Shown: positions 1 through 64,000 of the stretch, one piece after another
How the letters are laid out: every line of letters begins with the position of its first letter
Numbering within the stretch: the stretch's first letter is position 1
Source of the DNA: Chitinophagales bacterium
GTDB lineage: Bacteria > Bacteroidota > Bacteroidia > Chitinophagales > JADJOU01
Direction of reading: 5' to 3'
Assembly (NCBI GenBank): GCA_016787225.1
Contig: JAEUUY010000006.1
Span: forward strand, 1 to 64,000
DNA: 64,000 bases
Notes under the pieces: model-generated
Told to the model about the DNA's origin: nothing
Databases searched by the model: none
The model's input: the letters and a program-made list of their open reading frames with translations, nothing else
Made by a program: the position numbers and the translations under genes

Positions 1-3000
1 TCTATACCATTGGAAATTCGTCGCATTCGAAGAATTCGCACGAAGCAAGGTCGAAGAGTTAAAACATACCACAGGATTATCTGCCGTAGCAGCATTATTC
101 AAATCATAAAATACAAAACTCTCATTGTAGGTCGTAGCACAACCGTTCTTCGTCGCATTGATAATCACATTCTGTGTACCCGCTAGCATCGTTCTATCCG
201 TAGGATTCGTCGTAGAACTACCTCCGCCTGGGAAGGTCCATGAATAGGTCACTCCACTCGAGGTAGAACTCGCAGTAAACGTTATTGGATTCGTCAATAA
301 ACACGTGTTGTCTGGGGTGATTGTCAATCCTTGAGGGTTTGGTTTAACCGTAGTGACTGTAGTATCAGAGCTAGTACAGACCATTCTGTCTATAACCACT
401 ATATTGGTATCCATTCTATTATTATTAGGATCTGTATTTGTAAAGGTTTTATTGTTATTCGCGGTCAAGGTGCCATCATTCCAGAAATAAGAATATCCTG
501 TAATAGTACCTGCACCCAATGGAAGCGTAGCTCCAGAGCATATCGTAGAGTCTTTTAAGGCAACATTTAACCTATATGGTCCACTAATAGTTGGGTAAGA
601 ACAGAAGCAACCTGTTGAATCTAATTTAATTCTCAAATTACAAGCCTTACCTGCAGGTACATTGAGTGTACCCGTAATGTTGGCTGATGCCCCTCTGGCC
701 AATCCACCGGATATAGTTCGGATACCTACAGAATCATTACCCGTAACATTTCCGAAAAACTTCAACATATAATTTCCAGTATATGGTTCTCCATTATTAG
801 TTATGGTCACGCTATAGCTCACTGTCTCTCCCATAGGAGAATTTGACACACTGCTAACCACTAAATTACTCAAACTGAATCTAGATGCGTCTACTCGAAT
901 GGTGTCTAGTTTATTGTCAATTATAAAGTCTACATCACAATTACCGCCTGGAGCACAAGCCGCGCCAACTGTATGAGATTCTAATGTTCTCAGACTAGCT
1001 GTATTTGTGCTACCACAGGTCAGGAATGAGTTTGTATTGATAGACCTAAAGGTAATGGTCAAACTATCATTGACATTCATAGCGGTAGAACTCATAGACC
1101 ATTTTAATATACGTTTATTACCTACAACAGTATTCGTTGGTGTCACAGATACTAAACGAGCCGGTACAGAAGCCACTGCACTACCTGCTACAAAATTCAT
1201 ATCAGAAGGCATTTCCCATGTAAATGAATGTCGTGTTCCTGTAGGAGAACCACCTGTATTGAGTACTCTGAAACGCATAGTAGAAGTATCTCCACATACC
1301 CCTAAGGTATCTATACTTACAATCTTACCCATAAGTTGTGTCAAAGGAGAAACTGGCAATCCGTTAATGCGAAGTACTTGGGAAGTATGACCTGTTCCTG
1401 TAATCACATCACCACATGGTTGCTTAGCTGTAATGCCGAAACTTGGAATCTGATCGCCAGAAGCAAATGGACATCCTGTAATAAATCGCATTCTAACCAA
1501 GGCCTTATTGCTATCTAGTGGGGTAATACTATTTGGCAATACTCCACCACGAAACTTAGAAGAAAGATCAAAGGTCATCACACCTCCACTCGTAGTAGGA
1601 GTAACGCCCATAGAAAGGTAAGAGCCTCCTTCTGGCCATTGCAATAAAGCAGAATTAGCTAAATATTGAATATTCGAACCTGTAGGTAAGGTAACATTCA
1701 ACTTAATTTGTGAGAGATTAGATAAATTTAAGTTTGTTATTCTACTCGTGTAGGTAATTGTATCGCAAAGATTAATAGGAGAAGCTGGGGTTTCGCTAAT
1801 TTTAGCCCACTGAAGTTGATAAGGAGGTATCCCTACTGGTAGAGCAATTTTACGCTGTTCACTATTACAGCTATACAAATACGGAGGCAAATAACCCTGG
1901 GATGGATCTACTGGATAATACTTACAGTTGTATCCAAGTGTTACATTTAATGTGTCATTTTTACAACCTGAAAGGGTAGCGTATATTTTATATGTTCTAG
2001 TAGCGCCTGCTAGGATAGTATCTAATTTCGCCCACTGCTGCACATCTCCTAAGAAATAAGTAAATATAGGCTTATTAATAGGAGCACCTGTAATATCCTC
2101 TACTTTGACTACATTCAATCCTGGACTTCTAAAATCCATCCATGCATGATTAAATCTATTGCTAGAGTTATTTCTATAATTGATTGTCCATGTGAGTGTA
2201 TCTGTTTGCGCCATATTGACAGAGGCAGGATTAGCACTCACTATAATAGAATTATTTGGGATAAGGTCTGCTCGTGCCGTAGAACCCCTTGAGTACTTTT
2301 GATTTATATTCAAATCTGCATTCGCATGGGGATTATAATACATATCAACAGTATTAACCCCTATAGATCCTATTAAATCCTGTCGCGCACCTGCTGCCGC
2401 ACAGGTAGGCTGCTGGAACATATAAAAAATTACTCCCAATGGGCCCAGGTTTTGTTGTTTTCTGCCCCCAAGAATAGAATCTATAAAAATTGTAACCTTT
2501 CCATTAACTACAGTATACTTATTAGCTGGAAGCTTTCTATAGGAAATGATATCACCAAACTCTTGGTAAATAGTAGCTGAATAATAAATACTATCTGGGT
2601 CAGATAAGATTGTAGGGTTATAGTTATATTCTATACGCTGTGTACTATTATTATTATGCCATTCATTTCTGAACCAATCTCCAGACTGACCCCTATTTTC
2701 AAAATAAAAATCAACAAGAACTGATCCGCCAGAATAACATGGACCATTTAATACGGCATTATAATTATCTTGATAAGAATAATTGAAAAATTCTATCAAG
2801 CGATTATATTCGCTGAATAAATCGCAAGTTCTAGATCCAGTCAATGAATCATTTCGATACTCTGCTGTGTAAAAAATTTCTATATCTCTATTCGTATTTG
2901 CTAATGAATCTGCTGCTCCTATGATACCGTAATGGTAATAGTAATCTATCAAAACAGAGTCTTGGGTATAGACCGTGCTGCCCACGTTCCCACCGATTAA

Positions 3001-5535
3001 GTAAGTAGGATCAAACGCACGCATACTATCCACATATTGCTTGAGTGGTATATACATGGTGCGCACTAGATTGCCGCCCCCTGGTTCATTGACTATATTG
3101 AAATAGCCAAGTTTAAAACTTCTATATGTAGCTGTACTGGCATCATAGATTCTCACACTACTTCTATTGAGATCTGTTCTGAATCCATACTGATTATAGT
3201 TTATCTTGTCTATGATGACTTTGACATAAGGCTCAGCCAATGCTGTATCTGTAACAACTCCTCGCATTTGCATGATAACCGTATCATAAGTAAGGTAAGT
3301 TTGTCTATCTATACTATCACTATTGGCAAAGCTAGAATTGGGGTCTATCGATTGAGCATTGATAGATGTATCTCCTCTACGCACACCCATAGTGATTCGC
3401 TTATTGGTATAACTCGTCATTTTCAATCCTTTAAAATACGAATTGCAATGATATCGCATTGGTCTATAACCCCAATTGACTATAGTACTATGACAAGGAC
3501 TAGTAGCACCGCTAGTCGGGTATATATGCTGCCAGCTATACCATTTGACTGAATCTAGACCTGGACATTGATTTGTCAGTTGACTGCAATCCAATTTAAG
3601 ATATACCTGCAAATCTTGAGCGCCGCCGCCGCCGCCCATTCTTCTCGCATAGCGCACAGTGGCAGTGTCATAATCACCTGGGCCATTGACTTCAGATTGA
3701 AACACTCTAGTTCTATTATAACCAGAACCATATCTGCCACTAAATGAATCTAGATTTATACCTGGAGGGAGTATTACCTTAAACTCCGATATCATGCTAT
3801 CAGCGTATTGTGAACCATTATTTATTCTAGGATATGCATTCAAATAATTATACTCCTCCCTTACAGTTATAGTATATATATTTTGTTGATTATTGTAAAA
3901 ATCCGGATTCAGACTAGAAGTAGCTGGCATACTATTCCAGTAGGTATAGAGATAATAACCTGATTTGGTAATTGATTTATCCTTACAAGGTGTTTTGTAC
4001 ACAATATTACATTTCCACTGTGTAGCAGCTATTAGCATATTTGTAGCAGAACCTGCTGCATCAGAGCTGTAACCATAGGATACAGAGTCCGATTTTGTAA
4101 CAATATACGTAGCTCGATTGCTGCCACCCTGCAAATTGTCAGACCCATAGGAAGTGGCTACAGCCGGTCTAAAATTACAGAATAGCTCTACTATGACACT
4201 ACTATCTTTTCTTAGGTCATCTAGAAAACCATCTCCATCTATGTCTTGCAAGCCACCCCCTGTATATTGAGCAGAGGTCAAATTTTCTATTCGGACACCG
4301 AATCGAGAAGTTCTACTAAAAGGAACGATCTGCCCATTGACTTTGGCCGCTAATATCTTAATGTGTTGATTTCCTACAAAGGTATCATTGTTAAATGGAT
4401 AATCGCCTTTACCTAATCTGATAACTAAATCATAAATGGTTCCTGAACCAGCGACTCCAGCTTCATTATTGCTATTTCGTATTCGAAAACTCATTTTAGC
4501 TGTGGTATCATTTGGTCCGCTACTGCACATAGTAGGCACTGGATGGTTTAATGGATTATTTTCAATTAATATATTATCATTAGCTGCTCTAATACTCGCA
4601 TAAGCATCTACATCCGCACTTTTATCACAATAAACTGGTGGGGCAAAGCAACCCCAAGCTGCAAAATATTTTAAAGAGGTATTCGTCGTCACATCTGAAT
4701 TACAACCAATTAAACGCATAGTATCTGTAAAATTGAAAGGTCCATCCGTAGACTCGAATAGACCATCTCCGTCTCCCATAGTCATGAAATCGGCTGGACC
4801 GAATGTGTACATAATAGTGTCTCCACTACCTAGAATAGTTCTCGTTCCTCTAGAAATACCGATAGATTCCCAATATTTTAATGTATTTAAAACATAGACT
4901 CTTACTTCATCTAAAGGAGCTGAAGAGTTATTGGACGTCATTCTAAATCCTTTCACAAGAGTCTGTCCGTTTACTAAGTTGGACAATATGCCTGCACTCG
5001 ATTCATTGCTTGGTGATATACTCGTATTGAGTGTACCTGTCATACCCAGTGTAGGCTGATAGACTGTCATAATAGGTGTATTCTGTGAAGTAATCAAAGT
5101 ACCACCACTCGTCTGAAGTTGGATAGGCATAGAACCTGTATTGGCACTACAGCCTGCTTCTATGAAAAATCTTACATTCTGACTAGCTCCTGCCGCCAAG
5201 CTATTGATTTGAATAATAGGAGCCGTGGCACTGGCATTTAGTACCGTCACGTTCGCATTAGCTACTGTGGACACATAGCGAAAACCTCCCATCGTGGGTA
5301 CTATTCTCAGATTAGTCACCGGACCACCCGAATTATTTAATACCGTAACGGAGACGGTATCTCTGGTAGTACAAGACACTAAAACGCTTGGTGCATTGAT
5401 AGAAGTGAAGGTCTGTGCCAATAAGCTAGTGCCCGCCAATAGAATGATGCTAAAAATAAGGCATCCTTTCCACCACTTGGCTATGCAGCTACTAGAGACT
5501 TTCGTTTCATGCTGAACTGTAACGAGTTTTTTCAT
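1..5535 (-). CDS. Giant secreted DUF11/PKD-type surface protein, N-terminal part (runs off left edge)
   Basis: An open frame of 1845 codons runs from an ATG at 5535 to base 1 with no stop, so the C-terminus lies outside the window. The N-terminus has a long charged n-region, then a hydrophobic core (CLIFSIILLAGTSLLAQ) that looks like a signal peptide ending in LLAQ. Several conserved-repeat/DUF11-like beta domains follow (for example LNNSGGPVTNLRIVP, and a stretch starting TDTLTWTINYRNNS). There is a calcium-loop-like DIDGDGFLDD and, near the window edge, a PKD-like domain (TYSWTFPGGG) followed by an Ig-like FQWYR. It is probably a T9SS-exported adhesin or matrix protein, but the sorting domain is not visible, so the export route is inferred. 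A promoter-like element lies just upstream. No enzymatic motif was seen. Confidence 0.85.
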   Translation of the reverse strand, partial: MKKLVTVQHETKVSSSCIAKWWKGCLIFSIILLAGTSLLAQTFTSINAPSVLVSCTTRDTVSVTVLNNSGGPVTNLRIVPTMGGFRYVSTVANANVTVLNASATAPIIQINSLAAGASQNVRFFIEAGCSANTGSMPIQLQTSGGTLITSQNTPIMTVYQPTLGMTGTLNTSISPSNESSAGILSNLVNGQTLVKGFRMTSNNSSAPLDEVRVYVLNTLKYWESIGISRGTRTILGSGDTIMYTFGPADFMTMGDGDGLFESTDGPFNFTDTMRLIGCNSDVTTNTSLKYFAAWGCFAPPVYCDKSADVDAYASIRAANDNILIENNPLNHPVPTMCSSGPNDTTAKMSFRIRNSNNEAGVAGSGTIYDLVIRLGKGDYPFNNDTFVGNQHIKILAAKVNGQIVPFSRTSRFGVRIENLTSAQYTGGGLQDIDGDGFLDDLRKDSSVIVELFCNFRPAVATSYGSDNLQGGSNRATYIVTKSDSVSYGYSSDAAGSATNMLIAATQWKCNIVYKTPCKDKSITKSGYYLYTYWNSMPATSSLNPDFYNNQQNIYTITVREEYNYLNAYPRINNGSQYADSMISEFKVILPPGINLDSFSGRYGSGYNRTRVFQSEVNGPGDYDTATVRYARRMGGGGGAQDLQVYLKLDCSQLTNQCPGLDSVKWYSWQHIYPTSGATSPCHSTIVNWGYRPMRYHCNSYFKGLKMTSYTNKRITMGVRRGDTSINAQSIDPNSSFANSDSIDRQTYLTYDTVIMQMRGVVTDTALAEPYVKVIIDKINYNQYGFRTDLNRSSVRIYDASTATYRSFKLGYFNIVNEPGGGNLVRTMYIPLKQYVDSMRAFDPTYLIGGNVGSTVYTQDSVLIDYYYHYGIIGAADSLANTNRDIEIFYTAEYRNDSLTGSRTCDLFSEYNRLIEFFNYSYQDNYNAVLNGPCYSGGSVLVDFYFENRGQSGDWFRNEWHNNNSTQRIEYNYNPTILSDPDSIYYSATIYQEFGDIISYRKLPANKYTVVNGKVTIFIDSILGGRKQQNLGPLGVIFYMFQQPTCAAAGARQDLIGSIGVNTVDMYYNPHANADLNINQKYSRGSTARADLIPNNSIIVSANPASVNMAQTDTLTWTINYRNNSSNRFNHAWMDFRSPGLNVVKVEDITGAPINKPIFTYFLGDVQQWAKLDTILAGATRTYKIYATLSGCKNDTLNVTLGYNCKYYPVDPSQGYLPPYLYSCNSEQRKIALPVGIPPYQLQWAKISETPASPINLCDTITYTSRITNLNLSNLSQIKLNVTLPTGSNIQYLANSALLQWPEGGSYLSMGVTPTTSGGVMTFDLSSKFRGGVLPNSITPLDSNKALVRMRFITGCPFASGDQIPSFGITAKQPCGDVITGTGHTSQVLRINGLPVSPLTQLMGKIVSIDTLGVCGDTSTMRFRVLNTGGSPTGTRHSFTWEMPSDMNFVAGSAVASVPARLVSVTPTNTVVGNKRILKWSMSSTAMNVNDSLTITFRSINTNSFLTCGSTNTASLRTLESHTVGAACAPGGNCDVDFIIDNKLDTIRVDASRFSLSNLVVSSVSNSPMGETVSYSVTITNNGEPYTGNYMLKFFGNVTGNDSVGIRTISGGLARGASANITGTLNVPAGKACNLRIKLDSTGCFCSYPTISGPYRLNVALKDSTICSGATLPLGAGTITGYSYFWNDGTLTANNNKTFTNTDPNNNRMDTNIVVIDRMVCTSSDTTVTTVKPNPQGLTITPDNTCLLTNPITFTASSTSSGVTYSWTFPGGGSSTTNPTDRTMLAGTQNVIINATKNGCATTYNESFVFYDLNNAATADNPVVCFNSSTLLRANSSNATNFQWYR

Positions 5536-5566
5536 AAAAATTGCTTTAAGTTTTATATTTTATCTG

Positions 5567-5595
5567 CAAATATATAATCAAACTGTGTGCCAAAA
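5567..5595 (-). promoter_or_regulatory. Bacteroidota-type promoter for the giant DUF11/PKD gene
   Basis: On the minus strand TTTTG (5595-5591) is followed after 16 nt by TATATTTG (5574-5567). This fits the Bacteroidota -33 TTG / -7 TAnnTTTG pattern. The -7 box lies about 32 nt upstream of the ATG at 5535. Sequence match only. Confidence 0.5.
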
Positions 5596-5738
5596 GTGGT
5601 TTTTTTATGAAACAACTCAAGAGTATAAAGCATTTCGTCTTTATAAGTCTGGTTTTCTTATATTTAAAATATTTACATTTACAGAATTATGAAAATGCAA
5701 TTAAGGAAACAGAGGAAGGATGTGTCTAGTTTATTTTT

Positions 5739-5771
5739 CATTTCATCGAAGTCCTTGACTTCGATGAAATG
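5739..5771. repeat. Perfect palindrome, 15-bp arms and 3-nt loop
   Basis: CATTTCATCGAAGTC (5739-5753), loop CTT, then the exact reverse complement (5757-5771). Neither strand has a clear U-run after it, so it is not an obvious intrinsic terminator. The core GAAGTC-CTT-GACTTC resembles the core of the second palindrome at 5881-5925. Confidence 0.8.
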
Positions 5772-5880
5772 GAACAACACACCAAACACGACTTCTTAGG
5801 AGGAGAAGATGCTCTCATCGATTTACAAAAATTTTAATGGGGCACTATTGGAGAGCATGGGATTGGATTTAGAGTAGTAC

Positions 5881-5925
5881 AAATTTCACTTCACAGAAGT
5901 CTTAGACTTTCGGGAAGTGAAATTT
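5881..5925. repeat. Imperfect palindrome, 12-bp perfect outer arms
   Basis: AAATTTCACTTC (5881-5892) pairs with GAAGTGAAATTT (5914-5925), with an inner AGTC/GACT pairing around TTA. It may act as the 3' structure of the leftward pdhB transcript, or belong to the same repeat family as 5739-5771. There is no U-tract on the minus strand. Confidence 0.65.
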
Positions 5926-6006
5926 CTCACACCCTACCCTATCTTATATAGGGGCTGCATTCAGCCTTCATCGAATTTACCGCACTTCTTAGTTTTTCAG
6001 CCAACC

Positions 6007-6978
6007 CTAAATAACAGACTTCACCACTTCAATTACCTTACCCGGATTTGGCAAATAGGCATCTACCAAATTAGCTGCATAATGCATAGAACTGTCTGCC
6101 CCTGTTACCCTTTTAATGGGTGCATCGAGGTAGTCAAATGCATTTTTTTGTACTTGAAACGTAATTTCCGAAGCGATACTTCCAAATGGCCAGCTTTCTT
6201 CCACTATTACCATACGATTGGTCTTCTTGACAGAATTTACTAGTGTCTCTATATCTAAAGGGCGTATGGTGCGCAAGTCAATGACTTCACAACTTACTCC
6301 ATCTTTAGCTAATTCTTCTGCAGCAGCAAGAGCTACTTTCATCATTTTATTAAATGAAACGATAGTACAATCTGTACCCTCTCTTTTAATGTCCGCCTTT
6401 CCTATTGGAATATAATATTCTTCATCTGGAATCTCACAATTATCGCTATACATCACTTCGCTCTCCATAAACACAATAGGATCAGGATCGAGTATAGCAG
6501 ATTTTAATAATCCTTTAGCATCATATCCATTTGACGGAGAAATCACCTTTAATCCTGGTATGCTCGCATACATACTCTCAAATGCCATACTATGTTGAGC
6601 TCCTAGCTGACCTGCACTACCATTTGGTCCACGAAATACAATCGGATTGGAAAACTCACCAGCACTCATAGCAAGTGTTTTAGCTGAGTGGTTTATTATC
6701 TGATCAATCGCCAATAAGGCAAAATTCCAGGTCATAAATTCTACAATAGGCTTTAACCCATTCATAGCAGCACCGACACCTATGGCTGTAAATCCCAGCT
6801 CTGCAATAGGCGTATCAATAACTCTTCTAGGTCCAAACTCATCGAGCATGCCTTGACTTACTTTATAGGCTCCGTTGTATTCAGCAACTTCTTCACCCAT
6901 TAGAAAAACCGAAGGATCTTTTCTCATTTCTTCGCTCATGGCCTCTCTTAAAGCATCTCTAAATTTTATCTGTCGCAT
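6007..6978 (-). CDS. pdhB: Pyruvate dehydrogenase E1 component, beta subunit
   Basis: This 323-aa protein has the normal length for a separate E1-beta subunit. With E1-alpha it forms the thiamine-diphosphate decarboxylase of the pyruvate dehydrogenase complex, converting pyruvate to acetyl-lipoyl-E2. Visible family features are the N-terminal REAMSEEMRKDPSVFLMGEE block, the VSQGMLDEFG block, the RVIDTPIAELGFTAIGVGAA block, RGPNG and the LRTIRPLDIETL block near the C-terminus. It is the last gene of a leftward series greA, HIT protein, pdhB, starting 41 nt after the HIT stop. The E1-alpha gene is not in the window. A branched-chain 2-oxoacid dehydrogenase E1-beta is possible, but the sequence fits pyruvate dehydrogenase best. 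Confidence 0.9.
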   Translation of the reverse strand: MRQIKFRDALREAMSEEMRKDPSVFLMGEEVAEYNGAYKVSQGMLDEFGPRRVIDTPIAELGFTAIGVGAAMNGLKPIVEFMTWNFALLAIDQIINHSAKTLAMSAGEFSNPIVFRGPNGSAGQLGAQHSMAFESMYASIPGLKVISPSNGYDAKGLLKSAILDPDPIVFMESEVMYSDNCEIPDEEYYIPIGKADIKREGTDCTIVSFNKMMKVALAAAEELAKDGVSCEVIDLRTIRPLDIETLVNSVKKTNRMVIVEESWPFGSIASEITFQVQKNAFDYLDAPIKRVTGADSSMHYAANLVDAYLPNPGKVIEVVKSVI

Positions 6979-7019
6979 ATCTTCTTTAATTTAAAATTTT
7001 AATAGTTAGTTTATGAGGC

Positions 7020-7412
7020 TTATACTAGATGAGATTTGATTTTGTCTGCAATATTCCGTAGTTTATCAGTACTTAATTTTAACCTAGGATAGTCAAAAAC
7101 AAAGTCCCTTTCGCTCTGTATTGGCATGAGGTGGATATGAGCATGTGGCACAGCCAACCCTTCTACCCACATACCTATCCGTGTTCGAAAAGTTAACTTT
7201 AAAGCATGCGCGATGCGTTTAGCAAATAAATTTAAGTCCGTAAACTGTTCATTCGTTAATTCATAAATCTCATCCACTTCTATTTTAGGTATAACCAATA
7301 CATGACCCTCCTTTAAAGGATTAATATCCATAAAGGCCAAGCAAGTATCTGTTTCTGCTACTTTCACACTTGGCAATTCACCTAAGACTATTCTAGTAAA
7401 AATAGAAGCCAC
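7020..7412 (-). CDS. HIT family nucleotide-binding hydrolase
   Basis: A 130-aa histidine-triad protein with the signature HAHIHL (family H-x-H-x-H) near residue 93, preceded by the usual N-terminal FTRIVLGELPSVKVAE and the DINPLKEGHVLVIPK strand. Members hydrolyse adenosine phosphoramidates or dinucleotides, and this is the HinT/Hit-like branch. The physiological substrate is unknown. It starts 9 nt after the greA stop, so the two are almost certainly co-transcribed, with pdhB following. Confidence 0.9.
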   Translation of the reverse strand: MASIFTRIVLGELPSVKVAETDTCLAFMDINPLKEGHVLVIPKIEVDEIYELTNEQFTDLNLFAKRIAHALKLTFRTRIGMWVEGLAVPHAHIHLMPIQSERDFVFDYPRLKLSTDKLRNIADKIKSHLV

Positions 7413-7421
7413 TTCGTTGAT

Positions 7422-7892
7422 TTATTTTCTAATATCTAAAATTTCATACTCCATAGCTCCAGCTGGGGTTTGAATTAGGACCTTTTCACCCTTCTTGTGT
7501 CCTAATAAGCCCTTCCCTATAGGAGATACTACGGATAATTTACCCGTCTTAAAATCTGCCTCTATTTCTGACACCATTTTATACACAAACTCCTTATTCG
7601 CTTTTAAATTCTTTACTTTCACGGTAGTAAGAATGCTCACTTTGGTATCATCGATTTCCTTCTCATCCAATATTCTCACATCTGCCAAAGCCATTTCTAA
7701 TTGAGCTATTCTTTTCTCAAGCTTAGCTTGTTCTTCCTTTGCAGCATCATATTCTGCATTCTCGCTAAGGTCCCCTTTCTCTCTAGCTTCTGCCAAAGCT
7801 GCTCCAGCTTCTGCACGTCCTACAGATTTTAAATGCTGCAAATCTGCTTTTAATCTATCATAACTTTCTTTTGTCAAAAAAACACTAGCCAT
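7422..7892 (-). CDS. greA: Transcription elongation factor GreA
   Basis: This 156-aa protein has the two-part GreA layout. The N-terminal coiled-coil hairpin (residues ~1-75) carries the acidic tip motif LSENAEYDAAKEEQ, and the C-terminal FKBP-like domain contains SPIGKGLLGHKKGE. It inserts into the RNA polymerase secondary channel and stimulates cleavage of backtracked transcripts. It is first in the leftward greA, HIT, pdhB series. Its leader holds a promoter-like element followed by a terminator-like hairpin. Confidence 0.95.
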   Translation of the reverse strand: MASVFLTKESYDRLKADLQHLKSVGRAEAGAALAEAREKGDLSENAEYDAAKEEQAKLEKRIAQLEMALADVRILDEKEIDDTKVSILTTVKVKNLKANKEFVYKMVSEIEADFKTGKLSVVSPIGKGLLGHKKGEKVLIQTPAGAMEYEILDIRK

Positions 7893-7920
7893 ATCTAATT
7901 CTTATCTATATTTTATAATT

Positions 7921-7953
7921 AAAAAGAGGTATCCGCTTTCGGCGAACACCTCT
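7921..7953 (-). terminator. Intrinsic terminator-like hairpin in the greA leader / after the PorV-OmpA gene
   Basis: On the minus strand AGAGGT (7953-7948) pairs with ACCTCT (7930-7925), with further CGC/GCG pairing around a GAAA loop. A T-run (bases 7925-7921) follows. It lies 27 nt beyond the stop of the PorV-OmpA gene and 29 nt before the greA ATG. Confidence 0.65.
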
Positions 7954-7968
7954 CTTTCTTTCTGAATG

Positions 7969-7997
7969 CAAATATAATATTAATTCACAATTTTCAA
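7969..7997 (-). promoter_or_regulatory. Promoter-like element for greA
   Basis: On the minus strand TTG (7997-7995), an 18-nt gap and TATATTTG (7976-7969) match the Bacteroidota -33/-7 pattern. It overlaps the last codons of the upstream PorV-OmpA gene and precedes the hairpin at 7921-7953. Sequence match only. Confidence 0.5.
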
Positions 7998-10136
7998 TTC
8001 AATTCTTCGATTGTTCTTTCGTCCGATGTCAGAATCATTCGTTTCTTTCGGCTTAGAATCTCCTAAAGCTTCGACAGTAATTCTTGAAGCATCTATGCCC
8101 TGCTGAACCAGCATATCTTTCACCACTTTGGCCATTTTCTCAGATAACTCCTGATTGCTAAGAGCATACTTACCATTATCGGTATGTGCCTCAATCTTAA
8201 TTTTCAAATTTGGATTATCCTTCAGAACGTTGACTACATTGGTTATAGCGCGCTTGCCACTTCTATTAAGTGAGTCAGTGCCTGGTTTGAATGTAATGCT
8301 ATTTGCATTTTCATTGAGCTCGTCTTGTGGTGCTTTTTTAGGCACATCTGAGCTAGTCTCTATATTACTTGTAGGTGTTGTAATCTCCTTTTTAGGTGTC
8401 GGAGTTTCTACTTTAGGAGCTGTAGGCGCTGGCACCGTTTTGGTCTCTACTTTCTTAGGAACTGTTGACGCAGGTGTTGAAACTGCTCTAGACAAATTCT
8501 CTAGTTTGGCATCCAATACTTTTACCTCGACCCTTCTGTTTCTTTGTTTGCCCTCCTCAGTAGAATTATCAGCCACAGGCTTCGTTTCGCCATACCACTC
8601 GACTTTCATATTTACTTCCGGTATTCCTTTGAACTCTGTCAGATACCTTGCCACTGTTTTAGCTCGCAATTTTGACAAGCGCATATTATTTTCTGGAGTA
8701 CCATCATTGTCGGTATGTCCTTCAATAAGGAAACGGGTATCAGGATAGTTTTTAATCATTTCTCCAACTACCATCAAAGCTCCTTCTCCTCTTTCTGTCA
8801 ATATAGCTGTGCCGGTTCTAAACTCAATATTGCTGGCGAAATTTTTCAGCATATCATTGACTTTTTTATAGTCTGTCACTGTTTCAATTTTTGCTGGAGC
8901 ATCTCTGAAAATAGTATCATATTTAATTATTTCCTTAATTATGGTCTCTGTCTTTACTTCTGGTTTTTTTTCTGGCTCCACAGTCCTCGCTACTTCAGCA
9001 GCCTTGGCTATTACATATTCATCGCAGTAGCTATATTTATTTGTGAAATATACAAATCCCAAATTATGCGTACCGCCGAAAACATGAGCAGGTCTATAAT
9101 TATAGCTGATTTCTAAAACCGTAGGATTTTTTACCTTCTTTCTATCTTTTCCTACCTTGAGATCATAAGAGACACCTCCAGCAAACCCCATATGGGCTCT
9201 GGTCGTAGTCTCCTTGTTAAACGTATTATCTTCATATAGAAAACCTAAGCGTATCGAAACTTGCTCTCTAAGGGCATATTCAAAACCTAAACCATAGTTA
9301 TTCGGTGTAAAGCCGTTATAGATAAAATTAGTAGACGCAGAAAGTCTATGAATAGGTTTACAAAATGCATCTGAGTTACTAGGTTTATCACCGAAATAGA
9401 AGTCTTTGCTTAAGGCAATAGAAAATTGAGTTGGGAGTTCAAACTTTGCTGCTCTATTGTAAAACGGTAAATCATATTGTGAACTTCCCAGCGGTACAGG
9501 TCTATTCAAAATCAAACCATCTCCAGAATATTTCATAGGGAAACCAAGATTTCGAACATAGACTCCGAAATGAAAATCTTCTTTTTGACCAGTGGTGTAC
9601 TGCATACCTGCATCTAAGGCAAATCCTGTCGCTGACAAATTGTTTATCGATTGATTGATAAGTTTACCAGTAATACCAGCTCTCACCCCGCGTCCAAAAA
9701 CTCTCGAATAAGAAAGTCCTAGATTAAGATAGAACGGTGAAAAGGTACTCAATGGCTCTGGATTGATAGTTGAGGTTCTAGGAATTTCTCCAAAAGTCAT
9801 ATAACCAATAGAGAAACCTATATTATTTCCAGGAGACACTTCGCCTCCTACTCCCACATTAAATAAAGAGGTACCTGTAGCTGTCAACCAACTTGTATAG
9901 TTGCTGAATACGGATAAACCCTTATTGTGAGCTAGCCCCGCAATATTGGACCCTAGGGCATCTATTCCTCTCACATTTGCTGAGTTTATACCCATGAGTC
10001 CCATGGTCCTCGCTTGCGTATTAATTAACAATTCATACGCACCTGCCTCACCTATCCTGTCGGAATTTCCAGCTCGGGTACATAGTCCAAAGAATAAGAC
10101 TCCTATCGACAACGACCATCTATAAAACTTCACCAT
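7980..10136 (-). CDS. PorV/PorQ-like outer-membrane barrel fused to two OmpA domains
   Basis: A 718-aa protein. After a signal peptide (hydrophobic core LSIGVLFFGLCTRAG), residues ~25-365 resemble the PorV/PorQ family of beta-barrels: GEAGAYELLINTQARTMGL, SNIAGLAHNKGLSVFSNYTSWL and repeated alternating strands. A linker (PEKKPEVKTETIIKE) leads to a first OmpA domain (FRTGTAIL; EGHTDNDGTPENNMRLSKLRA; RNRRVEVKVL, residues ~435-545). After a Pro/Thr-rich linker (TVPAPTAPKVETPTPKKE) there is a second OmpA domain (EAHTDN; LSEKMAKVV; KNNRRIELKI) at the C-terminus. Known PorV proteins work in T9SS cargo delivery, and OmpA domains bind peptidoglycan. An outer-membrane anchor or shuttle for the neighbouring secreted protein is inferred. 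It starts 22 nt after the stop of the 1321-aa gene. Confidence 0.8.
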   Translation of the reverse strand: MVKFYRWSLSIGVLFFGLCTRAGNSDRIGEAGAYELLINTQARTMGLMGINSANVRGIDALGSNIAGLAHNKGLSVFSNYTSWLTATGTSLFNVGVGGEVSPGNNIGFSIGYMTFGEIPRTSTINPEPLSTFSPFYLNLGLSYSRVFGRGVRAGITGKLINQSINNLSATGFALDAGMQYTTGQKEDFHFGVYVRNLGFPMKYSGDGLILNRPVPLGSSQYDLPFYNRAAKFELPTQFSIALSKDFYFGDKPSNSDAFCKPIHRLSASTNFIYNGFTPNNYGLGFEYALREQVSIRLGFLYEDNTFNKETTTRAHMGFAGGVSYDLKVGKDRKKVKNPTVLEISYNYRPAHVFGGTHNLGFVYFTNKYSYCDEYVIAKAAEVARTVEPEKKPEVKTETIIKEIIKYDTIFRDAPAKIETVTDYKKVNDMLKNFASNIEFRTGTAILTERGEGALMVVGEMIKNYPDTRFLIEGHTDNDGTPENNMRLSKLRAKTVARYLTEFKGIPEVNMKVEWYGETKPVADNSTEEGKQRNRRVEVKVLDAKLENLSRAVSTPASTVPKKVETKTVPAPTAPKVETPTPKKEITTPTSNIETSSDVPKKAPQDELNENANSITFKPGTDSLNRSGKRAITNVVNVLKDNPNLKIKIEAHTDNGKYALSNQELSEKMAKVVKDMLVQQGIDASRITVEALGDSKPKETNDSDIGRKNNRRIELKIVN

Positions 10137-10158
10137 AGCTATCTTCTACTTTATATAT

Positions 10159-13100
10159 TTAAAAATTACTTACATCGGCTGCTCTCATAGTAGCAAATAG
10201 CTTTAATACTTTACTTCCTACATTTGGTGCTTCTACATGTATATAATAAACACCACTCGCAATCATTACTCCACTGCTTGTTCTTAAATCCCAATCAATG
10301 GAGTTATCGTAATTGATGCCACCAGAACCTTCTCCATATTGACCATCCGATATTCCCTTCGGATCTAGCTTCAATTTTCTTACTAACATACCGTCTGTCG
10401 TAAAAATGCTAACCGTGCTATTTTTTGGTACATTTACGATCTTAACTATGTTTTGAGTTGCGTTTAATTCATAAGAAGAAAATGCATAATATGGATTAGG
10501 TACGACAGTCATTTTATCGAAAGCCGATTTTAACAGACTATCACTTTGTACCGCTTGAAGTCCTTCGGTAGAAAACTCATAGACAGATTCGTCCCCTTGA
10601 TATTTAGAATATGGCTTCTCAACACGTACTTTTATTCGCAGCTCTGTTGGTATTTCATATTCTCCTGAACTATTATAAAGACTGAAGTTCTTTGCAGTAA
10701 GTGGGAAGCAAGTCCATGCAATTTTTCGATAGAAATTGGCTACTGTTGGGTTTAAGGTTCGGCCTGCCCCCGAGCCCGTAAAAGAAGTGGAGAAATTACT
10801 ATTCAGAAACTGAGCATCACTTACAGCCGTATTCTCATTATCATAAGGTGTATTCATGATATATATGAACTGGCTACCACCGTATAGCGGGTTTCCGAGT
10901 GCTGTCTCTGTTGTAGTATCAGGATCCCAGCGCATATTAGCTGCATTTTGACCTCTAAATCTGGAGTTTTCACCGAAATATACATTTACTCTAACTCCAG
11001 TCTCTAAATTAATAGCATAACCAGGAAACCAACTCAAACCTTTATCTGATCCAGAAGGGAGTCCATCTTTATCTACACTTGTAGCCTGTCTTATTTGACC
11101 TTTAAATGCTCCGCCTTCATTAAAAATATCAGATTCTCCAGTCTCGAATACTACGGCTCTTGACCATTTCGTCTTATCTGGAGTTATCACCAAATCTACA
11201 CTAAATATGGAGTCCAAATTATTTTCAGGAGCTTCACCATTAGTCACCATAGTAGCTGAATCATTGGATACTCTTCTCCACTTAAAACCTGGTCCAAAAC
11301 TTTGGTAATTATTCTCTGCGGCTATGGCCAAAACATTGGCATTGGCGGCTAAACAATATGGTGCAAACTGACCCCCTAAGACTTTAGAGAATGCCCCAGT
11401 AGAATCTGTCCATACTCTTCTACCATTAATAATATTATATGCTGATGCAAATTTTGCTGTGTTATCATTGATAGCACCTGATCTTATCCAATCTTTATAA
11501 TTTGTTCCATCTTCATCTGCTATCAGTCTGAGCCATTTTTTAGAGCTATCTTTATAGCTAATACTAGCATCTATATATCCATAAACTTTATTGCCATTAC
11601 GAGCTACAGATCCTACCGTATCAGGATTGGTAACAACAACAGCAATACCATAACTCTCTAAATTATTATTTATTCTAGCATACACTGACTGGCTAAAGTC
11701 TCTGTCCAGATTTCCTTGTGAATAAATAGTTCTCGTAGCGGTATCTCTAATTTCTAATGACCAATAAGTTTTGGACAGATTGAATCGATTCGGATTATTT
11801 ACTGCCGATGAATCCATCATCGTGAGTTTAAACTTAGCATTCTGTACCTTGAATGGATCAATAACTTTAACCATTATTGGAGACTTGCCTCCTTGGTACA
11901 TTAAATCACTAACCGAACCACCAGCTAAAATCTTCTCTTCTTCTCCGGTCTCTAGGTCAAGAAAATACTTTCCATGCCCTTGTCCTGCCTTTCTAGTAAC
12001 TGGAATTCCCTGATAGTAATTAGTTTTTGCTTTTATACCCCAGAAATCATTGTTATGAGGCGTTCCTTTAAATATTTTAATTTCATTACTAAACAATAAT
12101 TGCTTTTTTTGGAAAACCTTGGGATCAAGGGGATTTCTATAATTATTGTAAGCAAAGGCCACTGTAGCATAGTAGTATGTCTTGTTATTAATTAAAAACG
12201 ATTGCCCTTCAAATTGAAAGAAATCTCGATCCAACACAATTTCGTTTTCAATTCCCTTATTAGGCAATTTAATATCGTGCTCAATTACCGTAACTGGTTG
12301 TCCATTAACAATATCATCAGAAAAATTGACGGCGCGCTCTACATTGTTTTTTTTGTCCATGTAGGTTATTAGCTTAGCTTTGGTAGGGTCTTTTAAATCA
12401 GATAGATTACTGACCGCATTTTCGCTCAAAATTTGATAGATAGCATACCCTTCAAACTTGTAGGTAGTATCCTTATTCCATGGTAGAAGAGGGACATCAA
12501 TATTTTTTAGATTATACCCTTCACCTGCGTTATTCGAAGATGGTGGGTTTTCTATACTTAGGTAGAGTTTATTAGGTGATTCAATAATTTTTAATTCTGG
12601 AGCATCTGGACCAGGAGATTTTTCAAATTGAAAGTCAAATAAGCGCTGTGCCTTATCATCCGCATCTTGAACTAATCGCATAACTGGTCTACAGCCAGTT
12701 TGAGTTCCTTTCGCAGGTCTTACAAATATGCAACCGATAGTAACCACCTCCTGAGAACCACCTTCCATATCAAAAGGTCCAGAATTTTGAAGCCAACGCA
12801 AGTCCCGTGGTGTAAAGTTTCGATCACACATAGACCACTCTCCTGGCTTGGAAGGGTCACCAGAGAAACAAAATTTGGTAGTAGGAAAACCAGGTGTTCC
12901 ACAATCATTACTAATCGTTAGTGGAGTTCCATTACTAGCCAATCCTTGTTGGAAATTTCTATACTGTACTTCGGTCTGTGGGTCATTAAATAATCCTCCT
13001 GCACCGTTAATATAGTAAACAAAGGATGATAATCCAATGGGAGAACCATTAGCTTTTTTAGGTCCTTCAAAAAAGTCTGCAGCAAATACTGGAGGTTGAT

Positions 13101-14124
13101 CCAAGTATCCTAATACAGTGGTATTGTCATCATAATCATCTGCATTGTAAACAAAACCTATCGAACGTGTGGTATCACAGCCTACATAGTCATCATTGTA
13201 GTTGCCGAGGTCTGCGTCCATATACTGAGACATATAGGTTTGCTCTAAGGTTACATTGGATTTATTATGTATTTCATAAGTATAAAAGGTCATATCATTT
13301 AACTCATCCGATGATTTAAAAGCAAATGCTAAACAATTCATTTGTGCTCCTATAGGCGTAGAGGCAGGATTGACGTGATCATTCCCTATATCGTTTATCA
13401 CCCAAAAAATCATTTGATCTGCAAAGGTGAATTTGTTTTTATTGTATCGTGGATCTAGTTTATTAACGTTCTTAATAGATGGCAAATCACCGCCTTGTGG
13501 ATCATAAATTCCGTCTGCGTTCTCATCATTAAATGGCGCTAAATCTTCTGATAACTCTTCGGCCGTGAAAGTCCCTTTGTTTATCAGATATTTATTCTTC
13601 TTACCTGGCCATTCTAGTATAGACTGTGAAATTTTACCTTCATTAATGGCAGCATTTATCTCTTCGGAAGTCACATTCCAATATTGGTCAAATTTTTCGC
13701 ATCTCGACTTATTTATAGTTGTTTGATCTTGTTTCAAAGGTCCTGGCCACCAGGCACTCATATTATTGCTATATCTAATAGCCGCCATTCTTAAGTTTCC
13801 GCCGACCAATCCCGAAATCCAGACTGATCCTGCAAACAATGGATAAATAGCTCTTGCTTTATTCTTTACTTGCTCTGCAGTGCGCGCAGGAGCTTCATAT
13901 TCAGCTGTATTTCTATTCCACCATAAATCTCCACTATTGAGTAGCATAGCTCGGATATTATTCACCTCTAGATAAATAGTCGCTTTACCTCTTACACAAT
14001 CACCCGCTCTGGCATTGAGGGGCTTCTTCTGCTGAGGAGTAATCACATTGTCTATAGCGGTGTTAATTGCTGCTTGAACTTCTCCTAGAAGGAGTCCTAA
14101 AATTAAAATCAATATCTTTTTCAT
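10159..14124 (-). CDS. Large secreted protein with C-terminal FlgD/T9SS-like domain
   Basis: A 1321-aa protein with a signal peptide (MKKILILILGLLLGEVQA). The N-terminal region has short aromatic blocks such as LLNSGDLWWN and YPLFAGSVWISGL, which I associate with a family of long Bacteroidota secreted proteins. A Ca-loop-like DENADGIYDPQGGD lies near residue 200. The last ~110 residues (VVPNPYYAFSSYELN, then VSIFTTDGMLVRKL, then GVMIASGVYYIHVEA) look like a FlgD-type Ig fold related to T9SS sorting domains, although the final residues are not a textbook type A tail. It is flanked by a TonB-dependent receptor and a PorV-like barrel on the same strand, 62 nt after the receptor. The exact function is unknown; a structural or binding surface protein exported with help from its neighbours is inferred. 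Confidence 0.75.
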   Translation of the reverse strand: MKKILILILGLLLGEVQAAINTAIDNVITPQQKKPLNARAGDCVRGKATIYLEVNNIRAMLLNSGDLWWNRNTAEYEAPARTAEQVKNKARAIYPLFAGSVWISGLVGGNLRMAAIRYSNNMSAWWPGPLKQDQTTINKSRCEKFDQYWNVTSEEINAAINEGKISQSILEWPGKKNKYLINKGTFTAEELSEDLAPFNDENADGIYDPQGGDLPSIKNVNKLDPRYNKNKFTFADQMIFWVINDIGNDHVNPASTPIGAQMNCLAFAFKSSDELNDMTFYTYEIHNKSNVTLEQTYMSQYMDADLGNYNDDYVGCDTTRSIGFVYNADDYDDNTTVLGYLDQPPVFAADFFEGPKKANGSPIGLSSFVYYINGAGGLFNDPQTEVQYRNFQQGLASNGTPLTISNDCGTPGFPTTKFCFSGDPSKPGEWSMCDRNFTPRDLRWLQNSGPFDMEGGSQEVVTIGCIFVRPAKGTQTGCRPVMRLVQDADDKAQRLFDFQFEKSPGPDAPELKIIESPNKLYLSIENPPSSNNAGEGYNLKNIDVPLLPWNKDTTYKFEGYAIYQILSENAVSNLSDLKDPTKAKLITYMDKKNNVERAVNFSDDIVNGQPVTVIEHDIKLPNKGIENEIVLDRDFFQFEGQSFLINNKTYYYATVAFAYNNYRNPLDPKVFQKKQLLFSNEIKIFKGTPHNNDFWGIKAKTNYYQGIPVTRKAGQGHGKYFLDLETGEEEKILAGGSVSDLMYQGGKSPIMVKVIDPFKVQNAKFKLTMMDSSAVNNPNRFNLSKTYWSLEIRDTATRTIYSQGNLDRDFSQSVYARINNNLESYGIAVVVTNPDTVGSVARNGNKVYGYIDASISYKDSSKKWLRLIADEDGTNYKDWIRSGAINDNTAKFASAYNIINGRRVWTDSTGAFSKVLGGQFAPYCLAANANVLAIAAENNYQSFGPGFKWRRVSNDSATMVTNGEAPENNLDSIFSVDLVITPDKTKWSRAVVFETGESDIFNEGGAFKGQIRQATSVDKDGLPSGSDKGLSWFPGYAINLETGVRVNVYFGENSRFRGQNAANMRWDPDTTTETALGNPLYGGSQFIYIMNTPYDNENTAVSDAQFLNSNFSTSFTGSGAGRTLNPTVANFYRKIAWTCFPLTAKNFSLYNSSGEYEIPTELRIKVRVEKPYSKYQGDESVYEFSTEGLQAVQSDSLLKSAFDKMTVVPNPYYAFSSYELNATQNIVKIVNVPKNSTVSIFTTDGMLVRKLKLDPKGISDGQYGEGSGGINYDNSIDWDLRTSSGVMIASGVYYIHVEAPNVGSKVLKLFATMRAADVSNF

Positions 14125-14186
14125 ATGCTTATTTTTATATTTTGTGGTCAGTTAGTGTTTTTATCTTGTTCTTTTCTATAGCTAGT

Positions 14187-17100
14187 TTAAAATGATAAGG
14201 TAGCTCCTAGTTGAATAATACGAGGACGAATAAACATTGAATTTCTATCTTCAGGTATTTCCAACGCTACGTTATATAAATCTCTAAACGCCTGTCCATA
14301 ACCCTTTGCGACTGCTTCCTTGGTTATATAATCCAATTGCCCGTCTGGACTGCTGAGATAACCATCTGTCGTAGGACTACCTGTAAATCTATAGACCTTC
14401 AATACATTCATAGAATTGAATAGATTGGTAATTTGTAGATAAATATTAAGACCATACTCTCTTCTATTGTCTATACCTTTAGTTTTAGCAGAATCTTGTC
14501 TACCGAATTTAAAGGTGAAATCTTTATCTAATTTTAGATTGGTCATAAACCTCCATGGCAAGCTGCCAGAGTTTATATCACCTAAATTCACTGCTCTGGC
14601 TGTTGTATTCATAAACGACTCTGGCGTAGCCGCAGTCTGCTGGGTAAAAGGTGTTCCAGAACGTAAGTTCATATCAATATTTATAGCAAAATCTCTTAAA
14701 AACTTAGGGATACCCTTGTTATATGGATCTCGACTATCAAATTTATAATTAGCAATAAAATTGAGGTTATGTCTTGTATCCCAATCTAGTGGATAAATCA
14801 CACGCATATTCCCTAACCCCGCATTGATTAAGGTCAACTGCGCAGTCCGAGAAGAAGAGGTACCCTCTGCAAATGACATCGTATAGTTTGCCTTTATTTT
14901 GAGATTTTTCATTCTTCTCTGCTCAAATGCTAAACCTATTGATTTCACAGTAGAGAAGTCCGAGTTATTAAAAGTGTTGTAAGCTCCAGGGTAGGCTCCT
15001 TGAAGTCTTGTCACCGATACCTGATTGGAATATTCGCGATACTGAAAATTCACAGTAAGGGTAGATCTAGAATTCAATCTTTGCTTAAATCCTAATTCTA
15101 AATCAGTCGTTGATGAAAAGTCAAGGTCAGGATTATTGATAAACGATGTATTTCTACGCTGCAATAGGTTATAATAATTCAAGGCTGTAGGTGCGCCTAT
15201 TTCTGGTCTCTGTGTCAAGATATCATAGTGTGCAAATAGCAATGCAAACGTATCGATGTTGAAAGAAAAGTTTACCCGCGGAGAAAAAGCAAATCGAGGT
15301 GTCACTTTTCTAAACATGAGCTCAGGATCAAACGTTGTAGAACCCATATCTCGCTTAGCTCTCTCTTCTGGTGTATTACCGATTAGGTAGGGTTGCGCAT
15401 TTCCTCCTGATTCTATTTCTATAGGATTGGCACCAGCAACCTCTGCCCCATCTTTTGAATACCATTGATCTCCTACGCGATATCCCGTAATTCTACCTGG
15501 TCCTACAGCTCTGTCTACATAGACCACGGCATCAGATGGTAGATTTTTGGGATGTACAGCTTTTGCACCACCTATGGAGTCCACCATGCTTATAGTTCTT
15601 CCTCCCTGAGGTACATAAGGATCTCTCAAAGTGTTTGTATTCGGATCAAAATAATCTACCCTAAGACCGACATTCAAGGCTAATGATTTCAATTGAAATC
15701 TATCTTGAATATATGCAGCGCCATATCTCGGCATCAATGCAGCCACATGTCTCAGTAAATTACCTTTTTTATCCTTGGCAGTAAAAAATTCATTAAACGT
15801 CGTAGACATTCCTAGCTTGTTACCATATACATCATATCCATTTCCACTTACCAGTCCGTTATTTAACAATTCTTCTGCTGAAAACCAATCTAATTTCATT
15901 TTATTCGGGTCTAATTCATGTATATTGATTCTAGTGGTAGAGTCGCCACCGAATAAATCATTTCTCAGATTTCTAGAAAAATTGGTTTGAGCACCGTTAG
16001 AAATTTCTTTGTCATACAATAAGGTATCAAAAGCCGCGAATACAATAGTATCTTGTTTCATATAATCTTGCAAACGCATTCTCACTGTTCCACCTCGCAT
16101 TATCATTAATGGATTGAAGTTCTTAGTATTATCTGGTGCTAAATGATTATTCAAAAACCCTGACTGTGCCACCGTCCATAGGGTTAATGGGCTAATGTTA
16201 TATTGGCTGTTAACTCTTTGTTCTAACTCGAAGCCTGCTTCGATAGTATGCTTATTGATAAATGCGCTCTTATTCTTTACAGGTTCTATATCAAAATTGA
16301 ATGCCCCAGTAACTCTGAACTGCATATTCTCTTGTTTCTGAATACCATTAAATACCCTTGTAGCAGGAAAGAATAAATCATGCACTGTAATATTCGCTCG
16401 CAAACCATTGATGACAGCACCTGCGTTCTCCATTGCATTAATAGATCGAAGAGGTCCTGCATCGGTCTTGCCAATGGTATTGTTGTACATATTAAGAAAA
16501 TATGCTGTCTGAGCTGCTGCTGGGGCATTGATAGTACCTGGTGTAAATCTTACTGCGTTGGATGTAGAAGCATTTGCGGAAACGAAATCGGTGAATGTCA
16601 AAAATTGATTCGGCGCATAGTATACTTTTTCTCCATCACCTCCTGTTTTCCTCTCCCAATTCCAGACTCTATCCTCTTCAAATTTACCAATATATCCATA
16701 ATGCCATGGATTGTCTCTACCTACAGGAGACTTAAAATCCTGCCCTGAAAGTGTAGCATCCATCTGCAAGGTCATAGTCGTATTCCGTATTGCTTTTTTT
16801 ACTTGTTTGTCTGCATTAAATAGCGGCTGATACAAACGCAGATATACGTTGTAACTCTTATTGGTATAAATCGGATTATTTTGATAGTTCAAAAGTGAAT
16901 ATCGTTGAATAAAACTATTATACTCATTATCTTCCGCTCGAAAACCAAGCGTTAAATTGGTACTATTTTTCACTACCTTCCAATCTAGCTTTCCATTTAA
17001 TCTTATAGTCCTAGCTGAAGTATTTTGATGAGAATTGGTGCGTTCTAAATCATTAATTGTAAGGAAAGCCTGTGACAAAAGTAACTGACTGCCATCCGCC

Positions 17101-18083
17101 GATAATTGGTATGGATTGTCCTGTATTCTTTTCATGACATCATCTTTCACTTTCCAGTTTCCGTTTATTGTTGGATTGTTATCTCCTTTATATTCGTATT
17201 CTCCATTGATAGAAAACCCTAAAATTGCTTCTCCTTTTCGTTTTTCATATACTCCAGGAGCCATAGTATCTATGGTAGATTTAGCTCTGATAAGTGGACC
17301 ACGTAAACTAAAGCCTCCGAGATTGTATCCGAATGGATCTAAAAATTGCGAAGTGATACCTTCTACCTTCCCCATAAGCTTATCAGAAGGACCCTTGGTA
17401 ATAATGGTAATAACGGCAGCATCGGCATCGCCGTACTTAGCTGGAATACCACTAGTAAATACTTCCATTTGAGCTATGTCCGTAGCGGGTACATTGGGGG
17501 AACCTGTCATCTTCACCCCATCTACGAAATAGACTAGACCACCTTCTCTACCTCCACCGACATTCAAACCGCCTCCAACATCAGACTGAACTACTCCACC
17601 TGTACTAGCAGCGATAGAACCTACATCTCGCATAGAGGCTTCTTTGACCTCTGCTTCACCTATAACATTTTCCTTAGGTTTATAGACATCGATAAGTTTT
17701 GGAGGTTTCACAGGTGCTACTGCTTTGATGACAACTTCTTTTTTCACGTTACTTTTTTGTTCCATAACAAAGTTTTGCTCTGTAGGTCTACCAGCAAAAA
17801 CCTGCACGCCCAATTCAATTGCCGAAGGTTTTCCTACGGAAGTAGCCATAAGATTATAGGTGCCTGGATTTAGACCTTTCAAGGTATATCTACCGTTGGC
17901 GTCCGCTTTTGTTCCTTTGGATGTTCGTTGTTTACCTGCTTGGTCTGTAATGACGACAACAATAGCAAATGGTACAGGCTCACCTTTCTCATCTAATACC
18001 CTACCCTGAATCTCCCCTGTTTGGGACTTGGCAGAAAATGACGTTATTAATAAAACACACAATACTTGTAAAAATTTGTTCAT
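14187..18083 (-). CDS. TonB-dependent receptor with carboxypeptidase-regulatory-like N-domain
   Basis: A 1298-aa outer-membrane receptor. The signal peptide (LQVLCVLLITSFSAKSQ) precedes a carboxypeptidase-D regulatory-like domain (GEIQGRVLDEKGEPVPFAIV ... GRYTLKGLNPGTYNLMATSVG). A plug domain follows (STGGVVQSDVGGGLNVGGG; VYFVDGVKMTGSPNVP; MEVFTSGIPAKYGDADAAV), then a long barrel ending in IRPRIIQLGATLSF. The substrate is unknown. No SusD-like partner is adjacent. Instead it heads a module with a large secreted protein and a PorV-like barrel. A strong Shine-Dalgarno-like AAGGAGA sits a few bases before the ATG, which is unusual for Bacteroidota and supports the start. Confidence 0.9.
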   Translation of the reverse strand: MNKFLQVLCVLLITSFSAKSQTGEIQGRVLDEKGEPVPFAIVVVITDQAGKQRTSKGTKADANGRYTLKGLNPGTYNLMATSVGKPSAIELGVQVFAGRPTEQNFVMEQKSNVKKEVVIKAVAPVKPPKLIDVYKPKENVIGEAEVKEASMRDVGSIAASTGGVVQSDVGGGLNVGGGREGGLVYFVDGVKMTGSPNVPATDIAQMEVFTSGIPAKYGDADAAVITIITKGPSDKLMGKVEGITSQFLDPFGYNLGGFSLRGPLIRAKSTIDTMAPGVYEKRKGEAILGFSINGEYEYKGDNNPTINGNWKVKDDVMKRIQDNPYQLSADGSQLLLSQAFLTINDLERTNSHQNTSARTIRLNGKLDWKVVKNSTNLTLGFRAEDNEYNSFIQRYSLLNYQNNPIYTNKSYNVYLRLYQPLFNADKQVKKAIRNTTMTLQMDATLSGQDFKSPVGRDNPWHYGYIGKFEEDRVWNWERKTGGDGEKVYYAPNQFLTFTDFVSANASTSNAVRFTPGTINAPAAAQTAYFLNMYNNTIGKTDAGPLRSINAMENAGAVINGLRANITVHDLFFPATRVFNGIQKQENMQFRVTGAFNFDIEPVKNKSAFINKHTIEAGFELEQRVNSQYNISPLTLWTVAQSGFLNNHLAPDNTKNFNPLMIMRGGTVRMRLQDYMKQDTIVFAAFDTLLYDKEISNGAQTNFSRNLRNDLFGGDSTTRINIHELDPNKMKLDWFSAEELLNNGLVSGNGYDVYGNKLGMSTTFNEFFTAKDKKGNLLRHVAALMPRYGAAYIQDRFQLKSLALNVGLRVDYFDPNTNTLRDPYVPQGGRTISMVDSIGGAKAVHPKNLPSDAVVYVDRAVGPGRITGYRVGDQWYSKDGAEVAGANPIEIESGGNAQPYLIGNTPEERAKRDMGSTTFDPELMFRKVTPRFAFSPRVNFSFNIDTFALLFAHYDILTQRPEIGAPTALNYYNLLQRRNTSFINNPDLDFSSTTDLELGFKQRLNSRSTLTVNFQYREYSNQVSVTRLQGAYPGAYNTFNNSDFSTVKSIGLAFEQRRMKNLKIKANYTMSFAEGTSSSRTAQLTLINAGLGNMRVIYPLDWDTRHNLNFIANYKFDSRDPYNKGIPKFLRDFAINIDMNLRSGTPFTQQTAATPESFMNTTARAVNLGDINSGSLPWRFMTNLKLDKDFTFKFGRQDSAKTKGIDNRREYGLNIYLQITNLFNSMNVLKVYRFTGSPTTDGYLSSPDGQLDYITKEAVAKGYGQAFRDLYNVALEIPEDRNSMFIRPRIIQLGATLSF

Positions 18084-18124
18084 ATCTTCTCCTTAATTCA
18101 ATATTACTAATTATTTTCTTAGTG

Positions 18125-18155
18125 CAAAGGTGCACAAAAAAACCGAGCAAATTTA
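18125..18155 (-). promoter_or_regulatory. Promoter-like region upstream of the TonB receptor module
   Basis: The minus strand carries TAAATTTG (18155-18148), a good TAnnTTTG -7 match, and a further CACCTTTG (18132-18125) inside GTGCA-AAGG-TGCAC, a small palindrome. The -33 element is weak for both. Which one is used cannot be decided by eye. Confidence 0.35.
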
Positions 18156-18192
18156 GCAGTTTTGTTTAATTAATATAAAAAAAATTGACAGT

Positions 18193-19119
18193 TTATAGGA
18201 AAAGGGCTTTTTCTAGCTTATCAAGAGCTATATCTGACATGCGTTTTTTGCTTTCCTTGGTCCATCCTGCTATATGTGGGCTTAGAAATAACCTTCCTTC
18301 TTCGACTAGTTTTTTTAAATTATCAGTAAGTCTAAATGGCTCTTTTTCAAAGACATCAAGCATAGCCCTCTTGACCTTACCATTGGCGATGGCTTGCCAC
18401 AGATCTCCTTCTTTACATATTCCTCCACGCGAAGTATTGACGATATCTATGGATTTGTTAAATTTTTGAAGGTAATCTGAACAAATGAGTTGAGAAGTCA
18501 TCTTATTGAAAGGTATATGAAAAGAAACGACGTCCGCATTTCTAAAAATTTCATCCATTTCTGTCTGTCTCGCTCTCGAATTTTTTATTCTGTCCTTGAC
18601 ATCGACAATATCATAAACCAAAATCTCAGTTTTAAATCCAGATAGAAGATTGACTAGCTGGCTTCCATTATGTCCACAACCTATAACGGCAAGCACCTTA
18701 TTACTCAATTCTTCACCTCTATTCGGTTCTCTAGACCACTGTCCAGCTAACATTTCACTTTGAGATTTGCACAAATTATTGTAGGAAGAAAGAAGAAAGC
18801 CAATGACATGCTCTGCCACAGCATTGGCATTTCCCTCTGGGGTAGATATCACTACAACATTTTTTTCTTTACAAGCATCCTGATCGATTATTTCCAAGCC
18901 GGAGCCTATCCTGATAACAGCCTTCAAATTATGAGCATTGTCCAGCAAATCTTTATTGACAAGAATTTTACTATTGACTACTAGCACTTCAAAATCTGAT
19001 ATACTATTTTTTACATCCTCTGTAGTGTAATTCCATTCTTGAGCACATACATAACCCAATTTTTCAAGTCCTTTTGTCAAGTCTGGGTGAAATTCTTCGG
19101 TGATAAGCGCCTTCTTCAT
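18193..19119 (-). CDS. D-2-hydroxyacid dehydrogenase (phosphoglycerate dehydrogenase-like)
   Basis: The start is placed at the ATG at 19119 (MKKALITEEFHPD, 308 aa), which overlaps the ksgA stop as TAATG. An upstream ATG in frame would extend 9 codons into ksgA. The NAD-binding motif is IGCGHNGSQL. The catalytic residues of the family are present: Arg in NTSRGGI, Glu in DVFEKEP and His in LSPHIAGW. It lacks the C-terminal ACT domain of long SerA proteins. The substrate is probably 3-phosphoglycerate or a related 2-hydroxyacid, but this cannot be fixed from sequence. It is translationally coupled to ksgA. Confidence 0.85.
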   Translation of the reverse strand: MKKALITEEFHPDLTKGLEKLGYVCAQEWNYTTEDVKNSISDFEVLVVNSKILVNKDLLDNAHNLKAVIRIGSGLEIIDQDACKEKNVVVISTPEGNANAVAEHVIGFLLSSYNNLCKSQSEMLAGQWSREPNRGEELSNKVLAVIGCGHNGSQLVNLLSGFKTEILVYDIVDVKDRIKNSRARQTEMDEIFRNADVVSFHIPFNKMTSQLICSDYLQKFNKSIDIVNTSRGGICKEGDLWQAIANGKVKRAMLDVFEKEPFRLTDNLKKLVEEGRLFLSPHIAGWTKESKKRMSDIALDKLEKALFL

Positions 19120-19874
19120 TATGCGAGGTCCTTTGATAATTGACAAAAGTCTTCCAAACTCAGTTGTTCTGGTCTCAAGTTTTTCAATGATTCAAATCTA
19201 TCCGTTTCTAAAAATTGAATTCCCTTTAAAGAATTACTGAGCATTTTTCTACGCTGGTTAAACGCTGCCTTGACTAGTTTTTTTAATTTCGTGTAATCAG
19301 CTAGAGGCTTATCTCGTCTCATCATTTTTATAATTCCTGATACCACTTTGGGAGGTGGGTCAAAGGCTTCTGCAGGTATATCGAATAAATACTCGACTTC
19401 ATAGATTGATTGCGTCAAAACACTCAAAACTCCGTAGTCCTTAGTCCCGCTCTTGGAGGCAATTCTTTTAGCTACCTCTTTCTGAAACATACCCACACTA
19501 TTCACGACATAGTCCGAATTTTCAATAATCCAAAACATTATTAAATTGGAAATATTATATGGATAATTTCCTACAACAGAAACTTCTCTGCCCAGTATTT
19601 TGTCGATTTCAAATGTTAATACATCTTGGTGAAAAATACGATCTTTCAATTCTGGAAATTTCTTGGGCAATTCTAGGACAAAGCGATCATCTTTCTCTAT
19701 AAGGTAGAAATCCTGCGTTTTTATAGAAAGCAGATGGGCGGTAAGAGCTCCCATACCCGGACCCACCTCGATAAGGATATTCAATGGCGATAGCCCCTCA
19801 ACGGCAGCTACTATGCTCTCCAAAACAGACTGATCTGCCAAGAAATGCTGGCCAAGGTTCTTTTTGAGTTCCAA
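19119..19874 (-). CDS. rsmA: 16S rRNA (adenine1518-N6/adenine1519-N6)-dimethyltransferase
   Basis: This 251-aa KsgA/RsmA methyltransferase has the N-terminal KKNLGQHFLAD, the SAM-binding EVGPGMGALT and the catalytic NYPYN motif (family N-L/I-P-Y). The C-terminal helical domain carries the usual FNQRRKMLSNSL block. It dimethylates two adjacent adenines near the 3' end of 16S rRNA during small-subunit assembly. The stop overlaps the start of the hydroxyacid dehydrogenase (TAATG). It is divergent from pepA, with 104 bp between them. Confidence 0.95.
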   Translation of the reverse strand: MELKKNLGQHFLADQSVLESIVAAVEGLSPLNILIEVGPGMGALTAHLLSIKTQDFYLIEKDDRFVLELPKKFPELKDRIFHQDVLTFEIDKILGREVSVVGNYPYNISNLIMFWIIENSDYVVNSVGMFQKEVAKRIASKSGTKDYGVLSVLTQSIYEVEYLFDIPAEAFDPPPKVVSGIIKMMRRDKPLADYTKLKKLVKAAFNQRRKMLSNSLKGIQFLETDRFESLKNLRPEQLSLEDFCQLSKDLA

Positions 19875-19923
19875 TTAATAGGGGTTTTTAAGGATATTAA
19901 GAATCGAAATTGACTTATTTTAT

Positions 19924-19939
19924 TAGATTTGCAAATTTA
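19924..19939. promoter_or_regulatory. Back-to-back -7 boxes in the ksgA/pepA divergent region
   Basis: TAGATTTG (19924-19931, plus strand, towards pepA) directly abuts CAAATTTA (19932-19939), which reads TAAATTTG on the minus strand towards ksgA. Both match TAnnTTTG. The -33 elements are not convincing. Confidence 0.35.
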
Positions 19940-19978
19940 CAAGCAATTCTAATTACTTATTCACATTAAATATAAATT

Positions 19979-21421
19979 ATGTTAGATTCAAAACCAATTC
20001 AGGTCAGTGCAGGAAAAATCTCCAACGCAAAAGAAAAGGTCTTCCTTATGGAAAAAGGAACGGCAAATGCCAAAATGGGATTCACTCCTTGGGAACTCGC
20101 TGAGCTTAAAAAATCTGCCGAAAACGGTGGAATTGCGATTCTTAGAAATGAAAAGGATACTAAAATAGTAGTTCAAATAGAAAAATTGGATAAAACTAAT
20201 CTAGCGAAATCCAAAGAAGAATGCAGAAGAAAAGGTTCTACGCTATTCAAAGAGACGAAAAAGTTTCAAATTGAAAATCTTTGTTTGACCTCTTACGCTG
20301 AGGATACTCAACTATTGCTATCGCTCGCAGAAGGCATCGTACTTTCAAACTATCAATTTCTGACCTACAAGTCTGATAAGAAGAAAAACTATTTGAAAAA
20401 GTTAACCGTTGATGACGCTAAATTAAAAGCTTCTGATTTTACAGAATTGAATGAAGTTTTGACTGGAGTATACTTTGCGAGGACCTTAGTCAATGAGCCC
20501 GTCATTACACTAACTGCCGAGCGATTGAGCAAGGAAATTCAAAAATTAGGCAAGATCGCTAGCTTCTCAGTAAAAGTTTTAGATAAAAAAGAAATTGTGA
20601 AGGAAAAAATGGGTGGTTTATTAGCCGTCAATTCTGGATCTCAGCTTCCTCCTACCTTCACTATCATGGAATATAAGCCGAAAAACGCTAAAAACAAAAA
20701 GCCTTATGTACTGGTAGGTAAGGGTGTGGTTTATGATACAGGAGGACTTTCACTAAAACCTACTCCTGGTAGTATGGATTCTATGAAGTCTGACATGGCT
20801 GGTGCTGCAGCAGTAGTAGGGACCATGTATGCAGTAGCAAAAAATAAATTGCCTATTCATGCAGTGGGACTCATTCCAGCTACAGATAATAGACCAGGTG
20901 AAATGGCCTATACACCTGGTGATGTCATCACATTGAGAGGTGGTATAACAGTAGAGGTTCTCAATACCGATGCAGAAGGTCGATTAATTTTAGGCGATGC
21001 ACTTGACTATGCAAAGAAATACAAACCAGAATTGGTTATGGATTTAGCCACCTTGACAGGTGCGCAAGTATTGGCCATAGGACAATATGGTGCAGCTATC
21101 ATGGGTTCAGCTCCACAAGAAGTTAAAAACCATCTATCTAAAATAGGTTATGAAACACATGAAAGAGTAGCTGAAATGCCATTCTGGGATGAGTATGATG
21201 AACTCATCAAGTCTGATATAGCGGATATAAAGAATGTAGGTGGCAGAGAAGGTGGTTGTATCACTGCAGGTAAATTCTTGGCTCATTTTACTGATTATCC
21301 ATGGATACACATAGATATTGCGGGTCCATCATTTCTCACTAGTCCTGAGCATTATAAAACAAAAGGCGGCACTGGATATGGCGTTCGATTGCTATACCAT
21401 TTCCTAAAATCAAAAATATAG
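19979..21421 (+). CDS. pepA: Leucyl aminopeptidase, M17 family
   Basis: This 480-aa protein has the M17 layout: a variable N-terminal domain, then the catalytic domain with metal-binding VYDTGGLSLKP and KSDMAGAAAV and the family signature NTDAEGRLILGDAL. It is a hexameric cytosolic two-metal exopeptidase that removes N-terminal residues. Length and motifs are complete. The stop codon is directly followed by the pdxA ATG with no gap, so the two are likely coupled. Confidence 0.95.
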   Translation: MLDSKPIQVSAGKISNAKEKVFLMEKGTANAKMGFTPWELAELKKSAENGGIAILRNEKDTKIVVQIEKLDKTNLAKSKEECRRKGSTLFKETKKFQIENLCLTSYAEDTQLLLSLAEGIVLSNYQFLTYKSDKKKNYLKKLTVDDAKLKASDFTELNEVLTGVYFARTLVNEPVITLTAERLSKEIQKLGKIASFSVKVLDKKEIVKEKMGGLLAVNSGSQLPPTFTIMEYKPKNAKNKKPYVLVGKGVVYDTGGLSLKPTPGSMDSMKSDMAGAAAVVGTMYAVAKNKLPIHAVGLIPATDNRPGEMAYTPGDVITLRGGITVEVLNTDAEGRLILGDALDYAKKYKPELVMDLATLTGAQVLAIGQYGAAIMGSAPQEVKNHLSKIGYETHERVAEMPFWDEYDELIKSDIADIKNVGGREGGCITAGKFLAHFTDYPWIHIDIAGPSFLTSPEHYKTKGGTGYGVRLLYHFLKSKI

Positions 21422-22486
21422 ATGTCTCTAGAAGAAAAGAAAAAACCTATAGTAGGAATCACCATGGGCGATGTCAATGGCATCGGCCCTCAGGTAATTC
21501 TCAAGGCATTGGAGGAAGAACGGATCTACAAGCAATGTCAAATCGTTGTTTTTGGATCTGAGAGTGTGGTTCAATTTTACAAAAAAGCACTACCGAATAT
21601 TAAAACGAATTTTCACGTTTTACAAAAGCAAAACGAGTACAAGCTCCATGCTAAATTGCCTAACCTTATCGAATGCGCAGATAAACCTATTATAATCAAT
21701 ATGGGTGTGTCTAATGAATTCTCTGGCTCTATGAGTTTGCGCTTTATTAATGATGCTTTATTTTATCTTCAGCAAGGAAAAATTGATGTCCTCGTCACTG
21801 GCCCTGTGAATAAGGCCTTTATTACAACCAATCCTCCTTTTTCTGGTCATACAGAATATCTGGCACACAAAGCCAACGTAAAAGATACCTTAATGATCAT
21901 GAATGCAGATGCTTTGAGAGTAGCTATGGTCACTCAGCATATACCTATCCAAGATGTATCTAAAACCTTGACTACTCAGTTGATTTATGATAAAATAAAA
22001 TTATTCAATCAATCTCTCACCTATGATTTTGGTTGTCAAAGACCTAAGATAGCTGTATTAGCACTGAATCCTCATGGAGGAGAAAATGGGAAAATAGGTA
22101 AGGATGAAATAGAAAAAATAGTACCTGCTATTAAAAAAGCAGAAGCAGATAAAATGATAGTTCAAGGTCCATTTTCTGCAGATAGTTTCTTTGGCGGTGT
22201 CAAATTCCCTCATTTCGATGGTGTACTGGCTATGTATCACGATCAGGCTTTGATACCGTTTAAATACATATCAGGCTGGGATGGTGTCAACTTTACCGCC
22301 AATCTTCCCTATGTGAGAACTTCTCCAGATCATGGTGTGGCTCTGGATATCGTAGATAAGGATATAGCAGATTTCACCTCCATGCATCGTGCCATCACGA
22401 ATGCGTTGGACATATATCACATGAGAGCCAGGCAAAAAACCATGCGAGAAAATCCACTTCCCAAAATAAATCTAAAAAACCTTTAG
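21422..22486 (+). CDS. pdxA: 4-hydroxythreonine-4-phosphate dehydrogenase
   Basis: This 354-aa PdxA is of normal length, with GDVNGIGPQVILKAL at the N-terminus. The three His-containing metal motifs are SGHTEYLA, YHDQALIPFK and RTSPDHGVALD. It oxidises 4-phosphohydroxy-L-threonine in the DXP-dependent pathway to pyridoxal phosphate. It begins immediately after the pepA stop. A NifU-like gene follows after 45 nt. Confidence 0.95.
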   Translation: MSLEEKKKPIVGITMGDVNGIGPQVILKALEEERIYKQCQIVVFGSESVVQFYKKALPNIKTNFHVLQKQNEYKLHAKLPNLIECADKPIIINMGVSNEFSGSMSLRFINDALFYLQQGKIDVLVTGPVNKAFITTNPPFSGHTEYLAHKANVKDTLMIMNADALRVAMVTQHIPIQDVSKTLTTQLIYDKIKLFNQSLTYDFGCQRPKIAVLALNPHGGENGKIGKDEIEKIVPAIKKAEADKMIVQGPFSADSFFGGVKFPHFDGVLAMYHDQALIPFKYISGWDGVNFTANLPYVRTSPDHGVALDIVDKDIADFTSMHRAITNALDIYHMRARQKTMRENPLPKINLKNL

Positions 22487-22531
22487 GAATTATTTTATCC
22501 CATTCTGTGTTGATAAAGAAAAACAAATAAT

Positions 22532-23110
22532 ATGCGAGCTCCGATAGAAATTTATTTCGAACAAACTCCTAACCCTGAAAGCTTAAAATTGGTAACCAGC
22601 CAAATTTTGCTTCCCAATATAATTATTGATAGAAGACGTGGAGAAGATACCAGCGAATTTCCATTAGCAGAAAGTCTTTTCGAAAAATTTGAATGGCTAA
22701 CAGGGGTTTTCGTATCCAACAATTTTGTGACCTTAACCAAAGGAAGCCCGAATGATTGGTACGAATTTATGAATGAAGCGAGAGATTATGTTAAAATGTA
22801 TATCGAAAATAATTTTGATATCGTTACAAAATCCTATCTGGACAATCAACTCGCTGAAAAATTGAATGAGCAAGATGATACTGTCGAAGGAAAAATAAAG
22901 GACCTGCTAGATAAATATGTAAAGCCCGCTGTAGAAAAAGATGGGGGCTTTATTGCTTTTCACTCATTTGAGAATGGCTTGGTCAAGCTTAAAATGCAGG
23001 GATCATGTAGTGGCTGTCCATCTTCTCAGATTACTTTGAAATCAGGAATTGAGGGTCTTCTGAAGCGAATGGTTCCAGAAGTGATGGAAGTAGAGGCCGA
23101 AGCAGGATAA
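22532..23110 (+). CDS. NifU family Fe-S carrier (Nfu_N + NifU C-terminal domain)
   Basis: A 192-aa protein with an N-terminal Nfu_N domain (FEQTPNPESLKLV, residues ~6-95) and a C-terminal NifU domain with the Fe-S-binding CxxC in GSCSGCPSS, followed by TLKSGIEGLLKRMVPEV. Such proteins carry and transfer [4Fe-4S] clusters to apo-enzymes. It follows pdxA in the same direction and is probably part of that transcript. Confidence 0.92.
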   Translation: MRAPIEIYFEQTPNPESLKLVTSQILLPNIIIDRRRGEDTSEFPLAESLFEKFEWLTGVFVSNNFVTLTKGSPNDWYEFMNEARDYVKMYIENNFDIVTKSYLDNQLAEKLNEQDDTVEGKIKDLLDKYVKPAVEKDGGFIAFHSFENGLVKLKMQGSCSGCPSSQITLKSGIEGLLKRMVPEVMEVEAEAG

Positions 23111-23294
23111 TTAGTTAATTTGAAAATGAATCAATTTAAAAATGGTTCTTTTGATATGGAGATGAGTTGATTTGATGATGTGAAAATGAGAAAATATATC
23201 AGGAGTATTAAGTATTAGGTACAAGGTATTGGGAATTTTTGTGTCTTTTTACCTTACACTTTAAACTTTTGACCTTACACTTTAAACTAAATAT
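23111..23294. repeat. Low-complexity intergenic repeats, including a tandem 17-mer
   Basis: ACCTTACACTTTAAACT occurs twice (23251-23267 and 23272-23288, period 21). Upstream are short imperfect repeats of the AATTTGAAAATGAAT type, which recur before dnaJ. No gene was seen here. Confidence 0.6.
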
Positions 23295-23588
23295 ATGCAA
23301 GCACGATTAGATTCCATTTATGATAAAATTCAAAAACTCGTTGCCCTCAATAAAGAGTTAAAAACTGAAAATGAGAAATTAAAATCTGAACTCGAACTAT
23401 CTAGGGATGTGCAGAATAGATATAAAATTGACTTGGAAAAATTACTAATTGAAAAAGAAAACGCAGAAAATAAGTTAAAATTCAATACCTTAGCGGTCGA
23501 GAATTTAACAAAAGAACAAATAAAAGCTCAAATAGATCAATATATATCTGAAATAGATAACTGTATAGCGCAGATAGAGAAACTATGA
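23295..23588 (+). CDS. Small coiled-coil protein upstream of zapA
   Basis: A 97-aa, almost wholly helical protein with heptad-like patterns (KIQKLVALNKELKTENEKL) and no signal peptide. Its last 4 bp overlap the zapA start (ATGA), which indicates translational coupling. Its size, coiled coil and linkage to zapA suggest a ZapB-like division partner. This is inference from context, as I do not recognise a named family. Confidence 0.8.
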   Translation: MQARLDSIYDKIQKLVALNKELKTENEKLKSELELSRDVQNRYKIDLEKLLIEKENAENKLKFNTLAVENLTKEQIKAQIDQYISEIDNCIAQIEKL

Positions 23589-23881
23589 GTCAGCAGGAGA
23601 GAGTCCATCGAGAGGTGGTCATAGCTAATAGAACGTATCCCCTCAAAATCTATAAGCAGGATGAGGACAAGATACTTAGTATAGTTAAATCCGTGAATCA
23701 CAAGATAGAACAGTTAAAATCTGTCTATGATGCAAAGGATAACCAAGACTATTTAGCCATGTGTATACTTCAATTATACGCACAGCAAAATAGCTCTCAT
23801 CAATCAAGCTCTGCTTCTGACAATAGTTTAGAGCCCGAAATCGAAAAGATAGAAGGGCTGCTCAATGAGGCCTTAAATTAG
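23585..23881 (+). CDS. zapA: Cell division protein ZapA
   Basis: This 98-aa protein has the ZapA N-terminal fold (REVVIANRTYPLKIYKQDED) followed by a helix (IVKSVNHKIEQLKSVY) and the DYLAMCILQLYAQ block. ZapA cross-links FtsZ filaments at the division ring. It overlaps the upstream coiled-coil gene by 4 bp and is followed by rny. Confidence 0.88.
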   Translation: MSQQERVHREVVIANRTYPLKIYKQDEDKILSIVKSVNHKIEQLKSVYDAKDNQDYLAMCILQLYAQQNSSHQSSSASDNSLEPEIEKIEGLLNEALN

Positions 23882-23952
23882 TTAACTGCTTATTTTAGAG
23901 TATATTGATTTAATAACATCATTAAATTAATATTTAAACTAGTTCAAAATTT

Positions 23953-25527
23953 ATGGAAAATCCATTAGTATTAATTGTCTTAGGAGTTATAGGTCTTCTA
24001 GGCACATTGGCTGGGTTTATTTTCGGAAAGAAAAGTGTCTCTTCCGATGTCACTAAGCTCGAAGAAGAAAGCAAAAAAGAGGCACTTCGTATAGTAGAAA
24101 ACGCAAAAAAAGAAGCGGAAAACATTAAGAAAAATCAATTAATCGAAGCTAAAGAAGAAAAGCTAAGACTAACCGCCGAATTTGAAAAATCGACGCGTGA
24201 TAGAGAATCTAAACTCATACAAAAAGAAGCAGATTTTAAAAACCGACAATCACAGCTATCTCAAAAGATAGAGCAGCAATCTAGAAAAGACAAAGAGTTA
24301 GAAAACGAAAGAAACCTCTTAGCCAAACAAAAAGAAACACTCGAAAGAAAACAGCAAGAAGTAGAGAAACAGCATGTTACCTTTCAACAAGAGCTAGAGA
24401 AAATCTCAGGTATGTCCAAGGAAGATGCCAAGCAACAACTTATAGAAAGTGTTCGAGCTAAAGCTGAAAGCGAGGCCTTGAAGCAGTCTAAAGTAATCAT
24501 TGAAGAAACAATGAACAAGGCTAATAAGGAAGCTAAAAAAATAATTATTCAATCAATTCAAAGAACCGCTTCGGAATACGCCATTGAAAATACGGTGTCG
24601 GTTTTCAACCTTGATAGCGATGACCAAAAAGGTCAAATCATAGGTAGAGAAGGTAGAAATATCCGAGCTATTGAAGCAGCTACAGGTTGCGAATTGGTTG
24701 TAGATGACACTCCCGAAGCCATTATCATCTCTGGATACGATCCTATTCGTAGAGAAGTCGCCAGACTCTCACTTCAACGACTCGTTGCGGATGGACGTAT
24801 TCACCCTGCTAGAATAGAAGAGGTCGTGCAAAAAACTCAAAAACAACTCGAAGACCATATTGTAGAAATTGGAGAGCGCACAGTACTTGACCTTAATATT
24901 CAAGGCATGCACCCAGAGCTGATACGTTATGTCGGACGTATGCGATTCCGCTCTAGCTATGGTCAAAATCTCCTCATGCACTCTCGAGAGGTTGCCAATC
25001 TTTGTGCTACTATGGCTGCAGAATTAGGTTTAAATCCTAAATTAGCCAAGCGCGCAGGTCTATTGCATGATATAGGTAAAGTACCTGATGAAGAGTCCGA
25101 ACTTTCTCATGCTATATTAGGTATGAAAATTTGTGAAAAATATGGCGAGCATCCATCCGTTTGTAACGCTGTAGGTGCCCACCACGATGAAATAGAGATG
25201 AAGTTTATGATTGCTCCGATTATTCAAGCCTGCGACTCTATCTCGGGTGCAAGACCTGGTGCTAGGCGTGAAGTGATGGAAAGCTATATGAAGCGTATTG
25301 CAGAGCTAGAGCAAATTGCAGGAAGCTACAAGGGCGTAGAAAAAGCCTATGCTATCCAAGCAGGTAGAGAACTGAGAGTCATAGTAGAAAGTGATAAAAT
25401 AAATGATAAAGAGTCTGAGGACTTATCCTTCGAAATAGCTCAAAAAATTCAGAATGATATGACTTATCCTGGACAAATCAAAGTAACTGTCATTCGAGAG
25501 AAAAGAGCGGTGAATGTAGCGAAGTAA
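23953..25527 (+). CDS. rny: Ribonuclease Y
   Basis: This 524-aa protein has an N-terminal membrane anchor ([21 protein letters not shown]), a long Lys/Glu-rich coiled coil (residues ~35-200), a KH domain ([19 protein letters not shown]) and an HD phosphohydrolase domain with the HD pair in [11 protein letters not shown]. It is a membrane-bound endoribonuclease that starts mRNA decay. All domains are intact. A clear intrinsic terminator follows the stop. Confidence 0.96.
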
Positions 25528-25556
25528 TAAAGAAATTAAGGTTTTTAAACACCTAG

Positions 25557-25601
25557 ATAACCCAAAGATTGCTGATTGATGCTTTCTTTGGGTTATTTTT
25601 T
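25557..25601 (+). terminator. Intrinsic terminator after rny
   Basis: ATAACCCAAAGA (25557-25568) pairs perfectly with TCTTTGGGTTAT (25585-25596), a 12-bp stem with a 16-nt loop, followed by a run of six T (25596-25601). It lies about 30 nt past the rny stop and separates rny from grpE. Confidence 0.9.
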
Positions 25602-25676
25602 AGCTGCCAAAATGTCTTTTTTACACTTTTGGAAAGCAATTTGATGTATAGTACTTTAAAGAAAAAAGAAATCTAA

Positions 25677-26231
25677 ATGGAAGAGAACAAGAAAGAAGAA
25701 TTAGAATTAGAATTAGAACAAGAAAATTCTCAGAACATTGGTGATGAACAAACAGCCTCAAATGTTGAACAGAAAGACACAGAGGCAGAAAATTCTTTAG
25801 AGGCTCAGCTGGCTGAGCAGAAAGATAAATTTCTCCGTCTGTTCGCCGAATTTGATAATTATAAAAAACGAGTGGCTAAAGAGCAACGTGAATTCTATGC
25901 CATAGCAGGAAAAGATATAATTCTCGACATGATATCTGTTAATGATGATTTCGAGAGAGCATTAAAATCATTCGAAGGTTCTGAAGATTTGTCAGCCATC
26001 AAAGAGGGAGTTCAACTTATATATGACAAACTCAATAAAACAATAGAGAAAAAAGGAGTGAAAAAAATAGAGGCTAAGGGAATGCACTTTGATGTAGAGA
26101 AGCACGAAGCTATTACGGAAATACCAGTGTCCGATGATAGTCAAAAAGGCAAGGTCATCGATGAGATTGAGAGCGGATATATGATGCATGAAAAAGTGAT
26201 TCGATTCGCTAAAGTGGTTGTTGGGAAATAA
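25677..26231 (+). CDS. grpE: Nucleotide exchange factor GrpE
   Basis: This 184-aa protein has an acidic, disordered N-terminus (residues ~1-40), then the long GrpE helix (EAQLAEQKDKFLRLFAEFDN) and a C-terminal beta domain with IEAKGMHFDVEKHEAI. It releases ADP from DnaK. It precedes dnaJ by about 170 bp. dnaK is not in the window. The stress-related -7 element is not obvious. Confidence 0.95.
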   Translation: MEENKKEELELELEQENSQNIGDEQTASNVEQKDTEAENSLEAQLAEQKDKFLRLFAEFDNYKKRVAKEQREFYAIAGKDIILDMISVNDDFERALKSFEGSEDLSAIKEGVQLIYDKLNKTIEKKGVKKIEAKGMHFDVEKHEAITEIPVSDDSQKGKVIDEIESGYMMHEKVIRFAKVVVGK

Positions 26232-26403
26232 TATTATACAATTTAAAAATGGGTCAATTTGAAAATTTGAAAATGAATGTATGATTTAAGATTATTTAAG
26301 TTTAAAGACCTCTATCCACTCCCAGTTATTGCCACTGGAAATATTATTCAATGAATAACTGACAACTGAATCACTGACCACTATACAAACTACCCACTAG
26401 TAA
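26232..26403. repeat. Low-complexity intergenic region between grpE and dnaJ
   Basis: It contains AATTTGAAAATTTGAAAATG-type repeats sharing ATTTGAAAATGAAT with 23111-23294, then an ACTGACAACTGAATCACTGA tract of short imperfect repeats. No gene or clear promoter was seen. Confidence 0.5.
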
Positions 26404-27573
26404 ATGGCTAAAAGAGATTATTACGAAATATTAGGCGTATCGAAAAACGCCACTGAAAAAGAGATAAAAGATGCTTATCGCAAGTTAGCGATTAAATATC
26501 ATCCCGATAGAAACCAAGGTGACAAAGCTGCTGAAGAAAAGTTTAAAGAAGCCGCCGAAGCCTATGATGTATTAGGTAATGCTGAAAAAAAGCAACGCTA
26601 TGACCAGTTCGGACATCAAGCCTTTGATGGAAATGGTGGATTTGGCGGAGGCGGAGGTTTTGGTGGTATGAATATGGAGGATATTTTTCGAAACTTCGGC
26701 GACGTATTCGGCGGTGGCGGAGGTTTCGAAGATTTCTTTGGTGGAGGTGGTAGAGGCCGCGGTGGTAGCAGAGCAAACAGAGGCTCAAGTATTCGAATCA
26801 CCACGAAACTAACTCTGGAAGAAATAGCCAAAGGCACCACAAAAAAAGTCAATATCCAGAGAAAAACAAATTGCAGTGGCTGCAAAGGAAGTGGAGCAGC
26901 GAATGAAGCCAATGCTAAGGAAAGTTGTAAAAGATGTAATGGGTCTGGAGTCATAAGAAAAGTTCAATCTACGTTTTTAGGTCAATTTCAGACAGAATCG
27001 GTCTGTCCGACCTGTGAAGGCAAAGGTGAGGTCATCATAAAACCATGTAAAGAATGCTCTGGAAAAGGAGTCAATACATCAAAAGACACCATAGAAATCA
27101 ATATTCCTGCTGGAGTTCAACAGGGTATGAGCCTCTCTCTTCGAGGCGAAGGCAATCAAGGTGAAAATGGCGGTAGTAGAGGCGATCTAATTGTACAAAT
27201 AGAAGAAATAGAGCATGCAACTTTTATTCGTGATGATAAAAATATCATCTACAATCTCAATATCAATTTTGCTAAATTAGCTCTAGGTGCCGATGTAGTA
27301 ATTCCTACTATCGATGGAAATGTCAAAGTCAATATCAAACCGGGTACTCAGGCGGGAAAAATTTTACGATTAAGTGGTAAAGGAATCCCAGATGTCAATG
27401 GCTATGGCAAAGGAGACCAGTTGATTGTTATCAATGCTTGGACGCCACAAAATCTCACTTCAGAAGAGAAAAAAGCAATGGAAAATCTAGTCAATGCGAG
27501 CAATTTTAATCCCGATGTCAATGCTAAATCTAAAGAAGGATTCTTTAGTAAAATGAAAGACTTCTTTAGTTAA
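26404..27573 (+). CDS. dnaJ: Chaperone protein DnaJ
   Basis: This 389-aa type I J-protein has an N-terminal J domain with the HPD triad (YHPDRNQ), a Gly/Phe-rich region rich in GGGGFGG, and four CxxCxGxG zinc repeats ([32 protein letters not shown]). C-terminal substrate-binding domains follow. It delivers unfolded clients to DnaK and stimulates its ATPase. It is complete. Confidence 0.97.
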
Positions 27574-27631
27574 TCCCTTTCAGCAACTTCACTTAAGAGA
27601 ATTAAATTTTATTCCATTTTACAAACCATGT

Positions 27632-27639
27632 TATCTTTG
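27632..27639 (+). promoter_or_regulatory. -7 box before the YegP-OmpA gene
   Basis: TATCTTTG matches TAnnTTTG and ends 21 nt before the ATG at 27661. No good -33 TTG was seen at the usual distance. Confidence 0.4.
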
Positions 27640-27660
27640 TCATAGTTTAAATTAACATTT

Positions 27661-29229
27661 ATGGAGGATAATTATTTAATCATAAGAGAATATGAAGAGA
27701 GGATAAATGACTCTAAATCCTCCGTCCATGTGAATTTTATCGAATTTAAGCATTCGAATGGATTATACTATTTCGCCTTGACAAAAGGGGATAAAGTAAT
27801 CCTAAGAAGCGAAGGCTACAAAACTGAATCATCGAGAGATCAGGGAATTCATTCCGTTATAAAAAATTGTGGTGACAAAAATAACTATCGCACAGAGTCG
27901 GCTCATGGTGCCCACTTTCTCATATTGCTAGCAGGAAATCATAAAGAAATAGCAAGAAGCTATCCTATGAAGGAGGAGATAGAGACATTCATAACCTTGA
28001 ATAGTATAACTTCAAATACTGGTGATACAAATCAAAATGTCATAGAAGATCATCTAACAATAGCTGAGGAAAAGGTCGTCACACCAGTTGCCCCAGAATT
28101 AGAAATTATAGAAGAGCCTAGTGTAGAAGAAGACAAACCGAGTGAGCTGGAACACAATGAGACTAAAATAGATGTTGATCCACCAGCTCCACAAGACAAG
28201 GTAGAAGAACCTACAAAAATTATAAGTTCTCCTTTACTTGAATCTTTTCAGAAAGAAATTACAAGCTCTGAGACCAAGGAGGTATTCGAGAAAAAAGAGA
28301 TAAAGCCAGAATTAGATGATTTTGAAATCGAAGAGGATATTATCTACGAAGCCGAACAAATCAATAACGAAGTTCAACTAAATTCCGAAGAGTCTAAAGA
28401 AACTACAGAAGAAAATAAAACTATTGATGACTATGTTGAAATAAAAAACATACCTAATACTCATTCTAGCGAAATCAATTCTGAGCCTAAGAGCGAGCTT
28501 GGAAGAATACTAGCTGAGGAAGAAAAATCAAGCAAAGGAAGTCTGAAATGGCTGGGCTGGCTAATCTTACTAATTCTTACTGGAGCATTAATATGGTGGC
28601 TGACCCAAATGAAAGGTTGTGACACCATAAAGTCATTGACAGGATTAAATAATTCTAAGGATTCGATAGCAAGCGCATCAATCGACAAAATAAAATCTGT
28701 AGATTCACTCTCCGTTGACCAAGCCTCTATAGAGGCAAAAGCCACCTGGGAAAAGACCCTAGGAGGAATGGTATCTATTCGCCTACCCGATGGCTCCCTC
28801 ATCAATGTTCCTGAGAATGGCACAGAGCGCAAATTAGTGGAATATTTAGAAGCAAAATGCGGAACGAGTGAACTCAAAAAAACTTGGTTTGATATGGATA
28901 GAATTTTATTCAAGTCGGGTACAAATCAACTAAAAGAAATTTCTGATGAACAAATTACCTTGATTGCTAAGATATTTAAATCCTATCCTAAGAAGAAGTT
29001 TAAAATAGGAGGCTACACAGACAACGTCGGTGACCCTGAAGCAAACATTCGATTATCTGCCATTCGTGCGGAAGCAGCTACTAGAGCTATTATAGCTAAA
29101 GGAATAGATTCAGCACGCTTGCGCTATGAAGGATATGGACAAGAACACCCTATCTGCCCAGAGAATAATACCGAAGAATGCAGAGCTAAAAATAGACGAG
29201 TAGCAATACGCGTCGATTTTTGTGAGTAA
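27661..29229 (+). CDS. YegP/DUF1508-like repeats fused through a membrane helix to an OmpA domain
   Basis: A 522-aa protein. Residues ~20-115 contain two short YegP/DUF1508-like units (GLYYFALTKGDKVILRSEGY and AHFLILLAGNHKEIARSYP). An acidic low-complexity linker of about 170 residues leads to one membrane helix (WLGWLILLILTGALIWWL, around residue 300). The C-terminal OmpA-like domain carries ILFKSGTNQL, GGYTDNVGDPEANIRLSAIR and KNRRVAIRV. There is no N-terminal signal peptide, so the predicted topology is YegP units in the cytoplasm and a peptidoglycan-binding OmpA domain in the periplasm. The function is unknown. The 3' end converges on the VIT-domain gene with only 5 bp between the stops. 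Confidence 0.8.
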   Translation: MEDNYLIIREYEERINDSKSSVHVNFIEFKHSNGLYYFALTKGDKVILRSEGYKTESSRDQGIHSVIKNCGDKNNYRTESAHGAHFLILLAGNHKEIARSYPMKEEIETFITLNSITSNTGDTNQNVIEDHLTIAEEKVVTPVAPELEIIEEPSVEEDKPSELEHNETKIDVDPPAPQDKVEEPTKIISSPLLESFQKEITSSETKEVFEKKEIKPELDDFEIEEDIIYEAEQINNEVQLNSEESKETTEENKTIDDYVEIKNIPNTHSSEINSEPKSELGRILAEEEKSSKGSLKWLGWLILLILTGALIWWLTQMKGCDTIKSLTGLNNSKDSIASASIDKIKSVDSLSVDQASIEAKATWEKTLGGMVSIRLPDGSLINVPENGTERKLVEYLEAKCGTSELKKTWFDMDRILFKSGTNQLKEISDEQITLIAKIFKSYPKKKFKIGGYTDNVGDPEANIRLSAIRAEAATRAIIAKGIDSARLRYEGYGQEHPICPENNTEECRAKNRRVAIRVDFCE

Positions 29230-29234
29230 AGCAA

Positions 29235-30749
29235 TTACTCTTTCAAGACTTTTATTGTGTGCATTTTTGACTTTTCTTCTATGATAAGCCAATAAATGCC
29301 GCTCTTCATTTTCAATTCCTCACTATTGAACTCCAAGGTCTTGGTCCCTTTTTCAAATTCTTGTGAATAGACCAATCTACCGCTGATATCAATAATTCGT
29401 AAAGAAATAATAGGCGTTTCACTCTCAACCTTAAAATCCTTTATAATTGGATTGGGATAGACAGAAATAGCCTCCTTATCTGCGGAAACAATTCCTGAGC
29501 GCACACGACCACCATTGGATATCATATCATTTCCCTTTGTACTCGTAACCGTATCGCCATCTTCAAGCGCTAAAAAGGCTGTTTGATTATTCAAAACTCT
29601 ATACTTAAGACTAATTTCTTTTGTTTCATCATTGGTTACATTCTGGCTAAACATATGAGCCCAGTTTTGATATAGGAACTCGCCGGTTCTGTTAGATTTT
29701 AGTGTATCGGATAATGTAAAAATAGTGGAACCTATTTTATACTTGAGCTCTATTGGTTTTTCAAAATCCATTTCTCCTACAAAGCTGCCACACTCATTAT
29801 ACAAGCTATTTGGTATCAAAAGACCCTTAGATGTATTGTAGTTTTGATAGACAAAACCTCCTGTCCTTAATGGGATTTTCACACCAAAAGAACTAATTGA
29901 TTTTGTCAAATTTGTTAATTGTTTAGTCGATAATCGCAAATCATAGAAGCACTCATCTGCAGTTAATTTTTGATGATAAAATGAAAAGGGCTCCTTCGCA
30001 TTTTCATTGAAATATTCAAGGTAAAAACTTGGATTAGTCACCCACTGATTATTTTGGAGTCGAAAAGTTACACTGGTGCTATTTTCATTTATTATACTGC
30101 CAGTAAGCGGGAAAACGAGGTGCTTAAATTTGACATTTGATTTATGATGAACTATCAAACTTGTGGTAGAACTAGCACTCGTCAATTTGAGTATATCCGT
30201 AGGCAACTCTATAAACTCTCGTCCATTATCTTCCACTTTGAAGGGAATACTATAGGCTATTTTTACTTTTCTAGGAAATACGGTAGATATAGGGAATATT
30301 TTGAGAGAATATTGATTGTCCCAGTTCTTTTGCAAGATGGAAGGATCTATTTTACGATTCACAATGGAATCATAAACCCTATTAGCTTCTCCTCTAGGAA
30401 GTATTTTAGCTCGGATGATAGTAGTGGCATTGAGCCATAAATAAGAATCATAGAAGAAAGCCTCCGGAGCTAGCTTAAAATTTAATCGTGCTTCTAATAG
30501 ATTATCCTTGTAGGTAGGTAGATTTCTCCTGTAGTTATTAAAATGTAAATTCACAGAGTCCACATAAACTGTAAAAGTTAATTCTACCTGAGCACGGTGT
30601 CCATCGGGTATTATCTCAATTTCCGTATTATCGATTATACCTTTATGAATCGCCCAGCTGCCTTGTGTAGGCAAGATAGCTAAGTCAGAAAATTGAGCCT
30701 GTAAAAAAATAAATGTCGCTGAGAAAACCAGAGTTAAAAACTTTTTCAT
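29235..30749 (-). CDS. VIT-like domain protein with T9SS type A sorting domain
   Basis: This 504-aa protein has a signal peptide (FLTLVFSATFIFLQAQ). Residues ~45-190 look like a VIT (vault/inter-alpha-trypsin) domain: INDs such as IIRAKILPRGEANRVYDSI, NRKIDPSILQKNWDNQYSL and FPISTVFPRKVKIAYSI fit the family pattern of an exposed turn, a YxxI segment and a P-I-P strand. No von Willebrand A domain follows. The C-terminus is a classical type A sorting domain (SVYPNPIIKDFKVES; RIIDISGRLVYSQEF; SGIYWLIIE; TIKVLKE), so it should be exported by T9SS and cleaved or attached at the surface. The function is unknown. Confidence 0.8.
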   Translation of the reverse strand: MKKFLTLVFSATFIFLQAQFSDLAILPTQGSWAIHKGIIDNTEIEIIPDGHRAQVELTFTVYVDSVNLHFNNYRRNLPTYKDNLLEARLNFKLAPEAFFYDSYLWLNATTIIRAKILPRGEANRVYDSIVNRKIDPSILQKNWDNQYSLKIFPISTVFPRKVKIAYSIPFKVEDNGREFIELPTDILKLTSASSTTSLIVHHKSNVKFKHLVFPLTGSIINENSTSVTFRLQNNQWVTNPSFYLEYFNENAKEPFSFYHQKLTADECFYDLRLSTKQLTNLTKSISSFGVKIPLRTGGFVYQNYNTSKGLLIPNSLYNECGSFVGEMDFEKPIELKYKIGSTIFTLSDTLKSNRTGEFLYQNWAHMFSQNVTNDETKEISLKYRVLNNQTAFLALEDGDTVTSTKGNDMISNGGRVRSGIVSADKEAISVYPNPIIKDFKVESETPIISLRIIDISGRLVYSQEFEKGTKTLEFNSEELKMKSGIYWLIIEEKSKMHTIKVLKE

Positions 30750-30885
30750 AATTTATTAATTTAAAGATGAACAATATGCCTATTTGCAAACTAGACAAAA
30801 AAACTAGTACAAAAATAATTCAAGAAATAAACTTGGTTGTTGCAATCTGTTATAAAAAATTTGCAAAAAATGATATAGTTGAGAC

Positions 30886-31443
30886 CTACTTTAACATATC
30901 TCGAATAGAGCTATCCCCAATTTTGACATCGGAGAGTCGTCCTACTCCGTTTTTTACATATACTAGGGCATAGGTCGTGTGAATAGTATCCAATTGTCGC
31001 TCACGATAAATTTTTTCTGCCGCATAGGCTTTGGATTCTTCCATATAGTATTTATCGAATGGGAAAACAAGATTGGCTTTATTTTCATTCCCTACAGTCA
31101 CGATATAGCTTATAGTAAGATAGAGATAGTCTTTGTTTTCTGGCTTAGATTTTTGCAATGAACGAATACTTGCAAATCCATTCACATTTTCTAAAATACC
31201 GTATGCTTTATCTCCTTGGGACCAAATACTGTCATTGGCTATATTACAGATATTGTCTTTAAAATTTAAAGTGATATACTTTCCTCGAAATGGGTCATTC
31301 GGGTCTATAGGTGCCGTTCTAAACCTATAAGGGGTGCCTTTAGCCAATATACTTTCACTTTCCCAAACCATAGAAAAAGGAACATATAATTGAGCGAAAG
31401 CCATCAGTGTGAAAGCAAGTATTAGAAACTTCTTTTTATCCAT
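30886..31443 (-). CDS. GDYXXLXY-family protein
   Basis: This 185-aa protein has an N-terminal hydrophobic helix (FLILAFTLMAFAQLYVPFSM) and a periplasmic domain with the family block DPNDPFRGKYITLNF. The usual GDYxxLxY reads GKYITLNF here. Family members sit next to DUF2157 membrane proteins, as here, where the start overlaps the DUF2157 stop by 8 bp (ATGGATAA). The pair probably forms one membrane unit of unknown function. Confidence 0.8.
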   Translation of the reverse strand: MDKKKFLILAFTLMAFAQLYVPFSMVWESESILAKGTPYRFRTAPIDPNDPFRGKYITLNFKDNICNIANDSIWSQGDKAYGILENVNGFASIRSLQKSKPENKDYLYLTISYIVTVGNENKANLVFPFDKYYMEESKAYAAEKIYRERQLDTIHTTYALVYVKNGVGRLSDVKIGDSSIRDMLK

Positions 31444-32725
31444 CTTCCCTTCGTTTCTTTATCATCCAAAAATTCGTAGCAAAAAAACCAAGCCCTAGAC
31501 TGACGAAAATTAGACCGCGCCATACAAAACTAATATCGGTATCAAAAAATCTGCATGCGACTAGGATGGTGATAATTATGAGTCCATAATTTAGCACCCC
31601 TAGGTGATTCATATTCGCACCTTGCCTTATAGTCAATACACCTATACTAAGAATAAGAATATTGATTAAAATTTGTGCTAATTGTGGGAAAAATTGTCCT
31701 ATTATAAATATGAAGCTATATACTATGAATACTGGCATTATAGGCTGTAAATTATCTCGCCATTGGGATCTCCTATCATTAAAGTAATAATAGTAAACTA
31801 GAATAGCGCTCACAAAAAATAAAAGTGCAAAATAAAATGTTTCTGTTTGAAATATCGAAGCACTCCATATAACTTCTCGCATAGTCCTCCAAAAATCTTG
31901 AAAACTAGCTATAAATAAGGTGACCATGGTAGCCATAGAGCCATACAGAATAAAACCATTCGATAAATGACCCTGTTGTGAAGACTTATAGGTATACCCC
32001 AACCCATAGAAGCATGAAAACAAGGCAATGAATGTAATACTTAATAAATGAGGGAATTCGCCAGCTAGTGAACCTACACCACAAGACAAACTAATTGAAA
32101 TGAGAAAGCTATGAAAGTTTATGAAATTAGTTTCTTTTCTATTCTTAAAGAGAAAAAATAAATGAGGGACTATGGCTAAAAACAGCAACCAATATAAAAA
32201 GTTAAACTGTCTACCATGCGTCCAAGAATTACTTTCAAATAGAAAATAAGTAATCAAAAGAATATATAACAAAGATGCTATATGAGATCTAGCAATATAA
32301 ACTATAGGCAACACAAGCAGACTCCAAGTCAATAAAAAATCACCTAAATCTCCTTCAATATTATATATCTGACTAATAAGTGAGATGCAAGCACCAATAG
32401 CGAAAATCAAAAAACAGGCGCTAGCTTCTCGCCAGGATGTACTCTCCTTTTTTCTAAAAATAGAATACCCAGTGGCCACCTGACCTAGGACTAGTGGAAT
32501 AAAAGCAAGAAAAGTTTTAACTCCTCGAGCTAGATCATCCCAGTTATGCGCTATAATTAAGATAACACCTAGTCCTACTAATAATGCTCCTAAAATACCA
32601 AATACAACAACCAGTCTGTTTGGGGAAGATATTTCTTTTTGCTTGTAATAATTGGAGATAGCATCTGCTATCTCTGGACTTATTACGTTTGCCTTTAATA
32701 ATTCTTCAATATCTCGTTTCACCAC
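31436..32725 (-). CDS. DUF2157 membrane protein
   Basis: A 429-aa multi-pass membrane protein. A short cytosolic N-terminal helix (KRDIEELLKANVISPEIADAI) is followed by the DUF2157 membrane block (FGILGALLVGLGVILIIAHNWDDL; GVKTFLAFIPLVLGQV) and roughly ten further helices. The function is unknown. It lies between uppS (6 nt upstream) and the overlapping GDYXXLXY gene, all on the minus strand, which suggests an operon. Confidence 0.82.
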   Translation of the reverse strand: MVKRDIEELLKANVISPEIADAISNYYKQKEISSPNRLVVVFGILGALLVGLGVILIIAHNWDDLARGVKTFLAFIPLVLGQVATGYSIFRKKESTSWREASACFLIFAIGACISLISQIYNIEGDLGDFLLTWSLLVLPIVYIARSHIASLLYILLITYFLFESNSWTHGRQFNFLYWLLFLAIVPHLFFLFKNRKETNFINFHSFLISISLSCGVGSLAGEFPHLLSITFIALFSCFYGLGYTYKSSQQGHLSNGFILYGSMATMVTLFIASFQDFWRTMREVIWSASIFQTETFYFALLFFVSAILVYYYYFNDRRSQWRDNLQPIMPVFIVYSFIFIIGQFFPQLAQILINILILSIGVLTIRQGANMNHLGVLNYGLIIITILVACRFFDTDISFVWRGLIFVSLGLGFFATNFWMIKKRREDG

Positions 32726-32731
32726 TAAAAA

Positions 32732-33469
32732 TTACTGGACCTGGGCACTAGTTTTACCGAAGCGACGCTCTCTCTGCTGAAAATCTCTAACACATTCCCA
32801 CAAATGTTCTCGCTTAAACTCTGGCCAGAAAATAGGTAAAAAGAAAAACTCCGCATAAGCTAATTGCCAGGTGAGAAAATTAGATACTCTCATCTCATTT
32901 GAGGTGCGAATCATAATCTCTGGATCTGGAAAACTACATGTGTAAAGGTTATCTGTTATGCATGTCTCGTCGATATTTTCAATCTTTAAATCACCTTTTA
33001 AAACTCTGTTCGCAATAGACTGAACTGCTTGAGTTATCTCTTTTTTTGATCCATAGTTCAATGCTAAGATTAAAGTCAATTCCTTACAGTGAGCTGTATC
33101 TTTTTTAGCTTGAAGTAAATGCTGATAAGAAACATGAGGTAGCTCATCTATGGCACCGATTGTTTCTAATCGAATATCATTCTTCAGTAGCTCTGGTGTC
33201 TCTCCGACTATAGCCTCTACGAGCAGATTCATCAAAAAATCAACTTCTTCCTTCGGTCTATTCCAGTTTTCCGTAGAAAACGCATAAAGTGTGAGATACT
33301 TCACCCCAATTTCCATACATCCCTTGATAGCTTCTCGTACAGACTCCACTCCATTTTGATGCCCAAAAGTTCTATCCTTACCTTGACTCTGTGCCCACCT
33401 GCCATTTCCGTCCATGATGATGGCTATATGTTGTGGTAGTTTTGATTTATCTATATCGTTGGTTATCAT
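32732..33469 (-). CDS. uppS: Isoprenyl transferase (undecaprenyl diphosphate synthase)
   Basis: The start is taken at the ATG at 33469 (MITNDIDKSKLPQHIAIIMDGNG..., 245 aa). A longer in-frame ATG at 33532 would add 21 unrelated residues and place the -7 box at 33490-33497 inside the gene. The family motif IMDGNGRWA with its catalytic Asp is present, as are LTLYAFSTENWNRP, LNYGSKKEI and RTSNEMRVSNFLTWQLAYAE. It condenses isopentenyl diphosphate with farnesyl diphosphate to make the C55 lipid carrier for peptidoglycan. It is divergent from the S41 protease gene. Confidence 0.95.
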   Translation of the reverse strand: MITNDIDKSKLPQHIAIIMDGNGRWAQSQGKDRTFGHQNGVESVREAIKGCMEIGVKYLTLYAFSTENWNRPKEEVDFLMNLLVEAIVGETPELLKNDIRLETIGAIDELPHVSYQHLLQAKKDTAHCKELTLILALNYGSKKEITQAVQSIANRVLKGDLKIENIDETCITDNLYTCSFPDPEIMIRTSNEMRVSNFLTWQLAYAEFFFLPIFWPEFKREHLWECVRDFQQRERRFGKTSAQVQ

Positions 33470-33489
33470 TTCTATTCGATGGAATAAGG

Positions 33490-33497
33490 CAAAGTTA
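33490..33497 (-). promoter_or_regulatory. -7 box for uppS, which decides its start
   Basis: On the minus strand TAACTTTG matches TAnnTTTG and lies 21-28 nt upstream of the ATG at 33469. It is incompatible with the longer ATG at 33532. The -33 match is weak. Confidence 0.45.
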
Positions 33498-33550
33498 AAA
33501 GTTTTGAGATTAAAAAGAATTAATTTAATCAACCATAGTCAACATTCTTC

Positions 33551-33558
33551 TATTTTTG
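33551..33558 (+). promoter_or_regulatory. -7 box for the S41 protease operon
   Basis: TATTTTTG matches TAnnTTTG and ends 29 nt before the ATG at 33588. A -33 element is not clear. Confidence 0.4.
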
Positions 33559-33587
33559 TAGTTATCGTAAAAATGATTGTAACTAAG

Positions 33588-35249
33588 ATGAAAAAACTAA
33601 AAATGGGATTAGCTGGAGTGTTCTTTACATTCGCTGCCTTATTTGCCATCTCTTTTAAAGATGTAGACTATTTCGAGATATCTAAAAATATTGACATTTT
33701 CGTTTCACTTTTCAAGGAGCTCAATATTCACTATGTAGATAAAGTAGAGCCTAGCCACGCTATAAGAGTAGCGATTGATGCTATGCTCAAAGACCTAGAC
33801 CCTTACACGGAATATTATTCAGAAGCCGAAACAGAGGATTTTCGAATTCAGACCACGGGAAAATACGGTGGTATAGGTAGTCTTATCTCTCAGCGGGACG
33901 AATTTGTTATTATAGACGAACCCTACGAAGGCATGCCTGCACATTTGGCTGGCTTAATACCCGGTGATCGAATTCTAGAAATCGATGGAAAGTCTATGAA
34001 AGGAAAAAAAACTGATGATGTAAGTAAGCTTCTCAAAGGACAGGCGGGATCTTCGTTCAAACTCACTTATGAAAGACTTCAAGCAGATGGCACCTATAAA
34101 AAAATGACTACGGAAATCACCCGTAAAGAAATAAAACTCAAAAACGTACCGTATGCAGGTATGATTTCTAATGATATTGGGTATATAAAATTGGAGAGTT
34201 TTATGGAAAATGCTGGTAATGATGTCCGTACTGAGTTTTTAAAACTTAAGGAAGCTAATAAAAACATGAAAGGTCTTGTGCTAGATTTACGAGGAAATCC
34301 TGGAGGACTTCTCCATGAGGCTGTAGATTTATCTAATATATTTATTGATCAAAATAATGAAATCGTCAGCACAAAAGGAAAAATTCAAGAGATGCAGTCG
34401 ACCCACAGAACCAAGCGAAGAGCAGATGATGCTAATATTCCGCTTATTGTGCTTACGAATGGTGGATCTGCATCTGCTTCGGAAATCGTGGCTGGTGCAG
34501 TTCAAGACTATGATAGAGGAGTAATTTTAGGTGGGAAAACATTTGGCAAAGGACTCGTTCAAAATACGCGACCATTGCCCTATAACACGCAAATGAAAGT
34601 AACTACAGCTAAATACTATATCCCTTCAGGAAGATGTATACAAGCAATAAATTATGCTGAAAAAAACCCAGATGGCTCTGTTAAAAAAATTCCCGACTCT
34701 CTAAAGATTCCATTTAAAACGAAAGCTGGTAGAGTAGTATATGATGGGGGAGGCATAGATCCCGATGTAAAGACTAAAAAAGAATACCTAGCTCCTATTA
34801 TTTTCTATTTGATGGCAAAAGGCGTTACTGCAGATTTTGCAAATCAATATGTAGCAAAAAACCCAAAGCCAAATTCGCCTAAAACATTTAGACTGCCCGA
34901 TGCAGAATATGAGAAATTTATACAATATGCAAAGTCTAAAAACTTTAACTATGATTCCGAGGTGGACAGGGAACTAGCTAACCTCAAAGAAAAAGCAGAA
35001 GGAGAAAAGCTCATGCCTAGTATTCAAAAAGCCTATGACGAGCTAGCAGCCAAGGTTAAGGAAGCAAAAAATAATGAGTTTATGACACACAAAAAAGATA
35101 TTCATGAGTATCTGGAAGGTGAAATTGTGAGAAGATACTTTTTCCGCAAAGGAGTTGTAGAGCATGATTTCGAGCATGATGAAGATATCAAAGAAGCTCT
35201 CAAGTTATTTGCCAACCCCTCAGAGTATAATAAATTACTTAAAAAATAA
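33588..35249 (+). CDS. S41 family carboxy-terminal processing protease (CtpA-like)
   Basis: The start is taken at the ATG at 33588 (MKKLKMGLAGVFFTFAALFA, a signal/anchor helix; 553 aa). The frame is open further upstream, but that part runs through the uppS promoter. An N-terminal helical region (AIDAMLKDLDPYTEYYS) precedes a PDZ domain (EGMPAHLAGLIPGDRILEIDG) and the S41 protease core (LDLRGNPGGLLHEAVDLSNIF; TNGGSASASEIVAGA with the catalytic Ser; DRGVILGGKTFGKGLVQ with the catalytic Lys). It is likely periplasmic and processes or degrades envelope proteins. DoxX, korA, M28 and mscL genes follow closely on the same strand. Confidence 0.93.
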   Translation: MKKLKMGLAGVFFTFAALFAISFKDVDYFEISKNIDIFVSLFKELNIHYVDKVEPSHAIRVAIDAMLKDLDPYTEYYSEAETEDFRIQTTGKYGGIGSLISQRDEFVIIDEPYEGMPAHLAGLIPGDRILEIDGKSMKGKKTDDVSKLLKGQAGSSFKLTYERLQADGTYKKMTTEITRKEIKLKNVPYAGMISNDIGYIKLESFMENAGNDVRTEFLKLKEANKNMKGLVLDLRGNPGGLLHEAVDLSNIFIDQNNEIVSTKGKIQEMQSTHRTKRRADDANIPLIVLTNGGSASASEIVAGAVQDYDRGVILGGKTFGKGLVQNTRPLPYNTQMKVTTAKYYIPSGRCIQAINYAEKNPDGSVKKIPDSLKIPFKTKAGRVVYDGGGIDPDVKTKKEYLAPIIFYLMAKGVTADFANQYVAKNPKPNSPKTFRLPDAEYEKFIQYAKSKNFNYDSEVDRELANLKEKAEGEKLMPSIQKAYDELAAKVKEAKNNEFMTHKKDIHEYLEGEIVRRYFFRKGVVEHDFEHDEDIKEALKLFANPSEYNKLLKK

Positions 35250-35253
35250 TGAT

Positions 35254-35670
35254 ATGAACTTATCTCCTACACCCATTATTTTAGGGCTATTAAGCCTATT
35301 TTTTGTCATCACTTTTTTACAATCAGGAATAGATAAACTTGTCAATCGAAATGGAAATTTATCTTGGTTTCAGTCGGCTTTTGAAAACACAGTTCTTAAG
35401 CCCATCATCACTCCACTTTTTTATTGGATAACACTTCAAGAATTATTCGTTGCTGGTTGGATGTTAGTCGCAACTTACTGTTATTTGTTTTGTGAATGCT
35501 ATTGCTGTGTGTTTACAGAATGGGGCTTTGTCTTGTGTTTAGCTCTTTTAATCCAGCTGTTTAGCGGACAACGCATAGCAAAAGACTATGTCGGGGCATC
35601 TGGAATTATTCCTTATATCTTAACAGCCTTGGTTGCCATCGGGCTATTCTCTAGTTGTTGTTGTTGCTAA
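35254..35670 (+). CDS. DoxX-like small membrane protein, unusually Cys-rich
   Basis: The ATG at 35254 (MNLSPTPIILGLLSLFFV) lies 4 nt after the S41 stop and is preferred over an earlier in-frame ATG inside the S41 gene. The product is 138 aa with about four membrane helices and a DoxX-like first half (FFVITFLQSGIDKLVNRNG). It has a Cys cluster in YCYLFCECYCCVF and ends in SSCCCC. The role is unknown; some DoxX relatives take part in redox or membrane-stress functions, but this is weak evidence. It lies tightly between the S41 and korA genes. Confidence 0.75.
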   Translation: MNLSPTPIILGLLSLFFVITFLQSGIDKLVNRNGNLSWFQSAFENTVLKPIITPLFYWITLQELFVAGWMLVATYCYLFCECYCCVFTEWGFVLCLALLIQLFSGQRIAKDYVGASGIIPYILTALVAIGLFSSCCCC

Positions 35671-35678
35671 ACTAGTCG

Positions 35679-37454
35679 ATGAATAAATTTGTAGTCACCC
35701 TAGCTGGAGATTCTGGCGATGGTATTCAGTTATTAGGAAATGCTTTTTCTAATAACGTTGCTTTAGAAAATCTCGACCTCAATACCCTTTCTGATTTCCC
35801 TGCGGAAATACGAGCGCCTGCAGGCACAGTTAGCGGCGTATCTGGATTTCAAATTCAGTATGGTGGTGAAAAAATTAATACTGCTGGCAATAAATCTGAT
35901 GTATTCATTGCCTTTAATGCTGCAGCGCTTAAGAAGTATTTCAAAACCTTAAAACCTACTGGTGTACTAATCTATGACCCAAGTGGCTTTGATACGAAAA
36001 ATTGCAAGTTAGCAGGGTTTGATTTGTCAGAACTAGAAGCTATTCCCAATAAAAAATTAGAAGTAGCATTTTCTGGTATGACCAAAGAGGCACTCCTAGA
36101 ATTTAAAGTAGAAGATAAAGCAAAGGATAAAAATAAAAATATTTTCGCTTTAGGATTTCTTGCTTTTGCTTTGGAATCTTCGATAGATAAAACCCTAGAT
36201 TTGATTAAAAATAAATTTAAGGGAGATCAACTTGAAATGATGGAAGTAGCTCTCAAGAAAGGTTTTCACTATGGTGAAACTATTGAGTTTTCACTTGAAA
36301 AATTAGATGATAAAGCTCATTTTAAAGAAGGTTATTATAGAAACATTAATGGAAATTCGGCAATAGCTTTAGCGATTCTTTCTGCTCCTAAAATTTTTGG
36401 TCGAAATGTTTTCTTTGGAGGATATCCTATTACACCTGCATCCGATATTCTTCATGAATTGGCTAAGACGAAGATGAAAGAAGTGATTGTAAAACAAGCC
36501 GAAGATGAAATCGCAGCAGCAGGCATGGCTTTAGGTGCTGCCTTTGCAGGGAATATAGGGATTACCGCATCATCTGGTCCTGGCATAGACCTAAAGCAAG
36601 AAACTATAGGTCTTGCCCACATGGCAGAAATCCCACTACTAATTATAGATGTGCAGCGCGCTGGTCCTAGTACTGGCTTACCTACCAAGGTAGAGCAGTC
36701 GGATTTAAATATGGTGATCAAGGGACGACATGGGGATTGTCCTGTGCCGGTAGTAAGCATAAGAAATCCCTCTAGCGCATATGATACCACTTTGCAAGCT
36801 ATAGAAATGATGATGCGATTTCAGACACCTGTTTTTTTATTGAGTGATGCCCTCATTGCGAATGGCAGTGAACTCTGGGAAGTACCACCCATCGAAGCTC
36901 GAACCATTGATTTTTATAAGAGCGATTTGCCTTTTTCACGATCTGAAGATAGCTTAGTAAGACCATGGACAGATTTGGGTCAAGCAGGTGTAAACTATAT
37001 CGCTGGAGGATTGGAGAAAGATTATCACACAGGTCATATTTCCTATGAAGGACAAAACCATCACAAGATGGTAGAAACACGGTACCAAAAAATTCTGAAA
37101 ATGTCTGAATATATCCCAGATTGCGTTTTAGAGAAATTCAGTTCGGAAAAAGGGACATTGATATTAAGCTGGGGTTCTACCTATGGAGCTACCAAAGAAG
37201 CTTTCTCTGAACTAGCTAAACAATTTCATGAAATAGCCCACTTACACTTAGATTGGATATTTCCTTTTCCTAAAAACTTTCTTTCCACAATAAATTCTTA
37301 TGACCAGATAATTGTGCCAGAACTCAATCATGGTCAGTTTGCTGATTATCTTGGAGCATTTTATAAAAAACCAATTTTTAAAATCAATAAGTTGAAAGGA
37401 AATCCATTTTTTGAAGAGGAATTAACAGTAAAGATTTCAGATATACTGAATTAA
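35679..37454 (+). CDS. korA: 2-oxoacid:acceptor (ferredoxin) oxidoreductase, fused gamma-alpha subunit
   Basis: A 591-aa protein. The N-terminal ~190 residues are the gamma domain (AGDSGDGIQLLGNAF). The rest is the alpha/pyrimidine-binding domain (FFGGYPITPASDILHELAK, with the YPITP motif; AGMALGAAFAGNIGITASSG). With a beta subunit that binds thiamine diphosphate, such enzymes decarboxylate 2-oxoglutarate or a related 2-oxoacid, making the acyl-CoA and reducing ferredoxin. The beta subunit (korB), normally next to it, is absent; an M28-type gene starts 3 nt after the stop. The substrate is a likely but unproven assignment. Confidence 0.88.
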   Translation: MNKFVVTLAGDSGDGIQLLGNAFSNNVALENLDLNTLSDFPAEIRAPAGTVSGVSGFQIQYGGEKINTAGNKSDVFIAFNAAALKKYFKTLKPTGVLIYDPSGFDTKNCKLAGFDLSELEAIPNKKLEVAFSGMTKEALLEFKVEDKAKDKNKNIFALGFLAFALESSIDKTLDLIKNKFKGDQLEMMEVALKKGFHYGETIEFSLEKLDDKAHFKEGYYRNINGNSAIALAILSAPKIFGRNVFFGGYPITPASDILHELAKTKMKEVIVKQAEDEIAAAGMALGAAFAGNIGITASSGPGIDLKQETIGLAHMAEIPLLIIDVQRAGPSTGLPTKVEQSDLNMVIKGRHGDCPVPVVSIRNPSSAYDTTLQAIEMMMRFQTPVFLLSDALIANGSELWEVPPIEARTIDFYKSDLPFSRSEDSLVRPWTDLGQAGVNYIAGGLEKDYHTGHISYEGQNHHKMVETRYQKILKMSEYIPDCVLEKFSSEKGTLILSWGSTYGATKEAFSELAKQFHEIAHLHLDWIFPFPKNFLSTINSYDQIIVPELNHGQFADYLGAFYKKPIFKINKLKGNPFFEEELTVKISDILN

Positions 37455-37456
37455 CT

Positions 37457-38416
37457 ATGATTCATAAAAAGACGTTGCTCTTCCTTCTATTGATTATAGA
37501 CAATTCTTACTTTGCTCAAAACATTGGGTTTGAAGATATACTAGAAGGACAAAATATAAATTTTACCAAAAGCATCCTGACCACACTTACCAGTCCACAA
37601 TTTGAAGGAAGAGACATAGAACGAGAGAGTATTTCACGAAGCATTGTTTATCTCGAAAGTATGTTGCGAGCATATAATATCAAAACCTATTTTGATAATT
37701 ATCGAATACCCTACAAAATAGATGCTAATAAAACAGGATATAATATTGTAGGACTCTATCGGGGCAATCTGAGAAAACGCTCAGCGATACTTATTACTGC
37801 TAACTATGACAATCTAGGAATGGCTAAAAATAGGACTACCAAGGATAGTTTTTTTAAAGGTGGTAATGATAATGCCACAGGAGTCTCCGCCGTTTTTCAG
37901 CTAGCGCTTTTCTTTAATAAAATCAAACCTCGTGAAAATATAATCTTTGCCTTCACTTCTGGGAAACACAAAAATATGATAGGTGCTGGTTTTCTCGCCG
38001 ATACACTTATGAAATACGATTACTTGGACATTAAATATGTAATTAACCTAGAAATGCTGGGGCGACCTTTCCTCGAAGGTAGGCAAAATCTGCTCTGTGT
38101 TCAGGATTCTGCCAATACACTCATGAACCAACTTAATAGGTATATACATCCTGAATTTATCCAATTAGCTCACGGCGATGTATTTCGTGAAAGCTTTGAG
38201 CATGAGCCATTCTTTAATGTGCTTAAGGTCCCAAGTATAACCCTTACATCCTTCAACTTTGAAAATGATAAATACTACCTAACTGTTAAAGATGATTTAG
38301 ATAATCTATACCTTGAATATTTGCATAGAACTACTGCTAGAATTACTCTAGCCCTTTATTCATTAATTAATGAAAATAGAGTAGTAAAATTTGGAGAAGA
38401 AGAAAAGGAAAAGTAA
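37457..38416 (+). CDS. Degenerate M28 peptidase-like secreted protein (probable pseudoenzyme)
   Basis: This 319-aa protein has a signal-like N-terminus and an M28 aminopeptidase fold pattern, but nearly every metal or catalytic position is changed. The usual H-x-D reads N116-Y-D118. The usual G-x-D-D-N-x-S/T-G reads GGNDNATG (135-142). The usual G-E-E-E (general base plus zinc ligand) reads G-K-H-K (169-172). The final zinc-binding His of the usual Y-H-x-P-x-D block reads L275 in YYLTVKDDLDNL. Only the acidic residue in NLEMLG (E199) and a few others remain. The frame is open and full length, so it is probably expressed and non-peptidolytic. It lies 3 nt after korA. Confidence 0.78.
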   Translation: MIHKKTLLFLLLIIDNSYFAQNIGFEDILEGQNINFTKSILTTLTSPQFEGRDIERESISRSIVYLESMLRAYNIKTYFDNYRIPYKIDANKTGYNIVGLYRGNLRKRSAILITANYDNLGMAKNRTTKDSFFKGGNDNATGVSAVFQLALFFNKIKPRENIIFAFTSGKHKNMIGAGFLADTLMKYDYLDIKYVINLEMLGRPFLEGRQNLLCVQDSANTLMNQLNRYIHPEFIQLAHGDVFRESFEHEPFFNVLKVPSITLTSFNFENDKYYLTVKDDLDNLYLEYLHRTTARITLALYSLINENRVVKFGEEEKEK

Positions 38417-38442
38417 TAAGTTGACATCAATTTATATTACCT

Positions 38443-38880
38443 ATGTATATTAAAAAATATTTAGAAGAATTTCGGCTCTTTGCTACGAGTGGCAACATGT
38501 TTGACCTAGCGTTAGGAGTTATCATCGGTGCAGCCTTTTCTACAGTGGTAGATAGTCTATCTACCGATATTATCGGGGATTTTATAGCTGCCTTAGGAGG
38601 TGTTCCAGATATGTCAGGACTTACAGTACCCTTTTTAAAAGGGCAGATACATGTAGGAAAATTTTAAAACACGCTTATCGGCTTTCTCATTAAAGCTGCA
38701 GTTCTATTTGCCCTAGTCAAGGTAATCATGAAACTCAAACTCGCCAATTTTCGTGCACAAGGAAGCAGAGAGTGTCCTTATTGCCGAGAATTTATTCCAG
38801 TCGATGCTATCAAATGTAAACATTGTACCTCAGATGTGAAAGCCATCATAGATGGTGATGAAGGAGCAGATGAAAGGTAG
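38443..38880 (+). pseudogene. mscL: MscL mechanosensitive channel with C-terminal zinc ribbon, broken by one in-frame TAA
   Basis: Codons 1-74 encode the N-terminal half of MscL: a cytoplasmic N-helix, TM1 ([19 protein letters not shown]) and the periplasmic loop ending [10 protein letters not shown]. Codon 75 is TAA (38665-38667). The same frame then continues without shift through TM2 (NTLIGFLIKAAVLFALVKVI), a basic linker and a CxxC-x13-CxxC zinc ribbon (CPYCREF; KCKHCTSD) to a TAG at 38880, 145 sense codons in all plus the TAA. Family members have Leu/Ile/Val at that position, so TTA to TAA is the simplest lesion. Without readthrough only a 74-aa fragment lacking TM2 is made. Sequencing error, real loss and readthrough cannot be told apart here. 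Confidence 0.88.
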
Positions 38881-38973
38881 GTACTAGATTTAAAAGTAGA
38901 AAGCGAATCTGTCTCCTGAGCAGCAAGAGTACTAAGGGAATCAATAACCCTTTACGCAAAAAAAATTGGAATG

Positions 38974-39048
38974 TGGGCAATATCGGATTCGAACCAATGA
39001 CCCCTACGTTGTCGACGTAGTGCTCTGAACCAGCTGAGCTAATTGCCC
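38974..39048 (-). tRNA. tRNA-Val (anticodon GAC)
   Basis: The 75-nt cloverleaf has a perfect acceptor stem GGGCAAT/ATTGCCC, D-stem GCTC/GAGC, anticodon stem CTACG/CGTAG with loop TCGACAA (GAC at 34-36), a T-arm with TTCGAAT, and discriminator A. CCA is not encoded. Position 33 is C where U is nearly universal. A run of eight T (minus strand) lies about 10 nt past the 3' end and may serve as terminator. No other tRNA was seen in the window. Confidence 0.88.
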
Positions 39049-39094
39049 CTTAGAAAATAGGTGTGCAAATATAGAAAATAATTGTATTCCAGAT

Positions 39095-39823
39095 TTAAAA
39101 ACCTTCATGTATTTTCGGAATTAGATAGCCTAAGCCAGCCCCTATAGCATATCCTATGAAAATATCCGTAGGGAAATGCTTGCCCGCCTTCCAGCGAAGA
39201 TAACCCTGAACAGCCGGTAATACAGCGGCACTAGACCATATTATTGGCGCTAAATTCTTATTTTGACCATTGGCAGTGAGCATAGATGCGGTGAAAAATG
39301 CTGAACTAGCCGTGAAACTAGTATGTCCAGAGAAAAAAGACATGCGGGCATCCGCTTTTAGCTTCTCTGAGAGGGGCACATTTTCATTATACACAAATGG
39401 TCTGGTACGTCTCACTAGTGATTTAACAAGCAAAGTACTACCCGCATTGATCAGGTAAGTTTGAAGCAACATGGTCGTTTTTTCTCCTAGTTGATTTCGC
39501 TGATTCGGGTCAAGCATTATCGTCGTAGGCAAAACCAAAGAACCTAAGAGCAACTTGTCGCTCATTCCCTTCGCTTTCAGCGAGTAGTTATAAGTCGCCG
39601 TTCTATCTAGCCCATCTAAGACATTGCGAGAGAGCTTTTCAATATCTTCTACTCTTAATACAGAAGTATTTCTACTCTGTATGGCACCTAAGGCATTGAA
39701 ACTAAGACCTGTGGCAAAAAAACTAATTTCTCTTGCTAGACTCAGAGAATATGTAGAGTTTTGTCCGTACAAAGTCATTATGGATTGAAATAACAAGTAA
39801 AAAAATATTGAATGTTTAGCCAT
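39095..39823 (-). CDS. PAP2-family membrane phosphatase
   Basis: This 242-aa protein has a signal/anchor N-terminus (FFYLLFQSIMTLYGQ) and the three PAP2 motifs: KSLVRRTRPF (K-x6-RP), FFSGHTSF (SGH with catalytic His) and RWKAGKHFPTDIFIGY (R-x5-H-x3-D). Such enzymes dephosphorylate lipid phosphates such as undecaprenyl diphosphate or phosphatidate. The exact substrate is unknown. It is divergent from leuS. Confidence 0.9.
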   Translation of the reverse strand: MAKHSIFFYLLFQSIMTLYGQNSTYSLSLAREISFFATGLSFNALGAIQSRNTSVLRVEDIEKLSRNVLDGLDRTATYNYSLKAKGMSDKLLLGSLVLPTTIMLDPNQRNQLGEKTTMLLQTYLINAGSTLLVKSLVRRTRPFVYNENVPLSEKLKADARMSFFSGHTSFTASSAFFTASMLTANGQNKNLAPIIWSSAAVLPAVQGYLRWKAGKHFPTDIFIGYAIGAGLGYLIPKIHEGF

Positions 39824-39919
39824 AAAACAAAAATCCTAAAAATGAATTTAATTCGCACATATCTTTTCTATTAGTATTTCCCTAATTATTTATCTCTTTG
39901 ACTGGTTGTTAGTAAGTTC

Positions 39920-39969
39920 CACATAATTTTTCTTCCTTCGTTTATAATTTGACGAAGAAAAATTATGTG
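39920..39969. repeat. 16-bp perfect inverted repeat in the leuS upstream region
   Basis: CACATAATTTTTCTTC (39920-39935) is the exact reverse complement of 39954-39969. The inner CTTCGT/ACGAAG can pair as an alternative with a 4-nt bulge. The right arm ends 26 nt before the leuS ATG at 39995 and contains the rejected ATG at 39965. It could be an attenuator, an operator, or a terminator for one strand. Confidence 0.7.
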
Positions 39970-39994
39970 TACATTTGTCATCTTTTACCAAACT

Positions 39995-42900
39995 ATGCAG
40001 TATTCCCCCAGTGCGATAGACCAGGCGGCTAAGAAAATATGGTCAGATAAAGATATTTACAAAATAGAAAACGATATTTCTAAGCCAAAACATTATGTCT
40101 TAGAGATGTTTCCCTATCCCAGTGGCGCTGGCTTGCATGTAGGTCATCCACTAGGCTATGTAGCTAGTGATATCTATGCACGATTCAAGCGGATGAAAGG
40201 TTTCAATGTACTGCACCCCATGGGTTTTGATAGCTTCGGCTTGCCTGCAGAGCAGTATGCTATTGAGACAGGCAAAGACCCTAGAGACACCACCAAGGAA
40301 AATATAGCTACTTATAAGAATCAGCTCAATAAAATTGGTCTAAGTTTTGACTGGTCGAGAGAAGTCGTGACGAGCAGCCCAGAATATTACAAATGGACGC
40401 AGTGGCTATTTATCGAAATGTTTAATTCTATTTATTGTTATGAAAACCTATGCGCTTATTCAATCGATGTCTTAATAAGACATTTCGAAGAGCATGGGAA
40501 TTATAACAATACCGCCTTTACCAATAACCAAGTCAAAGCCTTTTCAGCCGAAGAATGGAAAAACTATTCTGAAAAAGAGAAAAGTGATATTCTGATGAAC
40601 TATCGCCTCATCTATACAAGTATGGGTGAAGTCAACTGGTGTGAGGCTTTAGGAACTGTACTCGCAAATGATGAAGTCATCAATGGGCGAAGTGAGCGCG
40701 GAAATCACCCAGTAGTCAAAAAGAAAATGCGACAATGGTCGCTGCGAATGACAGCTTATGCCGATAGATTATTGCAGGGACTAGAAGAAGTAGATTTTTC
40801 CAATTCATTAAAAGATCAACAACGAAATTGGATAGGGAAATCTACAGGAGCTCAAGTTACTTTTCCGTTAGTAACCAATAGGTCATTCATTGTATTCATT
40901 GAGGCTGCATTGAATGATAATTCAAATGACAAGACTTCGTTTTCCTTGGGTGCAATTGATGATTCATTTTCTCAAATTTTATCTGAAAAATCTGGGATTA
41001 AACTAAATCAAGAATACCAATTTGAAATTGACAACTACGCCGTTAGGCATATTTTCGAGCGTCATGGCAATACCTGTCTAGAAGAGAAACGTGGACAAAA
41101 GAGCGTAAATTCTTATGATTTCGAACTATTGATGGATGTCTTATTGAAACCAGACAATGTCATATACGGAGGTGTAAACTTGCGAGGACTTCCAACTATA
41201 ATTTTCACTAAGCAAATAAGAAAAGCAAATTATGTAGCTGTATTTGAGATTAGAAAGGGAAGAAAAAAAATAAACTTAAGTACCTTTAGAATAAATAAAG
41301 GGAAGACTGGACTACAATCTTCCCTCTTAATCGAGGGAGCTATGCCTTCTAGAAATCTAGAATCCTTCTCTGAAACGCCCAAGACGATACTCGATAGTGC
41401 AAAGATAGACAAAATATATCTAACCAATAGAAAAAACATACTAGTTTACACTACTCGTCCTGATACCATCTTCGGAGCTACCTTTATGGTGATGGCACCT
41501 GAACATACGATAGTTTCTAAGATAGTGACCGATGAATATAAAACGAAGGTCAATGAATATATCGCTTATTGTAAATCGAAATCGGATATAGACAGACAAG
41601 CCGAAAAAGAAGTAAGTGGACAGTTTACGGGGGCTTATGCTATTCATCCATTCACTGGGAAATTGCTTCCTATCTATATCGCCGAATACGTATTGATGGG
41701 ATACGGCACGGGTGCTATCATGGCAGTGCCAGCAGAGGATGAGCGAGACAGAAAATTTGCCGAGAAGTTTGGTATAGAGATTATCGAAATATTTGATAAA
41801 AAAGGAATAGAAAAATCGGAAATTGGAGACAAACAAGGTATTCTTAAGAATTCTGATTTTATAAATGGACTGAATTGGAAAGATGGCTTCGACAAGGTGA
41901 TAGTACGAATGGAAGATGATGGTATCGGAGAACGCAAGACGCAGTTTCGACTTCGCGATGCTAACTTCAGTCGTCAACGATACTGGGGCGAACCTATTCC
42001 TATTTTATGGAAAGATGAAATACCTTATCCATTAGATAAGTCTCAATTACCTTTATTAAACCCCGATGTAGATTCTTTTCTTCCCTCAAAAGATGGACAA
42101 GCGCCCAATGCTAGAAATGAAAAATGGGTGCATGAAATAGAAGGCTATACGCGTGAAGTAGACACTATGCCTGCTTTTGCAGGTTCTTCATGGTATTTCC
42201 TCCGTTATATGGATCCACAGAATGACAAGGAATTTGTATCGAAAAATATAGCTAAGTATTGGGGGCAAGTCGATTTGTATCAAGGAGGATCTGAACACGC
42301 CGTAGGTCATCTTTTGTATTCCCGCTACTTCAATCACTTCCTTTACGACCGAGGTTTTGTCTCACATAAAGAGCCTTTCAAAAGGTTGATTAATCAGGGG
42401 ATGATACAGGGTAGAACGCAGTTTGTTTATCGTTCTAATGAAAATGAAAACATATTTATCTCTAAAGGATTAATAAAAAAGGATACCGAAGTTACACCAA
42501 TTCGAACTGATGTAAATATGGTAGAAAACGATGCTTTAGATATCGAAGCTTTCAAAAAATGGAGGAGTGAATTTGCGAATGCCCAATTCGAATTAGAAGA
42601 TGGGAAATATATCTGTGGCTGGGAAATCGAAAAAATGTCCAAGTCCAAATACAATGTCGTTAATCCCGATGATATTATCGATAAATATGGTGCAGATTGT
42701 TTTCGAATGTATGAGATGTTTCTAGGTCCCATAGAGCAGTCCAAACCATGGAATACTGCGGGGATAGAGGGTGTATCCAAATTTTTAAAGCGTTTTTGGA
42801 ATTTGTATTTGGATGAAAATGGCAATTCTAAAATGACCTCTACTGGAGCAACCACAGAGGAGCTAAAAGTGCTACATCGTACTCTCGATAAACTCGCCAA

Positions 42901-43315
42901 GGATATCGAAAACTTTTCATTCAATACTTGTGTGAGTGCTTTTATGATAGCAGTGAATGAATTGACATCGGCGAAAACATCGAGCCAAGATATTTTACTG
43001 CCACTATTAAAGGCTATTTGTCCATTTGCGCCCCATACTGCCGAGACTATTTGGTCTCAGTTGGGTAAAACGGGCTCTATCATCGTAGAAGAATTTCCTG
43101 CGGTAGATGAAAAATATCTCGTAGATGACACCATAGAATATCCCGTATCCATCAATGGTAAAATGCGAGTCAAGATAAACCTAGCTGCCGATATCGATGA
43201 GGCTCAAGCTAGGGAAGCCGCCATGACAAATGAAACTGTATTGAAATGGCTAGAAGGTAGAGAAATTAAGAAATTTATTTTCGTAAAAGGCAGAATGATT
43301 AATGTAGTTGTATAA
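39995..43315 (+). CDS. leuS: Leucyl-tRNA synthetase with an inserted PBECR/MuF-like nuclease domain in the CP1 editing domain
   Basis: The start is the ATG at 39995 (MQYSPSAIDQAAKK, 1106 aa), as in LeuRS relatives. An earlier ATG at 39965 adds 10 residues that do not look like LeuRS. The class I HIGH region (FPYPSGAGLHVGHPLGY), KMSKS (EKMSKSKYNVVNPDD), editing-site block (YTTRPDTIFGAT) and RNWIGKSTGA are intact. The usual Bacteroidota length is about 920-940 aa. The excess is one block at residues ~297-479, placed in the hairpin between VTFPLV and ILVYTTRPD. It is bounded by VTNR on the left and LTNR on the right. Everything before and after aligns with normal LeuRS, so the enzyme probably still charges tRNA-Leu. 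A DUF502 gene follows in the same direction. Confidence 0.95.
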   Translation: MQYSPSAIDQAAKKIWSDKDIYKIENDISKPKHYVLEMFPYPSGAGLHVGHPLGYVASDIYARFKRMKGFNVLHPMGFDSFGLPAEQYAIETGKDPRDTTKENIATYKNQLNKIGLSFDWSREVVTSSPEYYKWTQWLFIEMFNSIYCYENLCAYSIDVLIRHFEEHGNYNNTAFTNNQVKAFSAEEWKNYSEKEKSDILMNYRLIYTSMGEVNWCEALGTVLANDEVINGRSERGNHPVVKKKMRQWSLRMTAYADRLLQGLEEVDFSNSLKDQQRNWIGKSTGAQVTFPLVTNRSFIVFIEAALNDNSNDKTSFSLGAIDDSFSQILSEKSGIKLNQEYQFEIDNYAVRHIFERHGNTCLEEKRGQKSVNSYDFELLMDVLLKPDNVIYGGVNLRGLPTIIFTKQIRKANYVAVFEIRKGRKKINLSTFRINKGKTGLQSSLLIEGAMPSRNLESFSETPKTILDSAKIDKIYLTNRKNILVYTTRPDTIFGATFMVMAPEHTIVSKIVTDEYKTKVNEYIAYCKSKSDIDRQAEKEVSGQFTGAYAIHPFTGKLLPIYIAEYVLMGYGTGAIMAVPAEDERDRKFAEKFGIEIIEIFDKKGIEKSEIGDKQGILKNSDFINGLNWKDGFDKVIVRMEDDGIGERKTQFRLRDANFSRQRYWGEPIPILWKDEIPYPLDKSQLPLLNPDVDSFLPSKDGQAPNARNEKWVHEIEGYTREVDTMPAFAGSSWYFLRYMDPQNDKEFVSKNIAKYWGQVDLYQGGSEHAVGHLLYSRYFNHFLYDRGFVSHKEPFKRLINQGMIQGRTQFVYRSNENENIFISKGLIKKDTEVTPIRTDVNMVENDALDIEAFKKWRSEFANAQFELEDGKYICGWEIEKMSKSKYNVVNPDDIIDKYGADCFRMYEMFLGPIEQSKPWNTAGIEGVSKFLKRFWNLYLDENGNSKMTSTGATTEELKVLHRTLDKLAKDIENFSFNTCVSAFMIAVNELTSAKTSSQDILLPLLKAICPFAPHTAETIWSQLGKTGSIIVEEFPAVDEKYLVDDTIEYPVSINGKMRVKINLAADIDEAQAREAAMTNETVLKWLEGREIKKFIFVKGRMINVVV
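40872..40881 (+). repeat. Left copy of the 10-bp direct repeat flanking the leuS insert
   Basis: TAACCAATAG, encoding part of VTNR. An identical copy lies 549 bp downstream at 41421-41430. Confidence 0.9.
41299..41338. repeat. Two overlapping, mutually exclusive hairpins inside the leuS insert
   Basis: AGGGAAGA (41299-41306) pairs with TCTTCCCT (41318-41325), and TCCCTC (41321-41326) pairs with GAGGGA (41333-41338). They share the middle arm. Confidence 0.6.
41421..41430 (+). repeat. Right copy of the 10-bp direct repeat flanking the leuS insert
   Basis: TAACCAATAG, encoding part of LTNR, identical to 40872-40881. The right-hand LeuRS sequence resumes with KNILVYTTRPD. Confidence 0.9.
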
Positions 43316-43379
43316 TTTAAAAATTATTACCAATACGGTGAACTAACGAATGCGACTTTAAACTAACTACTAAATTATA

Positions 43380-43967
43380 ATGAAATATCAAATAAAAGAA
43401 ACAGGAACCTACTTGCTAAGAGGTACATTTATCACTGCTCCTGTCCTAACTACATTTTATGTTATTTGGCTTATTCTAAATAATATTGACTCTCCTGTGC
43501 AGGAAATCTTTCATTCCATTTTTGGATTTAGAATTTATGGTTTAGGATTGATTACCGTTTTACTCGTCTTAATACTTGTCGGATTTTTAGGGACCAATAT
43601 TTTAATGGAAAAACTTTTTAAAGGTTTCGAAGCTTTTCTTCTTCGAGTGCCCATAGTCAAAGAAGTATATAAAGCCATTCGAGATGTCATAGGTGCTTTC
43701 GCTTCAGATAAAAAGAAATTTGAAAAACCGGTTTTAGCTAGAGTGGGAGAAGGTATTCATCGTATCGGTTTCATCACTTCTGAGGATGTATCCAACTATG
43801 ATATCAGTTCAGACTTAGTTTCCGTTTACTTTCCACTTTCTTATGCTTTTACTGGCGAGCTCTTACTCGTCCGCAGAGATTTACTCACTCCACTTGACAC
43901 GAAAGATGTCAAAGATTTGATGAAGTTTGTCATTTCAGGGGGTATTGTCCATGGAGAGATTAAGTAG
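43380..43967 (+). CDS. DUF502 membrane protein
   Basis: This 195-aa protein has two N-terminal membrane helices (GTFITAPVLTTFYVIWLIL and GLGLITVLLVLILVGFLGTNI), then the DUF502 soluble part (RVPIVKEVYKAIRDVIGAF; VSVYFPLSYAFTGELLLV). The function is unknown. It begins 64 nt after leuS on the same strand and converges on the adhesin gene at 44028. Confidence 0.85.
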   Translation: MKYQIKETGTYLLRGTFITAPVLTTFYVIWLILNNIDSPVQEIFHSIFGFRIYGLGLITVLLVLILVGFLGTNILMEKLFKGFEAFLLRVPIVKEVYKAIRDVIGAFASDKKKFEKPVLARVGEGIHRIGFITSEDVSNYDISSDLVSVYFPLSYAFTGELLLVRRDLLTPLDTKDVKDLMKFVISGGIVHGEIK

Positions 43968-44027
43968 GACTTGTTTATATATAAAATAATTGCAGACAAT
44001 CCAATCCTTTAACTTATAATCAGATCC

Positions 44028-47000
44028 TCACCTCACTAGGGTTACATCGCCTTTTCGTACTACTTTTCTACCCCCGAGATATGTGACTTCCACATAATAG
44101 ATATAAACTGCCATTGGAGCTGGTTCTCCTTTATATATTCCATCCCATCCTGATAAATGAGCATCTTCTGTCTCGAACATTTTCTCTCCCCAGCGGTTAA
44201 ATATCATTAGCTCTGCTCGCACTACCTTATTTGCATAAATTCTGAATGTTCTATTCTCGACATTGCTAGCTGCAGGAGCGAATGAATTCGGGATATAAAG
44301 ATCATTACTATCTATGACTTTTATTCTTACGGTATCATAAACAAAACAGCGCTGATTGTACTTAACCTCTACAGCATAATTTTTGCTGACATAGGTGGTC
44401 GCTAAAGGTTCTTTGCAATCTATGCAACTAAGACCATCTGAGCTAGCCCAACGAATACTATTAACCAAGTCAGGACTTCCCTCTGTGACATCAAAGCCGA
44501 GTAATACGCTTTCTCCCAGTGCTATAGTCGTGTCTATTGGATAAGCCTTTATATTAAATACCGGATATCCTTTTATTTCAGTCTGAATAGAATCTAGACA
44601 ACCATTGAAGTCTTTTATGAGTATTTGATATTTAGCTGGTTTGAGTTCATCAAATTTATTTCGCATGGTAAAGGTCAAGCCACCATCTATACTAAATGAA
44701 TATGGTCTGACTCCACCTTCGGTATTTTTTATCTCCACCTCTCCATAAAGTTGCTCTCTGCAAGCTTGGTCTAGAGGTATAGGCTCTCCAGGAAAAAGTT
44801 TCTTTGGCGAGGTCACCGTATCATTTCTTAAAATGACGCAGCCTACCTTATCTGTCAAAGTTAAGCGATAAACACCAGAACCCAGTTGACTAGGACTGCT
44901 CGAGGTGTTCCCGTTTGACCAGGCATAGTTATAAGGCTTGACACCATTGGATGCCTCTATTCTAATGGCACCTTTAGATTCACCATGACATGCATTATGC
45001 GTAATAATTGATTTGACAAGTATTTGAGCAGGATTGATAAAAGTATGCGATAGCTCTTTTCTGCAACCTTTGGCATCTGTAGCCACGACTTTATGGGCCG
45101 CATCTCCTAGATTAATCGCTTTATTAGTAGTCTGATTCGAAGGCGTCCATAAATAATTAAAGCTGCCATTGCTGCCATTGGCAGTTACTTGTAGCATGCC
45201 ATCGTTTCTATTATAGCAGGTCAGAGGTTTGATAGAGTCAAATACGAGATGAATGGAGTCTGGCTGAGTAATAATAAATGAATCGCGATATACACAACCT
45301 TTATTATCTGTCACAGTAAAATCATATTTCCCAGCACTTAGTCCATTAAATGCGCTATCCAAGCTAGAGGTTGATATGGAATATAGATATGGTTTTTGCC
45401 CACCTGTTGCATACAAAACGACTCGTCCCGAGTTATCATTAAAGCAATTCAATCTAAATGTATCATAACTTGCTCGAACTAAATTAACTTCTTCCAAGAC
45501 CTTTGTAGTGGCAGTATCCTTACAATTATAAAAATCTGAAACTGTCAAGCTATAGTTTCCTGACGCAATATTCATGGCATTTTGTGTGATTGCGCCATGG
45601 CTCCATTGATACATAAATGGTGGAGTGCCATCGGTAATAGTTGTTACAATCTGTCCAACAGCTTTCAAACAATACGCATCCGTACTATCCAATTTTATCT
45701 TAGGAACGGTCGTTGTTGATACTATCAAAGAGTCCACGACTATACATTGTCTTCCATCTACTACGGTCAAATAATGTTTACCAGGAAGAATATGGTTGAC
45801 TCTAGATCCCGTATCACCAGTACTCCAAGAATATGTAATAGGTTCTACTCCACGCATAAGAAGTGCTTGCATTTTGCCATTTTTTAAGCCACAAGTAGAC
45901 TGTTCGCTTCGCGTAGAATCTGCATGTAGATATGGAGGTGTCCCAGGGTCTATATCTATATTTTTAATGTCTGTACAACCTAGAGAATCTGTAACCGTAA
46001 TCCTATAAATACCTACTGCCAAACTATCAAGATCTTTCGTTGTTTTACCATTGCTCCATTGGTAGCTAAATGGCATTGTACCATCCTGTATATTTATCTT
46101 GATAGCACCATTGGCTTTATTACAGACCGCCTGAATTTTAGTTTCAACAATTAGAGGTTTTTTGCGGTCTTCAAGTATGACGGTATCCGTATGAACACAA
46201 TTATTTATGTCTCTCACTGATAACCAATACTTACCAGCAGTTTGATTGGAAATAATTGCTGTCTTATCTCCTGTATTCCACGTGAGGTCGTATCCTGGTA
46301 CACCTCCCAATACCAAACCTTGAATTGATCCATTAGCTAATCCACATTTTGATTTCGTAGTAGTGAAGCTAATATTCATACCAGATATTCTCGCTACATA
46401 AATAGCGCTGCTATCTTTGCAACCATAGTTATCTGTAACCACTACGCTATAGGTACCGGAATCCACACCGAATAAATTTGCAGGCGTCATATTATTGCTC
46501 CATTTAAAACTCATTGGCGGAGTACCTTGTGTGACATTCGTAGTTATCGTTCCATTATTGATATTGCATGAAGCATCTTGTTTTATGAGATTTAGCTTCG
46601 GTATAGTGCCCATAACTAAATTTGCGGATTTAGTATGTGTACAAAGACTATCCGAAACAGTGACGGTATATGAGCCTGGCGCCAATGGATGAATACTATC
46701 TATAGTGGATGTGTTGCTCCAGTTATATGTAACATTGCCTAAAGCATTTACGGCAATAGCTTTAGCGCGTCCATTATTTACCATACAACGTGGATGAAAA
46801 ATATTAAACCGAATCGAATCCATTCCAATATTTCCAAGTTGGATAGTGGCTGCCACATTACAACCATATCCGTCATTTGCCGTTACACTATAACTTCCTG
46901 GCACTAAATTAGAAATAGAATCGGCAGTATTTGTATTGCTCCATATATAACTCATCCGACTAGCATGATTACTAACTGAAACTTTCAATCTTCCATTTGG

Positions 47001-50000
47001 CAACCGGCACTTGGCATCGTATTTTATAAGATTCACACTCGGGAAGCCTTGCTGATTTATCACAATGGAGTCTGACCAGACACAACCCTTGCTATCCGTT
47101 ACGGTTAATTTATAGGTTCCTGGACTGAGATTTCTTATAGAATCGGAATTTGTAATAGTATGTGCCCATGTAAATAAGCGGCTACCCGTGCCTCCTGTCA
47201 TATTGACTTTGATATATCCGTTATTTATATTACAACTTGCATTCTTTTTTATAAAAGAGCCTAGTAAAGGTTTAGAAGTATCCACAGTAACTGTATCGCT
47301 TTTTACGCAACCTCTGGCATCCACTACGCGACAGATATATCTTCCTCCATTGATATTGGCGATGTTATTAGTTCCTAAAACATTATTCCAGAAGTAAGTA
47401 ATAGGCGGCTTGTTTGAACTTACATTTGCTAAGATGGAAGCATTATTCAAACCACAAGTAGCGTTTGTCACTATTAATGCGAGAGCTGGACCCGCTGAAT
47501 CACCAATAGTACGAATCTCTGAAGCCTGACAGCCTAAGCTATCTGTTATAGAGACCGTATAATTTCCCGCACCAAGATTCGCAGCCATTGGAGTATTAAG
47601 CGAGGCATTATGACTCCATGCATAAGTATATGGCAGTTTTCCGCCCGATGCACTGGATATGATAGAGCCCATCTTATAGGTACAATTATCATTAACTATA
47701 CTGGTAGATATAGTCGTTTTTGGAATTCGTGAAAGATAAATCGTATCTCTACGTTCGCAATTGTTAGAATCAATAATATGGCAAATCTGTCTTCCTGAAT
47801 CACTTCCCACGAGTGCCAATCCAGAGAAACTTCCATTCCATACTACATTATAAGGGGGTTTGCCAGAAGTAATAATTGAAGTAGCTGAACCATTATTGAG
47901 CGCACAATGCGCAGGGCTTCCTTTCAAACTTGCTATTAAAGCAGGTTGAGCTAAAATCAAAATCGAAGCTGTATCTTGACAGCCTAAACTATCTGTAACA
48001 GTCATAGAATAATTTCCTCCATTAAGGTTTACTCTATCTTTGGTAGTTATAGAGCTTCCTTGCCATTGATATACAATAGGCTTGACTCCAAAGCCCACCG
48101 TGGTAGTAATTTTACCTTTTCCGTTTCCGCAGAGTGAATTTTCTCCTTGCAGACTGACCTCTGGTGGTAAGAAAAACTTAACCTCTGCACTATCTTTTAC
48201 CTCACAATTTCTATTATCTGTGACAGTTATTGCATAAGTTCCGCTAGAAAGGGATACTATGGTGTCGAGGTTCGTGAAATCATACCACTGAATAGTGTAA
48301 GGTGGCTTACCCCCTGTAATATTTACCTTTACCTTTCCATTGTTATCTGTGCATATAGCATTCGTTGCAGTTAAGTTGATTTTTTGTGCTGCGCTATCTT
48401 TTAAATAAATTGTATCTATTGTTTCACAATTATATCCATCTTTCACCCTCACTACATAGTAGCCTGAATCCAAGTTAAACATTTCTATAGCCCCTTGATA
48501 TGGCACATTCGAACTAAATGGGTTCGGTAATTTTCGAAATGCATATTCTAATCCACCTACAGTAGAAATGGCCACACCCGTTATAGCTCCGTCTGACTTA
48601 CCACAATTTGGTCTAGTCTTTAAATAAATAGTTTGAGGAGATATGGTATATGCTAATGTATCTCTGAGAGTAAAGGTGCAACCGTTGCTATCCGATACCG
48701 TCACGGCATAAAGACCAGGAGCTAACGAATCTATCCTTCTACTAGTCTTACCGCCTGGACTCCAAATAAAACTATGGAGTTTATCTCCAAATACTTCCAG
48801 CGATCCGAGATTTCGTCCACAAGGTGGAGGCGTCTTTCCTAAACTTGGAAACTGTGTTGGATTTTTGGGTAAGGTTATATTAGCTGTTACATTACATTTA
48901 TGTGAATCGATTACGAAGACACTAAAGCTTCGCTCCCCCGTCAAGCCAGTTTTCTTATAAACAGAATCTATTACTCCATTCCATCGTATGGTTATTGGCT
49001 GAATGACACTATCTATTTTAATATGAACCTCCCCGTTGCCTCCAATACATGTTTCGATTACTACTGAATCTCTTATAATTGGATAGTGTGTATATTCTAT
49101 CTGCACCGCGGTATCATATTTACAACCAAGCGAATCTGTTACTTGTAGTTTATATTCCTTTGCCTCTAACGAATCTATAATAGCAAAAGTGTCCTTTGGA
49201 AATCTATTCCATTGATATTTATAAGGAGCAAATCCATAATTAGGTGTTGTAATAACCTTTCCCGTATGACTATCACATCGTGTCTTTGTGATGTCGAAAG
49301 TCATTCTCATATTCGTACTATCTCTCACTTTAATAGAATCCCAATAAGTACATCCTAAACTATCTCGAATACTTAAGCCATAAGTGCCAAATTTTAATGA
49401 ATCTGCCACTAGTCCTTTATCTCCATTTGACCAACTGATAGTATATGGTGGGGTACCATTATAGAAGGTTAATGCAATTTTACCTGTTGAGTCCTTGCAC
49501 TTCGACCGAAAAATGTCATAGGTTACAAGTATGTCACCATTTGAATTAAGATTAAAAGTGTCCTTTACTTCACATCCATTGGCATCTTTTATAGCTACAG
49601 TATATATTCCCATGGGCAAGAAGCGGACAAATCCTGTTGTTGTTGTATCACTATGTGACCATAAAAAACTAAATGGACCAGAACCGGATAAATTATACAA
49701 ATGAATTAGCCCATTATGCAACCCACAGCGAGCAGGTTTGAAACTATCCGAATAGGTAGGCGATGGTCTCCTGCGAATAGAATCACTCAAAGTATCTTTA
49801 CAACCAAGGGAATCAGTTATAATTAAGGTATAAAAGCCTTTAGGTTTATTTACAATATCTCTCGTGGTATCACCAGAACTCCAAGCATATTTTATAGGTA
49901 ATTTACCGTTGACCACATTTGTTAGAATACGGCCCACTGTATCTGTACACATAGCATTTTTGGTGTCAAATATAATGTTTGGGTCCGACTTAGGTGCTAG

Positions 50001-53000
50001 ATTGAAACTACGCCATTTCCTGCATTTATTCGTATCGATTAGCATAACGGAGTAGATTCCAGGCGTTCGGTTTACTAAGGATGTAGCAGTAGATCCATTG
50101 CTCCATATAATGTTGATTGGGGTTGGTCCAGAAATATTTTGAAGAAAAATAGAACCTAATGAATTATGACAAGCGGGTTGTATTACACTATCTGTAAAGT
50201 CTACTGCTGGTATAGCTTCTAGGGTATCTCTTTTTATGAATTGACATCCAAAGGAATCCGTTACAGTTAGTGAATAAATTCCTGGGGCTAATTTACTTAT
50301 TGAACTAATAGTATCGCCATTACTCCAGCTATAAGTAATTTTTGGCTTGCCCCCAATGACCGTAGCTGCTATTCTTCCATTGTTTAAATTACATGTAGGA
50401 CGCACAGGAGCGGTGGTCACTGTTGGTAGTGAATTATTCGTTAATGTTATTCCGGTGACTACAGAGCAGTTATTTGAGTCTGTAACAGTGACTACATAAA
50501 GTCCAGATATCAAGTTCGTTCTTGAAGCGGTAGAGGCACCTCCTGACCATGAATAAGTAAATGGAGCTTTCCCGGATACTACTTGCAGATTTATGGAACC
50601 ATTTGGCAAACCACAATTTGTGTTCGTTTTGACAATATTGAGAGATACAGCCGAAGTTCCATTTACATATACAGAATCTATCCTAATGCAACCCGCACCA
50701 TCTTGAATAGTTATTCGATACCAACCCATAATGAGACCACTGATAGAATGGTTTGCACTTGTAATAGCAGTTGTTGAAACACCGTTGCTCCAGGTATAAA
50801 TATACGGACTAGTGCCACCACTAACTACATTGAAAGTAGCTGAGCCATTGGACTGTCCACATGTAGAGATAGTTGAAGATTTTGTCACCTGTATTCCATT
50901 GGATGAATTCAGTACAATGGTGTCTCTTTGGATACAACCTTTCGCATCGGTTAAAGTATGCACATAGGTGCCAGATCCTTTGCTAGAGATGATACTAACA
51001 GTATCACCTGTACTCCATAAATATCGATATGGCGCAACACCTCCGCTTGGTATAATTGTAATGACTCCGTTATTTAAACCACAGTTCGGTTGACTGACAG
51101 TTCGACTGGTGGAAGTGGGACTACTCGCACCAATAGGAATCATGTATTGTATAGAACAACCCAAACTATCTTGTATATTGAGTGTATATAATCCGCTGGG
51201 TCTATTATCTATAAATGTATCTGTTGAAATAACTGTAGTGCCAAGTCTCCACGTTTGAGTTATTGGTTTTACACCAGATTTTGATATAATTCTTGCCCTG
51301 CCATTATTTAATCCACAGGAGGTACTATCAATAACAAAATTAGCAGACGGAGCAGAGGTGCCAACAGAGACAACTATGGTTGTATCGATTCTACAGCCCG
51401 CTACATTTCGAATAGCGAGATTATATGTTCCTGCAGCCAGTCCATTAAACACATTACTGGCTACAAAATTGACTCCACCATTAATGGAATACTGATAAGG
51501 TGGATTCGAAATAGACCCAGTTTTTACCTTGATGCGAATAGACCCATTATTGATACCACACGATGTTTTAACTGCAATGAGCGAATCTATTTCATCACGT
51601 ATGATCGAAACCTTAACTTGACTAATAGCGCTATCACGACAACCACCTGAAGTGGATACCACTACCTTATATGTCTGCGTGCTTGGTGGTTTAGCTATCG
51701 GATTGGAAATAGTAGTAGAAGACAACCATGAGGCTGGAGTCCAAGAATAGGTATAATTACTAGATAAAGGATTAGGTGTTACCTGCAGTTGAGCCGAATC
51801 TCCCTTACAATAAGCCAGATTTGGATTGAGTGACAGGATCGGAAATGGTTGAACACGCACTAAAATTGGTGTATCAGAGGCAGGACAACCCACCGCTGAT
51901 ATGCGAAGTTTTATAGTATCTGTAGTAAATACTGTGAGATTGGGTGCTGTATATATAGGATTTGAGCAGCTGGTGCAGGTCAACCGAGCAGCGGGGGACC
52001 AAGTAAAATTATAGCTATTATCTGTAGTGGTATAGAATAATGGCAATGTTCTTCCTGCGCACACTGAAGTATCACGTTTACCTCCGAAAATGTTTATACC
52101 ACCTGCAAAATCTCGAATAATGATTAAAACAGTATCTGAATAGTTAATACTAGGCACTGAAAATACAATTCGCAATGATTCAGGCGTTTCCTTGAGTGAG
52201 TCTAAAATAGCCTGAATGTTATACAAAAAGGTAGAACTTCCTGTAGGTATAGTAAATGAAGCTGCAGCAGTATAATCATTCGCTGAGCTAGATCCTGAAA
52301 AACTGGCATTGACCGTGATAGGAGACGTAGTAGCTAATCTGGAGAAACGGATAACTCCAGGGTTACATCCTTCAATTAGTTTAATAGTATCTGGTGTAGG
52401 TACTCCATTCGTGCCTCTCTTCTCAGTAATTTCTAGCTTAATTTTTGAAGTAAAACTGTATTGTTTTAAAAATATACCACTATCGAAAAAGCCATCTGCT
52501 ATATCAGCTATAGCTATTTTCATGGTATGCGTTTGAAAAGGTGAAACAGGAATTACTGCCCTTAACGTTTTTGTCATTCCATCATAGACAATATGATTAT
52601 TAACTAAATTTCCTGTGTAATGCTGTATGAATGGAGCTCCTGAACCCAAAGATTGGCAATAGTTCACATAATTTGTCCACCCCGTTTGCTTCATAGTATC
52701 ATTAATACTATTGGTAGAAACATTTACATTGGTTCCAGGCACTTTAGCATAATTTGTAAAACTAGTGCTAGCGGGAGGCGAGACAAAAATTCCGAAAGCA
52801 TCTACGTATTGTGAACAGCCATATTCAGGATACTCCTCCGATGCAAAAGCATAATCTATAAATGCTGTATCGCCCTGTGGTATGAAGTGGAACTGCAAAA
52901 AACAGAGATCTCTCTGTATAGCAGCGCTTCCAGCTAATGAAGTTATCTGAGCATCCGTAGTTGTATTGCCCCAATTCTTACTAGCCTGCGCTAATCGATT

Positions 53001-53291
53001 TGCATTAATGCCTGTATCGCCGCTCACCGTCAGTACTCGACCAGTGCACAAGACAATCCCTGTATCTATGGCTAAACTTAAATTTGGCGTAGGATTTACA
53101 TTTATAAAAGTTCCATTAGCTTGTGTGTTGCAGTTCAAACTCATGCCTGTACCTGGCAGTATAACTCCCCTTCCTATTAACCTACTAGCTAACTGGGTTG
53201 CTGTATGATTGGGAGTGACACTCATAGTCTGACTTTTCACATGTAGTGAAAAAAAAACAAGAACCCAAAGGAATATTTTTTGGAAATTCAT
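44028..53291 (-). CDS. Giant SprB-repeat adhesin with T9SS type B C-terminal domain (copy A)
   Basis: A 3087-aa surface protein. After the signal peptide (IFLWVLVFFSLHVKSQ) comes a choice-of-anchor-L domain (residues ~30-275; NVNPTPNLSLAIDTGIVLCT; YAFASEEYPEYGCSQYVDAF), then a Calx-beta-like strand region and an Ig/PKD-like segment (SYNFTWSPAARLTCTSC). Next are 31 SprB-type repeats of roughly 75 residues, each opening with C-x4-(N/G)G and closing with GxYxxxxxDxxGC. The C-terminus is a gliding-motility-type (type B) domain (IPNSFAPAAS; IFNRWGEKMFETED; GWDGIYKGEPAPMAVYIYYVE; RKGDVTLVR). It is exported by T9SS and is probably a filamentous adhesin for surface contact or gliding. The neighbour at 53400-62657 is its paralogue. 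A TATATTTG -7 box and AGGAGA lie upstream. Confidence 0.93.
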   Translation of the reverse strand: MNFQKIFLWVLVFFSLHVKSQTMSVTPNHTATQLASRLIGRGVILPGTGMSLNCNTQANGTFINVNPTPNLSLAIDTGIVLCTGRVLTVSGDTGINANRLAQASKNWGNTTTDAQITSLAGSAAIQRDLCFLQFHFIPQGDTAFIDYAFASEEYPEYGCSQYVDAFGIFVSPPASTSFTNYAKVPGTNVNVSTNSINDTMKQTGWTNYVNYCQSLGSGAPFIQHYTGNLVNNHIVYDGMTKTLRAVIPVSPFQTHTMKIAIADIADGFFDSGIFLKQYSFTSKIKLEITEKRGTNGVPTPDTIKLIEGCNPGVIRFSRLATTSPITVNASFSGSSSANDYTAAASFTIPTGSSTFLYNIQAILDSLKETPESLRIVFSVPSINYSDTVLIIIRDFAGGINIFGGKRDTSVCAGRTLPLFYTTTDNSYNFTWSPAARLTCTSCSNPIYTAPNLTVFTTDTIKLRISAVGCPASDTPILVRVQPFPILSLNPNLAYCKGDSAQLQVTPNPLSSNYTYSWTPASWLSSTTISNPIAKPPSTQTYKVVVSTSGGCRDSAISQVKVSIIRDEIDSLIAVKTSCGINNGSIRIKVKTGSISNPPYQYSINGGVNFVASNVFNGLAAGTYNLAIRNVAGCRIDTTIVVSVGTSAPSANFVIDSTSCGLNNGRARIISKSGVKPITQTWRLGTTVISTDTFIDNRPSGLYTLNIQDSLGCSIQYMIPIGASSPTSTSRTVSQPNCGLNNGVITIIPSGGVAPYRYLWSTGDTVSIISSKGSGTYVHTLTDAKGCIQRDTIVLNSSNGIQVTKSSTISTCGQSNGSATFNVVSGGTSPYIYTWSNGVSTTAITSANHSISGLIMGWYRITIQDGAGCIRIDSVYVNGTSAVSLNIVKTNTNCGLPNGSINLQVVSGKAPFTYSWSGGASTASRTNLISGLYVVTVTDSNNCSVVTGITLTNNSLPTVTTAPVRPTCNLNNGRIAATVIGGKPKITYSWSNGDTISSISKLAPGIYSLTVTDSFGCQFIKRDTLEAIPAVDFTDSVIQPACHNSLGSIFLQNISGPTPINIIWSNGSTATSLVNRTPGIYSVMLIDTNKCRKWRSFNLAPKSDPNIIFDTKNAMCTDTVGRILTNVVNGKLPIKYAWSSGDTTRDIVNKPKGFYTLIITDSLGCKDTLSDSIRRRPSPTYSDSFKPARCGLHNGLIHLYNLSGSGPFSFLWSHSDTTTTGFVRFLPMGIYTVAIKDANGCEVKDTFNLNSNGDILVTYDIFRSKCKDSTGKIALTFYNGTPPYTISWSNGDKGLVADSLKFGTYGLSIRDSLGCTYWDSIKVRDSTNMRMTFDITKTRCDSHTGKVITTPNYGFAPYKYQWNRFPKDTFAIIDSLEAKEYKLQVTDSLGCKYDTAVQIEYTHYPIIRDSVVIETCIGGNGEVHIKIDSVIQPITIRWNGVIDSVYKKTGLTGERSFSVFVIDSHKCNVTANITLPKNPTQFPSLGKTPPPCGRNLGSLEVFGDKLHSFIWSPGGKTSRRIDSLAPGLYAVTVSDSNGCTFTLRDTLAYTISPQTIYLKTRPNCGKSDGAITGVAISTVGGLEYAFRKLPNPFSSNVPYQGAIEMFNLDSGYYVVRVKDGYNCETIDTIYLKDSAAQKINLTATNAICTDNNGKVKVNITGGKPPYTIQWYDFTNLDTIVSLSSGTYAITVTDNRNCEVKDSAEVKFFLPPEVSLQGENSLCGNGKGKITTTVGFGVKPIVYQWQGSSITTKDRVNLNGGNYSMTVTDSLGCQDTASILILAQPALIASLKGSPAHCALNNGSATSIITSGKPPYNVVWNGSFSGLALVGSDSGRQICHIIDSNNCERRDTIYLSRIPKTTISTSIVNDNCTYKMGSIISSASGGKLPYTYAWSHNASLNTPMAANLGAGNYTVSITDSLGCQASEIRTIGDSAGPALALIVTNATCGLNNASILANVSSNKPPITYFWNNVLGTNNIANINGGRYICRVVDARGCVKSDTVTVDTSKPLLGSFIKKNASCNINNGYIKVNMTGGTGSRLFTWAHTITNSDSIRNLSPGTYKLTVTDSKGCVWSDSIVINQQGFPSVNLIKYDAKCRLPNGRLKVSVSNHASRMSYIWSNTNTADSISNLVPGSYSVTANDGYGCNVAATIQLGNIGMDSIRFNIFHPRCMVNNGRAKAIAVNALGNVTYNWSNTSTIDSIHPLAPGSYTVTVSDSLCTHTKSANLVMGTIPKLNLIKQDASCNINNGTITTNVTQGTPPMSFKWSNNMTPANLFGVDSGTYSVVVTDNYGCKDSSAIYVARISGMNISFTTTKSKCGLANGSIQGLVLGGVPGYDLTWNTGDKTAIISNQTAGKYWLSVRDINNCVHTDTVILEDRKKPLIVETKIQAVCNKANGAIKINIQDGTMPFSYQWSNGKTTKDLDSLAVGIYRITVTDSLGCTDIKNIDIDPGTPPYLHADSTRSEQSTCGLKNGKMQALLMRGVEPITYSWSTGDTGSRVNHILPGKHYLTVVDGRQCIVVDSLIVSTTTVPKIKLDSTDAYCLKAVGQIVTTITDGTPPFMYQWSHGAITQNAMNIASGNYSLTVSDFYNCKDTATTKVLEEVNLVRASYDTFRLNCFNDNSGRVVLYATGGQKPYLYSISTSSLDSAFNGLSAGKYDFTVTDNKGCVYRDSFIITQPDSIHLVFDSIKPLTCYNRNDGMLQVTANGSNGSFNYLWTPSNQTTNKAINLGDAAHKVVATDAKGCRKELSHTFINPAQILVKSIITHNACHGESKGAIRIEASNGVKPYNYAWSNGNTSSSPSQLGSGVYRLTLTDKVGCVILRNDTVTSPKKLFPGEPIPLDQACREQLYGEVEIKNTEGGVRPYSFSIDGGLTFTMRNKFDELKPAKYQILIKDFNGCLDSIQTEIKGYPVFNIKAYPIDTTIALGESVLLGFDVTEGSPDLVNSIRWASSDGLSCIDCKEPLATTYVSKNYAVEVKYNQRCFVYDTVRIKVIDSNDLYIPNSFAPAASNVENRTFRIYANKVVRAELMIFNRWGEKMFETEDAHLSGWDGIYKGEPAPMAVYIYYVEVTYLGGRKVVRKGDVTLVR

Positions 53292-53313
53292 AGTCTATCT
53301 CCTTTCTCAACCA

Positions 53314-53321
53314 CAAATATA
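53314..53321 (-). promoter_or_regulatory. -7 box for adhesin copy A
   Basis: On the minus strand TATATTTG matches TAnnTTTG and lies 23-30 nt before the ATG at 53291, with AGGAGA between them as a likely ribosome binding site. This suggests its own promoter, separate from copy B. Confidence 0.45.
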
Positions 53322-53399
53322 ATAAATGCTAAAAGAAAAGTCTAAAAAAACTATTGATTTTCAGATAAAAAAAGGCTGATGAAATCGGATTTTCTTTTT

Positions 53400-56300
53400 T
53401 TACCTCACCAATATAAAACTTCCTTTTTTAATTACCTTTCTACTATTGAGATAAGTAACTTCTGCTATATAGCTATACTCGCCTGTTGGTGCTAATTCTC
53501 CTTTAAAATATCCGTCCCAACCTTTTGTATTTCCTTGTTCCGTTTCATACATTTTTTCGCTCCATCGATTAAATATGGTTAAGCGTGCGGAAACTACTTT
53601 ATTCGAATATAGTTTAAATGTAGCATTCTCAGGATTAGCGCTTAGCGGAGAAAATGCAGTAGGAATATATAATTCATTATCATCTAATACTTTTATATAA
53701 ACAGTATCGCGTAAAGTGCATTTACTGAGATATTTTATGGTCAGTACATAATGATTGTCCACATAAGTAGTGGCTATTGGTTGTTCACAATCTGAACAAC
53801 TCAATCCATTTCCATCACTCCACATTATCTCATTTATCCATGAGTTATTTCCCTCTAAAACATTAAATCCTAGAGAGACTGATTCTCCCAAGTTTATGGT
53901 GCTAGATGATGGTGTAGCTTCGATACGCAGAATAGGAGCGGGTGCAATAGCCGTATCCTTATATGTTTCACAGTTTTCCTTATCTCGAATAAGTATATAA
54001 TAATTACCTGCATTGAGTCTCGTCCACTTATTTTTATATGAGAAAAACTTGCCACTATCCATACTATATTGATACGGAGCAACGCCTCCTTCTGCATTGA
54101 CGGTTATCTCGCCTTCGATTATTTCTTTACATATGAGGTCTTTTGTGATGATTGACCCTCTATTGCGCTCTCTAGCTGGATCTATCAAAGAATCAGTATG
54201 ACCAGCGCTACAACCATTCGAGTCAATGAGATTTAACGTATAGACCCCTCGCTTAAGATTCGTAAGATCTTTAGTATTAGCCTTATTGGACCAGTTATAT
54301 TGATATGGTTTGGTTCCATTCACTACATTGACGGAAAGAGAGCCTTTTGCTGTGCCATAGCAAGGATTTTGTATTTTAGAACTTGTTGTAATAAGTATCG
54401 GGGCAGGCTGTGTCAGAGTTACTTTTAAGGTATCTTTACACCCTATTAAATCTTCGACCGCTACTGTCTGAGTTCCTGCATATAAGTTAATGGCTCTATC
54501 GCCATAAGCTCCTGATGGGAACCAGCGATAGGTGTAAGGAAATGTACCTCCTGTTGTTTTAACCAAGATTTCTCCAGTTGGCTGATTATGGCATATAAGA
54601 TTGATGGAATCAAGCACCCTGGTAATCATCTTATTTGGCTGGGTAAGGGTGAATGAATCTTTATATTCACAACCTTTATTGTCCGTGATAGTAAAATAAT
54701 GTTTGCCAGCGCTGAGACCAATAGCTACAGAATCTTGTCTAGTAGTATACACCTTATAACTATAAGGAAACTGGCCACCTGAAGGGAAAAATTTGACACG
54801 ACCTGAAAAATCTTGAAAGCAAATAAGGTTGAAGGTATCATAGGTAGCTGTTACTAAATTAGGCTCTTCGGTCACAGTAATTTTTGCAGAATCCCTGCAA
54901 TTCAAGCTATCTGTAACGGTAAGTCTATAGATTCCTGGAAACAAACCAGCAATATTTGGACTAGTTGCGCCCGTATTCCATAGGTATTGATAGGATCCAG
55001 TTCCTTCCGTCACAGTAGATGTGATACTTCCATTTGCCTTAAGACAAAAAGATTGAATAGAATCCAATTTGATTTTTGGAAGCTTTGTTGTAGGTACAAC
55101 AAAATTTCGTATGATTTCACATTGTCTATCATCTGTTACGGTAAGTGTATATGTGCCAGGTCCAATATTCACTATATGATTACCAACGAATCCAGTGCTC
55201 CATGTATATACAGGGTTTATAGCTCTTACCGACATTAGGGTATATATGCCACCATTTGACAATCCACATGTAGAGCGATCGACTCTTATTGAATCAAATC
55301 CTGGCGAAGCACCAGATATTAAATTTTCCATAAGAGTATCCTTGCAGCCTATACTATCTGTTACGACAAGTGTATAAGTATTATCCGCTACATTATTTAA
55401 GAAGGTGGTCGTATCACCGGTATTCCATAAGTATCTTAATGGTTTGGTGCCAAATATTGTAGTTGTCATTATAGATCCATTCGGTTTGCCACAAACAGGC
55501 AACACAACAGTCTGTGGATATAGTTCTGGTTTCTTCCAATCATCAATCGTTATATTCGATGTAATGGTACAATTTCCATTATCGCTTAGTGTAAGGGTAT
55601 AAGCGCCAGCCAAGATATTCGAAAGGTTGGCTGTGCTTGCACCGTTGCTCCAGGCGTAGAATTTTGTGGAAGCTCCACCTCCTACATTTGTGGCAATACT
55701 TCCATTGGCTTCGCCACATTTTGATTTCTCGCCTGTGAGACTAACTGTGAGCATAGGTATTCGAGAGACATATATAATGGTAGAATCCTTACAACTATTT
55801 ACATCAGTTACTACTACTTTATATGTACCTGAATCTATATTCACTAAACTAGAGGAAGCGGGAGTTCCGTTCCAAGTATAACTAAAGGGCGATGTACCTG
55901 TTCCTAAATTGATATTGGCGTTGAGTTGTCCATTGTTGATGTTACAGCTGGCATCCTGTTTAGTCACATTGAGGACAGGCGACGTGGCCATGACTAAAGT
56001 TTGTGACTTGCTAAATGAACATAGATTGTCGGTCACTGTCACAGTATATGTGTTAGCACCAAGATTTATAATACTATCTATGGTAGCTGTGGTACTCCAG
56101 TTATAATTCACAGTGCCTATCGTATTGTTCGGCACAGCTTTTATTTTACCGTTATTAAGATTACATTTTGGATGTTGGAAAATTAAATTGATAGAATCTA
56201 CTCCAATACTATTTAGGAAAGTAGTCGAAGAAGCACTACAACCTGTAGCATCGGTCACGGTCACACTATAGTTGTTCGGAACTATACCACTAATGGTAGG

Positions 56301-59300
56301 GGTATTGCCGCCATTGCTCCAATTATAGGTTATAGTTCCGCTCGCATTAGTTACCACTGCTTGCAGGCTTCCATTGCCAGCTCTACAGGTAGATGGAGTT
56401 TTATTAAAATTGATAGTTGGCAAACCTTGTTGTATCAGCGTCACAGAGTCTATCCAAATGCAACCTCGCGTATCGGTTACTGTGTATTTATATTTTCCAG
56501 GACTTAGGTTGGCTATAGAATCTGTATTAGGTGCTGCGGGACTCCAAAAATAAGATTTCGCACCAGTGCCACCTGTTGCTCTTATTTTGATATAACCATT
56601 ATTGAGATTACAACTTGGATTTTTACTGGTCTTGGTAGCCGTCAATGGGAATACCGTATCGAGAGTAGCAGAATCCTGCTTGATACATCCTCTTGAATCA
56701 ATCACTCTATATACAAATTTGCCCCCATTGATATTAGACAAGGTATTTGTACCAGCGACATTATTCCAGAAATGACTTAAAGGAGTTCGGGAGCTGATAA
56801 CATTGGCAAATATAGAACCATTATTGAGTCCGCAACTCGCAGTATTAACGATGAGCGAAACAATAGGCCCAGCAGTATCTCCTACATTGACAAGGGATGT
56901 GACCAAACAACCCAAACTGTCCGTAATAGATAGGGTATATGTTCCCGCTCCTACATTTATTGCATTGGCATTCGTACCTAATCCACCACTCCATGAGTAG
57001 GTATAAGGAAGTCTCCCATCAATAACATTTGTAGAAATGCTTCCTATTTTATAGGTGCAATTGTCATTCACTACAATATGACTTGCACTATGCTTTTTCA
57101 CACGTGACAGATGCACGGTGTCTCTTATTTCACAGTTATTAGAATCCGAAATATAAAAGACGTGCTTACCTGTATCCAAGCCTGAAGCAGTCATAGAAGA
57201 AATAATAGTATTCCAGTGGAATATATAAGGAGGCTTACCTGTAACAACAGATGCAGTGAGAATACCGTTATTCAAATCACAGTTTGCAGGTTTTTTACTT
57301 ATAGAAATCGCCAAAGGTGGCTGCGCTGCAATGTTGACGGAGTCTTTATCTGTACAACCTGTACTATCGGTAATTGTCAGGATATATTTGTTAGCAGCCA
57401 AGCCATTTAAGTCTTTAGTGGTGGGGCCATGGCTCCAAGAAAAACTAAATGGTGATTGCCCAAAACTAATATTTGTGACGATTCTTCCATTACTAGGTCC
57501 ACAAAATGAATTCGTAGGGATTAGATTGATATCTGGACTTTGAATAAATAAAACCTTTGCGGTATCAATCGTTACACAGGCTCTATTATCCGAAACAGTC
57601 AATAAATAATTGCCACTAAACAAGGAGCTTAATGAATCTAATGTTGTGAAATTGTACCAGGTATAACTATAAGGAGGACTTCCCCCTGTTACAACAGCTT
57701 TGGCTTTTCCATTGCCATTATTACAGTGAGAATTTTTAATTTGAAATTGAATTTTAGGAGCTGTACTATCGATAATAGCAATAGTATCAAAGAGGATACA
57801 ACCCTTGGTATCACTGATTCGCACCACATAGACTCCGGAATCAACATTATTAATAAACCCTGTATCAGTTGCTTGTTCATTCGGAGCAAAAGCCCCAGAC
57901 ATTTTCTTCCAACTATAGAAATAATCTCCATAGATACTATTTGCTACCGTTATTATTTGTCCATCGAATCGACCACAATTAGATCTAGTCCAGCTTATAG
58001 ATTTGGTAGGTGCAGTGGTATATGCTAAGGTGTCCCGAAGTACATAGACGCAACCAGCTGTATCAGTCATAGTAACCGAGTATATGCCAGGTGCTAGGCT
58101 ATCTATCGATGCTGTAGTTTTACTATTGCTCCAAATATAGGATTGGGCTACTATAGGCGGAGAGAAACTTAAAGAAATAGTACCCAAATTATTCCCACAC
58201 GGTGGGTCACTACTTACAATTATTGGTGGAACAATAGGGTTGGTATCTATAAAAGGAAAGGCGAATGCCTGACACTTATGGGAGTCGATTACTTGAATTG
58301 AAAAAGTTAATGGTCCTTTGAGACCTATTTTCTTATAGGTAGAATCGATTATACCATTCCATCGAATGGTAATAGGATTTATAACACTATCAATTTTTAT
58401 ATGTATTTCTCCATTACTGCCTCCGCATTTCTCTAAGACAATAGAATCTGTAATAGTAGGGTAATGGGTATATAGCATAGTGGTAGTGGTGTCATACTTA
58501 CATCCATTTGAGTCTGTAGTTAACACCCGATAGGTGCCGATAGTGACACTATCTAGCAATGCAAAAGTATCTCTAGGCAAACGCTGCCACACATGTTTGT
58601 ATGGAGCTTTACCACCAAAAGGCATAGCTAAAATCGTCCCGCTAGCGGTATCACAGCGCGTTTTCACTATGACAAAAGTATCTCGCAGCATAGTGCTATC
58701 GCGCATAGTAATTGAATCTCGTACTATACATCCGAGGCTATCTGTTATAAGCAACTCATACCTGCCAAATTTAAGGCTATCTGCCATCACGCCTGTATCT
58801 CCATTCGACCATTGAATAGTATATGGAGGGGTTCCATTGGTAATATTTATTGTAATTTTTCCTGTGGAATCATTGCATTTGGAACGTTGAATAGATGTTT
58901 GATAGGTAATAGCTCCTTTTGTAGTCAAATCCCAAGTATCCCGTACTATACATCCATTGCTATCTGTTATGGCAACGCTAATAGTATCACTTGGTAGACC
59001 AACAACAAAATTTCCACTAGCATTTGGATCATGACTCCATGAAAAAGAATAAGGTGAAGACCCAACTAAATTGTAAATATGTATAAGTCCATTATTGAAG
59101 CCGCAGCGGGCTTTTCGAAAGCTATCTTGATAAGTAGGTGGTGGCCTTCGTATGATAGAGTCTGTTTTAGTAGCACTACAATTATTAAAATCTGTGACTG
59201 TCAAAGTATAGGATCCTACTGCCTTAGCCGTGATGTTAGGAGTGGTCTCTCCTGAGCTCCAAGTATAACTAAATGCAGGAGTACCTCCAGAAATACTTGA

Positions 59301-62300
59301 AGATATACTTCCAGTGGTATTGTTGCATAAGGCTTGATTTATCGAAAAGTTTATACTTGGATTGGACGAAGCTAAAATGGTAAATGTTTTTGACTTTTGA
59401 CAACCATTACCATCCTGCACTAATACAGAATAATTGCCTGGTGATAGTCCAGTTCGGGTAGCCGTAGTATTTCCATCAGACCATACTATAGAAATAGGAG
59501 ATTGTCCAACTATATTTTTGATAAATAGTTGTCCATTATTTGTATTGCATGTTGTTTGAACAATACTATCAGTAAAATTAGTGAATGGCGGCTGATGTAT
59601 GGTATCTGCCTTGGTTCTTTGACAGCCAAATGAATCTGTAATCGTCACTGAATATATCCCAGGAGCCAAGCCGGAAATGAAGTTAGAAGTTTGTCCATTG
59701 CTCCAATTGTACACTATGGGAGGCTTAGCGCCACTAACATTGGTACTAATACTGCCATTGTTTAATCCACAAGTTGCATTCGTTTTGGTCGTAGAAAGTG
59801 ATGGAGCAGACCCCATTGTGACTACTGCTGCTCCTGATGCAGTGCAACCGTTGCCATCGGTAGCAGTTACGCTATAACTTCCTGCACCTAGATTGATTCT
59901 ATTTTGAGTAGTGACCGCATCATTCCACACATAAGTATAGGTAGGGGTACCTGTCAATATATTTACTGAAATAGACCCATTATTATTCCCACAAGTAGCA
60001 TTCGTTCTGCTTATTGATATATTAAGTGCAGGACTGGAATTAACTATGACAGAATCGAAGGCTGTACAGCCTTTAGAGTCTTGAATGGTAAATTTATATT
60101 TGCCGCCCGATAGACTATTGATGGTATGATTGGAGGCTGAAATCGGTGAAGTAGTAACTCCATTGCTCCATGAATAAATGAAAGGAGAAGTACCGCCGCT
60201 TGTTACTATGGCAGTCGCTGTTCCATTGCTAGCGCCGCATAAGGCATTTGTGCCAGATTTATTCTGAGTAATCGCTGGAAATGATAATAATTGTACACTG
60301 TCTATTTTAGTGCAACCATTTACATCTGAAAACGTCAATTTATACCAACCACCAGTTAAGCCTAATATCGTAGGAGTGCTTCCCCCTTGATTCCATGTAT
60401 AGGTAAATGGAGATGCTCCACTCGTAGCATTAGCCGTTATTGAGCCGTTGGAATTGCCACATGTTTGATCTGTTTTGATAAAACTAAAATTTGCAGGAGA
60501 ACTTCCTAAAATGGCGATAGGATAATTAACCGAGCAACCTACATTGTCAACTATCGTTAGTACATAGTTGCCCGCTGGTCTATTGTTTATAAATGTGTCG
60601 GTGGAGATTATACTCGCTCCTAGTCTCCATTGCTGAGCCAATGGAGCAACTCCCGATTTAGTAATGATACGGGCACTACCATTGACAAGACCACAAGAAG
60701 TATTAGTTATAGTAAATGTAGCACTAGGAGGATTGCTGCCAGCTGTTATGGTCAACGTAGTATCAAATCTACAATTGGATCCGTTTCTAATTGCTACATT
60801 ATATACACCAGCTGCCAGTCCATTAAAAATGTTGGAGGAGCCGAAGCTTGTCCCTCCATTGATTGAGTAGGTGTATGGTGGATTATTGGGGGCGCTGGTT
60901 TTGGTAAAAAGTCGTATAGAACCATTGCTGGTACCACAGGTAGTATTGGTCGTGCGCATAGAATCTATCTCTCCACGAATGGTAGAAATATTTACTGTCG
61001 TATTAGCGCTATCCCTGCACCCAAAGGGAGAAGCTACAACCAGTTTATAAGCTTGAGTTGCTGTAGGCTTGGCAAAGGGATCAAGTATATTGGAAGCAGA
61101 AAGTCCAAGATTAGGAGTCCAAGTATAAGAATAAGCTCCCACAGGACTTATGCTAGCATTAAGACGTACCGAGTCATTTATGCAAATAGAATAACTAGAA
61201 GGCAAACTAATTACAGGCTTAGGGTTTACATTGATAGTAATTAGTGAATCGGCAGTAGGACAACCTACAGAAGAAATTCTTAAAAATACATTTTGGACTG
61301 AGGAAGTATTTGGGGAACTATAGGTATAAATCGTATTGCTACAGTTGGTACACGATAAATTGCTCGCTGGCGTCCACACGGTCTTAAAACTAGTGTCGGT
61401 AGCTGTATGACGAAGGGTAATATTTTGTCCTACACACAGTGATGTATCTCGTTTACCATTATTTATTGTTACACCATTAGCGAAATCTTTAATATAATAT
61501 TGAACTGTATCTGCATAATTTATTGACGGAACAGAAAAAATGATGCGCAGGCTTTCGATATTTTCCTTAATAGCATCAGTCAAAGCGGACACATTGTAAT
61601 TAAATGAATTATTACCAGCTGCGATGGTAAAACTAGAGCTAGCAGAATAATCGGCGGCATTGGCTGTTCCAGAAAAATTGACATTCACCGTAATGGGAGA
61701 ACTAATAGTAGAACGCGAAAAGGATACGACACCTGGATTGCACCCCTCTACAAGGAATAAGGAATCTTTATTTGAACCATTGGTCGCTTTCTTATCTGTA
61801 ATCTCCAATAAAGGAGGAGAGGTAAAACTCGACTTTTTGAAAAATATACCACTATCGAAATTTCCATCCAATATATCTGCAATAGCCAGTTTCATAGTAT
61901 GGGTTAAATTTGGTTGAACTGGTATTCTAGCCCTTAGAACTTTTGTCATACCATCATAAACAATATGATTGTTAATTAAATTAGCTGTATAAAATTGAAT
62001 AAAAGGTGAACCAGCGCCTAACCCTTTGCAGTAGGTATTGAAGTTTGAAACACCAGTCTGCTTGCTAGTATCATTGATACTATTAACGGACACATTAATA
62101 TTGGTGCCGGGTACTTTGGAGTAATTCTTAAAAGTATCGCTAGGTGCCTGCACGAAAATACCAAAAGCATCAAAACTAGATAAACAGACATATTCAGGAT
62201 AATCTTCAGAAGCAAATACATAGTCAATAAATGCCGAATCACCTCGTGGAACAAAATTAAACTGTAAAAAACATAAATCTCGTTGAACGGCTGAGGCACC

Positions 62301-62657
62301 AGCTAGCGTTGCTATTTGGGCATCTGAAGTAGTGATTCCTAGATTATTACTTGCCAATCGAAACCTATTCGCATTAATACCCGTATCCGCAGTGGTGCTT
62401 AAAACACGTCCCGTGCACAGTACAATTCCACTATCTATGGCCAAGCTTAAATTTGGGGTTGGGTTTACATTGACAAAGGTGCCGTTAGCCAAGGTGCTGC
62501 AGTTCAAAGTAAAACCACCTGTCACCTGGATTCCTTTCCCAGCCAAAGTATTAGCCAAAGATGTCGACGTTTGATTATCTACTAAAGAAATAGTTTGACT
62601 AATGCCGATACTCAAGCGACACATCATAAGAAAGCAGATGATTAATCTTATAAACAT
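53400..62657 (-). CDS. Giant SprB-repeat adhesin with T9SS type B C-terminal domain (copy B)
   Basis: A 3085-aa paralogue of copy A with the same order: signal peptide (LIICFLMMCRLSIGISQ), choice-of-anchor-L domain (NVNPTPNLSLAIDSGIVLCTG; YVFASEDYPEYVCLSSFDAF), Calx-beta-like and Ig-like segments, 31 SprB-type repeats in the same order, and a type B C-terminal domain (IPTAFSPLSANPENATFKLY; IFNRWSEKMYETEQGN; GWDGYFKGELAPTGEYSY). Repeats at equal positions in the two copies are more alike (for example ARCG-x2-NGLIH-x-YNL and EKCGGSNGEIHIKIDS-type units) than neighbours within a copy. It is divergent from the threonine dehydrogenase gene and has a -7 box at 62683-62690. Confidence 0.93.
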   Translation of the reverse strand: MFIRLIICFLMMCRLSIGISQTISLVDNQTSTSLANTLAGKGIQVTGGFTLNCSTLANGTFVNVNPTPNLSLAIDSGIVLCTGRVLSTTADTGINANRFRLASNNLGITTSDAQIATLAGASAVQRDLCFLQFNFVPRGDSAFIDYVFASEDYPEYVCLSSFDAFGIFVQAPSDTFKNYSKVPGTNINVSVNSINDTSKQTGVSNFNTYCKGLGAGSPFIQFYTANLINNHIVYDGMTKVLRARIPVQPNLTHTMKLAIADILDGNFDSGIFFKKSSFTSPPLLEITDKKATNGSNKDSLFLVEGCNPGVVSFSRSTISSPITVNVNFSGTANAADYSASSSFTIAAGNNSFNYNVSALTDAIKENIESLRIIFSVPSINYADTVQYYIKDFANGVTINNGKRDTSLCVGQNITLRHTATDTSFKTVWTPASNLSCTNCSNTIYTYSSPNTSSVQNVFLRISSVGCPTADSLITINVNPKPVISLPSSYSICINDSVRLNASISPVGAYSYTWTPNLGLSASNILDPFAKPTATQAYKLVVASPFGCRDSANTTVNISTIRGEIDSMRTTNTTCGTSNGSIRLFTKTSAPNNPPYTYSINGGTSFGSSNIFNGLAAGVYNVAIRNGSNCRFDTTLTITAGSNPPSATFTITNTSCGLVNGSARIITKSGVAPLAQQWRLGASIISTDTFINNRPAGNYVLTIVDNVGCSVNYPIAILGSSPANFSFIKTDQTCGNSNGSITANATSGASPFTYTWNQGGSTPTILGLTGGWYKLTFSDVNGCTKIDSVQLLSFPAITQNKSGTNALCGASNGTATAIVTSGGTSPFIYSWSNGVTTSPISASNHTINSLSGGKYKFTIQDSKGCTAFDSVIVNSSPALNISISRTNATCGNNNGSISVNILTGTPTYTYVWNDAVTTQNRINLGAGSYSVTATDGNGCTASGAAVVTMGSAPSLSTTKTNATCGLNNGSISTNVSGAKPPIVYNWSNGQTSNFISGLAPGIYSVTITDSFGCQRTKADTIHQPPFTNFTDSIVQTTCNTNNGQLFIKNIVGQSPISIVWSDGNTTATRTGLSPGNYSVLVQDGNGCQKSKTFTILASSNPSINFSINQALCNNTTGSISSSISGGTPAFSYTWSSGETTPNITAKAVGSYTLTVTDFNNCSATKTDSIIRRPPPTYQDSFRKARCGFNNGLIHIYNLVGSSPYSFSWSHDPNASGNFVVGLPSDTISVAITDSNGCIVRDTWDLTTKGAITYQTSIQRSKCNDSTGKITINITNGTPPYTIQWSNGDTGVMADSLKFGRYELLITDSLGCIVRDSITMRDSTMLRDTFVIVKTRCDTASGTILAMPFGGKAPYKHVWQRLPRDTFALLDSVTIGTYRVLTTDSNGCKYDTTTTMLYTHYPTITDSIVLEKCGGSNGEIHIKIDSVINPITIRWNGIIDSTYKKIGLKGPLTFSIQVIDSHKCQAFAFPFIDTNPIVPPIIVSSDPPCGNNLGTISLSFSPPIVAQSYIWSNSKTTASIDSLAPGIYSVTMTDTAGCVYVLRDTLAYTTAPTKSISWTRSNCGRFDGQIITVANSIYGDYFYSWKKMSGAFAPNEQATDTGFINNVDSGVYVVRISDTKGCILFDTIAIIDSTAPKIQFQIKNSHCNNGNGKAKAVVTGGSPPYSYTWYNFTTLDSLSSLFSGNYLLTVSDNRACVTIDTAKVLFIQSPDINLIPTNSFCGPSNGRIVTNISFGQSPFSFSWSHGPTTKDLNGLAANKYILTITDSTGCTDKDSVNIAAQPPLAISISKKPANCDLNNGILTASVVTGKPPYIFHWNTIISSMTASGLDTGKHVFYISDSNNCEIRDTVHLSRVKKHSASHIVVNDNCTYKIGSISTNVIDGRLPYTYSWSGGLGTNANAINVGAGTYTLSITDSLGCLVTSLVNVGDTAGPIVSLIVNTASCGLNNGSIFANVISSRTPLSHFWNNVAGTNTLSNINGGKFVYRVIDSRGCIKQDSATLDTVFPLTATKTSKNPSCNLNNGYIKIRATGGTGAKSYFWSPAAPNTDSIANLSPGKYKYTVTDTRGCIWIDSVTLIQQGLPTINFNKTPSTCRAGNGSLQAVVTNASGTITYNWSNGGNTPTISGIVPNNYSVTVTDATGCSASSTTFLNSIGVDSINLIFQHPKCNLNNGKIKAVPNNTIGTVNYNWSTTATIDSIINLGANTYTVTVTDNLCSFSKSQTLVMATSPVLNVTKQDASCNINNGQLNANINLGTGTSPFSYTWNGTPASSSLVNIDSGTYKVVVTDVNSCKDSTIIYVSRIPMLTVSLTGEKSKCGEANGSIATNVGGGASTKFYAWSNGASTANLSNILAGAYTLTLSDNGNCTITSNITIDDWKKPELYPQTVVLPVCGKPNGSIMTTTIFGTKPLRYLWNTGDTTTFLNNVADNTYTLVVTDSIGCKDTLMENLISGASPGFDSIRVDRSTCGLSNGGIYTLMSVRAINPVYTWSTGFVGNHIVNIGPGTYTLTVTDDRQCEIIRNFVVPTTKLPKIKLDSIQSFCLKANGSITSTVTEGTGSYQYLWNTGATSPNIAGLFPGIYRLTVTDSLNCRDSAKITVTEEPNLVTATYDTFNLICFQDFSGRVKFFPSGGQFPYSYKVYTTRQDSVAIGLSAGKHYFTITDNKGCEYKDSFTLTQPNKMITRVLDSINLICHNQPTGEILVKTTGGTFPYTYRWFPSGAYGDRAINLYAGTQTVAVEDLIGCKDTLKVTLTQPAPILITTSSKIQNPCYGTAKGSLSVNVVNGTKPYQYNWSNKANTKDLTNLKRGVYTLNLIDSNGCSAGHTDSLIDPARERNRGSIITKDLICKEIIEGEITVNAEGGVAPYQYSMDSGKFFSYKNKWTRLNAGNYYILIRDKENCETYKDTAIAPAPILRIEATPSSSTINLGESVSLGFNVLEGNNSWINEIMWSDGNGLSCSDCEQPIATTYVDNHYVLTIKYLSKCTLRDTVYIKVLDDNELYIPTAFSPLSANPENATFKLYSNKVVSARLTIFNRWSEKMYETEQGNTKGWDGYFKGELAPTGEYSYIAEVTYLNSRKVIKKGSFILVR

Positions 62658-62682
62658 TAGTAAAACTGATATTCAGCTAACA

Positions 62683-62690
62683 CAAAGATA
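62683..62690 (-). promoter_or_regulatory. -7 box for adhesin copy B
   Basis: On the minus strand TATCTTTG matches TAnnTTTG and lies about 26-33 nt before the ATG at 62657. The -33 match is weak. Confidence 0.4.
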
Positions 62691-62779
62691 ATGATAAATT
62701 AATGATAAACCATATTTAATTTTCCATAAAAATCTATGCATTAGCCTCTAGAAAAAATATTCAATCGCCTTAAACAACT

Positions 62780-62787
62780 TATATTTG
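62780..62787 (+). promoter_or_regulatory. -7 box for the threonine dehydrogenase gene
   Basis: TATATTTG matches TAnnTTTG and ends 16 nt before the ATG at 62804, giving a very short leader. Confidence 0.4.
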
Positions 62788-62803
62788 TCGTAAATCAATC
62801 ATA

Positions 62804-63763
62804 ATGGGTCAGCAAAATATTCTCGTCATCGGTGCAGGAGGTCAAATAGGAACCGTATTAGTAGAAAAACTAATTCAAGTTTTTGGGATCACAACCGTCT
62901 TCGCTACTGATTTAAAAGAGAATGCTGAAAAGGGAATATCTGCACTCGATGTGATGGACAAATCCAGCTTAGAGTCGTTTATAGAAAAGAATAAAATTCA
63001 AGAAATCTATCATTTAGCTGCTATCCTATCTGCTCGCGGAGAACAGAACCCTCAATGGGCTTGGGACATCAATATGGGTGGCTTGTTCAATGTATTGGAG
63101 ACTGCAGTAAAATACAAAGTTGAAAAAGTTTTCTACCCCAGTACGATTGCGGTTTTTGGAAAGCATATTCCATTGGAAAATACTCCCAATCATGTCCCTT
63201 TGGTTCCTGCTACTGTATATGGCATCAGTAAGGTAGCTGGTGAATTGTGGGCCGAGTATTATTTTAATAAATATGGTCTAGATGTAAGATCCGTCAGATA
63301 CCCTGGGGTTATTGGTTATCAATCCTTAGCTGGAGGTGGCACTACAGACTATGCAGTAGATATTTTTCATGCAGAAGCTAAAAACGAAGTCTTTCAATGT
63401 TTTTTATCTGAGCACACGAAGCTGCCAATGATATATATGGAAGACTGTATTAATGCAACTATTGATATTATGAGAGCTCCTATAGAAAATATAAAAATTA
63501 GGACGAGTTATAACTTGGCAGGTATGAGTTTTTCTCCTTTAGAAATAGCGACTGAAATTCAAAAAAGAAATCCAAATTTTAGAATCGAATATAACCCTGA
63601 TTTTCGTCAAGCGATAGCTGCCACTTGGCCTCAAAGTATAGATGACTCAAACGCAAGGAAGGATTGGGGTTGGAAACCTAAATATGACTTAAGCAGTATG
63701 GTCGACATTATGATGACTGAGGTTCGAAAATTGTATCCGAGTCTTAGCAGAGATAGCTCATAA
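62804..63763 (+). CDS. NAD-dependent L-threonine 3-dehydrogenase, epimerase-type (SDR)
   Basis: This 319-aa extended short-chain dehydrogenase has the N-terminal NAD motif ILVIGAGGQIGTVL, the YHLAAILSARGEQNPQWAW block, PSTIAVFGKHIP, and the catalytic YGISK (Tyr-x3-Lys). C-terminal features (FRQAIAATWPQSIDDSNARK) fit the bacterial epimerase-like L-threonine dehydrogenases common in Bacteroidota. These oxidise threonine to 2-amino-3-oxobutyrate, which a CoA ligase converts to glycine and acetyl-CoA. The ligase gene is not in the window. Its 3' end overlaps that of aroD by 20 bp. Confidence 0.85.
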   Translation: MGQQNILVIGAGGQIGTVLVEKLIQVFGITTVFATDLKENAEKGISALDVMDKSSLESFIEKNKIQEIYHLAAILSARGEQNPQWAWDINMGGLFNVLETAVKYKVEKVFYPSTIAVFGKHIPLENTPNHVPLVPATVYGISKVAGELWAEYYFNKYGLDVRSVRYPGVIGYQSLAGGGTTDYAVDIFHAEAKNEVFQCFLSEHTKLPMIYMEDCINATIDIMRAPIENIKIRTSYNLAGMSFSPLEIATEIQKRNPNFRIEYNPDFRQAIAATWPQSIDDSNARKDWGWKPKYDLSSMVDIMMTEVRKLYPSLSRDSS

Positions 63764-64000
63764 TAGTTTCAAATTCTTTATAGCTAAGCTGCCCTTCAGC
63801 TGTTTTATTGCTACTTTTATGATAAACATAAGCAAATGGAGCTCCGAGGAACATTGAATTAATCCTAGTAAATTTAGCATCTTCACCCATTCCAAAAGCA
63901 ATCAAATCTGATTCTCCTTTATATAAATTCAGCAAATTAATGCAGTCGTCTCGAAAATTGACCTTAGTCGCTATCTTTACAATATCAGCCCCAATTTCCC
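63744..64000 (-). CDS. aroD: Type I 3-dehydroquinate dehydratase, C-terminal part (runs off right edge)
   Basis: The minus-strand frame is open from the window edge to a TAA at 63744-63746 (about 84 codons visible). The family block GADIVKIAT contains the Schiff-base Lys, followed by SDLIAFGMGEDAKFTRI, SMFLGAPFAYVYH and the C-terminal EGQLSYKEFETIM. The true start lies outside the window. The enzyme dehydrates 3-dehydroquinate in the shikimate pathway. Its 3' end overlaps the convergent threonine dehydrogenase gene by 20 bp. Confidence 0.85.
   Translation of the reverse strand, partial: EIGADIVKIATKVNFRDDCINLLNLYKGESDLIAFGMGEDAKFTRINSMFLGAPFAYVYHKSSNKTAEGQLSYKEFETIMSYLC

Follow-up and report, generated by a model that had tools for sequence, protein, structure and literature searches.

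A leucyl-tRNA synthetase (LeuRS) encoded in the window (the whole 64,000-nucleotide stretch of DNA analysed) carries, in frame at the tip of its CP1 hairpin, a PBECR3 insert whose 3' end is conserved as DNA in inserts of a second synthetase. The reading that we prefer, with a probability of about one in two, is that an RNase-like PBECR3 gene and a structured RNA convergent with it, together resembling a toxin and its RNA antitoxin, were inserted whole into the hairpin tip. An essential synthetase that contains a potentially toxic RNase raises the question of how the nuclease is kept harmless. The convergent RNA-like element offers an answer that can be tested, and may establish a nuclease/RNA pair that is new and common to the order's solo PBECR3 genes.

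A PBECR3 domain within leucyl-tRNA synthetase

The LeuRS gene is the one LeuRS match at E ≤ 1e-50 in its genome. Its open reading frame (39965..43315, + strand; likely start 39995, MQYSP) runs uninterrupted for 1116 aa and includes an in-frame insert of 549 bp (40882..41430, + strand; codons 40883-41431) that adds 183 codons and is not found in LeuRS of the relatives G002-G005. The insert, as described in the original prediction and confirmed here, lies between perfect copies of a 10-bp direct repeat, TAACCAATAG, at the hairpin tip (left copy 40872..40881, right copy 41421..41430, both + strand). The two copies stand in equal reading phase, and neither side allows the repeat to be extended. 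Removal of the insert with one repeat keeps the frame and rebuilds the hairpin sequence VTFPLVTNR-KNILVYTTRPD, in which the spacer between NWIGKS and TTRPD is 19 aa, the commonest CP1 hairpin length in another family (39 of 78 hairpins measured). The GC content of the insert is 34.6%, compared with 39.0% for the remaining LeuRS gene, and the translation of the interrupted gene retains the HIGH-type, KMSKS-type and TTRPDT editing motifs. On the Thermus thermophilus LeuRS (1h3n) the insertion site falls, as read from the alignment, in the turn at residues ∼237-240, ahead of TTRPD at 247-251.

Shuffling the two 60-nt flanks 3000 times produced a 10-bp repeat somewhere in them 6 times, and 5 of 1260 window pairs spaced 549 bp apart also contained one. 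The repeat matches the empty site in the manner of a target-site duplication, at a chance of ∼0.002-0.004; taken alone it is only modestly unlikely, and the exactness with which it fits the empty site strengthens the case. The genome shows no excess of TAACCAATAG (8+7 matches versus 10+12 for the reversed control), which rejects it as a dispersed target. As the source genome is a draft (2.96 Mb, 34 contigs), an assembly artefact has to be considered. This explanation is hardly credible, however, given that the 1116-aa frame is unbroken, the empty site is cleanly restored, the locus lies inside a 207-kb contig and two comparable cases in valyl-tRNA synthetase (ValRS) come from other genomes.

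The insert matches the Pfam family PBECR3 (PF18812; domain at 40979..41308, + strand) with E 1.3e-18 and 67.4 bits, exceeding the curated cut-off of 30, which bears out the PBECR-type domain originally proposed. No other Pfam family matched the insert at E ≤ 1, and it is the sole PBECR3 match in the source genome. The parts of Iyer et al. 2017 (PMC5512222) cited here treat BECR as an RNase fold, and give its active nucleases a His within the first (N-terminal) helix and a Ser or Thr within the last strand. When aligned with the family the insert retains residues of this catalytic type, His56/His61 and Thr134. In an AlphaFold model built from 8 sequences, block means were 79-94 for insert residues 1-141 and <50 for the tail (residues 142-183), while the CP1 region folded together with the insert was poor beyond the insert itself (mean pLDDT 50). 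A Foldseek search with the insert model returned no match at E ≤ 0.001. The top rows in VIA-align were BrnT (Z 6.7), RelE-type toxins (Z 5.0-5.4) and colicin D (Z 5.1), with the first unrelated row at Z 3.9; this range of 5.0-6.7 points to a BECR/RelE/colicin D-like fold, every Z being below 8. By its family match the insert is a member of PBECR3 and a putative RNase. PBECR3 and phage-BECR domains are known from phage and mobile-element polyvalent proteins and in solo form, and the cited parts of PMC5512222 make no mention of a location within LeuRS or ValRS, or of a convergent RNA-like element, as found here. The domain in the window is hosted by LeuRS and not by a phage head or polyvalent protein, or a solo gene.

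Empty sites and other occupants of the LeuRS hairpin

LeuRS is uninterrupted in three genomes of the same genus (G002, G003 and G004; open frames of 926-936 aa) and the site is also empty in G005, from the same family. The LeuRS of G001, again from the same genus, is 93% identical to the window enzyme before the site, 92% after it and 74% in the C-terminal part, and contains at that site an unrelated in-frame DUF559 domain (PF04480; E 7.8e-38), the only DUF559 match of this genome. The empty-site homologues anticipated in the original prediction therefore exist, and the domain is not shared by the close relatives, which are empty or, in G001, occupied by DUF559.

DUF559, which we take to be of the PD-(D/E)XK type, matches at least 221 of 395 genomes in a survey of the phylum. 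Among 30 loci taken from this survey, three are in LeuRS (L045, L048, L069), five in genes that motif recognition suggests are MetH (L052, L054, L060, L062, L070) and three in presumed HsdR genes, identified in the same way (L050, L053, L058); the remainder are in further genes or solo. LeuRS was matched in 147 of the 149 genomes of family f25, from which 80 of the 147 were sampled (all 60 open frames ≥1000 and 20 shorter, with 67 left out) and 79 read, L111 having been dropped; 13 of the 79 hairpins contain a DUF559-type domain. Within the window's order LeuRS matches were obtained in at least 239 of 248 genomes. Thirty order genomes, chosen for weak, split or missing LeuRS matches, were re-searched; 28 matched and 15 have DUF559 at the LeuRS hairpin. 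With G001 and G382 there are at least 30 cases of DUF559 at this position (loci L016, L069, 13 within L088-L147, and L169-L183).

In a DUF559 domain tree built on few columns the 30 LeuRS copies cluster (3 changes versus a shuffled mean of 19.2; no shuffle of 500 as low), and so do the five MetH copies (100/94) and the three HsdR copies (100/99). The sister species G083 and G544 have LeuRS enzymes that are 96% identical over 632 residues and DUF559 inserts that are 47% identical. Synonymous difference across 17 pairs placed the insert closer than the host in 4 (the three pairings of G195, G657 and G750, plus G493/G538), farther in 3 (each involving G074, G083 or G544) and was indistinguishable in 10. 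The ExDG pattern is present in 27 of the 30 LeuRS inserts and is ELDG in G492; it is degraded in G733 (L093) and G624 (L099), where the inserts are DUF559-like still, with the active-site motif lost. DUF559 at fixed sites in housekeeping and restriction genes would thus appear to resemble homing elements that do without splicing. This turnover, together with the at least 30 cases, indicates that nuclease-family domains repeatedly enter the LeuRS hairpin and turn over fast there, PBECR3 being a new occupant. The supposition that the site is special to the window's element is not upheld, since DUF559 and short repeat-like peptides are found there far more often.

Such peptides (for example VIASEAKQS and SEMLKQVQHDKSERHSELDSES) occur at the hairpin in several f25 species (L088-L167). 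The empty LeuRS hairpins of G003 (L013) and G002 (L038) consist of a near-perfect DNA palindrome, which in G003 is AATTTTCAAATC AAA GATTTGAAAATT. Palindromes of the form CCYTCTCC-N2-6-GGAGARGG number 37 in G074 and 48 in G083, which are DUF559 carriers, and 0 in the window's genome. In the LeuRS of G001 (L016) another stretch, considerably longer than 100 residues, is also replaced directly ahead of the KMSKS loop, and the LeuRS matches of several relatives likewise split near KMSKS.

The window insert resembles the LeuRS DUF559 domains in being an in-frame, nuclease-family domain with fast turnover in the identical hairpin, but it belongs to a different family and lacks the palindromes that flank most DUF559 inserts. 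A DUF559 cassette is rejected by the absence of a PF04480 match from the source genome, in which the palindrome pattern has 0 matches. Like inteins, the insert is in frame in an essential protein, is sporadic and has empty alleles. An intein is rejected by the absence of splicing motifs; the insert ends in ...YLTNR and continues into KNIL, an Arg end followed by Lys, with no HN and no Cys, Ser or Thr at +1. A group I or II intron is likewise rejected, as Rfam gave no intron match at E ≤ 1 at any of the three loci (LeuRS and the two ValRS), its one match at E ≤ 1 being taken as chance, and a tRNA-like element is rejected as ARAGORN found no tRNA. There are no terminal inverted repeats of an insertion sequence or MITE (longest inverted end match 4 bp, chance level). 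Intragenic REP/RPE palindromic elements are also small structured DNAs tolerated within coding genes, although, in the parts of PMC3733652 cited here, these are short and many-copy, whereas the LeuRS insert is single-copy and contains a complete protein domain. The insert is filed under PBECR3, and is not an intein, an intron, a MITE or a DUF559 cassette.

PBECR3 in the homologous valyl-tRNA synthetase hairpin

The same domain has entered another protein, as had been suggested it might. Two genomes of one genus from another family, G911 and G809, encode PBECR3 in frame within ValRS (frames open over 1096 and 1092 aa). The G911 insert is located between positions aligned to 206 and 209 of the T. 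thermophilus ValRS, in the hairpin ahead of TTRPE that is homologous to the LeuRS site. The ValRS inserts share 37% protein identity with the window insert, tail included, and are its closest relatives; in a poorly resolved PBECR3 protein tree the LeuRS and ValRS inserts do not group. PF18812 had no match in G355, which is from the genus of G911 and G809. Between these two genomes omega for the insert is 0.10 (bootstrap 0.04-0.20) at a dS of 2.1, which is near saturation, and pN is 0.150 for the PBECR3 core versus 0.154 for the ValRS host. The tail alone has a low dS (pS 0.21) and an omega of 0.76 (0.34-1.73). These data show that PBECR3 is under purifying selection in the ValRS pair. Direct repeats at the ends of the ValRS inserts are at best 6 and 5 bp, which is chance level in a comparison made without an empty sister ValRS.

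It could be argued that the LeuRS insert is a tolerated passenger, a PBECR3 fragment caught at a permissive hairpin tip during break repair and translated as a harmless, functionless segment. The hairpin does hold DUF559 domains, repeat-like peptides and other additional loops in many species, and LeuRS with PBECR3 was found once only in the genomes searched. Set against this, PBECR3 is present at the homologous ValRS site in another family, where catalytic-type residues are kept and purifying selection operates, and the third codon positions of the 3' element described below are conserved. A passenger is therefore unlikely. The CP1 hairpin appears to receive nuclease-family domains of unrelated kinds (in LeuRS both PBECR3 and DUF559, in ValRS PBECR3), which opens splicing-free domain insertion into essential enzymes to systematic study.

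Distribution of PBECR3 and of insert relatives

PF18812 was matched in 4 of 395 phylum genomes and 12 of 396 order genomes, the source genome being counted in both, and PBECR3 lies inside LeuRS in one genome among those searched. With the window insert as query, relatives were found in 7 of 50,697 phage records and 1 of 72,556 plasmids, while the ValRS insert retrieved 8 phage records and 1 plasmid. Viral contigs yielded 15 loci when queried with an alignment, no relative when queried with a single insert protein, and none with the trio of inserts (window, G911 and G809) or the trio tail. A scan of genome contigs for insert relatives, the sensitivity of which was low, returned two loci. A search of the open-licence full-text literature by title and abstract opening found no description of a PBECR3 or DUF559 insertion in a synthetase.

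The phage relatives of the window insert are 25-37% identical to it across part of the domain. With the ValRS inserts as closest relatives, a direct phage origin is not supported. The original interpretation stands in its assignment to PBECR, the in-frame entry, the empty sites and the second host gene; the target-site duplication as a general signature, which the ends of the ValRS inserts do not share, and a site specific to the element are likewise not supported.

A conserved 3' element and a putative antisense RNA

The three inserts (window LeuRS, and G911 and G809 ValRS) have in common a 3' element of ∼119 nt (41297..41415 in the window, + strand), which is an addition to the original prediction. 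In the LeuRS frame it is read as the low-confidence, probably disordered tail (KGKTGLQSS..AMPS..ESFS), and it contains two local palindromes of 7-8 bp. The element is 73% identical between the window and G911 over 130 columns (blastn E ∼1e-16). Third codon positions of the tail are equal at 13/15 and 11/15 between the window and G911, compared with 3-9/15 in the preceding blocks, and, for G911 against G809, at 14, 13 and 15 of 15, compared with 4-8/15 in earlier blocks. These data show that the element is conserved at the DNA level, third codon positions included.

A DNA-conserved end common to inserts of different genes and families, along with the 10-bp direct repeat and the clean empty site, is what might be expected of a mobile element that spreads through a nuclease and a structured end of its own, intein- or homing-like without splicing, the 3' element being the recognition end. 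The DUF559 domains at the same site partly fit this description, with lineages that follow the host site and sister species in which the host is conserved (96%) and the insert is not (47%). Such an element is very unlikely here, however, as the insert is single copy in its genome and without an end-to-end inverted repeat, the ValRS inserts have no long direct repeat, and the cited parts of PMC5512222 regard the BECR fold as that of RNases.

The opposite strand of the 3' element resembles a small-RNA gene, and is a candidate on the basis of three features. A putative structured RNA, antisense to LeuRS/PBECR3, would occupy 41297..41399 (− strand); it is preceded by TATCTTTG (41400..41407, − strand), which matches TAnnTTTG, presumably the Bacteroidota −7 box consensus, and ends in a terminator-like hairpin with a 13-bp stem that runs into T-rich DNA (41297..41327, − strand). 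RNAalifold predicted 28 pairs for the trio element, of which 6 have two-sided changes that keep pairing, a number reached in 0 of 500 shuffles, for a structure that itself came from these three rows. Folded singly, the trio elements are only mildly stable (z −1.4 to −1.7). TAnnTTTG is present at one antisense position in 10 of 13 PBECR3 loci (L245 of G602 and L229 of G888 were left out), comprising 3/3 synthetase inserts and 7/9 order solos, where its chance per slot of that size is 0.015. The box is absent from G538a and G369 (the latter from another group), and G568 has the variant TACATTTA. The −33 boxes upstream of the putative RNA are irregular. A strong hairpin was found in 11/11 loci, a set that had no control and omits G538a and G369, both of which lack the −7 box. 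In 10 of these the hairpin runs into T-rich antisense DNA; in G538b the T-rich stretch falls inside the stem. A closing-stem test with free windows was not significant (206 of 2000 permutations as good), while 2 of 5000 permutations were as good when windows were set afterwards around the expected arms. RNAalifold returned 0 pairs on a plain MAFFT alignment of the 11 loci, and a common fold beyond the trio therefore rests on the per-sequence hairpins.

A covariance model of the trio detected no further strong copy in 714,669 bases. Another 200 kb of the source genome and 200 kb of G911 contained only weak matches, L246 and L265; L246 (12804-12919, − strand; contig C6 ∼76804-76919 of the source genome) has an E of 0.11 and is probably chance. 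With filters off, the model gave 13 matches at E ≤ 1 in 16 loci, of which the trio itself accounts for 6 (either strand), solo genes for 4 and other places for 3. The solo matches, all weak and on the strand of the gene, are at the 3' ends of 4/9 order solo PBECR3 genes (L238, E 0.012; L236, 0.013; L243, 0.63; L244, 0.93), and a similar hairpin-plus-core layout, judged by eye, lies 3' of 8/9 of them. Similar elements thus seem to follow the order's solo PBECR3 genes. Viral contigs contained neither of two exact patterns taken from the 3' element, and blastn with the element found nothing in plasmids or phages. Rfam gave no match to the element above the gathering score in nine loci (eight order solos and L072). 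An L20_leader match that overlaps the L239 element in antisense (E 0.83; 25.3 bits versus 58.7) and two below-threshold ctRNA matches near, but not on, the L242 element were taken as chance.

The data also bear on the possibility that the domain is an RNase tethered to the synthetase for a role in the host. Both LeuRS and ValRS edit through CP1, which would explain why these enzymes are the hosts; a nuclease next to the editing site would meet tRNA or phage RNA, and the 3' element would regulate the synthetase mRNA. The presence of PBECR3 at the homologous hairpin of two different CP1 synthetases is consistent with such a role, as are the structural match to colicin D, which is a tRNase, and the strong conservation of the PBECR3 core in the ValRS pair. 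By contrast, solo PBECR3 genes seem to have similar 3' elements without any synthetase, the distribution is patchy, and DUF559, which is found at the same hairpin and also in MetH, HsdR and other proteins, suggests permissive sites rather than a tRNA role. Tethering to serve the host is thus quite unlikely.

A possible RNase and RNA-antitoxin module

The preferred reading, a toxin/RNA-antitoxin-like module, would combine these observations as follows. A two-part module, consisting of a PBECR3 gene and a small RNA encoded on the opposite strand at its 3' end, would have entered the LeuRS hairpin tip whole and in frame, leaving a 10-bp duplication behind and preserving the motifs of the enzyme. 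The RNase domain would now be produced within LeuRS, while the RNA gene would persist within the coding sequence, on the antisense strand; in two other species a related module would have reached the homologous ValRS hairpin. By binding the RNase or its message the RNA would act as an antitoxin that holds the domain inactive, such that RNA cleavage would be unleashed once the RNA were lost, and residence in an essential gene would shield the module from deletion. Speculatively, the module may have been captured at a break in a hairpin perhaps cut by DUF559 nucleases, with fill-in generating the 10-bp duplication. A module of this kind would account for the manufacture, within an essential protein, of a BECR nuclease with intact residues, and for the third-position conservation in the tail. 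It is tentatively proposed, as a stronger claim, that PBECR3 and its convergent RNA represent an undescribed system that protects itself by fusion into essential class I synthetases, with the antitoxin RNA antisense within the coding sequence.

Toxin-antitoxin systems of types I and III use RNA antitoxins, and an upstream tandem-repeat array is known among them. The LeuRS insert is similar in that an RNase-type protein lies beside a possible small structured RNA gene, but the putative RNA is a single one, placed convergently at the 3' end, and is not an upstream tandem-repeat array. Elsewhere in the window, two neighbouring giant proteins of 3087 and 3085 aa (44028-53291 and 53400-62657, both − strand) have a CHU_C domain, a type IX secretion signal, together with SprB repeats.
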